This document shows positions 1-64,000 of a DNA stretch of 64,000 bases, piece after piece. The position numbers and the translations under genes were made by a program. The stretch is taken from the NCBI GenBank assembly GCA_942159475.1, contig OW804097.1, positions 7,035,685-7,099,684 on the forward strand, in the 5' to 3' direction. The stretch comes from Sthenelais limicola. Its lineage: Eukaryota > Annelida > Polychaeta > Phyllodocida > Sigalionidae. The notes under the pieces are model-generated. The model saw nothing but the letters and a program-made list of their open reading frames with translations, was not told where the DNA came from and made no database searches. The first letter of the stretch is position 1, and each line of letters opens with the position of its first letter.

Positions 1-79
1 CAGTCCATTGGGGAAGCCTTTCCAGTTGCTCTATGGATATCTGGGACAGTTCCTGTCCATGGTGACTCATCTAAAGCAT
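1..79 (-). CDS. NACHT exon continuing with Walker B (cut by window edge)
   Basis: The acceptor CTTTCAG at 80-86 opens a frame reading ALDESPWTGTVPDIHRATGK. With the preceding G this makes DALDE, the NACHT Walker B/Mg-binding motif. It continues past base 1. Confidence 0.8.
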
Positions 80-3000
80 CTGAAAGATTCGTGGTTTTAA
101 GGATTACATTCTCTTTTTTAAAAAAAACAAAGCAACTATGCTGAGGACTGATCATCTCAAAACCCTTGGTTTTATGGTATACATTAAAGATAGACCAAAC
201 ATTTTTCTTTTACTAGGGGCCCTCTGGAAGAGCTATGGTTTTCATGAAATAGAAGGACCCTTTTCTTGGGTAATATTGCGGTATTATTATTACCTATGTT
301 TTTTCAGAAATAAACATCGTACATACTAACAGACTTCTTTGACAGGACAACATCTATGCAACTATTATTAACCTACCCATACACATCACGCAACCTTCAC
401 CGTCTTTTTCAATTCCTGCTTTTAAAATATTGGTGTCAAAGTTCTCCAATTTGTAGAAAGAATAGTTCCTCAAAAAGTCAGTTAGCTCAATTTCAGATCC
501 CATTTTTGGAGGTATCGCCCGGAGGTTGAACAAAAATGCCAGCTTGAACTCGTTACCATATCGACCTTGAGCCCACAGTCTAGGCAGTTTTTGTATCACT
601 GTACTTTTCCCAACACCAGCTTTGCCCGTCAGGATAGTCATTGATGAAGACACTTTTGAAGGAATTATCTTATCTAATTTAATAATTTCATCAGTGATAT
701 TTGAGGTTTTGGATTCATATTTCTCTATATCGTCCTTCACAATCATTCTTGGCTCAATGAACTCTGTATCAAGGTCTATTGCTTGGTCAAGAACCTTTTC
801 CGCAAGATGAACAGTCCCCGCTATAATGTGCTTCATATTTTTCAATTTCCGTCTGGAAAAAAAAAAGAGATTATTAAGTAAATTAAGGGTCCTGTGCTGC
901 TCTCAGCACAAGCATATATATACTGTTGTTGAGCATGTATTCATGAGTCAGGTTAAATAAGACCTGGTGCAAACAAAGCCACTGGTTTGCCTTCCGTATG
1001 TGTTACTTTGTTTAATCCCACCACAAATCTGTGGTTCCATACAGATCTGTATAACATAGATTTACCATCGCCTACAGATGCGATGCATTATTATTTGTGA
1101 TTCTAATCTGTAGTCCCACAAATGTCAATAAGTTCAATAGGATCATATTTAGAGCAAGGTTTTGTGACTCGCCTGCGGTAAAGGACCATGACAACTGCAC
1201 CAATACCGGCACTAATAAATGCAACCACTGCTGCCATGGATATTGAAGCTACTGTTGCAACATGTGAAGCTCTGTCTAAATAGAAGTCGATAATAATGTA
1301 TATCTAGTATTTTCAGATTGTCTAACCTATTATAGAAAACCATTATGAATTGTGGCAATTAACGGATATATCAGAATTATACCTTATTTACCAGACATTA
1401 TAATGAAATTAATCGCCATTAACGCTTTTCATTAAATCTACAAATCTAAGGTCTTCAGAAATAATTGGATAGTATGTATGATAATATGATTGACATATGT
1501 TTCGATAGGAATATGCAGTATTAGTTTGGTTGTACTTACTTTGGCAGTATCCAGGATGGGTCCATTCTCCTGAATGCTGACATGTGATGTTACCTGCACC
1601 GTAATATATGAAGCCTTCTATACAGCTCACTCCTACCGAGGCCTCAAATACCCTGGAGTTACCTGCATACTTGCCATGGTCTAGCATTGGAAAGCTGCCA
1701 CACCTTATTCCTATAAGCAATATATTCACAGATTGTAAAATGTATCTATATCTATTTATTTAAGTATTCATCTCGGAAAATATTTGAAAATATTCATTAC
1801 CAAATACTTACATATTCGATGATGCTCAAAAGCTTTCATTTCCTTAATTTATTTGTTGCCACATACATGTAATAACTCTGTGAGTTCCTTGGACTGGTCG
1901 CCAAGATGATTGAGCCCAGTCATGTGATACACACTTTATCAGTTGAACTAAAGCCAGGGCCAAAACGATTACAATGCACATAATTATGGAGTTATGGTTA
2001 TTTACAAAACGAAAACACATATTTCAGGTTAAACCATCTATTTTTGGTGCCCCCATCAAATCCTTCACCAGTCAGCAAAAAATGTGCACTGTTGACATGT
2101 ATACAGTATCGCCAAAAGTACCTACTTAAACTACCTAATTACTAACTACTTCTAATAGTTGTCTTTCAATGCGAATGACCTGTTGACAGCTCTAATGCTA
2201 CTTCTAATAGTTGTTAAGATCGGGATGCATTGAGGGAGCCAATGTCACTATGTGCATAAAAGTGGGGTAGTGAGTACCACTATAGTATTAATTTGCCATT
2301 TAGTCGCTGATCTTTGGGTTCTCATGGAGTTATGGAACCTGATAAACGGCCACTTCCGACCCCTGTTGGGTATTAACGTTTTGCCGGATACTTTGGGCTG
2401 ATAATGCATTTCGGCAATTAGATTGCAGGAACATGTCTAGTTTTGCAGTGCCACTCTTACTACACAGCCGGCAGTAGGCAGAGTAACACATCTGACTTTC
2501 CCTCTTTATTCTGGCAATTTGGATCATTTATTTCATGTTACTTGAGCAGGTTTGATTACTTACATATCTGGCTGAATAGGCGGATATATCACTGGAAGCC
2601 AATGTTCAAAATTAGGCAAATTTATTTGTGTTGTTTTCAGGTCCACAAGAGGTTATTGTAAGGGTATCAAAGATTGCTTTCTCCACAGTCAGACACAACT
2701 CATTGCTACTGCCAAAACAACACAGCAAACATAGACCTGTGACATGCTATTAAAAAAGAGTTCTGTTCTTGATTCAGAGGTTGAATAGGTTGAATCCAAA
2801 CATTGGCGACAAAAGGTATTAATTCCCTTGGTTTGGTGGCTGAGGCCCGCCAGGGTATAGGGCCTCTATTTCACCATAAACAGCCAAAGCCATCAAACCT
2901 CAGGGAATTAATACCATAATGTTTGGCCCGAGCGGGGACTGTGGCCTAGGAGATCCCAAGGTGGCAAGCCCAAGGGTTCTACCAGGCCACAGAGACTGCA

Positions 3001-6000
3001 AGGCCCAACCATAGATGGAATTAATGCTTTTAGTGTCAGTGAAAAGTCAACCTAAAACCACCTCAAAACTATTTATGAAGTAAAACTAATCAGTCTAAAG
3101 TCCAAACTTACTCTATTTACCGATTGGATTTTGGATTGGATCAGTCATAACAACAGTCATAACAGCTCTCCCTAAAATATGTGCAATTTTATCTGGGCTG
3201 GCCCCTTGTTAGCTCTTGTTCTCCTGCCGTCCTGATTGTGGCTCAGGATTATTTATTAACACAGAAATTAGGCAACAAGCAGCGACTTCGTTTAGGCAAG
3301 GACATGGACATTGACTGTAATTCCAGCCAGTCCTATATTGTTCCTTGGAAGAATTGAGGTCCATAATTCTACCCTGATATTGTCCTGACTGAGACTGAAA
3401 CAGAACAATTCAAGCCTCTCATGGCACTCTTTTGACTATGCATGAAAAAGTTCTCATAACAGGAGTGGTCAAACCCCCTTTTGGACTTCATATTTGCCAA
3501 TGTCAATACACACATATGACTTTTTTTGACAGATGATATGTTTTATTATATCTGCAATACACTGAAAATTAATGTAGTTTGAACAACTCATATGACTTAA
3601 CCTAGGACCTAGATACATGTATGGTCTAGTCTTACAAATATATTATAACCAGGATCTTACTGTGACATTGTCCATTGCCTGTCCAGAGCTGATGTTGCCC
3701 ACATGTATAGGACGACCCATTGTATGTGAATCCCTTCTCACATGTGATGTTAAGGGTTGTACCGTAAGGACAGGGATCACAGTCAGCTGTAACCTCGGCT
3801 CCATGAATCACTGGTAGGTGTCTAGCACACTGGATACCTATGTATACAAAATAAAACAAGAAGTTTATACTTCTGACTGAGTCAGGTGAGAAATCATTTC
3901 AAATACTTCAAGAACCGAAAGGTCTAAAAAGATTTAGCAGACATAGTGATTATAACAGGTTTAATATCTCTCATATGATAACTTTGTTGTGAAATATTAT
4001 CATTAAAATTATAACAATTTGAGAAAATGATAAGAAAACGTTGTAAACGCCTATGGTATGGTGGGATAAGATTATTCTCTGATGTAGATCGATATTACTG
4101 ATCCTATAAGTACTTCTTCTACTCTTCACACCAAAACATAGTCTTTGACAAAGAATCTGCTTCATTATACACGCATTCACTACCAGGCCCCAACAGCTGC
4201 TCATTACCTGTAATGCGGTAATGGACTAGTACATTACCGGCGCGTTGTCGTGGCGAAGCTAGTTTGGTGGCGCAAGTTTGCCTACACAAGTTACTTCTTT
4301 GATTGTTTTACCTGTATCTAGTTATATTCCTCTTGTACAACAACCAGATAAGGTTGATTATATCATATATTTTTTAATTAACCACGTTTTACATGCAAAA
4401 TTAGGCATGTATATTAATCAACTTATAGGACTTGTTTTCCGCAAAGAACTCAATCTATGATTGTGTTCTTTACTAACGCGCCATGCCTTAACTCGTCCAA
4501 TAAGTGCTAATTATTTGCAATCTGTGAGTCTTTATCACAGGCAAGATCAATCGTTAAGATCCAAATTCAAGAACAGGTAATATGAAAGTGTTATCATTTA
4601 AAATAGCAATGTCAGCAGAAATAAAATGTCTGATCCTGGTGAGCCTTTTAAATAATATCTGAACTCGACAACAGGCAATGTTCATGTGAGGAACCATTCT
4701 CTGTCATTATCCCATCTAGCTACTACTGTCTCATGGGCAGAAAAATACACAAAAGTGTATAATTCATATCACTTTGCATAGCGAACATGGCAAAAAGTCA
4801 CACAATATTAAACAATACAGAATAGAATGATAAACATTACTTACGCAGACAAATTCCATCTATCCCAGACCAAGTGGCATCAGGCTGGCAGACCCTGGAA
4901 TTTGTACCAGTATAGCTGTAACCCTTACTGCAGGTTATAGCGAGGGTTGTATTGAACGGGTAATATTGCTTGACAGGATCCACTGTCATGTGATCTTTTT
5001 GCACAGGTCTGCCACAGTTTATCCATTTTATTCCTGGAACGTCAAACAGAATTTAGTGCATTATCACAGTAGAAGTAGATGTTTTAAACTATATTCTACA
5101 TTATTGACTGGTCTTTCAATTAAATCGGTATTTATCACTGGAAATGTATTTAACTATGCCCTGTTTGAACTTTATCCTGTTTTGACAAATTATCAACTCA
5201 AGGTATCTTAATATATGAGGCACCTCCTGACAATAATCACTTGTTCGTATTTCTTGTGGTTTCTTTTTAACTCAGGTAAGAGAAATATCTCTGCCTTAAT
5301 AAGAAAAATATTTCAACAACAATGTGTAGTACTTACTGACACATTCCCCGAGATTGATATTCCATGTCTCGTCTGCCTGGCACACAATGGGGTTGTCACC
5401 ATTATACACGTAGCCTGGTACACAACTTACTGTCAGCTGGTGTCTGAAGCCGTAGGGTGGATCAGATGAATAGAGTCCCTTGTCGGGGGTCTTTATATAT
5501 GGGCAATCGACCACTGAAAGGGAATTTGAGATATTAATATTATCAACCTTCAAAAGATCTGGGTGTCAGAGTGGCATATTCTATCGGCTAGGGCTTGTGA
5601 GACAATAGCACAGCACAATACTATAGGGATAGCATGTGTGATGTCTGCACGATAAGAAGAAATAGGCATGAAAAATAAAAATATGTGGTGTCCCCTGGGA
5701 TGGATATAATCATCTCTGTCCCAGATGCAGGGAGGGGATACATCTACCAGAAAGAAAGGAGATCAGGAGGAAGTGGTTCCTATCAGAAGTTTAAGCCATG
5801 GGCAGCAAGTGGGAAAGTTTGGCACTTTTTATTAAAACGTCCACAAATATCTAAGAAGTATACCAACATTTACAGACACCTGTTGTTCCATTCCAGTTAC
5901 CGTCCCTCAGACAGGTCCTCACTGATGTACCAGTGAATATGTAGTCCTCGTTACACTGGAACACGGCTGTGTCGCTGTACCTTGGCGTTGGTGCAACACT

Positions 6001-7989
6001 GACATTTCCATGGTGTAGTGTGGGGAAGGTTGGGCAGTGTACCACTGTGAAAATGTAGAAACATTTCCCGTATTGCTATTGCTATTGCTATTGAATGTAG
6101 TCTAGTAACCTATTAGGAAGTTTTAGATTGATCCTCAACATCAACAAGAACATCACCCATGATGAACAAATCAGCATGAAAATCTGTCTCATGAACAATC
6201 ACACACTAGCAGAACAAGGAGAACCAGCAAGAGTAGGCATTAATCATTTCCTTTTAAAATTAACACATCTGAATACATAAACATAAATATCATTCAAGCA
6301 GGCGTAAAACAGATCTGTAAGATGTCTACACATAATACATATAACTGACACTTCGTTTACGAAGGGCCATACAACCTTTACATACCATAAGAGGCCTAGG
6401 CCTCAACGTGTCCTATTACTTTCTTAATTATTTCCTGTAAAACCACACACTTTTGACATACATAGTTACACCATTTGGTAATTTATACTAATTCAACATC
6501 TTACATTTACATCCTGGGGTGGGGTTCTGCCACATGGTATCGTTTCCTACACACACTGACTCTGTCTGCAAGTCATAGTACTTTTCTTTACACCTGAACT
6601 TCACCCGGTCATTAGTGTTCCATCCTCCTTCTGGTGGGGTTCCTTCATAGTAGGCAGTGTTAAAGTCAGGCAGGGAGCACTCTAATAAAGGATAGATTCA
6701 AGACATTTTATCAGTATCGAGATTCCTAAATTCATGACATTATTTTATTATATTATTATTATATGACCTTATTTTTTTTTGATCGACGGAGTCAGCTTAA
6801 TTGATTTGATTCACAAATACCTAAGTATGTATACATTTAAAAAACGGACGTGATGAAGCCGCAATGTTTAATAATTGTGTACTTCCAGGTAGTTATGAAC
6901 GTAAGGATTAGCTTTAATAAATAATTCTAACCAGGATAACTTTACAAGGAATACAAACTCAAATTTTAGGAAAGCGTATGCATCATCCCCCAATTATTGA
7001 TTCCCTTTTCTGATCAGATTAAAATACCATAACATACCTCTATGTCTGGAAATGAAAAATCTGAAAGGATTTTTAGTTATTATTGCTGTTTGTCATTTAC
7101 AAGTCATGTGTGATATCATTTAGCCAGAGCTATACACAATCGATGAATAGAAAACAGAAGACTGATAACATAAATAGTTTGCAACATGTTGTCTTTTATT
7201 TTCAAAAGTTGGTAATTGATTAATAAATATATAGCGAATAGTTCATATTCCATGTTCACTATAAATATATAGGCATATGCATGGGTGTATAAATGTAGGC
7301 AGATCTGCCGTATTTCAGGTTGTTTTATAGATCAAGATATAGATGTGGATTACAGAGCCATATACTTTCAGAAATTATCTTTCAAAAACAATAACTTAGC
7401 CTGATGACGCAATGTCATAAACCCATAACAACTTTTCAATGTTATTGGGCATGTTTACATTATTTTTCAGAAAACCGGGAATGACACTAAATGTTAAAAA
7501 GAGCGGATCAAAGTAGAATGGATATGATCATAATATAAGTTTGACTAACATATTGCTCTGCCCTCCTCTTCAAGATGAAATATACAACACTTGAGAAATT
7601 TACGATGAATATCAACACTTCTTAAATGAACAATTATAATTTCTATATTTGGATATAATGTTATTCATACAATTTTTTTAACACAAATCGAAATGCCTGA
7701 ATTATTTCATATCTGTACATGTACTACGAAAATATAAAATTAAGAACGCTAGTAATGAATACATTGATTGCAAATATGTAAGTCAGAAAACAGGTACACA
7801 TATACACAACTGAACGTTTATGGAAAACTAGTAAAGGAAAATTAATAGAAGGATGCAGGCCATTATATATATCTCATTGCATTACTCACTCCATTGTCTG
7901 TTTCCACTCGGTGCACACTTCACAATCACTGATACAGACAGAAGACAATATATGAATATCATCCATCCATTAAGCCTTACTGGTGGCAT
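1..7989 (-). CDS. Sushi-repeat transmembrane protein with intracellular NACHT domain (partial, 3' end outside window)
   Basis: Exons in transcript order: 7890-7989, 6505-6681, 5868-6044, 5337-5513, 4845-5033, 3661-3837, 1540-1710, 1173-1275, 377-852 and 1-79 (continues). The first exon begins with ATG and encodes a hydrophobic signal peptide (MPPVRLNGWMIFIYCLLSVS). Six exons of 57-63 codons follow, all phase 1 to phase 1, each carrying one sushi/CCP module with its Cys residues and conserved Trp. Exon 1173-1275 encodes a transmembrane helix at about residues 398-421, followed by a basic stop-transfer run. The next exons carry a NACHT domain: Walker A GKAGVGKST near residues 500-508 and Walker B DALDE near 583-587, split by an intron. 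Every junction keeps frame. Sushi modules bind complement or glycans in other proteins; NACHT is an oligomerising NTPase of NLRs. A plasma-membrane receptor with a cytosolic NACHT is inferred. The least certain splice site is the donor at 5868 (GTTGGT). Confidence 0.82.
377..852 (-). CDS. NACHT exon (pre-NACHT helix and Walker A)
   Basis: A strong acceptor (polypyrimidine then CAG at 853-855) opens a 476-nt exon ending at an ATGG/GTAGGT donor. It contains FIEPRMIVKDDIEKYE, then MTILTGKAGVGKST (P-loop Lys and Ser/Thr present), a second strand FKLAFLFNLRAI, and the start of the Walker B strand GCVMCM. The last base G completes the Asp of DALDE with exon 1-79. Confidence 0.85.
1103..1175 (-). 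promoter_or_regulatory. GC-AG donor with alternative read-through tail
   Basis: The donor CAG/GCGAGT at about 1168-1175 splits two predicted products. Splicing to 852 attaches NACHT. Retention gives a tail of about 22 residues ending in ICGTTD and TAG at 1103-1105. GC donors are weaker than GT donors and are often used alternatively. That it is regulated here is inference. Confidence 0.5.
1173..1275 (-). CDS. Transmembrane exon with GC splice donor
   Basis: The exon enters in phase 1 and leaves in phase 2. It reads NRASHVATVASISMAAV and continues with a small-residue hydrophobic helix to VVMVLYRR. The donor at 1171-1172 is GC, not GT (CGCAG then GCGAGT), which fits the minor GC-AG class. Joined to the acceptor at 853-854 it gives an unbroken frame into the NACHT exon. 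If not spliced, the frame runs on through VTKPCSKYD to a TAG at 1103-1105. Confidence 0.72.
1540..6681 (-). CDS. Six sushi/CCP exons (symmetrical phase 1-1) of the sushi-NACHT gene
   Basis: Exons 6505-6681, 5868-6044, 5337-5513, 4845-5033, 3661-3837 and 1540-1710 are 177, 177, 177, 189, 177 and 171 nt long. Each begins two bases into a codon and ends one base into a codon, the classic shuffling phase for CCP modules. Typical pieces seen are INCGRPV, LAITCSKGY, ATWSGIDGIC (fourth module) and VVHCPTFP (second module). The modules are clearly different from one another, so this is an old array rather than a recent tandem expansion. The first module is the least typical, with the start CSLPDFNTAYYEG. 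Confidence 0.85.
2815..2917. repeat. Foldback element in intron
   Basis: The ends GGTATTAATTCCCTTGGTTT and its near reverse complement CAAACCTCAGGGAATTAATA sit about 60 bases apart around a GC-rich centre. This is a small inverted-repeat element inside an intron of the sushi-NACHT gene. Confidence 0.6.
6073..6094. repeat. (TTGCTA)n short repeat
   Basis: About three and a half copies of a TTGCTA unit in an intron of the sushi-NACHT gene. Confidence 0.7.
7890..7989 (-). CDS. Signal-peptide exon of the sushi-NACHT gene
   Basis: The ATG at 7989 starts a 33-codon reading frame with a hydrophobic core and ends at a GTGAGT donor in phase 1. That matches the phase of the first sushi exon (acceptor at 6682-6683). 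I see no better ATG upstream in frame. Confidence 0.75.
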
Positions 7990-10068
7990 TTTAGCATAAA
8001 CCTCATTAAGCCATAAACACTTGTGTCTCGATCAACCTGACGACAACGAAATTGGCGTAAATGTGTATTAATTCCTCATGTATTGATTACAAATAAACAT
8101 ATAATCAGTCTGGATTAAAATCAACATGTAATCATATTCCGCAATAATTTAACTTTTACCTGCCTCAGATTTTACATTCTATGTTGGCATTCTGATGACA
8201 CCAAATACAGTAATCTCCCGCGGAACCATGAATTAAACATCTAGATACAAGTTATTACCACTGACCTTTGATATATACTAGGTTTTCACTTCACAATATA
8301 TAATTACTTTCCATGCGATCGTGTAAAAGTTTTGGTTTTACCTGCTTGGAAGCTTGACCTAAGAGGGAGGGATCAATCACAGGTGTTACACTTGTTCTAC
8401 TTTCGGAGTCAACAATATAGACTAGTTTATCAAAATCAATACTTGATAGATATGACCACAAGCATGCATCGGAGATGTATTGTTGCAACGTCCCCTAGGA
8501 CAAAAAGGACCCTGACTTCTCCACGACTTCCGCACATGGTTCTTTATATTGTACCTGTGCACTGCACAATTGTTGATACACTGAATATAATATAAATATC
8601 CGTTTTTTTTTAAAAGAATTAATGTCAATGCGTTTCCAGGCTCGTTTAAGCATTTAAACTACTTAAATTATTACAAAGTGCTATATCTAGTTATTTCCAT
8701 ATATAGCTGCCCACCCTAACATATGGTGCGCAATATCATGATATTTCACTCGGCGCATCTCTTTCAAAATTTAAAAGAAACTGTTAAAAAAACGTTATGG
8801 CCTTATATATTTGGTGTGTTTCAAATTCATGTAATCCACAAAGGACTATATATTACCTGTGGTAAAGGTCGATAATTAACCAAAATCATTTAGATGAGAG
8901 AATAAGGAAACACAATATTAAAATAAATAGCAAACTAGCCAAATTGGAACCTAATTTATGTTAGAATACTATTAACAGTCCTAACAGAATTCACTCCAGG
9001 CCGGTACTGTTGGCTATTATTTACGATATTTACATTGTTACTCTTTATTTTATTCTTATTTACCTATTTACTTTAGCGATGTTATAACCACTATGGTACG
9101 GTCGGCAGAAATGTAGCAAGAGACACCAACAGTAGTTGATAGAAAAAGATAAGTGGAAACCTGTGGAAATAACAGTCAAAATATATATGAAACTGTGTAT
9201 TTCAAGGCTATTTTAGTCCCAGGTTTGTATTTCAACGGCTTTGATGAAAAGGTAAGTGTAAAACCTTTATATTTCGTAATTACGCTCAGGGTTTCTGTAC
9301 ACATTTCTTTGTCAGATGCATGCATCAAAAACAATGGTTTTTAGATCCACGTACTGCTTTATTTTTTTTATAAAATGTTAGATTTATGAATGAAAGTAAG
9401 ATTAACTATATCAAAAGGTATGAATTAAGCACAATATAACAACTTGTGGCGAGGTCCAAATCAATCAAATGGATTGTAAGCAAAGAGTCGAGCAGAGACA
9501 ATTCCATTATACATACATTTTAACAAATATATCACATAAACAATTTTAAGAATACTTAATTACCTGAATAATGAAATGGCGTTCTTTACACCGAATCAAA
9601 ATCAAAATATCTAATGCAAGTATACACATATGAGGAGATTGAGGACTTCCTCTATTTATTTACTTCCTTTATTTTTAACAACAAGGCAACGCCTGGAAAC
9701 ATCCATGCTGGATAGAGCGGATTTACAGTTGAATGTATCAAATATTACATAAGCCTTAACACATACAGGTCTCTACTTTTGTTATGATGGCTAATACTCA
9801 TAGTTTACCTGTCTGGAGGACATATTACGCATATGTAATATAATTATGTCCACCCAAAGTGTCTTTTCCCTAATTGTGTGAGGAATACATTTTTCAAAGT
9901 TCGAAGCAATTAAAACCGTTAAATCTCAGTCAAAACTGCTCTCCAAATTCCTGATCATCCCAAGGGTGTGGTGATGGAGTTTGAAATTAACACGAAGTTT
10001 CATTTAATGTGTATTGAATATTCAAACGATATTGGCTATTGCAATGATCTTGCCAATGGATAAGTGTT
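7990..10068. other. Intergenic region between two minus-strand genes
   Basis: This is the upstream side of the sushi-NACHT gene and the downstream side of the receptor kinase gene. I see AT-rich sequence, no convincing exon, an ATTAAA on the minus strand at 10003-10008 just past the kinase stop codon, and a degenerate copy of a kinase exon boundary (9675-9823, listed separately). Confidence 0.5.
9675..9823 (-). repeat. Duplicated fragment of a kinase intron and exon end
   Basis: The segment matches 12795-12915, including the intron stretch that reads on the plus strand TACAGGTCTCTACTTTTGTT. It also matches the exon/donor boundary ACAG/GTAAACTATGAG of kinase exon 12908-13086. The exon part breaks down within about ten bases. 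It lies downstream of the final exon, so it is a dead partial duplication. Confidence 0.7.
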
Positions 10069-13000
10069 TTATTTGAAGTGTGGATTCCTTCTCACAGGTT
10101 TCATGTACCCAGCCTCATCTTCAGACGAGCTCCCGTTGCGTAAATCTGCTGGAGTTGGACTGTTCACAAAAGCCATGACGTCCAATGGCTGGAAGACGGG
10201 GGGAGTAGGTACTCCTCCAACTGCACCTTCGCACCGAAGTGTATCGCTAAAGAGTGCATTCTCGTAAGGAATAGGGGCTGGGTAGTTGGGCATGTCGACA
10301 TCCTGGATATCCGAGCCAGCTTCCTCGGCGAGTAGTGGACATTGTGAGTCAGAGTTGCAAGGACTAAAAACATGTGCAGGTGGGGACAACATTGTAGGGG
10401 GAGCCTGTTGACCTGTTGACTGCGAAAGCAGGATGGTGGTTTTCTGTTGAGCTTTCATTACCTCCTCAGCTACTTCCTCAAGCAGATTGATGATCTCGGA
10501 GAAGTCAGGTCTTTGGTTGGCGTTGTGTTCCCAGCATCTGCGCATCACCTGGAAGCTGTACAAATCCTAAATTCAATTATTACATTTCTATTTCCGTATG
10601 CCTTCTGAACACTTTCTGGAGGCATTGATTCTTGGCAAACTAAACGAAGTAAAAAATTCAGCATTCACTGTTTTTTGTATTCAAATGAGAAAGGAAAGAG
10701 CAGATATGAATCATCTTGCCAATGTTAGGTATACATACACAGGTTCTGGACAATTGTCAGGCTTCTGGAGTCGGTTGCCTCTCTCTAGATGGATAAGAAG
10801 ATCCAGGTTTTCCACCATTGGGTAGGGACGGTCTCCTTGTGAATATACCTCCCAAACTGTCACTCCATATGCCCACTATATGGATTTGAAATTAACAGTT
10901 TCAAAATTCACCATTGCCGCACAGAATATTTGAGTTATCGAAAATGTGTAATTTTATGAAAGATTTGATAAGAAAAAATTGGTCACTTTTTGTCACATTG
11001 CAGGGAATCTGGGATCTACTTTGTTTAATCTGTGAACGTCTAATTTGTTTATGATTTTGATCAATATCTACAACTATCACTAACTAGTACATAACTGTGA
11101 GCCTTGTTTATATAGCTGGTTTATAAACAGCGCACTAAGTTCAAATCAGAGTTTCATAACAATAAACGATAATAACCAGCCCTAAGCTGAATAGGAGCAA
11201 TATGTCCTAGTATAACTAATGCATCCGTTCAAACGTTTTATTTTGTAAATTCTTGCTAAGTATAATAGTCACTCGACAATCAACAATGAGAAAGCCACAT
11301 TAGTTGGTATTTTTTTTTCAAATTTAATGTCCAATAAATTATTGTCATTGACAGGATGCATTTCAGAATATTTTACTTTTAAGTAGAAATCACTATTTTG
11401 CACTTACCGTGTCAGATTTAGAAGTGAAGAGTCTCTCGTCGAGACACTCTGGTGCCATCCACTTGAAGGGCATGGGTTTGTTACGTCCTTCTGGTCTGTA
11501 GTAGTCTGCCACGTAGATGTCCTTAGCAAGACCGAAGTCTCCTATCAGCACAACACCTGCAGCACTCACCCTGAAATAATAAGATGAATAAAACTGAACT
11601 ACTGGCTACTGCATGGTTGATACTTAATTCAAAATTCAATTTAGAACCATTTTCCAAAAAATCTAAAAACTCCAAATAATCATTTGTATTGATTGTGGAA
11701 GCTAATATCAAACATATCACAAACACGTCAGACAATAGATTCCATGAATTATTCTTTTCATCTTAAAACTGGGAATATTTTGAGAGGGTCGGTTGCTCAC
11801 TCCAACTCAAAAGAAATCTACAAACGTGTTATGTGTTGGATGAGAAGTAAGAGGGAAAATGAGTACTTACATACAATTCCTTGCAGCCAGGTCCCGATGC
11901 ACAAAACGTTTAGAGGACAGATATTCCATTCCTCTTGCTATATCAAGTGTGAACGCTGAGAAAGTCTTGAAGTCATACATCTGTAAATAGGGAATATGAT
12001 GAGGTTTTTTTTCATGAAAAATTAGATTAAATGTAAACTACTTTGACGTTCATATATATATATATATATTGCATTTTTATTCAGAAACAAATAACATTCC
12101 GAAATTGGATACTACTCTCTGCCTGAGCAGGTCTTTCTGAGAGATCCATTCCTACATAAATCTTGATCATAATTATACAAAGTTTTGTTTTCCAGAAAAT
12201 ACATACATATATAATATAGCTTTTGTTTTTATAAGAAATGATTATGGTTAATGTAATTAACTTTCCTGTGTGTTCTATCTACTTGTAACTAACTCTACAG
12301 TAAATGTTTACATGCTTATAAGTTTTCACCCATTTTAAAATGCGATACACAATGCAGGTTAAACGCTATGTACATAGTGTTGAAATGTCAATGAATAAAA
12401 GTAATGCTACATAGATGTATCGATCTTACATAAGGTCTTGTAGTCCTTTTTTCTTTCCTATACTGGAAAGCATCTCAGACCAGTCTGAGACATATTTACT
12501 CATCTCCTTCTATTAAACTTATATCATTTTCTGTTAAATGATAAGAGCGTAGGTATTGAATAATATTGTTTCTATGTGAAATGCAATGCATATTTAGGCG
12601 TGATAATCATGGTAAGGTATATATATGGACAAAACCAAGAAAATAAAGCCTTTGGGAAAGAGGCCGTTCATTATGCCGGGTTAGTTATGAGGTAATATTA
12701 GCTTTCAATTGATGGCTTTATGATAGAGTTTCGCCATATGGTACTTTAGTTTTATAATGGAGTTCAGGAAGAGAGAGATGTGGTAAACTTATTTTAATAA
12801 CAAGGCAATGCTGGATAGAGCGTATGTATTAAATATCATATAGGCCTTAAATAATAAAAAAGTACAGGTCTCTACTTTTGTTATGATGGCTAATACTCAT
12901 AGTTTACCTGTCTTGCAGCATATTTCCTCAGGTCTCCATTGATCATGTAGGGTAAGACTACATACAGGTCTCTAGGGTTCAGGATGACACCCATCAGGCT

Positions 13001-15744
13001 CAGTACGTTAGGATGTTGGAAGTCCTTCATTACTGTCGCTTCATTCAGGAAGTCCTCAATTTCCTCAATATCTGCACTTGTACCCTCTGAAAGAGGTACA
13101 AGTTTGATGTCAAGTAATAAACTGATGATTAATGATAGGTTTAAATTGTCCTGTTATATTTAATTACATGTTATATTTAATTAGTAACAACTGATCTTGG
13201 CGACTCTCCACTATACTTCATTTCTAAGCAGGGGTACGTTACATAAAGGGAGATATGCAATATTGGGTCTCCAATAAACTAATACGGGAGGTGTATCGTG
13301 CGTATTGGTAAAGTGGATTGCGTCCTAAGTTTAGATATTGCATCTCCACTTGCTAGTGATATATCAACATGATTTAGGAGGAAATCACAATGCAATATCA
13401 CCAACTACTACCTTAACCAATATAAGACAGACACAATTCTGCATGTCCTACATTAGTCCATTGGAGATGCAATATTGCGTATCTCCCTTTATGTAACGCA
13501 CCCCAGAACAGAAGTTTGGGGAATTAAAAACCAATCTGTATATTTACCTTTGAGTGTCTTTAGAGCAACATTTATAAGTTCACCTTCGATGGATATACTT
13601 GCGTGGAAAACCTTACCAAAGTTACCTGCAAAACAAAAAGATCTTTTTAATTCACTTAATGAATTCCATGTATATAAAGTGACATTTTTAATTTGTGATA
13701 CGAATTCCTAGTTTAAGTGATAAACAAGGTTGACAAAGGGTTTAAAAAGAATATAAGTTTGATTAACTCTTGACTTTTAATAACATACATCCAATTATAC
13801 TATTATATGACTATGTAAAGTAAAGAATGGAATATTTGTTCTCCAGCCAAAGTTTAATTTATTAAAGTAAAACTCTGGGCTGGAACACTTGCAGGGCATA
13901 CAGCTCAATTATGATTCATAAGTGGGAACTCACATTATGATACTGGTTTCTGGGCAATGATATTGTCAGAATCAATCAAGTAATTTCTTTCCCACTCTCC
14001 CAGTCTGTAGTAAAGTCCCAGTCTGTAGTAAACAGTCAAAGAGGCCACTTTACTTCAAGGTCAACTTAGCTATAGGGCTGCACCCCAAGTTAGGGACATT
14101 GCTGTATTAACCATTTTTTTTCTTAATCCTTGGGTATGAACATGGTTTTTTTGTTCATAAGTTCATCAATTGTGCAATAGGAATTTTCTCTGTATTTTTC
14201 TAAGAATAAAAGACCATCATTCCATACCTGCATAATTATAGTGCAAAATTTGAGTAAAAGGAGAGAATTAATTGATATAGGTTGTCTTCACACAATATGA
14301 AAAAGAATTTTTGGAATTGTGCATGCAACAGTTTCAAATATACACAGCCCTGAATCTCTGCTTTTGTTCCACATATGACAGTAACATTTAACAGAAAAAC
14401 TCAAAAAACTAAAAGGAACCTTAGAAAATGAATTAAGGCAATTAAGGTTTTGGTCCCTAACTTAGCACACACCACTATAGAAATACTACCTAACACTCAC
14501 TGGTCACGGTCTACTGATCCACTTGACACTTGACCTCAATTCTCAAAAGTATATACATAAATATTTAGCTGTGTTTTTACTGTTGAAATCAAATGAAAGA
14601 GCTCCCTGAGCTTTCTGCTGCCACTATTTGTTGTTATACATCCATATGCTTTATAGGTTTGCATTTCCAAAGCAGGTAGAAGTCAGGGACTATAAATATT
14701 TAGCTTAGATTACAATATATACTGTCTGAGTGCATTCACTTCCATTGAAACGGAAGTTTACCAGACCCTCCGTCTTGTCATTTATGCATAGCACACTGGG
14801 AAGACACTAGCCAAGTAACAGACAGAGTCTTCTCTATTAAATGCTGCCTTACAGCCACACACATTATTGGATTATTCATTATAGTGTACATAACATAATA
14901 TCTTAGTTTTCCTCAATGTCTGAACAGAGGTTATAGTCAGACCAGTGTCCCCCTTTAAGGGAACAGCATCTTAACAAGGCAATGATAAGTTGTACTAGCT
15001 GATATCCATCCTTTTCGAATCAATATATATACAAGTATATTGGTCGTTTATTTCATTTCATTTGTTTTGGCACATGATTTTAAGAGCATGCCACTCATCA
15101 AACCTGGCATTTTACTGAATAATAAACCATTAAGTGCTTACCTTTACCAATTCTCTTGTGCTTCTGAATGTTGTCGCATGTTAGAAGTCTTGCTTGAATA
15201 ACTTTCTGTAGTGCTGGGTTGAGGCTTGATAATATGTCTCGTTCACTTACAGCCACCGCTGCCTCACTGTCAGTCCTGTTTGCTGCAGAGGGCAAGGACA
15301 GAATACCAAAGCCTCTTTAAAACACATACACTGTGCCAGTATTCAAAATACAAGTATTTGCAAGTACTTGTGGGATCAATTGTCTCCCATATTTTATTAT
15401 CTGTGCTTTCCACTCCAGAGGTGCACTGAAGTGGGTGTGAGGAGAATATATGTTATTGCATTTGAACGAGAGAAATTTGAAACCTTTTTCACCGTGTTAC
15501 ATTCTATATATAATATATCTACAAATGTCTGTTTAGCTGCTGTACCTTCCAATGTAGAGAGTGGAATTTCCTGTGTAGGATTGTGCTTCCTTTTTCGCCA
15601 TCTCCACAGAATGATTCCAACAGAAAGAAGCCCAAACACAAATAAAGTGGCAAGAAAAATATAGATTGGATTATGTTCACTTTCTTCAACTGGACTTTTT
15701 GCGATGAAGAAACCCAGATCGAATTTAAAATCGTCAACCGTTAC
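10069..15744 (-). CDS. Transmembrane, kinase and tail exons of the receptor kinase
   Basis: Exon 15546-15744 has the last IPT strand ([13 protein letters not shown]), the helix [20 protein letters not shown] and a basic juxtamembrane run. The kinase is split over 15142-15282, 13548-13625, 12908-13086, 11871-11980, 11408-11570, 10741-10875 and 10069-10566. All catalytic residues are present: glycine loop, Lys881, Asp974 of HRD, Asp992 of DFG, and CW with RPDF in the C-lobe. [15 protein letters not shown] and KFVHRDL-like segments resemble MET and TAM kinases. The Tyr pair in DIYVADYYR is the expected autophosphorylation site. The tail of about 125 residues is Pro/Ser-rich. Confidence 0.88.
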
Positions 15745-18700
15745 CTGAAAATCATTAAAATTTAAGACATCATTGAAGTAATTGGGTTCATGGAATTGAT
15801 AGAATATTGTCAGATAAAAAAGGTCTTATCCCTGGAAACCTTGTGTTTTCTCAGTAAACTGATAAAACCTGCTTAATGATATCTCATAGAAGACAGCACA
15901 CACACTTACATGACTCTATCAATATGTAACGAATGATGGGGGACTAACCATTATTTGAAGACTCTTTTTTTCCAATTCGAGACTCATATTGTAAGCGTCA
16001 CAGACCAACGCATAGCTGTCCAAGTTGATGACTGCACATTTGTCGTTACTTAGGAGAATAGTGTAATCATTTTTGGAACAGCACAAGTCCAAATTCTCTC
16101 CCTATGATGTAATGGGAATATCACATTAACTAATTGGCTCTTAACTCGGTAAAGTTTAGGCCAAATTCTTCTGTAGTCAGGTATGTTTCTTAAGAATGAC
16201 TTTGAATTTGTACGAATTGTCTTAAGGTCGATATAGAATACTTATGAGTAACAACAAGGAGATTACTGACTATTCATTTTGTCCAGAGAGAAGCTGTTTT
16301 ACAGTAGTTAGTACCTCAGGCTTTACTTCCACCCACAATCCTCTCATCATTTTGCAATAAAATTGATGCCAAATCAATCAAATCCTTACTTTCTACTGGG
16401 AGTGCTTACTTTTAGAGTCAATTCTCCATCGTTGTATTCAAATTCGCCCGGGTAGAAGTACGGTTTAGGAAAGATGACAAATTCCTTGTCTGGGAAGAAG
16501 GCAGAAAGGTTCCTGTATTTCTCCACCCCGTCCAGCTCAAGCCCTATGGATGTTCTGAGGGTAGACTTCTGTTCAAGTTTAGGCATGGTACATATCATCC
16601 TCTGGCTACTTTGAATAGAACACTCCTGTATAAAGAAAATATGTTTTGATACTCAACAATAGATCGGTAAGAATGTTGAGAAAGGAAACCTACTGTTCGA
16701 CTAAGAATAAAATGTTTTTCCAGTTATTAATTCGTATTACCTTCCTAGTTATATCCATGCCAGAGATGTTTAGTATTTATCATATAAAAAGCGTAACACT
16801 ACTCATAATAAGTAATATCCACCCTAACTATCCGTTTTATGAAATTTAGTTAAAATAACAAAACATACCTTACATTACTGTTTTTACTAATCGAGTTAAT
16901 AGTTTGATGTTTCCTTACCCCCTTGGAGTGTAATACACCGACAGTCAATATCTTGTTGGTTCCATGAAAACTCACAGAATTAAGGAACCGGCCATGGACT
17001 GTGATTTTACTTCCACCCCTGTATAGTACGTTTGATATGTGTTACAATAATATGAATGATAATGATAAATAAATACTTAATGTTAAAATCATATGGTCGA
17101 CGTAAGGTTTTCAACACCATCATATACAATACAATACAATATATTAGCAGAATATGCTATACTCAGATTTCTAGAACAGCTCATTAATACTGTTTCATAA
17201 ATTGGGGGACACCATTATAAATGCTATCAAAGTTCTTAATTATCAAGATTTAAGAATCATGTTAAAAACAATGTACATCGTTTGTACCACCAGCAATCTC
17301 AAACAGGGATTTATGGAAAAGGTACTTTGTTGTTTATTTTTGGTTCATCATAAATAACATTTATTTCAGATATGCCCTATACGATGTAATATGTATAGTA
17401 TTAGTATGATTAACATGACTCACGTGAGGAAGGCCCTGTAGGGTGTAACGTGTTCAATGATGGGGTCAGGCAGATAGGTGAAGTTCAGCTCTTGGTCGAT
17501 ACGGTACCTTACACCATCAAGTAGGAGGTCCACCCACACCAATAATTGTTTTCCAATCATACTGTTATTTATAGAGTTTGTCTGATAGGTTATTGAATCA
17601 TTGGTGTACAACACACCCCTGAAATATTGAAAAAAGGAAATGTGAACGTACACATTTCAAGGAATTTGTTATTATTGGACTATTTATGACATGGTTATTA
17701 AGAAAAGAATTCTGACCATGCTTGGATGTTACAGTGGACTTAATTAAAAATAGTTAGTATATATTTACTTGTGCAGTCAAGAAATATCCCTCTTCTGTGA
17801 TTATGAAAAGATTGATGAATAGATAAGCCTTACAGATTTGAATTTATGGGTGTTACGTCAGAAAAACACCTTTGTACTGGGTGTGTTGAAAGGATTATTT
17901 GGAAGAGATTGAATAGTGTAACTAATAACTAGATAATCTGGTTGTATTTGTTCATTGCATGATAGTATTCTGTCATATGTTGAGAATTATTATCATGTAT
18001 CTGATAAAATGCTATCAATAAACAAACAAACAAACATATCAAAGTCATCACTAAAACCATACGCATAGATTCAAAGGAAATATTTCTGTATGAATAAAAC
18101 CGTCACCAACTTGAACGATGTGTATTCCTCAGCTGTTCCCATGAAGACCTCAACTGTGATGTTAAGTTTCAGCTGAGGCTTCAGTAGCTTTCCCTTGATC
18201 GTGACTAATGTGCCGCCAGATGCAGGCCCGAAGTTAGGCATCATCAATTCTACGTAAGGTGCCTTAGGAAGAGAAAAATATAATAGTCTGATATACTTAT
18301 TGATCGTATTTCTCGTGGTAGTTGCCTGGTCTCACAATACTTTTACAAACACTGATTGAAGTACACTTTATAATTCCCTTTCCTTAGTTCCAAATTCGTC
18401 TTTAAAAAACTGGGCAAGAATCTATGAAACATACCAGAACAAGACATCAAATATGTTGCAGTGGGATTATGAGAGAATGAATCAAAGCTTACTGCAATCC
18501 CTTTGCAAATTGAGGGAATTAATTCCAAGATTATAATGCGGAATCTAATATCTTGAGTATCTCTGAATCCAGTCTGATCAACATAATGCAAAACCAAGAA
18601 ACTAGACAGTAATTGATTAGCCAAATGACATTCATTTGCAATATTACATGATGCTAATATGCAGCTCTCCATTGATGAAATAATTAAAGAAACAAAACAT

Positions 18701-21700
18701 GTTGGGCCACTTTGGCTCCGAACTATTATTACACAAATGAATCTCCTTTTCCTTAAGAGTGTTGATCTTTTATTTAATATGACAACAAGATAAGTGTTTT
18801 GTTATTGTCAATATGAAACATTTAACGAGACAATGTATCGGAGCAATTTGGATATCATTATACTTATTCCAAGTGTCATATTTTACATAATGGATAAAAC
18901 AATGATGAAAGAAAATAAGAGAGATGACATATCTTACACATCTTTTCCCATGGCGTGAGATGTGTCCGTCTCTGCATCTGCATCTATTACACTCCTCACA
19001 TGTTGTGTTCTTCTGTTCATTGCCAGGGAAACAGGAACAGTGATTGTCATCCTCCTTCACACCAATCTCCCTGGAACATATTGATATTTCAGTATATATT
19101 GTTATGCTATGCAACAGTTAAAGGTAGGGCCCCCACAAGATTTAGTACAATATTACAATCCTTTGTCTTGGAATTGTCTCCAATTGATCTAACAAAAATT
19201 GATGAACGAATAATTGTACGGTCTAGGCTTAGGGCTGACAGTCCCTTCAAACTTCGGGAAAGCCTCTTGTCTCTGGTCACCAAATGTCAACTTCAGGGCC
19301 AAGAAAGTCATTAATGCGGCAGGCGTCAATCAATGACGTTCCATTTTTGCAAGCCTAGACAAAAATCAGTCAACACCCGCCTTGCATTGGTAAAGGGTCA
19401 GGTTATGTTTGTCGTAGTGTTCAAACGCCAGAAATTAAGGATTAAAGACCTTGAAGTTGGCAGGTTACCACTGAGCTCGAGGCATTGGTCATTTATTCAT
19501 TTTTTATTCTTTTCCACTTTCGTGACCCTGACCTGGCAGGTAACGTTAAAAAGAAACATTCTTAATCCCATGCTTGATGATTCTTATTTTAAATGAAAAC
19601 AATTCTGTTGAACCAATACCTACCGCCCATATATGACAAACTCATACAGCATGTTGTATTCCTTTAGAGTCTTAGGATAATTCAAGTAGTCCACATATCG
19701 GTCTCCAGTAAATCCAATAATAAGGCTATCAGTCACAACGCTCAGATGCCAGTCCACAAGATTCCATACAAACTTAAAGTCTCGCCCAGTTTTTTCCCAT
19801 CTTGGATTTGTATCGCTGGATGAATGTCAACAAAGAGACAATAGGAGTTATTAGTGCCGTTCCCTGTCTCTGTCAATGCAGCAACAATAATTTATGTCTG
19901 TCCACAAAATGAAACCCTATGAGGAGTCAATATAAAAAGTTTGAATAAATAGTACACCATATTTGATTTAGGAATTATGATTAAGACAATAAGAGATGAA
20001 AAACAATTCCCTCAACTTTGATAGTAAATGACCACATTATCAAACAAAACTAACTATTAACATGAGAACGTTTTTGGAATAAGAATTATTCATGACTTGT
20101 CTTATAATTCTAATAAAAAATTGATCCAGATTGATTTATAGAAACATTGGTGTAGTGATCAGAATCTAACTTATTCCAACACATACTAATTTCTTGCATC
20201 TCTTCAGAGGGAGATATTCCTAATCCAACCTTTTTCTTACATGCCTTCTATCAATCCCATGAAATTTGTGTTATGTAACATTGTGTAACCTCATTATATT
20301 TATATTGATTATCAATTATCACCCATTTATTATATTATCTCAGTACTAAAATCGCTAATTATGCTTAGCTACCCAGTACTGTGCAAGTCTACTTATTCAT
20401 GCTAGGCCATGGATATTACATCACGGGCTATATGCCCCCTACTCTTACCCAGATCCTGGAGGAAGATCTGTAGTTTCATTTAGATTATTAAATCAGTTGC
20501 TTGGCTCTTCTCATGAAGATCACACATGTCTCTGTATTATTCCATCATACCTTGACAGTTGTCATGCTATAAACATGTAAGGTAGATTTGAAAAAGCCAC
20601 CTGAGGTTTCGCCTAGGGATTATGCACCAAACAGTGCACCAGCGGCCCCTTAATGTTGGTCATTGATTTTATATTAAGGCATAGGGTAGGTGAGCTCTGT
20701 AGTGTGAGGTTAAATTGTGTATGGAAAACGAATGCTTATTTAAGGGAACAGCATGCCTATCTATACGCGCTCAAAGTAGAGTGTATCGGGTGATCTATTG
20801 TCTTTTCCATCTCATCCCATCTCATAGAGAAAGTCGCCTCAGAATAAGGCCTAATTGTGCAAATTGATTAAATGCCTCTTCTCCAATTTCATATCAGCAG
20901 ACGCTCAACTTTTGCTAAAGATTGATAGTGACATATACTTACTTATATGTATATCTTGTTTCGTTTAAGTGCATTTGAAGAATCAAATGCGTCTTTCCAA
21001 CGCTATGGCTGTAAATCGTGAATGACTGTTGTGGTAGGTGCAATTCTAATCTTGTGATCTGTAATTATCAAAATGATATGATGACTAAGGATTCAGATTA
21101 TTCGGGGTTTGTCGTTTTCTGATGTGCTTCAATTATTTAAATTGGTTTGAACCCTCCATCGTGCCATTTGCTATGATCACTCTCAGTTAACTTTGATTAA
21201 ACACTAACGGTTTTTTATATTTTGTTCCGTTCTTCTCCTACCCATCTAATATGATTGATTCAACCAAAATGTTGGAGGATTTTCTTTGGTTGTAAGTGAG
21301 GGTCTGAGGTGAAAGAGTGATATTGTTGTGTTACTGAGGGGAGGGGGTAGTAGTCAAGGTTATGTGGATAATGGTTGGCTTACAACAATGCCACAGCATT
21401 CCTCAATTGAAATACCATTAACATCTAGATATATAACACCGGCAGAATAATTCAGTCATATATGTATACATACGTCATTATTATGAGTAGGTCCTAACTT
21501 TGGTAATATTGTGTGTCAAACAGCTGAAAGTACAACACAAATTTGGGTAATAACATTGAATTCATTTGCCAGTGGGTAATGAAATTAGAATTCTTACCAA
21601 TGCTGGAGTGTCAAAAATTAGGCTGACGTTCATATCTGTCCTTGGTGCGCCCCAATACCCGTAACGTAGGGAGGAGTCCCAGATGCCATCGTAGAGGCCG

Positions 21701-24700
21701 GTGACAGGGAGGAAATACTGGTCTGGTTCCTGTGTCAGCCTCCCTGTGCCATCACTACACATGTCAGTGCCTTCCACACCTGTGCCAGGTGGGCACAGGC
21801 ACTCCGGGTAGGGCACACCCCCTGCCAACAACTCCATGTATCGGTACTCATCGTGTATTTGCCTTTAAATGCATTGAATATGTGTTATTTCTTTAAAGGT
21901 TGAGGTCTGATTAAGTTGGCGAAAATGTTGACGTTCATATATAAACGCATGAGGGAGGTTTCTGAATATTGTTTTCATTTATTATATCCTCTAATAGCAT
22001 TTTCCAAAAGCGTAACCTTGACTTTAAACTTGTGGAAGGGCATTAACAGGATGAGTATCAAATAGATCACAGATTGAATATAAAAAATCTGAATTATTAA
22101 ATTGAACATTAGGTAGATGAATGGAAAAATGACCAATTAACCAACTCATATAGAATAAAGGCATGGCATACATTCTTTGTATATCTGTCAGTTATATAAT
22201 CTACGTTCTTGCTAAATGGTTTATCATGATGAAATTAGTACACACGCCCGTGGGAATGTTTTTCTTTATGATAATTGTCTTCTATTTTTTGCTGCAGTTG
22301 TATAGTTACTTGTCATCAAATGTATATATTATATGTAGAGATGGATGGAGAATTAAAAATGTATGTCTTTCTATATTCATTTTTGTAACGTGTATACTCT
22401 GTCACAGCTTGCACAGAGAATATGGTAATAATTGTAAAATGGCTTGCTACATAAAATATTAAACAAAAGAAAATATGTGAATCTAATCCTAGAAAAAACA
22501 ATTGATATCTCTAAGACTGTCACGACTAGATTAGATTATCAATTGTAAATGTTAGTCTAGAACCCATACTATAGTGGAATGATCTTTACTTTCAATATTC
22601 CATTTCCAGATGATTAAATTAATTTCTAACAGTGATTTTGGTATTCAACGAAAGGAGAAAACATTCATTCTCACGAATCATTCTGTTCCTCTGTGAAGAC
22701 ATCAGCAAGATGCACTGCCCCGGTAAATGATTTGAATTGACCATGATCTAGTTGTTCACAAAAAATAATATTAAAACATTTGGACATCACAGAATATATC
22801 TAAATAAGTGTCATAGAATATTGAAACATGAAGATCCATTGAATTTAAGACTGACAACAATTGTTGATATTCTTTTTTGTATCTGGGCGGTCATTAAGAG
22901 GAACGAGGAGGCATATCTTAAAAGCTTACTGCTACTTAGGCCTGTAGTCGGTGGCAGATAAATACTGGTATAATCAGACGTGAGATCCCTGGTGAAGGAC
23001 CTGGGCTTCCTGGTAGGCGTTATCTGTTTTGCGTTGATATAGACAGCATCAAGGCTCATGCGAAGTCCCAGGGTCGTATTGTGGGATGGCAGAGTGGATA
23101 ACTGCAAAGTTAGGGATGCACTTTATGACTTCCTAATACTGATTCCCATTGTTAAAATGTGAATGATATCAGTCAATTGCTGTCCAGTTTAAGTGTATAT
23201 CAATGGTTGAAATAAACAGGAAATATCAAAATGAAATAATCATTAATCTATGAAAAATATCATGAATGTAGTTGTGTTGATGTTTGTATCGGTTACTCTA
23301 ACTCACATTAGTTTCCGAAAGTCCTGAGATGAAAGACATTTTACATGTAGATTTGTTGAATGCCGTCCAAAGTAGGTCTAGAACATGAGGTCTTACTGGG
23401 TTGGATGATTTTTCGCAAGTTACTAATATAGATTGGTGAAAGACCAATCATGACTTATGAAATGACTTATGTTCCTCTTTACATAGGTCATGTGTTTCAG
23501 GAAAATCAGTCACAAGTCGCAAAATGGATATTTTTCAAGTGATTTATTCACAAATTCTCCATATAGGAATGTACTCATTTACAACCTCTAATGTCCTTAG
23601 GTATATACACACATGCATCAAACTTTGAAACGGTGTATTAAACATGCCCTTGCATTCTTAAGCTCATTCTATAGAGTATATTAAGCTACTTTACTAATAA
23701 CTGTCCGCCCAGAGATATATTGCAAACTCTATTCTCAAATATTTAAATATCAAACTCAAAATATAGAATTCCTTATTTGGTGCCCTATTGTTAACTTTCT
23801 TTAGAATCGGCTTGAGCTCAATTTTTCAAATATGATGATATCTCAAAAATGTTTGCGACTTGTGACTCATTTTCCTGGAATACATATATGATATATTCCC
23901 TATAGCATGTAGGCGGAGCTTTTACAAATTAGAAGCGAGCTGGAAACAATATATATTCATCAAATATGATAAGCCTATTTCGTGTTTAAACCCTGTATCG
24001 TTTATATTATTTTCAGGTACATTTTATTTGAGTTTACTTTCAATACATTAATAATCTCATGGAGCTCAAATTGCAATAATCTAATAACAGCTGAGATGGC
24101 TAATATTTACCCTCAGAGATGGATCAACACTAAACATCTCTTGAATTGCAGGACAGCTCTACAAATATTGAGAGGCTCAAAAACACAAAAGCGAGCCTTT
24201 AAATATATATATGGATATGAGTTTAGACATTTCGTCGAGCTACATATTTCTTCTAAATCATTACCTCTAGCCCTCCTAAATAATCTTTCGCAGAATAGAC
24301 ATCTTCAAATCAAACTCAAATCAAACAATCAAGTATCGGTCACTTGTGATGAAATTTAGTAATTAAGTATAACTTTGTTGATATTTTAGCTAGGTCACAA
24401 TCCCATGCAATCCCATATTTACACCATATATTAAGAAATAAAATAGACATGATATACGAACAACAAATGTGCACGTATATGATTTCCACTTCATGTCATA
24501 CACTTTACGTTTTAGATCAACGTTAATAGCACTATACCAGGTTGAGCCCTCAATTCTAATTTGTGTTGAGTAAAACGTAATCCGTCGTTTAAGGGTCCGA
24601 TTTGCAGACAATGTACAATTTGCAGCTGTACACATTAAATAAAATCTGCTAAATTAGGCTGCAGTTTGGTCAATACTAGGTAAATTCGAGTATATTAGGC

Positions 24701-25522
24701 ATTGCATTGATTATAGCAATCAGTTTGTTTAGGTTGAACTGTATTTTGAACTTTATTTTCGTCTGAAATTTGGGTTATTTCAGAGAATTGGTGAAGCTGA
24801 ATTGTACATTTTCTGGCGAGTTTACCCTTAACTTTTTCATTAAATGTTTAATTTCTTTCCACTTTAAATTTCTAATAGGAGCGAGTAAATCCTTCCATAT
24901 TACTGGATCAGTAAAATGGGGAGATCCTTTAACTTGCTTATTTTTTTAATCTCTAAATTTGGTGTACAGTTCCATACAATTTAAATGTCCAGATTACCTT
25001 GATGAACAGGTGCACAGTTCCACGTCTGGTAGTCAGGATCGTCCAGAATCGCGTTGAACCATTTTGCCCTTGTTCGACTGCCTCAACCACAGCTTCGCCC
25101 TTAGGTCTGCAAGTCAGAGTTGCCCCCACATTTCCCCATCTAAGTAAACTGTGTGTCGATTTGGTGGTCCCATGGCAGGCATATTCAAATCCTAGGGAGA
25201 GGCATGTGCCATTGTGCAAGACATTCCTAAGTATTCTAAATTCCTTTTCACATATGAGGCTTTGTTCACAACTGAATTCCGACGCTCTGCTATTATCGTT
25301 AGGCGGACAACCTTCGATGGGGAAACGAATTAGCTCTGAGATTAAGTTATGTACCGGTGGCTTTCTTTCCCTGGGGCACTCGGTGATAAGAGTGCCTCGT
25401 GTTTCTTCCTGAATATGTGTTTCTTTGTGGGTGTAGTTCACTTTATAGTGAAGTTTAGTTTGCAGGGTCCCGTCACAGAAGGCTAAGACCAATGTGAAAA
25501 TAGACAGACTAAAACACTTCAT
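10069..25522 (-). CDS. MET/TAM-like receptor tyrosine kinase with IPT ectodomain, complete 20-exon model
   Basis: Exons in order: 24998-25522, 22930-23101, 22675-22690, 21598-21862, 20943-21058, 19624-19815, 18938-19070, 18111-18262, 17424-17618, 16919-17018, 16410-16625, 15949-16101, 15546-15744, 15142-15282, 13548-13625, 12908-13086, 11871-11980, 11408-11570, 10741-10875, 10069-10566. They sum to 3,738 nt (1,245 residues) and every junction keeps frame. Domains: signal peptide ([15 protein letters not shown]); Cys-rich region; galactose-binding-like region, about residues 245-430; EGF/laminin-like Cys block, 430-473; IPT domains, about 474-760; transmembrane helix, 772-792; kinase with GKGNFGKV (about 857-864), VALK Lys881, [11 protein letters not shown] 992-994 and activation-loop Tyr1004-Tyr1005. 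The tail has YENA (1181) and YMKP (1234). MET relatives carry Sema and PSI domains; I see neither. The weakest calls are the 16-nt exon and the donors at 18110 and 10740. Confidence 0.85.
12053..12069. repeat. (TA)n microsatellite
   Basis: A short run of alternating A and T in a kinase-gene intron. Confidence 0.8.
13230..13504. mobile_element. MITE-like inverted-repeat element in kinase intron
   Basis: Left end GGGGTACGTTACATAAAGGG; right end reads GGGGTGCGTTACATAAAGGG on the other strand, and the match extends over more than 40 bases. There is no coding sequence inside. A non-autonomous DNA transposon is the natural reading, but I could not fix the target-site duplication. It sits between kinase exons 12908-13086 and 13548-13625, only about 40 bases from the latter. 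Confidence 0.75.
15949..25522 (-). CDS. Ectodomain exons of the receptor kinase
   Basis: The N-terminal exon (175 codons) has a signal peptide and eight or more Cys but no family I recognise. Exons 21598-21862 to 19624-19815 read like a beta-sandwich lectin-type fold: [43 protein letters not shown]. The exon at 18938 adds a Cys-rich block ([20 protein letters not shown]). Exons from 18262 down give IPT/TIG signatures: [40 protein letters not shown] and [15 protein letters not shown]. Three to four IPT domains fit, as in MET and plexins. The ectodomain probably binds a protein ligand; this is inferred from the domain types only. Confidence 0.7.
22675..22690 (-). CDS. 16-nt microexon of the receptor kinase
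   Basis: Exon 22930-23101 ends in phase 1 and exon 21598-21862 begins in phase 2, so they cannot join directly. A TCTTCACAG acceptor followed by 16 bases and a GTGAGA donor (minus strand) supplies exactly the missing phase and adds KEQNDS. Length and phase fit, but the exon is too short to prove by sequence alone. Confidence 0.5.
23497..23879. mobile_element. Inverted-repeat element; related arm at 63640
   Basis: The left arm TCAGGAAAATCAGTCACAAG and the right arm (TTGCGACTTGTGACTCATTT on the plus strand) are inverted copies about 380 bases apart. The same arm occurs near 63640-63712 (CCAGGAAAATGAGTCATAAG), so this is a dispersed family. No coding sequence is seen inside. Confidence 0.65.
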
Positions 25523-28500
25523 TGCATCTTCTCTACATAAGAAACGGATGCTTTCCTTAGAGACAGCTCATCTCTTTGACTAGCAGGAGCGATAGACACA
25601 AATTATATAAAGTTATCTTCATTGACAGTACAGCAACATTATTTGCTAAACCCTCACCAGCATGATTCGGCAATTAGGGGAATATCAGAAAGATACACTG
25701 CGGTGCAAAGTTGTGTTTATCCATGATGACTATATATCCTTACTGAGAGAGGCAATATTGATATAGTTACGGAGGATAGGCATTAAAATAAATAACATGT
25801 GGACAGGTTGGAAAAGAAAAAAAAACTAAACGTAGAAAGTCTTACACCCACCAGGTCCTTTATGTGTGATTTTTATGAAATTGTGTTTGTTATATAGGAT
25901 AGAAAAGTTTGTTTTCGTTGAAAATACAATGAGAAATGAAATGTGTACTGGGGGAGGAAGAGGGAATGGTAATTTCATACCACATGCCTTTAACTGGTGA
26001 AAATTACCACACTACTCCCGCCCATAGAAATAGCATGCGGTACATACACCAACGCGGAGTATAAGACTAAACAGATATATTAACACTTTCAGGCCTTCTA
26101 ACAGATAAATAGTAGGCGACAACGGATATGAACTGGGTAAAATCATTAATTGCTCTATTTTTTTCCGTTGGAGCACGACCAATGGCCAGTATGGCCAGTG
26201 GTGATCCAAGGCGGATGTAAGATTAATTAGACTGTAAGCAGTATATGAAGAGTACACCCAATATGCACCACAACCACTAAAAATGGCCAAATCTCTCCAA
26301 TGTGTAGGCCCACTAGGCCTATATTTTTAAAGAGTTTTTTTTGAAAACATGAGTACACCACAAGGATGGACTAATCAACTTGCGAAAATAAAAAAATAAA
26401 ATCTTATCATTTTTAGCTATAGTTTTAATTAATGTTTACAATATATAACGCTTTCTTCTCACGGCAAATTATTGTTAAACGATTCCTTATCTCTCTTCCC
26501 ACATGGCCCCATTCTTCCACCTAGTGCCCTACATTTCACCTATGAATGATACCGATTTGTCTCACTAGATATGGTTTCACCTGCAAGCAGGCAACCGTTG
26601 TAGTGAATCCAGCAGCGTATAATGATAATTCCTTTCCTGCAGAGTTGGATGTCCGGAGGACACTTGGTGAATAGGTAAATATGATATTTGTATTTAATCA
26701 ATGAATGAATGAGGAAAGTTAGAATTCTCCATAGGAGATATGACTAACAATTAACCACAATGGACAGTATTGTTTGCAGCAGATCTCCAACACTCCAACG
26801 CTGATAGCTAGAAATCAGGGCTAGACAGTGTACATATTAAAATTATAAATGAGTACCGGTATTCAGATAACTTGACACGTAAACTAAGGCTAGGCCTACT
26901 TGAAACAAAATGGCACTACTTAACGCACCCTCGTGCATTGCCAATTGGTTGAAACAAAACGTATGCAGCTTGCAGTAGCCTACCTGTCCCAACATAATTA
27001 AATAGAGGGTAATGACAATTATACTGATATTATAATGATCTCTAGCCCTAGGTTATACAAACCGAATTTCATATGATTACCAAATGTGTACCGTAACGTT
27101 GGTAATCATATGATTTTGAGCTACTATTAATACTTTCTGATACACTACACAAACGCAGCACGCAATGTGTATTGTTTTTATTGGGACAATACTATAGTGT
27201 CTGCGTTGGTATCTCATAATTATATAATTATAGGCAAGCCAAGTGTCTGATCAATGGACCGTCCGATGCTGCCACCTGACGGGACCTATCGGTATTAAAG
27301 TTATTACAGAACTAAGTGAAACCGTCTGCTTGCGTCAAGGCAGCCTACACTTTGTCATCCGGTTTGCCATCACCGCCCCTCCGACCCCTCAGTGGCCTCA
27401 CGCCCTCAGAAGAGCTTGAATTCAGGCAATTTTTTTTTTTTTTTTATTACCATTTTGGCCGTACAATTTACAATATATTACAAAAAGCGCCTGTCCAACT
27501 TGTGGATGTGTTCTCGCGTCGCCTCAATTCGATACTATATTTACCTTACACTTCGTCATTTTACCTTTACAATTACGCTACTACAGGTTTTCACAATGTT
27601 AGATTTCATCCTTAGTGTTTGCTTAATCACGGCTCTTTTTCACCTTACAATTCTTCATCTTCCAATTCAAACTATCCAACATATCCAGCAATGCCGATGT
27701 TAGTAGAATATGTTTAAGAGGAGTGCGTGAGATTGGTTGCTTTACGCCCTTACCTATCATGTTTAAGAGGTTTGAATAATGGGAAGATGTTAAAGGTAGG
27801 ACTAGCCTACCGGTAGCCCACTTCAGCCGAATAGGCTAGGCCTAATGAAACATTTAACACAATTGTAACGTTAGGCTGACTTTATTATGTAGCCTAATGA
27901 CATGTAGGCCCTGAGGCCAGAGAAATCAAAACTAGGAAGGAGTTTAGAACATAATTATTAAATTAAATGAACGCCAAAAAATAAAACTGTTTTAGGCCTA
28001 TAGGCCTACCCTTAACCAACTTAGGGAGGCAACAAACAATCAATTTATAATAAGCCTAGCATCGATTTTATCTGAGAACCTGGTAGACCTGGTATCGGAA
28101 TGAGCAATGGAATCACCGTAGGCCTACAATTGAAGAATATTTTTGTTTTTAAAAGGACAAATTGTAGGGTAGGCCTATTAATCGAATGTACATAATATAG
28201 GCCTATTCTAATATCGAGGAAAATGTATATAGGCCTTAACCTAAGGCATTTCGGTTTATTCTACCTCCCAGTAGTTAGGTGATAAGAGCGTAGGCCTAAA
28301 TAACCCAGGTCGCTGCCTTGTTGCCCCCACCACCCCCACCCCTACCCCATCAAGCCTGCCAGTAAGCAGAGTAAGGGGACTTGATCTAGGCCTAGGCCTA
28401 CTGAACGAAAATCAAAACTGAAGCCATGTAACGTTAGGGCCTCATTTTTTCTCAATTTATTTATTTTATCATTGATATTATTTTTAGGACAACCTGGACG

Positions 28501-29215
28501 AACTAGGCCTACTCTGTAGAAGGTTTTGTCTAATTTGGTAGCATATTCACTAATGTAGGCTAGGCCTACCCTAGCCTTCGTTGCTGGCCTTGATTCCCCA
28601 ATATTCTGCCTCTGGGGGCAAGGGGACGGATACTTTGTCTAGGCCTACCCTACATGTTTAGGCCTACTGAAAAGCCACTTAGGCCTACAAATTCTTTGCA
28701 GTCTCTAGCTGTTTGTCCGTCGTGAGTAGGGGCGAGGAATCCCGCCTGACGTCATGAGCGAAATTTCCATGACATCATCAACATGGCGAGAGCGATGATC
28801 GAGGATGGAGCGAGTGAAAAGCAAAAACAAGGTGGGTTCCAGCATGTTGCCATGAGAAAACAACGCTTGCCGTATTATCTTGGACATAGTCTATGTATTG
28901 CTCTCGAATATTAATAATATTATCATAGACCAACACGCACTGGAGTAGTCCACACTCAAATATTCCTTTAGGGGAATAAGAACACGTCTGAATCAGTGAT
29001 CATCCGCCATTGACATTGTCATTGATTAGGCCTTCTACTTTTTCTTGGCACACATGTAGGCCTAACCTCAGGCCTGACTGTATGAACCGCTACCATGTTC
29101 CTAAAACAGTTGTTTGAGTCACTTAATTGGCTCCTAGGTTCCAACTTCGCCACAACTTTAGCCTACCTGTTTGGGAAAAAAACTTTAATAAATAGGGCGG
29201 TCTTTATGAAAGCCG
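25523..29215. other. Upstream region of receptor kinase; AGGCCTA-rich, no gene supported
   Basis: This holds any promoter and untranslated 5' exon of the kinase gene, which I cannot place. A foldback with arms CATATGATTACCA/TGGTAATCATATG is at about 27068-27116, and a T-run is at 27427-27448. From about 27800 to 28700 the palindrome AGGCCT recurs many times. Downstream exons of the CARD gene would be expected here or in the gap, but I found none. Confidence 0.4.
27800..28700. repeat. Cluster of AGGCCT/TAGGCCTA motifs
   Basis: The palindromic hexamer AGGCCT, mostly as TAGGCCTA or AGGCCTAC, appears over twenty times in about 900 bases at irregular spacing. It is not a clean tandem repeat. The function is unknown. 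Confidence 0.7.
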
Positions 29216-29415
29216 NNNNNNNNNNNNNNNNNNNNNNNNNNNNNNNNNNNNNNNNNNNNNNNNNNNNNNNNNNNNNNNNNNNNNNNNNNNNNNNNNNNNN
29301 NNNNNNNNNNNNNNNNNNNNNNNNNNNNNNNNNNNNNNNNNNNNNNNNNNNNNNNNNNNNNNNNNNNNNNNNNNNNNNNNNNNNNNNNNNNNNNNNNNNN
29401 NNNNNNNNNNNNNNN
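29216..29415. other. Assembly gap (200 N)
   Basis: A run of exactly 200 N, probably a placeholder rather than a measured size. It may hide further exons of the minus-strand CARD gene. Confidence 0.99.
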
Positions 29416-29513
29416 ATGGTTTATTAATTTGAAATTATTTACATCATCGTCACTATTTTGGTTCTTACTGATACCATAACCACACACATTACTTCATTTA
29501 ATTTAGAACTCAC

Positions 29514-32500
29514 ATTCTTCAAGGGAATCGTCTGAGGAATGTCGGTAACCTGACCCGTCTACACCAGTGGGTAAGATGACTCTTATACACCCCAGCGCCT
29601 TATCTGCTCAGGTACAAAACATATGATAATGACCATTTTAAGAATTTTGTATTCTTCTATAATCCATATTCAGCCTTGAAGTTATCAAATGCACTTCATG
29701 TCCTTAACCATGGTCATTTTTCATTGACTAATACTTATTTAGAGCACCAGAAATGGCCAGAAATGGAAGTTTGAATGCGTTTAGTCACTATGCCATGTGG
29801 CTAGACCAAAGAATATGTATGGCACTTACATGCATAAATACGACCCAATTGTTCAAGGTCATTCTTCATAGTTTGGTCCCAGTGTGAATCACTAACTTCA
29901 AACACTTCCTCCATTGACTGGATCTTTTTTTTGTCCAACTCTCTAACAACTTTTTTACGGTCTGGGTTTACCCCTGCCCAAGTCTCCATGGTGTAGGAGG
30001 CAAAGACTGGATCTTCCACCAGGAGAATCTAGAACAGAACACTAAGAGTGGCATTCGGAAAAATCTCCAAAATCAGAGAGCTAACATATTGAAGATCTTT
30101 CGGCCAATAAAGAAAAAAAACAAGGATAGTATTGATTTCATTTCAAAGGGAGAAAACTGTGGAATATCCTACCAGATGACAAAAGGGGAGAGACCGACCA
30201 AAACAGGTTCATTGTTAAAGTAATGTAGTCTTTGATTGGCACGGTTGTATGGCTCTCTGTAAGGCTACTGAAGTCTTTGTAAAAAGCTAAACAGGTTTCT
30301 ACTTCTATTTGTATTTGTATTTGTTTCCAACTGATATGACCTATGGCCAAGGTGAGAATGTGGTCTTAATATGAATGATGTTTTAGTAGTAATTGTTATT
30401 TTATTTTTCTTTCTGTAGCTGATTCTAAGATTTTAATTGTTTTTGATTGAAGTAGAATGGAAATGGAATGAGGACTTTGAGTCACAATACCAATAGGTTG
30501 ATTGATGGGCACCACATGAAAACTTCCCCGAGGGATAGTGTGTCTTTACTAACAATAGTTTAAATTTGTTTATTGGCCTGGAATGAAAAAAAACAAACCT
30601 GTAGCATAATTATTATATCTTGCAATTATGGATAATATATACAAAGGAGGCATTTTTGCATTCGCATTTGGTGCATGCAACAAGAGAGTATGCAACAAAA
30701 TATGCCCTATTGTGAAGTATACTTTAACATTTATAACATCTTTACTCAATTTTACCTTTGGTTCAGGTTGCTTTAACGTTCTTTCTTTTTCATCGGAAAC
30801 CTGGGGATTGAAACAAGGAAATATGAAAAAACAGTAACCAAACATCTTTAATGCATGACATCTTTACAATGTGTTATTGGCTGTTTTCCACAAAACCACA
30901 GCAAGCCTCACCCAACTTCCAATGCCCTTCCATTGGCGTGTCAAACCGACCTGGTCTTACTGTTAGATATTCTGAAACAGGGGCTCATTCTTCCAGGGAT
31001 TCCAGAATCTAAAGTCAATCCTTACAATGAGTCAAAGCTGTGGGATTCGGAAATCCCTGAATGATGCATGCTTTTTTTCTTGGACGGAACATATATGTTA
31101 TTTCATACATTTCTCAGTGGTGAAGTTAAATTTCTCCACACTCTGATTATTGATGCAAAGAATATGTCTCTGTAATCAAGACAAGTGGTGAAGAGGACGA
31201 TATCCCAAAGGCTCAGATCAAAATTGATTACCTGGGACTAAATTCCTTAAAAGAGAACTCTTTGAGCTGATCAATTCCTGTTGAAGCAATATTATACACA
31301 TACCTTGGTAGAGACATTATCAGCAGATGGTTGGGCTTGCGAACATTCTGCACCCTGGTAGATCCGCTACAAAATTATAGCAAAAATAAAGTGTCATAGC
31401 GATGACAGTCTTCCTATTATTGGCGGATTTCCGATTCATGTTATCATTGTTATTTTTTCAACTATTCATACCTTTTTCATCTGTTTTCCCCTTTTATATT
31501 CCTTTTCTACCATTACAATGCATCATAACCCATCACAACTTATGTTTTCCTCCTTTTGAACCTTTATTTTGGTTCTAGTCTGAAGCATTGTGCTATGTTC
31601 TCTGAGCATAGGTCCACACTGGTAGAGGCAGAGCCCATAGAGACTGACTCACTGTATACTATGGAAAGCGGTTTGAAAGTACCGCTTTGTCGCCGACAAT
31701 ATCGGTAAACCCCATAGACTTAACATAGCGATATTTGCAATGTCGGTACAATGAGCGGAAATTTTTGCGTTTAATTTTCCGAGGTTATAAATAGTCGGCT
31801 GATTATTTTTCTCAAAGTTTGGGTCATTGTTCCCCAATTTCCTGTGTTGGTAATTTTCCGAAAATGTTGGTGACTTATTCTTTTCAGCGGCCGACCCTAC
31901 CAGGATGTCGGAAATATTGCCGCCTTGGTGTCCGCCATGTCGGTGTGCATGACGGCCGATATTTCTCTCCAAAACTTAATCCCAAGCAAATGCTATCTAT
32001 TACCGTTGGCTAATGTAAATTCATAGTTTCAGCAAAACGTGCATGCTTGAATGGAATTTAAATGATTTAACTAATTATCATGGTGAAGGTAAATATCAAT
32101 ATTAAATAATATGGAGATCGTCATTCAGACACTATTTAGGTTTATTTCTACAATATCCATATTATGAAATCTTTCTCACTCGAATATTAAGGAATCTTAT
32201 CATTATATTGTATAATATCACCTAACAGCAACTGAGACTATTAGGCTATATTATTTTGTAATATTGTTTATTTAGAATATCTATCATTATCATTGTTATC
32301 ATCCTAGAATACCATATTTAGATATCTATTGGTATTAGTCTCTATTAACCTTAGTTATTATTACGTCATCATATCATACCCTATTTGCATATCTCCCCAT
32401 ACTAATGTGTATGATTACAGGTTAATAAGATAGATATTATCATTATTCTCACCTCGCTCACATTGTCTTATGTATATTGTCATTATCCTTTATCCTTCCA

Positions 32501-35500
32501 TATACCTTTATACCTACCCTATGCACGACGGACATTGTTAAATTCCCTTAATAAAAGCCAGTCAGAGAAAGCTTAAGATCCGATTCATATCATCATTACA
32601 TGATTTGATAATTACATAATATATATAATTTAACACAGCACTTACACATACATTCTTAAATATATGAATATATATGCATAAATACATGTATGAACATACA
32701 TACGCATTCAGGTCAGACAAATCTTTTGTCTGGGAGGGAGTCATGTTGCTTTCCTACTTCTGTTAAATGAGTAAATTGTACAAGGGTCTCTCACCATTAA
32801 TACATACACATTCAAATATTGTACATACATGTATGTATAATACATATGTGAATGTACATTTGTCGGCCGACTTCTTTACCAATATTACTTTCCGATGTCC
32901 GCCTACTGGTCCGAGGGATCGGGGAAGTGGTCAGTATTTCCTGATGCATTTTTTTTCTGTTACCGATGATGTCGGTGTACTAAACTAAAGATCGGAAAAT
33001 TGCCGAAGTACTCGGCCGACTAGGAGTACACTTGGAGGATTATACCGACTTTTTCGGATAATCGGCCGATATTATCGACGTTAAGGCGGTACTTTCAATC
33101 AGCTTTTCATAGTATACACCCCTCTGGGTTTCCGACTAGTCTGAGGACAGTCCCATATACAAGCTATCAGAGCTTTGAGAGGAACTTCTAATCGGAATTC
33201 TGGAAAAGTAACATTTAAAGGCCCCCTTCATGATTTTTGTATTAATTGTATGTACAACAATCAATCAAATTTGGGTCTGCCTAATTCAAGAAAACTGGGT
33301 TTAAGAAGTCTAACGAAAGGAAAAAAGCTGGTAGTGCCGTGGCCAAGAGATGAAATTTTCAAGAAGTCATACGTTTATGTGTTATCAAATCTATGGAATA
33401 ATCTTCCAGATGACATTCAAGTTACAAAGACAAGAATCCAATTTAGACAGTCTCTCAAAACCACTTATTTCAGTGACTTTGATGAATACCTTTCAAAAGA
33501 ATAACGAGTTATTATAAAAGGCATGTAAGTCCTTATTGTAAGATCGATACATCGATAAAAAGTTAATTAACTGTATAGTGTAGTTAGTGAATGTTTATAG
33601 GGGTTTTGTACTGGGGACAGGCTCATATATATGTAGGGAAATGAGCGGGGTGGGGTCTAAATTATTGAATGATTACTTTGAATCGGACAGAATGAATGCA
33701 TCCCGATATCTTGCTACCACATAGTAGATATTAAAACAAGGATCCCCAGGAAGACCTCCTCAGAGAGAGGCTGGCATCCTTTTCTGAAAATTGATGTAAG
33801 TGTTTGATTCGGAATAAAAATACAATATATATATAATTGTCATTTACATTAATCATTTGTTATGGGTCATATTATAATACAATTTATGGTTTGAGTACAC
33901 TGTTTCAATTAGTCAGGAAATGAAAAATACTGGGCCTTATGCATGTCTAGTAAACAACAGAGTTGGAGGCATGGCTAACCTCTGGACCCTCGTTGGGGCA
34001 ATGAGGGTATCAGTATCACATCCACATCTGTTTTAAGTATCTCAGTGGTTGACGTAGGACCCATCTTTTGTCAAGGACCTTTTCCGACTTTTTATCAGCC
34101 TCCCACGTTCATCCCTGTGTTAAGACCTCTTTGTTTTTGAATGACAAATAATTATAATTGCTATGTATATATAATTATCATTATTATCATTATCAGTTTC
34201 ATCTAATTTCTTTAAACAAAGTTCAGCTAAATTGTAACATATGCCAGATCAAAGACATCTGCTACCTCACTGTAGTAGTATATTATTGTCATTATTATTT
34301 TCCAAATCTGCATTATATTACGTTGTACAGCAATGCCATGAAATGCTAGAACAAACTAATGAAACTGACCAAGTTTAGAATCTGATTTTCCAGTCAGTTT
34401 CTTTAGTTTTTTTTTCACCTGTGTAGCATGGCAGGCACTAGAAAATCAGATTCTAAATCTGATAGGCATTACAAAATCTCTTAGTCTTGTAAATAATTAA
34501 ATGTAGTACGTATTACTATTATTACAAAGTAAATTATATCATACCTCCAATTTCTTTCGCTGAAATAGAAATATAGGAAAGCAATATAGTTTGAAATACC
34601 TTGATATTATTTAGGAATGCAATATACGTTTAGCATTAGATCAGTCTTCACAGAACGCATTCTTTTTCTTTTTCTTGTTGGGGGGTGCTATTGGCTGGCC
34701 GTGGAGACACAGAGACTACACATGTATAATATCCATTGAGAATCCATTGAGTCGACATTTGAAACATAATACAAATTGTGCAGCATTGAATGCAATATCA
34801 CAATCCTTCAACCAACGATTTAGTTATCTAATTAATCATATATATATCATACCGTATATAAAATAGAACAATGTATATTGTTCAGAAATATTATCAAATT
34901 GCGACCTCATGTGATGGTTTGCGTAGGCCTATCACTATACACCGCGCTGTTTTATTAGGCATCGCTGCCACGGAAAACCAGTTGAGAAAAATAGCTTAAA
35001 TTTCCGAATTAAATTCAATCCCTTGCACAGCTTTAAATCTTATAAAGACAAATGTAATCCTTTCACAAAGGGTAGATTCATTTTGTGGATATCTGCGTTC
35101 AGACTTTAGACCTAATAATAGTATACGAACATTACTTACAAACCAGGCCATCCTGCACCAGGTGACCTTCTTTCAGTGGTTCCAGAAAATCCACACACAC
35201 TAACAGGATGTATTGTCATGTACAGTTGGCATTGTCAGTAACAAGAGACACTCCTGGAAATATGAGTGAGGGAATGAATAGGAGGACAATATTGCCATAC
35301 ACCTCTTCACAGATATTAAGAAACGCATTGTGACAATGCAATATTATTTCATTTTGAAAAGAGATATTCAATTGTCAGATTATATGAATCAATTTATTTA
35401 ATGTTGTAGATTATCTATTACTTAGGGGGAGGGGACGTATGCGTATTTCAAAAAGGGAATTTTGAATATAGATAGGGCAGGATGCCTAGGAGTAGAACCG

Positions 35501-37322
35501 CCCAATCAAAGGTAGTATTATTCTCGGAGACACTGCTTTTGTTATGAGTGTAACTGTGATCATAAACACTAAATTCAGCTAACGTATCGGCCCCCTGTTT
35601 ACTGTACTATCTGCCTACTTCACTAAACCTCACAATTTTTAGCTACTGGAGCTATCGTCACTAATTATCTATAGCGATATATAAAAGCAATTGATCGTAG
35701 GAAAAGGGAAAATAAAGATTCTTATATATATATATATAATATGGCGGCACAGCAAAGACGGTACTACCTCGTGTTATGACTGTACCTGTGAATGCTCCTG
35801 GGATGTTGAGTAAAATAATGGAGACACTGATTCTTATTCCCTATCATTCCTAGCCCTTTGAAGTACAATTGTGATTAAGTGTGATGGCATGCTATAGACA
35901 GGAAATTGTATTATACCTGTTATATATCCATTGTGGTCCCATGAAACAAAATGGCGATCTAGTCCAGATAGGAAGTGGCAGTTATGTTATCAGCATTTGA
36001 GGCGGGTTGGTTGAGATCAAACTTGAGATAATACAAGATAACACATTAAGGACGAACAGTTCTTTAGTGATTTGATGATAAAATGCAAGAAAATTAGTAA
36101 AATTCAATTGAAATCAGTTAGTTTGCAAACCTGTCCATCTGTCTGCGAACTACTCTGTGCCAACTTGCCTGATAATATCATTGTCAGTCAGTCAGTCTAT
36201 CCAACAATTGAGGTTTTACAGGTTTTTCATGAATCTTGAGTTCATCAATTATGTGTTATTATACATATTTCGAGTATCTAAAGCTAGTACAAAATGTTAA
36301 TATTCTACTGAAGCAGTTGCCATCCGAATCATAGTAAACATCAACTCCTATTTACTCCCTATATCGTATATTTATTGAGTAGCTAAAGCAATAATGAATG
36401 TCCGAGAGAAAGGAAACTGCCAGAGTTCAGGGTAGTAGGAAATGACATCAACGCCCAAAGTAACATAACTTCACAGGCAATTACATGCTCTCTAGGCGGT
36501 CGGTGCTTTCCCGTCGTTCATATACCAACGAATCTAAGTAAAAATGGGATCAGCATTTCAATTGGGCGATGTCATTGTCCACACAACAATAATTTTGTGC
36601 GGACGCTCTTACAATGGTGAACATATATTGCTTTCGACTTTTGGATGTTACAAATATAGGGAATATGACTACAGTATCAAACTTTTATAGATATTCAATC
36701 TTTTTTCAACTGACATCAAATTCAGTGTGATCATTGTGATCCTCTCTACCGTCAATTCTAAGCCTCCCACAGTATCTTGTTTGCTGAGTTTTTGATCTCA
36801 CCAAAGGGTTATAAATATGATTAACATCTTCATAGCTACTTAAACATTATCTTTGTAGATCACACCCACTCCACAAATGCATTATTATTGACAACCAATT
36901 TCATCCAGTCGCAAGGAAATCATTTGTTAGTGGCAACTATTCTGCTAATATCACATCTCTTTTGATCAATGTTTATTAATGGAAGCATATATGTTTAAAC
37001 AGTTGTACATAGACAGAAAGGGTAGTGAGTGGCATGAATGCATTTATAAGTTCTCGATGAAAGGATGCAAATGCAATTGTCCTTAATGCAATCTTTCTTT
37101 TGAAAGACAAATATATAAATCAATACATATTTTTATTACATACCTGTCAAAGTCTTTAGCATAGAACCCTCTGGAAGCGGAATAGCGGGACATATGTTCT
37201 TGTTCATTGTGAGTTAAGTACTTGTTATCATGTTTAGAATTAGATACCAGGTGGTAAATAAAGTGTTTAGACGTTACCTCGTGGTTGATATGTAATACAT
37301 CAAGATCCCCACTCATCTGCAT
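29514..37322 (-). CDS. CARD-like protein with degenerate caspase-like region (partial, small exons)
   Basis: Proposed exons in order: 37144-37322, 35144-35199, 34545-34559, 31304-31366, 30756-30800, 29830-30028, 29514-29603, then unknown. The first starts with ATG; with the second it reads like a CARD (INHEVTSKHFIYHLVS, YLTHNEQEH, VDFLEPLKEGHLVQDGL). A polar linker follows. Exons 29830-30028 and 29514-29603 look like the start of a caspase fold: ILLVEDPVF, then NPDRKKVVRELDKKKI, then GCIRVILPTGVDGSGYRH. In active caspases that last strand ends in Ser-His-Gly; here it is Pro-Thr-Gly, so the catalytic His would be missing. Exons from 34559 down to 30028 join in phase 0. The junction 37144/35199 is off by one base within a (TG)n run, so an assembly error, an unseen exon or a decayed gene is possible. 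The caspase reading is inference. Confidence 0.5.
31654..33117. mobile_element. 1.46-kb element with about 57-bp terminal inverted repeats
   Basis: The left end GTATACTATGGAAAGCGGTT is mirrored on the other strand at 33117 (GTATACTATGAAAAGCTGAT). The arms continue to match through TTGAAAGTACCGC and on to AATATCGG. Sub-terminal CGGCCGAT palindromes recur inside both ends. The interior is AT-rich with no transposase. A TA duplication (Tc/mariner-like) is possible but ambiguous. It lies in the intron of the CARD gene between 31366 and 34545. Confidence 0.75.
33151..33504 (+). pseudogene. LINE reverse-transcriptase C-terminal fragment
   Basis: The frame ends with LWNNLPDDIQVTKT and FRQSLKTTYF, the usual tail of non-LTR retrotransposon ORF2 (WN-LP motif then F--LK). 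Upstream the frame is stopped at about 33134, and the adjacent inverted-repeat element ends at 33117. Only this 3' piece remains, antisense to the CARD gene. Confidence 0.7.
34372..34456. repeat. Short foldback
   Basis: Arms TTTAGAATCTGATTTTC and GAAAATCAGATTCTAAA are separated by about 50 bases, in an intron of the CARD gene. Confidence 0.65.
35200..37143. other. Intron of the CARD gene
   Basis: AT-rich with a (TA)n run at about 35727-35740. I see no other exon, repeat family or RNA gene. Confidence 0.4.
37144..37322 (-). CDS. First coding exon, first half of a CARD-like domain
   Basis: The ATG at 37322 opens 59 codons plus two bases and ends at AG/GTATGT. The pattern of hydrophobics around YHLVSNSKHDNKYLTHNEQE fits helices 2 to 4 of a CARD. 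A small hairpin (CGGTAGC/GCTACCG) lies just upstream at about 37341-37361. Confidence 0.5.
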
Positions 37323-38232
37323 AGTCTGGCATTGTCCCAGCGGTAGCACTCAGCGCTACCGTGCTTCGTGCTTCGGCTCACGTACAATTCGGGACATATA
37401 TACATGTACACCAGATCAACTCGTTAAGATCCCTCTACATATAAGACAATGATTTAATTGGGAAATAACTTCCAACGCACTTCTAGCTCCTTATGGAAGG
37501 TTTCTCATATTGTTCGGGACAGGTTTGTGTTCATATTATGAAATGATAAGTTTCCTTTGTAATTATTTTTAGGGACCAATATATTACCTTTGGCTCAATA
37601 TGTAGTGATGTCCAAATTCACAAATTCTTGTTGAGGCCCTTCAAATTCGAAATGGACATTAGAAGTTTTGCATTACATAAGGACACAAACAAGCATTCAC
37701 AAAAACGTTGTAAACATGTTCTCGTAGAGAATGAGTAGGATTTTATACTGCCATGAGTAATAAACAACAGAAAAGCTAAGTACAACAACGAGTATCCCAA
37801 GCAGGCATTGTGCAACAGCCCTAAGACCATTATACATGAACATTCTCTCGTATAATTATTACGTTTTCTTCTTTACAAGCCTAGCGATGGTCTGGTCTGA
37901 AAAGCAATATTGAGGAAACAACTATATTATATATATAGCCTACATTCATCCTGCTTATTAAACTGTTATAGCAAATGGCACAATGGAGGGTTCAAAGTGA
38001 TCAAGACCCATCAGAAAACAGGACGAACCCCAAAGGGGTGAGTTCCCATTTTCTGATGGGTCGTTTATTACACACTCGATTTGGATGTTAAAAGTGAATT
38101 TAACTTGTTTAGCCTATAGCTTAGCTCGAGGAGGCTTGATTTACCGCAATTTGTAGGCCTAAGTTATGCGGTCGGGACAACGTCATTTGTAACAGCTTTG
38201 TAGGTGAGGCCTACACTGCGCCAATGAGATGA

Positions 38233-38270
38233 GTTGACCCAAACTGTTTACGTGAACAGTTTGGATCAAC
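38233..38270. repeat. Near-perfect palindrome
   Basis: TTGACCCAAACTGTTTACGT is followed by its near reverse complement (GAACAGTTTGGATCAA). The stem is about 16 bp with almost no loop. Confidence 0.7.
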
Positions 38271-39114
38271 CAAACTGCACCCCCAAACTACAACTTTCTA
38301 ACAGCCCATGTGTGTTATAAACCCTGAAATCAATTCAGGTACTCCTGAATAACTACATTATAATTTGTTTATCTGATGAAAGAATTAGTCATTACTGCTT
38401 ATTCACATGCTGGTCAGTACAGTTTAGGCGTACAAGTTTACATGATACCTAAATACTGACACATAACCTTGTTAAATTGTCTCAGGGAATCCATAGGAAT
38501 GGCCTATATGAGCCAAGGCAAATGGTTATGCCCTAGATATTATTAAATTACATTTAGATGTTATTTTCAATACCAGAGCTGGTAGAAACATTGTCTATAG
38601 TATTTGCTTGAATGCATTAAGACAGACTATAGTACAACTCATTTAAATGCTATTAAAGCAGTTCGGGTAGATGGGTCACAGTGAGGCAAGGATAGCTGGA
38701 CTATGCTCGAGGTAGACTTCAGATCATGTAGGCCCCTACAGCTATGACTGCGTAATGTATGATTCAAATAGAACTCTTTAAATACACAAAATACAAATAT
38801 GCCAGGAGAAATGTATCTTGTAATAACCAGATGCGTCTAAAGTGGAAACGAGTGGGTATGACCTTGGGGTAACTGGTCACTATATTATATGGCAAAACAA
38901 AAGCCCATAATACCAAAGGTTATACTATGCATTACAAGCTACAAATATAGCCAATCAATAATATAAGTTCCTCGGACAAAACATATGTGACAGAATATAT
39001 TTGTTATAAGATATGTAAAGAGTTGTCATCCCCTTTAGCTAGTTCCGCACAATTACACTCCCTATCTATCTTATACGTCAAGATACTAGACAAGCTGACC
39101 CTCACTGTAACATT

Positions 39115-39335
39115 TGGCGGCCCCCCCCCCCCCCCCCCGAGGAAACACAATAATCACGGGCCCCGGCGGGGCCCCCCAAAGACACCATTCTCGCACTCAA
39201 ATGTACATGGGGGTGTTGGGGCCCCAATTTTCTAGAAATCACCAAAATGTTTATCAGAGGTCCCAATTAAACCTCAAACGGACTCTCCGCGGCCCCCGCG
39301 GCCCCTGCGGCCCCTGCGGCCCCCACCATATAAAC
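39115..39335. repeat. C-run and GGCCCC-rich low-complexity tract
   Basis: A C-run of about 18 bases, then repeated GCGGCCCC/TGCGGCCCC units. A second tract of GGGGCCC type lies at 39650-39800, so the pair may bound one element. Long C-runs are also prone to sequencing error. Confidence 0.6.
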
Positions 39336-39510
39336 TAAAAATATTAATTTCAAAATTTAATTAATAGAATACATTTATATTATCTTCTACAATCCTTGCA
39401 TCGCATTTTAAGTAAATCTCATAACATTGCAATTTTGCCTAAAGATCATGGTCCTAATTTAAACCTCAAATGGGGTCTCTATTAGCTACACTGACTTAGG
39501 ACAACTAATT

Positions 39511-39527
39511 TAAGGTTAGGGTTAGGG
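39511..39527 (+). repeat. Short interstitial telomere-like run
   Basis: About two and a half copies of GGTTAG in a row. Too short to mean more than chance or an old repair scar. Confidence 0.5.
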
Positions 39528-42500
39528 TTATAATAAGCATTGTTATCAATCCAGGTACTCCATTCCACCAAAGAACCACACAAAATCGTCATTTAAAATG
39601 GTGATTTAAGTTTTTAATTGTTTAAAAATTGAAAAAATATTCAAGTTTTGGGAGGGGCCCTGTGGGGCCGCGGTAGGTATATAATCATGAATATATGGGG
39701 CCCTGGGGGTGTTTAGGCAGAATTTGGCACCCCGATCCAAAATCGTTCCCAGGAGGCCCCCCCGGGGCTTCCGCTTTCTTGGCGGCCCCGCGGGCCCCTA
39801 TCCAAGCAGTGAAGAGCGTTGGCACACCAAGTATCTTGACATGCCTCCTATCTATACCTTTGGTGGATTAAGTTGGTCATCTTATGGAATCTTCAGGTCA
39901 CATGACCCAATAGCACAGCCTACTGTTCAACCTATATTGCACCTGTGTGGCATGATAAGAAACAAATGACACGTAGACACAATGCCCATAATGAGGTCCA
40001 CAGCTGTCCACAGATTTAAGAATTAATTTACATACATTAATTCGATGGTCCAAGCATTCAAGGTGAGCTAAACTTTTGTATAACTCAATCCTGTTTCATT
40101 TGCACAAACATTGGGAAAGCTTTTAGAGAAGAGGTGTGATTATATAAATGACGTCGCCTTATTCAGGTAGAAATGTCAAGTGACCTTAACATGTCTGGTG
40201 TCTAGTTCCGGCAGTAGCTTTATTTGCATTGTTGGTATTCCAGGAATCTGCTTTTATATACCTACATTGAGCGGTGAATTTCAAAATCATGTTTCAGTGC
40301 CTTTTCTTGTCTTTCATTCGATAAAGGCCCACACTTGATAGCATGGTTTCCTCATGATAAGCATTTTGCTTCATACTGGGAGCAGGCCTATTTAAATAGC
40401 GTTTTTTAAATGTCCCGTATGATGATACAGCAATACAGTTGTAAAGGTCCAGTAAAAAGTAGTTTGCGTCCCCTTTTATGATTCTCTCGGATAACAACTG
40501 GTCGATCAATTGGAATATTGTCTTGCACCATGCGGCGGTGATGATTTCAATGAATTGTTCATAATTTAAAGTATAATCTTTTCGGAATTTGAATTTATCA
40601 ATTTATTTCTATTGCTTTGTGTTATTATTTAAGTAATGATGATCAGTTATTCCTGAGAAAATGTACCAATTACACTTTTTTTTTTCTCAATAGTGATATA
40701 AAATACCAATATGTTACGCTCTCTGCCCACTCCGCCACAAAAAAAGTAATTACAGGTTCAATCTTACTGGCTGTGAGTTTTGTTTGTATTGTATTAGAAC
40801 GCAAGGATTTACTCATCTACTTCAGTTTTAATCGCCCTCGTTCTCATTGAATATGAGGGATACACTTCCGCCTGATGTATGTGAGGGGCGTACTGAATAG
40901 AGTAACACAGTCTGTATCCGTTCAAATAGAAGTGTATTTATTTCAATTGGTGTTTGTCAGTCTCAGCATCAATTTGATTCATTATAAGACAATTTTAATT
41001 TCATCACTGAACCCAGGAAGGACATTTCCCCCCAGGGAGGACAATTACATTACATTTTCCTGTACTAATATTATTACATTTATTATAAAATCCACTAGAA
41101 TCAGCTCAAATGAGATTGACAGTGGTTTTATGACTAAATTAAAGTACATTATCATCATCAGCAAAGTGTTGAATGATAGAATACTTTACCATTTCATGTA
41201 ACTTTATGTACGTATTATATAAATAATGTATTATATAAATGGTACATGCCTTGTTGTTGTTTCGACAGGTAACCATTAACCCACTATAATTGCTTCCCAT
41301 TGATATTATGATATTTTAGTGATCAAGAGCTAAGAGTATTGGTTAAGGATAACATCTACAGTGCAGTGCCAAGACGTATGATTATTTATCAATCAACCAT
41401 CGTCCATCAACACGGAGCAGTATATGTTGAGTGAACATCATGTACTGGGTACGTTTTGCTTATCATATACCAGGCGTTGTCACACTTCAGTACATGTAGT
41501 TATATAAATTATGTTTTTATGTTCTTTTTTGTATCTTATTATTTGTATATACTTTAATCCAATAAGCTCACAATGTACATTGCTATTCTCAACTTATGAT
41601 TTGATGTTAGAAAAAACGGGAATAACTACAACGAAAATTATATATATAATGGTAACTGATTGATTCGTTCTACACATCAGTTTTTTGTCTAATTTTACAT
41701 GAATATCTGACCACGTTGACTATATTGACACATATATGATGTTTTGCGGTTTGCTCAGTGAAAATAACATATTTCTGTGATGATACCTAGTTATTACCGT
41801 TCTGCTAATATCTACATGTAAAAGTTCACATATAAAAAGATATTTTACTTTTTAGGAGATGATATAATTTCAGTGTAGTATAATTTTAGAGTCTGAGCTG
41901 TGTTCTATCAGGCAGGGTATATGGAATACCCCTCCTGCCCCCTCCCCAACCCCCGCCCTCTCCTCTCCCCCGTCATGTAACATGGCTATATCTGTAGTAA
42001 GGCCAAAGGTGCAGGTTGAACTGAAAGAGGGGTTTTCTCAACCTCTGCCTGCATCATGGTGGAAAAGTAGGTCATCTGATATTGCCGAAAATTGGTTCTT
42101 TACAGTTGAAACGAACAACACAGCCTAAATCCACCTGGCTTTAACATATTTTTACGGACAAAACATCCCCAAAGCCAGGTAACCTCACCTGGGTCGAAAG
42201 TAAGCAATGTTGAAAGTTTGAAATCAGTTCATAGAGGCAGTGAAAACGTTTTTACAACTATGTGCAGAAAATGAACTGGTTTGGACGCCATAGTCCAGCA
42301 CTGTGGTCGCCGGAAATCGGTTTGCTGGGGCAGACGAAATAACTAGATTTAAGTTCTTTGAAAACATTATTTAGGAAAAAGTAATACCTTACTGGAGACA
42401 AAATTAAATCATCTTGAAAGTTAGAGCCCTGTACATGCTGCAAGGGAATAGCCTTTTAAAAGTGTGTAGTGTGAATGTGGTTTCATACACAACAAATGGA

Positions 42501-42781
42501 TGGATTTTTATTTTAATTCAGCGCAAAACATTATGTAACGAGTATACTATATCACAGCCGTTGCTGACACTAATGAATCAATGTTTATACATCAAATCAA
42601 ATATTATATATACAAAATGTGTGGATATAAGTATTGTACCTTAGACCACACTGGTATCAAGGGCCATATAATGTGATAATTCACCATCAAAGAAAGTCTG
42701 TTTCCATACATTCTTAATCCAATAATAATAACTTTATTCATGTTGACTTAAGTAATTTTATGCCTGTTCTCTCTCTTGTAG

Positions 42782-44481
42782 TTTCACGAAATCAGTGACT
42801 TCTTGGGGGTAAGTATTTTTCTCATCTCTTCAACAAGATTATGTTTCTTATATCATGCTGTAGGCAAACTAGTATATCCAGTATATCTATATCTTTCCTA
42901 GTGTATACATTTCATGAGGTTTTGATATGAATGTTTCTCTGGGATGTATTAAAGTGTTTTGGAAGTGATAGAGTTACTTTAAGGTTAGAGGATAGCCTAT
43001 CCTGACTATATCAACAACTATAATAATATTGAAAATTATGTTTCTTATATCATACTCTTGTCAAACTAGTATATCCAGTATATCGATATCTTTCCTAGTG
43101 TATACATTTCATGAGGTATAAGAAATAAATCTTATTTCTTTTTTGTCTCTTGTAGTGTGTTATATTGGTTGTATCGTTGATATTCATAGTAAGTATTTCC
43201 TGCATTTTCTTATCGTTCTCCACCATTTGATATGAACATTTCACTTGGAAGTATGAGAGTCTGTGTGAAGTGATAGAATTTCTTCATGGCTAGAGGATAG
43301 CCTATCCTGACTTTATCAAAAACAATAATAATATTGACAATTATGTTTCTTATATCATGCTGTTGGCAAACTAGTATATCTAGTATGTCTATATTATTCC
43401 TAGTGTATAATATCATGAGGTATAAGTAATAAATCTTACTTCTTTTTTGTCTATTGTAATGTGGCAAATATGTTGCATTGTGGATATGTGTAGTAAGTAT
43501 TTCCTGTATTTCCTTATGGTTCTCCACCTTTTGATATGAATATTTCTCTGGGATGTATTAAAGTTTTTTGGAAGTGATAGAGTTACTTTAAGGTTAGAGG
43601 ATAGCCTATCCTGACTATATCAACAACTATAATGATATTGAAAATTATGTTTCTTATATTATCTCTCTCTTGTAGTTTCACGAAATCAGTGACTTCTTGG
43701 GGGTAAGTATTTTTCTCATCTCTTCAACAAGATTATGTTTCTTATATCATGCTGTTGGCAAACTAGTATATCCAGTATATCTATATCTTTCCTAGTGTAT
43801 ACATTTCATGAGGTATAAGTAATAAATCTGACTTCAGTTTTGTCTCTTGTTGGTTGGCCAGGTCGTTGCATGTTGCATATTCATAGTAAGTATTTCCTGC
43901 ATTTTCTTATCGTTCTCCACCATTTGATATGAACGTTTCTCTTGGTAGTATGAGAGTCTGTGTGAATTGATAGAATTTCTTTATGGTACAGTTAGAGGAT
44001 AGCCTATCCTGACTTTATTAACAACAATGATAATATTGACAATTATGTTTCTTATATCATGCTGTTGGCAAACTAGTATATCTAGTATGTCTATATCTTT
44101 CCTAGTGTATAATATCATGAGGTATAAGTAATAAATCTTACTTTGGTTTTGACTCTTGTAGATGGGCATATTTGTTGCATTGTTGATATGTGTAAGTATT
44201 TCCTGCATTTTCTTATCGCTCTCCACAATTTGATATGAATGTGTTGATATCCTGTAGCAGTGATATCACAATCAAATCTTAGTAAGCTTTGGTGGGAAAT
44301 TACTCATCTTGAGCAGGATAACATAGGAAAATCATTAACTTGGTAGAACCGGGAGTATCTCTAGCAGGGAAGCGGTACTGAGCTAGATTTTATTGACAAA
44401 CAGGAGAGCCTGGTAGAGGTGGTACACAGGGCCACATCAGCTTATAAAATGTCTCTGAATAATATATTTAAAGGGACATAA
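42782..44481 (+). pseudogene. Mini-exon gene, set 1 (A, B exons; decayed D and C exons)
   Basis: Type A exons at 42782-42808 and 43676-43702 are identical 27-mers encoding FHEISDFLG. Type B exons are at 43156-43188 (CVILVVSLIFI) and 44162-44191 (MGIFVALLIC). A B copy at about 43460 has lost its acceptor (TGTAAT for TGTAGT). Another at 43862-43885 seems to use a shifted acceptor (VVACCIFI). The D copy (44258-44316) has an in-frame stop, one base missing and a lost donor (GATAAC). The C copy (44368-44481) stops early after 37 codons. This set cannot make the product inferred from the later sets. Some A/B exons could still be used by splicing onward. Confidence 0.6.
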
Positions 44482-44870
44482 CCTAATATATTAATCACCC
44501 ATAGTAATAATAAATATTGATGATTAATGGTACTGAATGTAAACTCTGAAACCAGGGGTGGGTCAGGTTCCTAGCTGAGAAGATTTGATATTGACAAAAG
44601 TTTTCATGGGAAGTATGGTACACTTGATGAGAGTGTGTGCACAGTGATAGACTGACTTCAAGGGGCTAGAGGGTAGCCTATCCTGACTATATTAACAATA
44701 ATAATAATATTGACAATTTAGCTCCGTTTCTAGACAAAGTATTTATTCATTAATTTATTCGTTAGTCATATGGTCTAATGTGTGTGTGCATGAATTCATA
44801 AATTATCAAATATTCAATGGTTTGTACATAGATTGACAACAGGGGATGGCTGACCTTGGCAACATTCAAT

Positions 44871-46727
44871 TCAATTCAATTCAATTCAAGACATTTTTTA
44901 TTTGCAATTAGCGTTGGTTACAAAAAGGAGGTCCCAGTTTTGAAACCTCGGTTCCAAGTCTTCCTGTGGGTTCCTGGGTTGGTGGTTTCCAAAACAAGCT
45001 TACAATAAGATATTATGATATAAATTTCATGGCTATGTTTCTATTATCTACTTAACTAGTTTAGTTGGACATTAAATGCCACAACTGGCTAAAAGTAAGT
45101 TGTAATAACTGGCTAAGTTGTACTAACTAGAGCATACAGTAAAATCAGGGTAAGATAATAACAGTGCAATCAAACAGTAGTTGGTGATCTGTATAGTCGG
45201 TCCAGACCAAGAAGAATTTTACAGAAACAACAATAAAAGTACATATAATAAAATACAATACAATACAATATCATAGTTATTCAACATAAGATCTGTAACA
45301 GATCATGAGGTAGGTATAGTAACATATTGACATACACGTACATAGTTTAGTATAATGGTAGGGGGTGTTCTTATAATATTTCAATTTCATTTATGCAGGG
45401 GTGAATAATTTTGCTAAAGGTTTTCCGGTCTTGTACTTGGTGAGCAGCAGTTTCAAGCGAATTCCAATATTTAGCCGCTTTATAAATAAAAGAGTTTAGA
45501 ATTTTTGCAGATTTTGGCTGTAGTAATTTTAAATTACGTCTGCCTTTGGGATGACTCCTGGTTGAGATTTTTCTGTTATCTAAATTGGATTCATCTGTAG
45601 CCATGAAGTGGCTTAGATTAATTATATGTTTTTGTCTCCTTTTGTTTAAAGAGATAAACCACTGTTATACGCACTGCTGCAGGCGGGAGTTAAAGGAACT
45701 AATGCATGAAAAATAAGGATTGACAGTAATTTTTTCAAACTTTGTCTTGAGAAAGTACATGGTTGGAGGATAACAAAAAGCAAACAAAAAATGGATCTCA
45801 GCATATTCTTTTTCTTTCTAGAGACCAGCAAAGTTTAGTATTGAAGTATGTGGGAAAAATGGATATTTTCTCAGTTTTTCCAAGATTTCAGACAGACAAA
45901 TAACATTTTTCAATTGAAATGTCTTCTAAACATAACCACTATAGATATTTACCCTCATGTATGAAAGAACAGGGTATCAACATATTTTGAAATATATTAT
46001 TTAGCATTGAAAATCTTCAATATTCCTGTTTTTAACTCACCGGGATGCAGATTCAGTTGAATAACTTTTTTAAAAGGTTGGTGACCCCCATTTTTTATTG
46101 CTTGAAAGGGTAAAGCAATATGTTAGCTATGTTTATAGATATTTTTAGGAGAAAGTTATTTTCAATTTTTTTTTCATACTGAAAAAACGAAAAAATTGTC
46201 CTTTTCTCATAGACTTCTATAGTGAACAACCATAAATTTTGAAGCCCCCTAAAATGAAAACTAACCCGGTGACATATTGTTTTTATTGGCTTTTTGAATT
46301 CACATAACCTTGTTCTTTCACGAGGCAAAGTTTAAACAAAATCTTATTTTCAGTTTTTTTCCCAGTTGAACTGTGGTTTATCTCTTTAAGTGTAGTAAGT
46401 TCAGGTCTAAATGTTCTTGATCTACATTTATGTACTTGGTTTTTCCAAAAATGATTCGAAGTGCCGAATTTTGTAAGGACTGGAGCTTACCAAGTAGTGT
46501 TTTTGGTCCGGAATCATACAAGTAGTCACCAAAATCGAAGTGTGGCAGTATGGTCATTTTATATAAGTCTTTCTTGCTCTTCTCAGTTAAACAGTGCCTC
46601 ACTCTATACAAAAGCCTCAATTTTGTACTAACTTTATTTCTGATAATATTTATATGTTTGTTGAAAGAGAGACCCGTGTCCATAGTTAGACCTAGATATT
46701 TATACTCCTCTTTTATCTTTAATTTGA
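44871..46727 (-). mobile_element. 5'-truncated LINE fragment inserted in the mini-exon array
   Basis: Reverse-transcriptase tail on the minus strand: EEYKYLGLTMDTGLSFNKHI, LQNSALRIIFG, then after an insertion NLKLLQPKSAKILNSF and AAKYWNSLET. The 3' end at 44871 carries a (GAATT)n tail. The copy interrupts the intron before a type A exon, between CTTGGCAACATT and ATTCATGTTGACTT. A separate 736-bp element sits inside it. It is inactive because the 5' half is missing. Confidence 0.75.
45650..46385. mobile_element. TTAA-flanked inverted-repeat element nested in the LINE
   Basis: Both ends read AGAGATAAACCAC inward and are flanked by TTAA (45646-45649 and 46386-46389). Removing the element and one TTAA would restore the LINE reading frame across the site, so this was a clean insertion. 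TTAA target sites are typical of piggyBac-type transposons. There is no transposase inside, so it is non-autonomous. Confidence 0.8.
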
Positions 46728-47177
46728 TTCATGTTGACTTAAGTAATTTTATGCTAGTTCTGTCTCTTATAGATTTGGAAAACATGTCACTTCTTCTTGG
46801 ATGTAAGTAGTTTCTGTATCCTTTTAACATTATTATGTTTCTTATAATCATGCTGTTGGCAAACTAGTATATCCAGTATATCTATATCTTTCTAGTGAAT
46901 ACATTTCATGAGGTATAAGAAATAAATCTTACTTCTTTTTTGTCTCTTGTAGTGTGTTGAATACGTTGTATCATTGATATTCATAGTAAGTATTTCCTGC
47001 ATTTTCTTATCGTTCTCCACCATTTGATATGAATGTTTCTCTTGGAAGTATGAGAGTCTGTGTGAAGTGATAGAATTTCTTCATGGCTAGAGGATAGCCT
47101 ATCCTGACTTTATCAAAACCAATAATAATATTGACAATTATGTTTCTTATATCATGCTGTTGGCAAACTAGTATATC

Positions 47178-47984
47178 CGGATAGTGTGGACCGCTGAATG
47201 GATTGTTCTAATAGTTTGGTTATATTTCTGACTGCCTAATATTGTTTTTATATAATACAAATGAAGCATTTTCGCGGAAACGACCCATCCCGAACCGCCC
47301 GTCATGATCATTGAGCTGAGGCTGTCAGTTGACTGACCCAGTTACGCATGGCATGGCCATGGCTTACCGAGGAGTTCTCGTTCAGATATTTTGCTCTGAG
47401 TTTGCCTGCTAAGCTGGTCGTATGGGTTAGGCATACACCACCCCAACGACCAGCAAGCGGACAATAAGATTTTAGCAGAAGAATATATATTTCGTTACTG
47501 TTTTAATGGAATAATCGCGGAGCTTCTAGCTTCAATATGACAGCAATACAAGGCCACACATTGTTGTGATTCTACGATGGCGGAAGAGTCGACGGAGGCG
47601 CCGCTGGTGTCTCTTGATGGAACTAAGCGGCTGTTCCCTCCCCTCCGACCTAGTCTGCGGCTGCGGCGCTTCCAAGAAGCCTCGAGTTCCCCTCTTGTTG
47701 TTTTGTTACGGGTGACTGCCCTCACTTCGAATGTGCAGTAAGCGATAACTTTTTATTTTATCAGTATATTACACATGTTCCCATTTGAACCTTGCTACCC
47801 TTGACTGACTCTAGCTTCTGGGATGGGTTAGAAAGTTTCTGACCAAGAAAAATCACGAAAACAGGCCTTCGAAAGACAGTGTCGGTACATAGTCCGTTTG
47901 AGCCTTGGGGGGGGGGCAACCGGTGACGTCATTTGAGTGATAGCTTGCGCTATCCTGACGGATAGCGGTCCGGGTTGTGCTCAT
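47178..47984. mobile_element. 807-bp insert in the array carrying a first-exon-like CpG-rich sequence
   Basis: The array sequence breaks after CTAGTATATC at 47177 and resumes with CTAGTATATC at 47985. The insert is GC-rich in its middle. Its ends share GGACCGCT in inverted orientation, and the right end has the hairpin GATAGCTTGCGCTATC, so a DNA transposon that captured a gene start is one reading. Assembly error is another. Confidence 0.5.
47577..47737 (+). CDS. Possible captured first coding exon, unrecognised
   Basis: The ATG (context ACGATGG) opens 53 codons plus two bases, starting MAEESTEAPLVSLDGTKRL and rich in Arg and Leu, then a GTAAGC donor at 47738. Base composition is far more GC- and CpG-rich than its neighbours. 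No partner exon follows within the insert, so this is probably a stranded 5' end. The product is not recognised. Confidence 0.3.
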
Positions 47985-48369
47985 CTAGTATATCTATATC
48001 TTTCCTAGTGTATAATATCATGAGGTATAAGTAATAAATCTTACTTCTTTTTTGTCTCTTGTAGTGTGGCAAATATGTTGCATTGTGGATATGTGTAGTA
48101 AGTATTTCCTGTATTTCCTTATCGTTCTCCACCTTTTGATATGAATGTTTCTCTGGGATGTATTATGTTGATTATGTTATGTATGAATGTGTTGATATCC
48201 TGTAGCAGGGATATCACAATCAAATCTTAGTAAGCTTTGGTGGGAAATTACTCATCTTGAGCAGGTTAACTTAGGAAAATGATTAACTTGGAAGAGCCGG
48301 GTGATTCCAGGAGGAATATGATGTACATTTCATGTTTATTGTGAAGTATGTTCAAAATCGGTACATGAA

Positions 48370-49060
48370 TAACAGTAAAGGGGTGTCTCCACTGGCTGCG
48401 GTAAACTCTGCATTAGGTCTTTGCTTGGTCTACTTTTCAAACTCTGCGATTCTATCAATATTAAATGGGGTCTCCACTGGCTGTGGTAAGCTCTGCGGTA
48501 AGCATTGCGATAGAAAAACAGGAAATTATATTCAAGCACAGTTCATGTGCAGACCAACCATAGCAGTGGAGACCTGTTCTGCGGCTGTATCTGCGGTTGT
48601 ATTGCGGTTGAATTACAGCTAAAAATGTGAGTTTCTTGTTGTGCGATTTACGCAGCAATCTTTCAACCTGTTGAATATTTTCTGCGACTGAAGTCCCTCT
48701 GCAACGTGATTAGGGCTCTACAGCAAGGGTTGCGATTGAAATTTGCAGTGAAAACTGTTCTAGCTGTGCTTGAACTGTGGTTGGTTTACAATTCATTTAA
48801 CATTGCCGACTTTTTAAAAGTAGTTGCTGCTCAGTTGAAATTATAATGTTGAATACTGTACAATTTGAAATTATCACCACGTTTTATTTTAGCCAAGCAA
48901 AATTTACATTTCTCATCATTATGGTCTAACCTCTAACTTGTCCCTTAATTCAAATTAGCTTCAAATAGCTAGATTGAGGCCCAACAATTAAATGATACAA
49001 TTTTTAATGATAATGAATCATTACACAAAGATTAATAAACAATTCCCCATAACACTAACC
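48370..49060. other. Possible inverted-repeat element remains
   Basis: GGGGTGTCTCCACTGGCTGC (48378) and GGGGTCTCCACTGGCTGTGG (48467) are near-direct copies, and AGCAGTGGAGACC (48561) is an inverted one. Many CTGCGGT-type repeats follow. This resembles a hAT-type non-autonomous element, but the ends are not clear. Confidence 0.3.
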
Positions 49061-49540
49061 CTTATTGACACCCCTGTAGATAATATTTACCTGAAATACA
49101 AATATTTAGTAGATCGGCCCATAAATGTGACCAAAGCTTAAACAGAAACATTCCCCATTTGTGAATGGGATTTTCAAGATTTCTGGTGACAATACATCCA
49201 CCAGAATGTTGCTGTAATTCTAGCTTGCCCGTCAGCTTATGACCAATAAGTTCACCGTCCTGCGGACACTTAATTTGGTCCATATATTATTTGTACATAG
49301 GTCAGAGGTGAAGGTGGAAGAAGTATTCCTCACACCTGTGTGATTTGCACTACGCTATTCATAAACAAATGCTTGCCTAAGTCATTATTCACTATTGTAT
49401 ATTCTACCCTACGCCAATCATTTTGCATTTACCCACAATATAACAGATATCATTTGATTTTTTCATACATTTAGTGACCAGTTTCAAAACCTAGCTTGCC
49501 GCCTCCCTTGAACCCTTAACATTAATGTTGTCTGATTACA

Positions 49541-50723
49541 GCACTTGAACCCGCAGAGACTAGGGCAAAAGGCAATAACCAATTAGAAGAAGTAGAAGAA
49601 TACAAGTACATAGGGACTGTCGTTGACAGTTCACTAACTTTTAATGGACATCTAAATTCAATAAAGAGAAAGATTTCCCATATAATCTGGCTCTTCAGGC
49701 ATCTAAGAAGTCGATTGAACCAGTATCTTAGTGCACAAGTCTACAAATCTACCATACTTCAATTAATTGATCAATCAGATATTTTTTATGATTCGGCCTC
49801 AACATCAAATATAAAATTCCTTCAAACTTACCAAAATAGAGCTTTAAGAATTATAACAAAATCAAATAAATACCAAAATGTAGACCACTTTCATACCTAC
49901 TTCAACCTTCTTCCATTAAAGCAGAGGTGGAGGCTTCATATCCTTCAGCAAGCAAACCAACTAAAAATCAATCCTGAATATCTAGATTTAAGAACTCTAC
50001 AAACTCGCCAATTCCAGCAGGGAAAAATTCTATTTAAATGTCCATTGCCAAGACTTGAGTTAGTCAGGCGTTCATTATATTATAAACTGCCATATTACTG
50101 GAACAGACTGGAAGCGGACCAACATTACATTGAAAACCCAACACAATTCACTAATAACATAAAAGAAACCAGTATTTGGTTTGATCAAAAATGTGTATAC
50201 TGACTCTTATGTATGTTACACCGTTCCACTCAGTTCCTTCTTACACAATAAGTCAGACTCCATCTCCCCACTCCTCTCCTCATTTGATGCAAATGTATAA
50301 TGTATATACCCCAGCTCCAATACAATTACAATTACATCTATTCTTAACAATCAATACCTTAAAGCCTCAATTTGATACCAATGAATGTATAATTCAATGA
50401 TTACTTATCCTCCTTTGATATTGACTACCGGTTGGTAGGGCGGTAGAGAATATGGTCTTGACTTTAATGTCCACTTTATGTTATGTAGTTATAATCAATA
50501 ATATATATGCGGTAATATCTTGATGATTAAACAATAGTTAATTACTTAAGACCAACTTGTGATAGAGGCCACCATTAGAGCGTTGAACTAATGGTGGATT
50601 GTTACCTCTATCAAATTGTACCAACAGTGTTCAGTAGGGCTCGAGCTCCTCCCATCCCTGGGAGATTGACCCACTGACGTGCGTCCTTTGATGGACTAAT
50701 AAATGTAACAACAACAACAACAG
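49541..50723 (+). mobile_element. 5'-truncated LINE fragment with 3' hairpin and (AAC)n tail
   Basis: The frame from 49541 to 50203 is the C-terminal part of a non-LTR reverse transcriptase: EEVEEYKYIGTVVDSSLTFN, LQTYQNRALRIITKS, LPYYWNRLE. The 3' untranslated part has a hairpin at 50562-50615 (GATAGAGG, ACCATTAG and their complements) and ends in (AAC)n at about 50708-50721. Array sequence resumes right after (50724), so it inserted into the duplicated intron. Confidence 0.78.
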
Positions 50724-51477
50724 ATTCTAGACTAAGTAATTATTTATGAGTCAATTATTTATGGTCTGATGCACATGACGACATGCGATTGACCACAGGG
50801 GGTTGCTGTCCTTGCCCAATGATAATCATTGGCATAGATTGCAAGAAAGTTGAGATGGTGAGACACAAGCAAGGTTTGACACCAACACTTGAAGGACCAT
50901 GAAAAGAAAGTTCAGTTAATCAGCTCAGAAATGATGGCTGCATTTGATTTAATTTGCATTAATTGAACATGAGTTAGCACAGAATTACACATGCGTAGTA
51001 AACTGCAGATTTGTGGACTTGAGTCATGAGTTTTGTGAAAGGACTTAACAAACAAGGGTAAATTTGTTTGCCCAAGTTCACTGACACAGTTACAAGTGTA
51101 AAGTGAAAGAGCTTAATTTGAACATCACAAGTATCTCGTTCCGCAGTCTTTCCTAAGTCTGTGGTGTAAAGCGATGATGGGGTCCCACTTGCAATAAAGG
51201 TGTACTTATTGCCTACCACCCGCAAAGGGGTGTCTGCATTGAAGACTTTTCGATGATCATGTACTACCTCCTGGCAGGACTGATATTTGTGTCTGACACT
51301 GGTAGGTTGGTTGGTACAGCAGTGTCACTGTGCTGTTATTGGGTGGACCCACTACACTGCCCTGTCAAGGAGATCACTTTGTGCCCTAGACTCCCATGTG
51401 CGACAGGTGTTTTCATAAAACACTCCCACGCACAAGTACTAGGATGAGGCCTTCACTTTGCCCTTGCATCTTGGCCT

Positions 51478-51670
51478 ACTCCCGCTACTACTCCCGCTAC
51501 TACTCCCGTTTCTTTGCTCCCGCTACTTTTAGACAGGAGTAGTAGCAGGAGAACATGTTTGATTTGATTTGAAGCGGCTACCACCCGTTACTTCCCGCTA
51601 CTTTGGAAGTAGCGGGAAGTAACGGAAAAAGAAAAGGAGCAAAGAAAAGGGAGTAGTAGCGGGAGAAGTA
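51478..51670. repeat. Palindromic CTCCCGCTACTA-type element
   Basis: Repeats of ACTCCCGCTACT on the left, AGTAGTAGCGGGAG on the right, and a tight inner hairpin TTCCCGCTACTTTGGAAGTA. It could extrude as a cruciform, and may be a non-autonomous transposon. Confidence 0.6.
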
Positions 51671-51914
51671 ACCGGCCAGTGGAACCCAGCCTTTACTCAA
51701 ACTTTTTGTGACCCAAGTGGGTCAATGGATAGGTGAAAGCCCAAGTGTACATGTCAATATCTGGGGCTATGGACATCCTCATCAGCATCGCCAAACTTTT
51801 CAGTGTACCAATTGGAGAGATGCCTTTACCCCGAATGGAGCCGTGTGGAACGTACCTAGGGTGACCCTTCGGGGGCAGCATAGGGATGCTCTCAGTCATA
51901 GATACAGTGTGTGG

Positions 51915-52210
51915 ACATGGCGTGGGGGGCGGGTGTAAGGGAGGGGAAGGGGGAGAAGGGGGGACGGTGAGGGAGGAGGAAGGGGAGGGGAGTAGGAGGG
52001 GAGGGGAGAGGGGGACGGGGGTGAAGAGAGGGAGGGGGTGAAGAGGTGGATTGATCATGGGGCAGAGGGGGAGGGGGAAGGGTCAGGGGTAATGGAGAGA
52101 AGGCGGAATGAAAGTGTCAATTGAAAGAGGGGAAAGTAAGGAAGAGGGTGGCAGTCAGAGGGAGGGATGTGTCTATGGTGGGGGTGGGTTATGGGGAGGA
52201 GGGGATAAGG
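51915..52210 (+). repeat. Polypurine, G-rich tract
   Basis: About 290 bases made almost only of G and A with many runs of three or more G. The pyrimidine strand yields a spurious Pro/Ser-rich frame. It is able to form G-quadruplex or triplex DNA. Confidence 0.75.
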
Positions 52211-52321
52211 GGAGATTGCTGGGTGGTTAGTCTCTGAGGTTGTAGGGGGTTCCGGTTGTCTGTGGCCTCAGGGACTAAACCAAGTGGTTTACCCCGAGGT
52301 TTAGTCCCGGGGCAAATAGAC

Positions 52322-53008
52322 ATATGAGTAATTCTCCCAATCGGGTGTCATTTTGTTTTCCAACCTAGGGTGTCTACAACCTTTATTTGGGATAATCACA
52401 CATAATTATAACCCTTTTATTTGAATTCATTGGCAAAAATGAGCCTGTGGGAACCCCACTTTTAAAGCTCTTATGCCAAAATCTTCGCCGCTATTGTGAT
52501 AAAGGCTTGAAAATATGTAATAATCATGGAATTTGAATATAATACACAGCCTGATTTAGAACTTATATTACTTCTGCAGATGAAAAATGGTTTCTATAGA
52601 CATGCACAAACGTTCATTATTATGAAAAAACACAATATTCATGTTATCATATAATAAAATGGATATATTTACAAAAACGTTTGGCTAGAACTAGGCCCTC
52701 ATTTGCCATCAATTTAATTTTGCTAGACGAATTAGTGAGCAATATATCTCATTTTTACACTAAATCATTTGATTAATTGAGCTTAATGAGGCTGAAATAA
52801 GGCAAAATCATAGGGAAAATATCGGTATTTGAATCATAGGTTTAGGATCGAAATATTGCTACCAGCCTTCCCAAACTTCACATGCATCATGCTGATATTC
52901 CCTGCTATATGTCCACCACAGATCGTAGAGATTCAACGAATTTTATTTTTTCTAAAAAACATGGTCTTCTGAAATCAAATGCTGCCCGTTTGGGAGAATT
53001 ACTCATAT
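52322..53008. mobile_element. Inverted-repeat element (about 690 bp) with truncated sibling at 53400
   Basis: The left end ATATGAGTAATTCTCCCAAT and the right end (TTGGGAGAATTACTCATAT on the plus strand) are inverted copies. A second left end, GGGTAATTCTCCCAATAGGG, starts at 53402. It shares about 90 bases of interior and stops at the Gypsy-type remnant. Confidence 0.65.
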
Positions 53009-53588
53009 CTTCATTCATTGACCAATAATCAATTGATTACATTTTATTACTTGTAGATAGACTCGGAGCAGTGTCATTAAATTAACCTCTTTCTACTCAT
53101 GCCCTTGAAATGATATCTAGCAAATTACAAACCAACCATATGCAACTATATGCCAGAGATAACCTTAAAGTGGAATAGATCACTTTAAGAAAAGGATTAA
53201 TCCCCACCTCTTTTTCCACAAAGAACCACATCTGTTAATGGGGCCATGAAGCATGTTTAATGGGGCCTGCCATTGTGGTCAAAGTTCACCACATGATAGG
53301 AAAAAGTTGAATGTTTTCTTTCGCCTAATTTAATTGTTTATAAATACTTGGGAGTAGGGCTGATACTTTATTTTTTAGATTCAGTTACTAGTGTATACAG
53401 TGGGTAATTCTCCCAATAGGGTGTCATTTGGTTTCCCAGCCTATGGTTTAGATAAGATGTATTTGGGATGATCACACAATATTCTTTAACCCACTGTCCT
53501 TCATGTAAGATAGCAGAATAAGCTCTTTAATTATTGAAAGAAATCAAGGAATCTTTTTATTCATAACGGAATAATATTTCTACAAGTT

Positions 53589-54152
53589 ATGTACATAACA
53601 GGCTTCGGCCAAAGGGAAGGACCCGGAAAACTCCAGTCGACCCATATAAGAAGTGAGGTGGGGGTTGAGCAAAGGAAGCCGCTTCATAGTGCTACAATTC
53701 AGTCAAAGTTAGTGAGTAGTGCAGGAACTGGTTGTGTGGCTCAGGCACCTGTTAGTATGGAGTTCGAGCTGGCTCAAGGTCAGTCACTTCTGAAAACAGG
53801 AGATGCTAGCTCGTTGCTGGAAGAGAACACCCGTCCGGATGAGATTAGATCCCCGGATAGCTCAGAAGATTGTCCGTTGTTGAGGTGGGGACAACCCGGG
53901 TACCAGGCTGCTGATGGACAGATTGTTGTTGTGGGTCAGAACTCCAACCGGACTGCCGGGATTCAGAAAGTTTCTGTCTGTGAACTGAATACGCTGAAGA
54001 TCCCAAACAAGATTATTGTTCACGAGAGATGGTACGCCCCTGTGGGATTGGGTGGAGGATTAGGAGACTTCTCGGTTGACCCAGGCGCGACTACAAGACT
54101 AGTAACCAAACAATTCTATGACTCCCTCCCTGAGTCACTCCAGTGGACTTGA
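53589..54152 (+). pseudogene. Protease-end fragment of the retroelement polyprotein
   Basis: A 187-codon frame ends with FSVDPGATTRLVTKQF, which resembles the D-S/T-G-A active-site strand of retroelement aspartic proteases, with Pro in place of Ser/Thr. It stops eight codons after the motif region and overlaps the next frame at 54143. The N-terminal part is low in recognisable features. Confidence 0.5.
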
Positions 54153-54826
54153 TTCATGGAGTGGAGCCGGGAGGACTTGATTTCCCATGTCGTCTGGCGT
54201 TTGTTGAAAATTTAAGGCAATGGATGAGAGAAGGGCATCAGTTTGTCAGAGACAATCTTGGCGTTGCTGCAGTGCACCAAAAGAAAGTATTTGACAGACG
54301 TGCAAGGCCCAGGCGCTTTGAAAAGGGGGATGTGGTCTATCGTTATTGCCCCCCTAAGGCCAACAAGAAGATCAGACCGAAGTGGGATGGGCCTTTCAAG
54401 GTGCACGGATTCGTAGGGGGTACTACGTACGAATTGGAAACCACTGAGGGCATTGTGAGGTACCACATTGATTACCTCAAACCAGCATTTGATGATAAAG
54501 GGCCTATTCAGGCAGTGCATTTGAGTAAAGCTCAGGAGTTCCAAAGGTTGGAAAAAGCTGGTCGAGATGTGCTCCGGTGGGAAGGTGGTAAGGTTCTACC
54601 AGGTGTAGAGTGTCCTGTGAAAAAGAGAAAAAACAAGATTACCATACGGGTTAATCCTGTTGGTAGACCCAAGAAGGCAGACAAGCAGAAGAAGCAACCT
54701 GTACCAGTTGTTCCTTTACGTGCCCCTAACAAAGGAGCTAAGGGGAAAGAAGGGTCCGGTTGTGAAAAATGTTCCTGTGAATCAGAATGTTGTTCCTGCC
54801 AAGAGAGGTGTAGGCAGACCTCGTAA
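54143..54826 (+). pseudogene. Integrase C-terminal fragment of the retroelement
   Basis: FEKGDVVYRYCPP, KKIRPKWDGPFKVHGFVG and TYELETTEG make the SH3-like C-terminal domain of Ty3/Gypsy integrases. A Lys/Arg-rich tail follows with VGRPKK. The reading continues in another frame to 55028 with GVGRPRK and RRGRPRK, both AT-hook-like, so a frameshift lies near 54750-54800. Confidence 0.65.
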
Positions 54827-55028
54827 GGTTAAGGTGACGGACACAGTTTTGACTGTTCTGCGCCCTATTCCTCAAACAGATCTGCCGAAACCTCCGAAAA
54901 GAAGGAGGGGTAGACCTAGGAAAAATGTTATAGATACCTCTGTGAAACGGACCAACAATCCACTGACCATAATTGCATTGAGGAAACACATGCATAAAGC
55001 CCCAGCCCAGTTGCAATGTGGAACCTAG
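54660..55028 (+). pseudogene. Frameshifted AT-hook tail of the integrase frame
   Basis: It overlaps the preceding frame. It holds two AT-hook cores (GRPRK) in a basic, Pro-rich setting and ends at a TAG. AT-hooks bind AT-rich minor grooves; a role in target choice is inference. Confidence 0.5.
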
Positions 55029-56144
55029 TGTGTAGTACTGTGGGAAGGCTTCTGGGCAGCCTCCACTAAAATAACACAATGAGAAGTCTGTGAATGATCA
55101 GTCGGATTTTGATCATGTCACCCTTTACGGCATTTGAGCAATTGAATGATCGGGAAAGAACCAACCCTGTTTGCAATGCTTTGCTGAAATAGTTCTGAGT
55201 ATGGCTTGACTTCGGTGAAATAATAACTTGTTGGAAGTTAGTTCTCCTTGGAAAGTCTGAATCATCTTTGAAAGAGAGGTGTAATTGCTATAAATCTTGG
55301 GATGATGGAGAGTGGGCTTTGCGGACACAGTATCCACTCAGTCTCAGTGGAAGATCAAAAGTCTTTGCAGTAATTACATCACTGTACAACCTGTTGTTGA
55401 GGAGAGAACTGTTTGGTGAGTCCAGTTGATCCGTGGCGGGAGATGGCGCTGTGGCTGGGCGGCGACTCAGGTAACTACAGTTACCACGTTGGCCATGTGT
55501 GTAGCCTCTCTATCTTGCACCCTTTGCCACTCTACTTCCTACACCGCTTCGGAGAAGTGTCTGGTAACCAAGAAAAGAAGTGAGTAGAATGGGTAAATAC
55601 TTGCCTGACAAGTGTTACTATGATGCTTACAAGTGACTTGTTAAGTGACTTGCAAAACTGACTCGACGGGGTCAGCCATGTTGGTCCTTGCTTAGGGTGT
55701 TGAGGAGGTGAATGTATGGTGTTGAGCGAAGCCTATACATGAGTTCATACATCGATGAGTTCACCTGAATGTGGTGTATCTGTTTCTATGTCATTGTCTG
55801 TGATTTGGACCATGTCTCTCAGTTAGGAGTATGTAATACAACTGACTGAGGTGGCCGTGTGCTAACCCTCTGTGCTTTAAATAATATTATGTAACTTGTG
55901 TAAATAGCTCTATACTGTTTGTTATGTGCTGTATGTATTTTGGACTGTATGCTATATTGTGTGTGTGGAGTGAAACTTACATTCTGTGTTCATTGTTGTT
56001 CCAGACTGTGAAAATGTGTCCGTTAGTTCCGTCAAACATCCGTCCATTGGTTGTTCTGTGTTGACCAGTTATATTGCTTCAGATGTCTGGTAAACCTCAC
56101 TGGAAAACTGTCTGGGCCTTGAGTCAGGAGTAGATTTCCAGGAC

Positions 56145-58272
56145 ATGACAGAGGCTGAAGCAGTTCAAGTGCTGAACGCTGCGGACAATCTCATAATGTT
56201 GAATCCGGAAAATGCAGTACCTCTTGGTCAGGAAATGCAACCCCTGGGCCGGGAAGAGGAAGAACCTATGGACGAAGAAGACACATTGGATGAAGATGAG
56301 CCTGGGGATGAGCGTGTGACGAAGGAGCTTGCCAAGCCTCCTTCCCCCCTGACTAGTCTGCTTAGATGTTCCTTGAGGAAGTCTGCCTCTCCCCGGAAAG
56401 CTGTGCTTATGGGAAGAGACCGTGCAGAGTCATGTTCCCCTCGGCCCCATATCAGAACATCCTCCAGAGGTCGAAGCCCCAGTATCCGCTCCTCCAGTGG
56501 ACGGATTACTGTGGAAGATATGAACGATAGTGCTAGTGACAATGTGAAGAGTTACACAAAGAACTCAGGTGAAAATGTTAAAGGTGCAGGGAAGAAGTCA
56601 AAGAAATCCAGTTCCGGAGGTGCTTGTGAAAAAGGAAAGAAACAAGAGTTGGCAGAGAGTAGTAAATCTGCTACCCCTTCTAGTTCTGGTTATCAATCTG
56701 GTTCTTCTAGCTCTGGCTCTTGCGGACATAAGAAGATTAAGAGATTTCATGTCCAACGGGCCGGGTGGAGGAAAGAACAGTTGTCTGGCACGCCGATTTC
56801 TCTATTTAGGAATGAATTAAAATCTGCTGCTAGTATTGCTCCCCTGAATCCGGCTAATGACCAGCCGGGAATGAAGATTTTGGGTAGTCTGGTAAGTGAT
56901 TCTGAGGATAAAGAGGTGCAAGATTGGCAAATGGATCGGTATGAAACAAACATTTGGCCGGATATGGTCCGTCCGGACCGTATGGACCCTGGTACGTACC
57001 AGAAAGTACAGGGTGCTCCCCGTCTTTGGGAAGCCGGATTTTGCTGCCCATTCTTGATCTGCCGTCATCTAGAGTTTAATCCGCTTGGGATTAAAGTGTA
57101 CAGTTCTCGCACCAGATTCTACAGGCACTTATGTGAACAGCATGCCCCCTACTGCCAGGTTTGGGTGTGTCCCTTTCCGCGCTGCCTGCAGGTTTTGGAT
57201 CGCTGTGTCGAGCTTATCCAGCATTTGATGTATGGTGAGATAGTCCAACATCATCTAAACTGGAAGGATGTGGCTGAAAAAGCTCTTGAAGTCTTGCCTT
57301 CGTCTCGACTTAACAGTGCCTTCCAGAGAACAACATTTTTATATGGTTTACATCTCAGAGTGACACGGTCCTGCTCCTGCTTCAGTGCAAAGGCGGCCAC
57401 GTTCTTCAAATTCTAGCTCGGAGAAGTCCAGCCGTTCCCATGAAGCAGACTTTGAATGTAAGGAGCGTGGGGAGAAGAGGACTAGGTCCGTCTCTAGTGA
57501 TGGTTCTATGGATTGTGATCCCCCCAGACCAAAACGTGTGTCAAGGAAAAGCCAGCAGTGGTCGGATACCTTGCTGTCCCAGCTTCCATCTCCGGCGACT
57601 ACTTCTAAGTTGTTGAGTTCAAGTGGGACTGCCGTGTCCAAGGTCCTGGGCCAGGTGTGTGTCGCTGCGGACAGTGCCTGGACCCAGCTGTTAACTCTAG
57701 TTAGTGACCTAACTGCGCCTCTTGAAGCAGTTGGACTTATTAGAAAGGAAGTTGAGGCTCTGGTTGTGCTAAAAGAGACTTGTCAAAGTCAGGAGTCCCT
57801 GATTCAGGATCAGAGGAAGCAGCTATCCATGAAAGATGACAAGATCCGCGAGTTGATGGAAGCGAACTCTCGTCTACACGCTCTGTTTGAAGCTGATGAT
57901 AAGGGAACAAGTCCAAGTGTCAGTCAGACACTTGCGCCTAACCCTTCTGGAAGTGTTGTCACTACCCCAAGTGGTTCCGCCATGCTGACCGTGGATCCCA
58001 GTCAGATCCCCCAGTTGAGACAGATGTCAGAGTGGCTCCAGAAACTGACAGCTGTGGCCTGTCCGCCGACCCAGTCTTCCGGGCAGTCCGCCAATCAGAC
58101 CCCTGCTTCTGGCTTTATGGGTCCCTCTACCATTATCCCTAATTGGATGTTTTCTGAAGAAACCAGAACTTCTCCTGCTGCTTGGTCCGTTGACCCCAAC
58201 GCCTCTGTTTCTTCACCAAAGCCTAACAACAAGGATGAGAAAATGAACACTGACAAGCAGAAAACCGATTGA
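56145..58272 (+). pseudogene. Accessory ORF of the retroelement: acidic/Ser-rich, Cys-His finger, coiled coil; one frameshift
   Basis: Two frames (56145-57416 and 57385-58272) form one product broken by a frameshift near 57340-57400. The first has an acidic N-terminus (EEEEPMDEEDTLDEDEPGDE), a Ser/Lys-rich stretch, then a Cys-His cluster (CCPFLICRHLE, FYRHLCEQHAPYC, CPFPRC) like paired zinc fingers. The second is Ser-rich, with a coiled coil (SLIQDQRKQLSMKDDKIREL) and a Thr/Ser/Pro-rich tail. I do not recognise the family. Its place between integrase and LTR is where env or accessory genes sit, but there is no signal peptide or membrane segment. Confidence 0.5.
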
Positions 58273-58765
58273 GTGAGTTTATTCATACCTTTAAAACTAT
58301 GAACTTGGACTGCTGATTTCATATTTTGTCCACAGACTTTTCAAGAAATTGTTTTCTTGCTGTCTTCAACCACTGGATGCTGCGTGACCAGTAGATAGTT
58401 TTCTACTTTGTGTTCCTGGTGTTACTGATGTTCTTCATTGTTGTTACTTATGATATGTACTATTACTTGAAGAGTAAAATCCGAATGATTTTTACTGTTG
58501 TACTTTGTACTTTTTGAAACACACTTACCATATACTCTTACTTGGTATTGATTTAATATTAGAGATGTTGCGACCTATATTGGTGTACTGTTAAACCATA
58601 GCTAGGACACACATATGCTCCTCATTGTGAATGCTGCCAAGACTTTTTCTAGTACTTTATCAGGTTCGCCTTGTTAATTCTCTTTATTCTTATACCTGAG
58701 ATTGTTGTGTATTCTTGTACTTTTTATGTGGCTTGACTTTTAATTTGGGATTAAAACTTTCAATT

Positions 58766-58778
58766 AAAGGGGAGGGTA
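58766..58778 (+). other. Polypurine tract
   Basis: AAAGGGGAGGG directly before the LTR, the expected plus-strand primer site. Confidence 0.75.
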
Positions 58779-58779
58779 T

Positions 58780-59212
58780 TGTAGTGGGAATGGTACTTTT
58801 CCTGGTGGATCATACTGACATTGCTATTTCTCCCCTTACATTACCTTACATTACCACTAGAAGCACTGCTCTACATTGTACCTTATTTAGCTTAGCAGCT
58901 GGTGTATATCACCATTTACCATTCTTATTGTTATAGAGACCTTATGTCTATTTGCATGTTACATTATGTTCATGCCTTAGTTGTTTCTCCTATAAACTCC
59001 CTTTCACTTTGTATGTTTATACTCTACATTGTCCTGCTAAAGTCCGGTGGACACCTTGTTCGATTGGTTACAGCTTTGGTGACCCATTCCAATAGCCAAA
59101 GCTGTGACAGACCTTGCTTGCGGAGTAGAATAAACAGGAGACTTGTTTTGCAATTCTGACCTTGTGTTGAGACCTGAACCGCGGATTGAGAGAAGTAGAC
59201 TAGATCGCTACA
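58780..59212 (+). repeat. 3' LTR (433 bp)
   Basis: Begins TGTAGTGGG and ends GATCGCTACA, giving TGTAG/CTACA inverted ends, right after a polypurine tract. It contains AATAAA at 59129-59134. The other LTR is not in the window. Confidence 0.78.
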
Positions 59213-59287
59213 TCTATATCTTTCCTAGTGTCTCTACATTTCACAAGGTATGATAAATAAATCTTACTTCAGTTTTGTCTTTTGTAG

Positions 59288-60004
59288 ATTGGCATATACG
59301 TTGCATCGGTGAAATGCGTAAGTATTTCCTCGCAACACACTTTTCTTCGATCTTAGCCCCTCTAATTCTTTGACAAATTGAAAGGGAATTGCATCAATAA
59401 CTACATGTGTGAATTTAAAGGAAATCCAAGTCCAATCGTAAAATTTGATATTGCATCTGCAATCTATTTCTATAGTTTGCAGAACTGTCTAGGTTAGCAC
59501 GCTTCTCTGGATATGAATGTGTTGATATCCTGCAGCAGGGATATCACAATCAAAATCTTAATGAGCTCTGGTGGGAAATTACTCATCTTGAGCAGGTTAA
59601 CTTAGGAAAATGATTAACTTGGAAGAGCCAGGTGATTCCAGGAGGAATACGATGTACATTTCATGTTTATTGTGAAGTATGCTGAAATCGGTACATTAAT
59701 AACAGTAAGTCTACATTAGAGTGGTCTACAGTTGTTCTTGACATAGTAAGTCTCCCTTCTGTACTCTTGCAAGGCCAAACTGCTACTACTGTCTAAGGTC
59801 AAGCTGAGTGGCTCCTGCCTCTCCGAGTCTCTCTTTCAGGGAAGGGGTACTGAGCCAGATTTTATTGACCAATTGGAGAGCCTGGTAGAAGTGGTACACA
59901 GGGCCACATCAGCTTATGAAATGTCTCTGAGTGAATATAGTCCAAGGGACATAACCTTAGATATTATTCATCCGATTATCAATGATATCATTAATAAATA
60001 TTGA
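59288..60004 (+). CDS. Mini-exon gene, set 3 (B, D, C; A lost to retroelement)
   Basis: B exon 59288-59317 encodes IGIYVASVKC and ends at GTAAGT. D exon 59536-59595 (acceptor CTGCAG, donor GTTAAC) encodes QGYHNQNLNELWWEITHLEQ. C exon 59840-60004 starts after CTCTTTCAG, encodes 54 residues (starting GRGTEPDFID, ending NDIINKY) and stops at TGA. All junctions are phase 0. D and C look helical and amphipathic. AATAAA lies inside the last codons (59995-60000), so the 3' untranslated region may be very short. The upstream A exon is absent because the Gypsy-type element ends at 59212. No family recognised; no signal peptide seen. Confidence 0.55.
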
Positions 60005-60449
60005 TTATCAATAGTACTGAATGTGAACTCTGAGACATGGGGTGGGTCAGGTTCCAAGCTGAGAAGATTTGATATTGAACAAAGTTTTCATGGGAAGTAT
60101 GGTAGACTTGATGAGAGTGTGTGCACAGTGATAGACTTATTTTAAGGCTGGAGGACAGCCTATCCTGAATATATTAACAATTATACAATAATAATACAAT
60201 AATAATTACAATAATATTTATTTTGACAATTTAGTTCCACTTCTAGACCAAGTATTTATTCATTTATTTATTCAATAGTCATGTGGTCTAATGTGTGTGT
60301 GCATGAATTCATGAATTATCAAATATTCAATGATTTGTACTTAGATTGATCACAGGGAGTTGCTGACCTTGGCAACATTTTTAATTCTAATAATGAATAA
60401 TTTTTTCATGTTGACTCAATTAATTTCATGCTAATTCTGTCTCTTATAG

Positions 60450-61200
60450 ATTGGCAAAATCAGGGACTTCTTCTTGGAGGTAAGTTGCATCTGCATCTTT
60501 TCAACATGATTACATAATTTCTTATATTATGCTGTTGGCAAACTAGTATATCTAGTATATCTATATCTTTGCTAGTGTATACATTTCATGGGGTATAAGA
60601 AACAAATGTAACTTCAGTTTTGTCTCTTGTAGTGTGGCCAATACATTGCATCGTTGATATTCATAGTGAGTATTTCCTGCATTGTCTTATCATTCTTCAC
60701 TATTTGATATGAATGTGTTGATATCCTGCAGCAGGGATATCACAATCAAAATCTTAATGAGCTCTGGTGGGAAATTACTCATCTTGAGCAGGTTAACTTA
60801 GGAAAATGATTAACTTGAAAGAGCCAGGTGATTCCAGGAGGAATACAATGTACATTTCATGTTTATTGTGAAGTTTGTTGAAATCGGTACATTAATAACA
60901 GTAAGTCTACAATAGAGTGGTCTACAGTTGTTCTTGACATAGTAAGTCTCCCTTCTGTACTCTTGCAAGGCCAAACTGCTACTACTGTCTAAGGTCAAGC
61001 TGAGTGGCTCCTGCCTCTCCGAGTCTCTCTTTCAGGGAAGGGGTACTGAGCCAGATTTTATTGACCAATTGGAGAGCCTGGTAGAAGTGGTACACAGGGC
61101 CACATCAGCTTATGAAATGTCTCTGAGTGAATATAGTCCAAGGGACATAACCTTAGATATTATTCATCCGATTATCAATGATATCATTAATAAATATTGA
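60450..61200 (+). CDS. Mini-exon gene, set 4 (A, B, D, C all intact)
   Basis: A 60450-60479 encodes IGKIRDFFLE. B 60633-60665 encodes CGQYIASLIFI (donor GTGAGT). D 60732-60791 encodes the same 20 residues as in set 3. C 61036-61200 encodes the same 54 residues and TGA. The intron from B to D is only 66 bases. This is the most complete set: 95 residues of open phase-0 coding sequence, lacking only an upstream start. A and B together make a hydrophobic or amphipathic helix of about 21 residues; D and C look like further helices. A membrane-active or membrane-attached small protein is a guess. The first exon is not found. Confidence 0.6.
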
Positions 61201-61656
61201 TTATCAATAGTACTGAATGTGAACTCTGAGACATGGGGTGGGTCAGGTTCCAAGCTGAGAAGATTTGATATTGACAAAAGTTTTCATGGGAAGTATGGTA
61301 GACTTGATGAGAGTGTGTGCACAGTGATAGACTTATTTTAAGGCTAGAGGACAGCCTATCCTGAATATATTAACAATAATTCAATAATAATACAATAATA
61401 ATACAATAATAATTACAATAATATTAATATTGACAATTTAGTTCTTCTTCTAGACCAAGTATTTATTCATTTTTTTATTCAATAGTCATGTGGTCTAATG
61501 TGTGTGTGCATGTATTCATGAATTATTAAATATTCAATGGTTTGTACATAGATTGATCACAGGGGGTTGCTGACCTTGGCAACATTTTAAATTCTAATAA
61601 TGAATATTTTATTCATGTTGACTTAAGTAATTTTATGCTAGTTCTGTCTCTTATAG

Positions 61657-61866
61657 ATTGACAAAATCAGGGACTTCTTCTTGGAGGTAAGTACTTTTCG
61701 AATCTTTTCAACAAGATTATATTTCTTATATCATGCTGTTGGCAAACTAGTATATCTAGTATATCTATATCTTTCCTAGTGTATACATTTCATGAGGTAT
61801 AAGAAACAAATGTAACTTCAGTTTTGTCTCTTGTAGTGGGGCATATTTGCTGCATGTTGGATATGT
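61657..61866 (+). CDS. Mini-exon gene, set 5 (A and B only)
   Basis: A 61657-61686 encodes IDKIRDFFLE; B 61837-61866 encodes WGIFAACWIC, followed by GTAAGT. Array-type intron continues to about 62200, then unrelated DNA begins. No D or C copy is seen up to 64000. Confidence 0.5.
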
Positions 61867-62200
61867 GTAAGTATTTCCTGCATTTTCTTATCATTCTCCA
61901 CCATTTGATATGAATGTTTCTCTGGGAAGTATGGTACTCGATGAGGATGTGTGAGAAGTGATAGGATTACTTTAAGGCTAGAGGATAGCCTATCCTGATT
62001 TAATAGGAAAACAAAATATATTGACAATATAGTCCAGCTTCTAAACTAAGTATTTATTCATTAATTCATTCAAGAATCATGTGGTCTGATGCACATGTGC
62101 ATGAATTCAAAAATCATCCAACAATCAATAGTATGTACGCCGATTGACCACAGGGGGTTGCTGTCCTTGCCCAATGATAATCATTGGCATAGATTTGCTA

Positions 62201-64000
62201 GAAAGTAAAGTGAGGACTTCCGGTTTGAAGAGGAAAGACGAAATACAGTGCTGGAGCGTGCTCCAACCTTTTTCCTTTTCAGGCAAAGCTAAAACACAGT
62301 AAGAAAGAAATAAAAGTTGACAGAAGCAATCGTTAAGACCCAAAGAAGAAGAATAACAGTTGGATTTAGATAGATCCGGGTAAAGAAGCAAGAAATCAGA
62401 GGAGATTGCTTCTCGCCAGTTGCAGGAGATGGTTAGGACTTACCCCCGCCATCTTACACTGGAGGAAACTGTGATCGGTGAAAGTGAATACATAGACAAA
62501 ATTGACTACTGGCTATGTGAGAGGTGGTTATCTCCCGCGGGCGTAACAATTTCGTATAAGTAAGGGGTGCGTAGCACCCGACGAAATTGTGTAGCACAAG
62601 GGAGATCTTTTATTTTCTATTTAAATACGCAATAAATTCGGCATTTTACAATTGTTTATCATTATAATTATGATTATATAATTATATACGATATATTTAG
62701 AGTCTTTTTTCCGCGAAAATATTTATTTGAATAGAGAAAATAAGGATTCGAACATGGGACTATTTTTTCAACAAAAATTCCGCCAGAGGGCAATATGATA
62801 TGTAAATACCGCCCAGAGGGTAATACGGTTTTCCTATGCTGTAGCCTATGGCTTTCCATATCATCCCTCCCAGAGGTATAATAAAGTAGTGTACAGGTGA
62901 ATGGAGTAGTTGTACGGTTAGTAATGAACAATAGGACTGTATATTAGAACTCTTGTGAAAAGGATTACCGCTTGTGCAAGGACGGATGAAGTAGACAGGA
63001 GGAAAAAAACATGCTGCTCACAGTTTTGAAAGGGTAACTACATTTCAACCACAAGGAGTGGCAGGATGGCAAAACGATTCTGTTTGGATTTTGGATTTTG
63101 GATTTTGCCACACATTGCTTTCTTACCTCTAGAGATGAAGTTTTATGTTTGTAATTTTGTACATGAAGATTCTTCTTTATATATTCATGTGTTCCACAAT
63201 TCATGGAATTGTGATGCTGTGCATTGTGGTGCTGGAGCAGAGCAGAGATTGAGTAATCCTCCCTCTGTCTTGGCACCGCTAGTCGTACATTTGGCTCCTC
63301 TTCCAGGTCAGCTGAACTAGGTACATGGTAGTTCACTAAACCTGCTGCTACAGGTCGCTTTACTTGATTTGATAACCTTTTCTACACTAGGTGTGCTTTT
63401 ACCTATTAGAATTTTCAACTTTATTGTACATGACACATTGGTATTGACTCCCTTCTTCCTGGAACATTCTGTACCCTTTCATCCTGTCACTGTCGGGTGG
63501 CAGTGTTGGTTACCCAGTAGCCATCTCCAGTACAGAGAAAGAGTTTGTGAATAACGAAAAAAGGCCTAGTAAGGACTGAAGAATCTGGGGTTCTGTGTTT
63601 TGGTATTTGCGTTCCGAGCGTATCCAAATGTGATGGGTTCCAGGAAAATGAGTCATAAGTCGCAAAATTGATATTTTTCGAAGTGTTTTATCCACAAGAT
63701 CTCTTTGTTGAAATGTTCTGATATTTTGACGGTCTATCAATTATATTGGGAGTTCATTGGGAGTTACATTGGGAGTTCATGATATCATATCAAGTTATGT
63801 CTGTGACTGCAATGTCTGTCGAGATGGATTGTTGGCAAGATTGATGGATTTACATAACTTTTGGGGAAAATATCAGAAGGCACCCGTATGAATACTGCCA
63901 TTACCAAATCATGTCCATGTTGGTATTTTCTTTTTTGACAAATTCTATTGACAGAAGTTCTACAATGTGTAGTAGTTCTCATTCGTCACAAAAGGTAATA
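62201..64000. other. Right-end stretch without a supported gene
   Basis: A nested hairpin lies at 62531-62607. Three imperfect CGCC-AGAGGG-type repeats lie at about 62780-62880. An arm of the dispersed inverted-repeat family (see 23497) is at 63640-63712. An open frame from about 62384 to 62565 (RHLTLEETVIGESEYIDKID) has no clear splice context and is left unassigned. Confidence 0.4.
62531..62607. repeat. Nested hairpin
   Basis: Inverted arms ATCTCCC/GGGAGAT, ACAATTTCGT/ACGAAATTGT and GGGTGC/GCACCC are nested around GTA. The structure is a near-palindrome of about 75 bases. Confidence 0.65.

Follow-up and report, generated by a model that had tools for sequence, protein, structure and literature searches.

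The window, that is, the whole stretch of 64,000 nucleotides of Sthenelais limicola DNA that was analysed, carries at its left end a gene of ten exons on the minus strand that runs from position 7989 to position 1. The spliced frame stays open over 608 codons, and the window's edge truncates the gene in the middle of a NACHT domain. A first-pass annotation of this DNA had proposed ten exons in consistent phase, and all ten were found where it had placed them, with an open frame when joined. Eight of the nine introns have GT-AG borders, and the remaining one, which leads from the membrane exon to the NACHT exon, is GC-AG. The features of the gene are as follows.

7890..7989, minus strand: exon 1, carrying the start codon and a leader that resembles a signal peptide (judged by eye), phase 0 to 1
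6505..6681, minus strand: exon 2, CCP/sushi module 1, phase 1-1, four Cys (Pfam, Cys count)
5868..6044, minus strand: exon 3, CCP/sushi module 2, phase 1-1, four Cys (Pfam, Cys count)
5337..5513, minus strand: exon 4, CCP/sushi module 3, phase 1-1, four Cys (Pfam, Cys count)
4845..5033, minus strand: exon 5, CCP/sushi module 4, phase 1-1, four Cys (best Pfam Sushi stretch, residues 217-268)
3661..3837, minus strand: exon 6, CCP/sushi module 5, phase 1-1, six Cys, two of them extra (CDPC) (Pfam, Cys count)
1540..1710, minus strand: exon 7, CCP/sushi module 6, phase 1-1, four Cys (Pfam, Cys count)
1173..1275, minus strand: exon 8, predicted transmembrane helix, phase 1-2 (hydropathy)
853..1172, minus strand: GC-AG intron of 320 bases, donor CAG/GCGAGT, acceptor CTTTTTTTTTTCCAG (splice-site scoring)
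1103..1172, minus strand: read-through of the GC donor, tail RRVTKPCSKYDPIELIDICGTTD (its first codon spans the junction), stop TAG at 1105-1103, possibly a short isoform (translation)
377..852, minus strand: exon 9, phase 2-1, with basic residues next to the membrane, then a linker of about 70 residues, Walker A GKAGVGKST and the start of NACHT (Pfam, PDB comparison)
1..79, minus strand: exon 10, incomplete at the window edge; Walker B DALDE, begun in exon 9, is finished here (translation)

On the 5' side of the gene, at 10069-18331 of the minus strand, there are apparently pieces of a receptor tyrosine kinase that looks MET-like from its sequence. Kinase matches were obtained at 11867-12037 (E 9.6e-12) and 12890-13153 (E 1.3e-11), with a further one below cutoff at 10069-10566 (E 0.0013); the nearest PDB entry to the piece at 12890-13153 is the hepatocyte growth factor receptor (E 1.5e-12). 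A frame at 15397-15825 appears membrane-like by eye, and a TIG match at 18071-18331 lies just under its cutoff (19.7 against 20.9 bits), both on the minus strand. Judged by eye, the plus-strand frame at 54134-54826 resembles the integrase region at the C-terminus of a Ty3/gypsy-type retroelement, and the frames at 49526-50203 (plus strand) and 46378-46728 (minus strand) resemble the ends of LINE-type reverse transcriptases; the Pfam search gave no retroelement family for the frame at 49526-50203. Two identical frames of 84 residues stand 1196 bases apart on the plus strand (59750-60004 and 60946-61200), which suggests a recent duplication or a repeat, and a tandem repeat with a period of 304, 2.5 copies and 83% matches occupies 42920-43666. 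The part of the window richest in G+C holds two long open frames on the plus strand, 56094-57416 (440 residues) and 57364-58272 (302 residues), the former without any match in Pfam at E up to 1. Scans of the window for tRNAs and, at the gathering threshold, for Rfam families returned no matches.

A domain search of the translated model, which the first-pass annotation had named as a check, placed six Sushi domains and one NACHT domain above the Pfam cutoffs. The six Sushi stretches together reach 124.3 bits (E 2.6e-36), and every one of the tandem modules (6/6) occupies a phase 1-1 exon with the four conserved cysteines, the total count being four in five modules and six in one. Seven N-glycosylation motifs lie within the modules. 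The helix encoded by exon 8 has the highest 19-residue hydropathy mean of the entire model (2.52 at residue 403) and is followed by the basic stretch RRRKLK, the longer YRRRKLKNMK spanning the junction of exons 8 and 9. A CCP-like pattern run over the window gave no matches and missed the six known modules as well, so it is uninformative on further CCP exons.

Of the solved structures, complement receptor 1 is closest to the ectodomain (E 8.1e-65), with complement receptor 2 next (E 1.1e-51); the ectodomain has an array of CCP modules in common with both. Since CCP arrays are similar to one another, this closeness is a lead and no proof of a ligand. Both complement receptors carry a single membrane helix behind the CCP array, as does the present model, and their cytosolic tails are short and devoid of NACHT, unlike the one predicted here. 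A comparison of residues 1-430 with a protein collection yielded one match among 2018 candidates: a protein of Dendroctonus ponderosae whose listed domains include Sushi but not NACHT.

The NACHT match scores 41.1 bits against a cutoff of 26.7 and covers residues 495-588. It spans profile positions 2-93 of 167, so that the first half of the domain alone falls inside the window, and the sequence beyond it probably completes the module. Walker A and Walker B motifs divided over two exons had been proposed earlier and are borne out: GKAGVGKST lies in exon 9, and the first D of DALDE is split by the junction of exons 9 and 10. In all six frames of the window, GKAGVGKST (at 626) was the sole match to the P-loop pattern. 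The nearest PDB entry to this half is NLRC4 (E 6.4e-4), over about 45 residues around Walker A, followed over a similar length of about 45 residues by 5irm/5irl ('uncharacterized protein') and NLRP1 (E 0.0022); ABC transporters begin at E 0.035.

Among Pfam matches at E up to 1, a range in which the HMMER filters lose most matches above E 0.1, there was no CARD, PYD, Death, DED or BIR domain upstream of NACHT. The sole match ahead of the P-loop region was DUF3483 over the helix, at 13.9 bits against a cutoff of 31.5. The first-pass annotation spoke of an NLR-like receptor; for an NLR in the strict sense the evidence falls short. The NACHT domain with its Walker A and Walker B motifs agrees with it, but Pfam finds no N-terminal effector domain, and ahead of NACHT the same frame encodes the leader, all six CCP modules and the membrane helix, from which a protein that is not wholly cytosolic is predicted; the C-terminal region, where leucine-rich repeats (LRR) would be sought, falls outside the window. 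Searches of the protein collection gave no relatives of residues 390-608 at E 1e-3 among 1493 candidates, and none of residues 424-608, with the C-terminus beyond the window entered as X, at E 0.1 among 528 candidates. As the six-sushi query had a single match, the collection seems thin in animals, and the absence of NACHT relatives from it says little. AlphaFold applied to exon 9 alone returned a mean pLDDT of 31.8.

NCBIfam gave P-loop matches only, far under their cutoffs, and the PADLOC matches were weak (RecD_like best, E 1.3e-4; Avs4 12.7 bits; Avs2 10 bits) and are read as general P-loop similarity.

The two halves of the model meet at the GC-AG intron. Its donor flank scores 9.2, the highest value among 2056 GC and 3414 GT sites on the strand, and its phase fits exon 9. 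The donor matrix leaves out the GT/GC pair; the eight other donors of the gene score between -2.5 and 3.5 on it, so the matrix may not suit this genome. Ahead of the read-through stop the GC donor is the only one to score above 1, and elsewhere on the strand similar sites of the form (A or C)AG/GC(A or G)AGT number two, at 55605 and 36169. In simulated first-order Markov sequence of matching composition a GC donor of such a score appears 0.05 times per 64 kb strand, an estimate from 60 simulations and hence from about three events. The chance of finding one in fitting phase within the 80 bases from helix to stop is about 2e-5 by simulation, about 1e-4 when GT donors are counted too, and about 4e-4 when calculated from the rate observed on the actual strand, this site included, figures that are orders of magnitude for a site picked after being seen. 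On the other side of the intron, the acceptor of exon 9 consists of ten T followed by CCAG. Taken together, the phase of the frame, the donor and acceptor at this critical intron and the domain scores lead to a single polypeptide whose sushi modules face outward and whose NACHT domain lies within the cell, a reading that is strongly supported at the level of sequence.

If the intron is left unspliced, the frame continues into the tail and stops, giving a product of 446 residues, and this early end makes either a short isoform or a pair of genes possible. The first of these is compatible with a single gene: the GC donor would act as a switch, so that both a short sushi receptor and a long NACHT receptor are produced. 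We regard such a switch as a real possibility, though a rather unlikely one. The retained frame stops soon past the membrane, and its tail contains YDPI, which we take to be a possible endocytosis signal; a YxxPhi motif could, however, easily arise by chance in 23 residues. The codon preference of the tail (0.0 per codon) falls between the means of exon pieces (0.075, n=117) and of open intron pieces (-0.21, n=388), but it fails to separate the two cases, as 38% of the 117 exon pieces score as low or lower and 14% of the 388 open intron pieces as high or higher. GC donors are reported (PMC2490688) to constitute less than 1% of donors, to lie nearer to the remaining consensus, which favours the splice as such, and to be enriched in alternatively spliced genes, which favours a switch.

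An arrangement of two neighbouring genes would consist of one for a membrane-bound sushi protein whose short tail ends at 1103 and a separate, cytosolic NACHT gene starting in or just before exon 9. The in-frame stop at 1105-1103 would close the first gene, ATTAAA at 1016 and TATATATA at 922 are found behind it, and an ATG at 836 is in frame with NACHT. These signals lose weight on closer comparison, as TATATATA occurs 26 times on this strand of the window (overlaps counted), AATAAA is absent from 1172-853 and the gap between the genes would be merely about 250 bases. Two genes also leave unexplained why the strand's best donor flank and an acceptor of ten T and CCAG should face each other in matching phase, and we judge this arrangement to be quite improbable. 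An assembly chimera or a decayed gene, for which one might cite that no second copy was seen and that a run of N stands at about 29212-29422 (an assembly gap or a withheld stretch), is most improbable, given that frame, splice dinucleotides and domains are intact across ten exons and that the membrane and NACHT exons are 320 bases apart with no N between them.

A single gene encoding a type I membrane protein with a CCP array, a helix and NACHT, which would operate through clustering, is therefore in our opinion the best explanation overall and a likely one. The first-pass annotation had set it against the statement that NACHT proteins are normally cytosolic, which holds as a rule, but membrane NACHT proteins have already been described, as PMC8699970, PMC5094078 and PMC12909245 document. 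Membrane NACHT receptors being known, what is new here is the six-CCP ectodomain and the GC-AG junction.

The closest layout is that of AjNLRC4 from the sea cucumber Apostichopus japonicus, for which PMC8699970 gives an ectodomain with an Ig-like and an Ig domain (1-482), a helix (483-503) and NACHT (600-757). In both proteins extracellular modules are followed by a helix, a linker (of about 96 residues in AjNLRC4 and about 70 in the present model) and a cytosolic NACHT domain, the topology of the present protein being predicted, and in both no CARD was found ahead of NACHT. The likeness described is one of layout, and the ectodomains differ, with Ig-like and Ig domains there and CCP modules here. 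AjNLRC4 also has a second predicted membrane stretch behind NACHT (776-795), and the corresponding region of the present gene lies beyond the window. According to PMC8699970, AjNLRC4 binds microbes, forms dimers or oligomers and drives phagocytosis via beta-actin; PMC11932488 reports that, once the receptor is internalised, its Ig domains bind caspase-1.

Other membrane-placed NACHT proteins are arranged differently. According to passages of PMC5094078, membrane helices occur in 8 of 35 sea anemone NLRs, 3-5 in each and N-terminal, and these passages mention no extracellular module array. AjNLR-new is described in PMC13133943 with the reverse topology, NACHT outside and Ig inside. In sponges, NLRs with membrane helices are recorded in PMC12909245, where 'sushi-NACHT' of Dysidea avara is also named a single time, to illustrate a set of 64 NACHT genes whose architectures fall outside NLRs; two domain names in one gene are thus shared with the present model, the comparison being by name only. 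A detailed description of a sushi-helix-NACHT protein was not found in the literature searched, most subscription papers and supplementary lists being outside its scope, and none appears in the passages of PMC11797021, PMC2575513, PMC8260672 and PMC6208332. The literature also reports about 21 NACHT combinations in amphioxus (PMC2575513), induction of a sponge NLR with a predicted helix (PMC6208332) and, for two molluscs, low NACHT counts: four proteins in Aplysia (PMC9334734) and none in a Mytilus edulis transcriptome (PMC3308963).

If the protein is built as the single-gene model predicts, its CCP array would engage a complement opsonin or the surface of a microbe on the extracellular side. 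Clustering would then draw the NACHT domains together at the inner face of the membrane and allow ATP-dependent oligomerisation. In the linker of about 70 residues between helix and NACHT no effector domain is recognised. By analogy with AjNLRC4, the assembled cytosolic part might recruit partners, actin for uptake or a caspase. Assembly without adaptor proteins, as put forward in the first-pass annotation, finds no support in this analysis, and AjNLRC4 is reported to act through beta-actin and caspase-1 (PMC8699970, PMC11932488). A more specific version, in which modules like those of CR1/CR2 would sense complement opsonins or microbes outside and be wired to a NACHT switch, with regulated splicing of the GC-AG intron picking between a short uptake receptor and a long NACHT receptor, is speculative and we consider it unlikely.

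Should transcripts confirm the join, the membrane-receptor layout that occurs with Ig domains in a sea cucumber would also exist with complement-type modules, and NACHT would have been joined to different surface ectodomains. If the model is true, it would become possible to test directly whether clustering of the extracellular part is by itself enough to make NACHT assemble, and whether NLR-type signalling can take direct input from complement opsonins.
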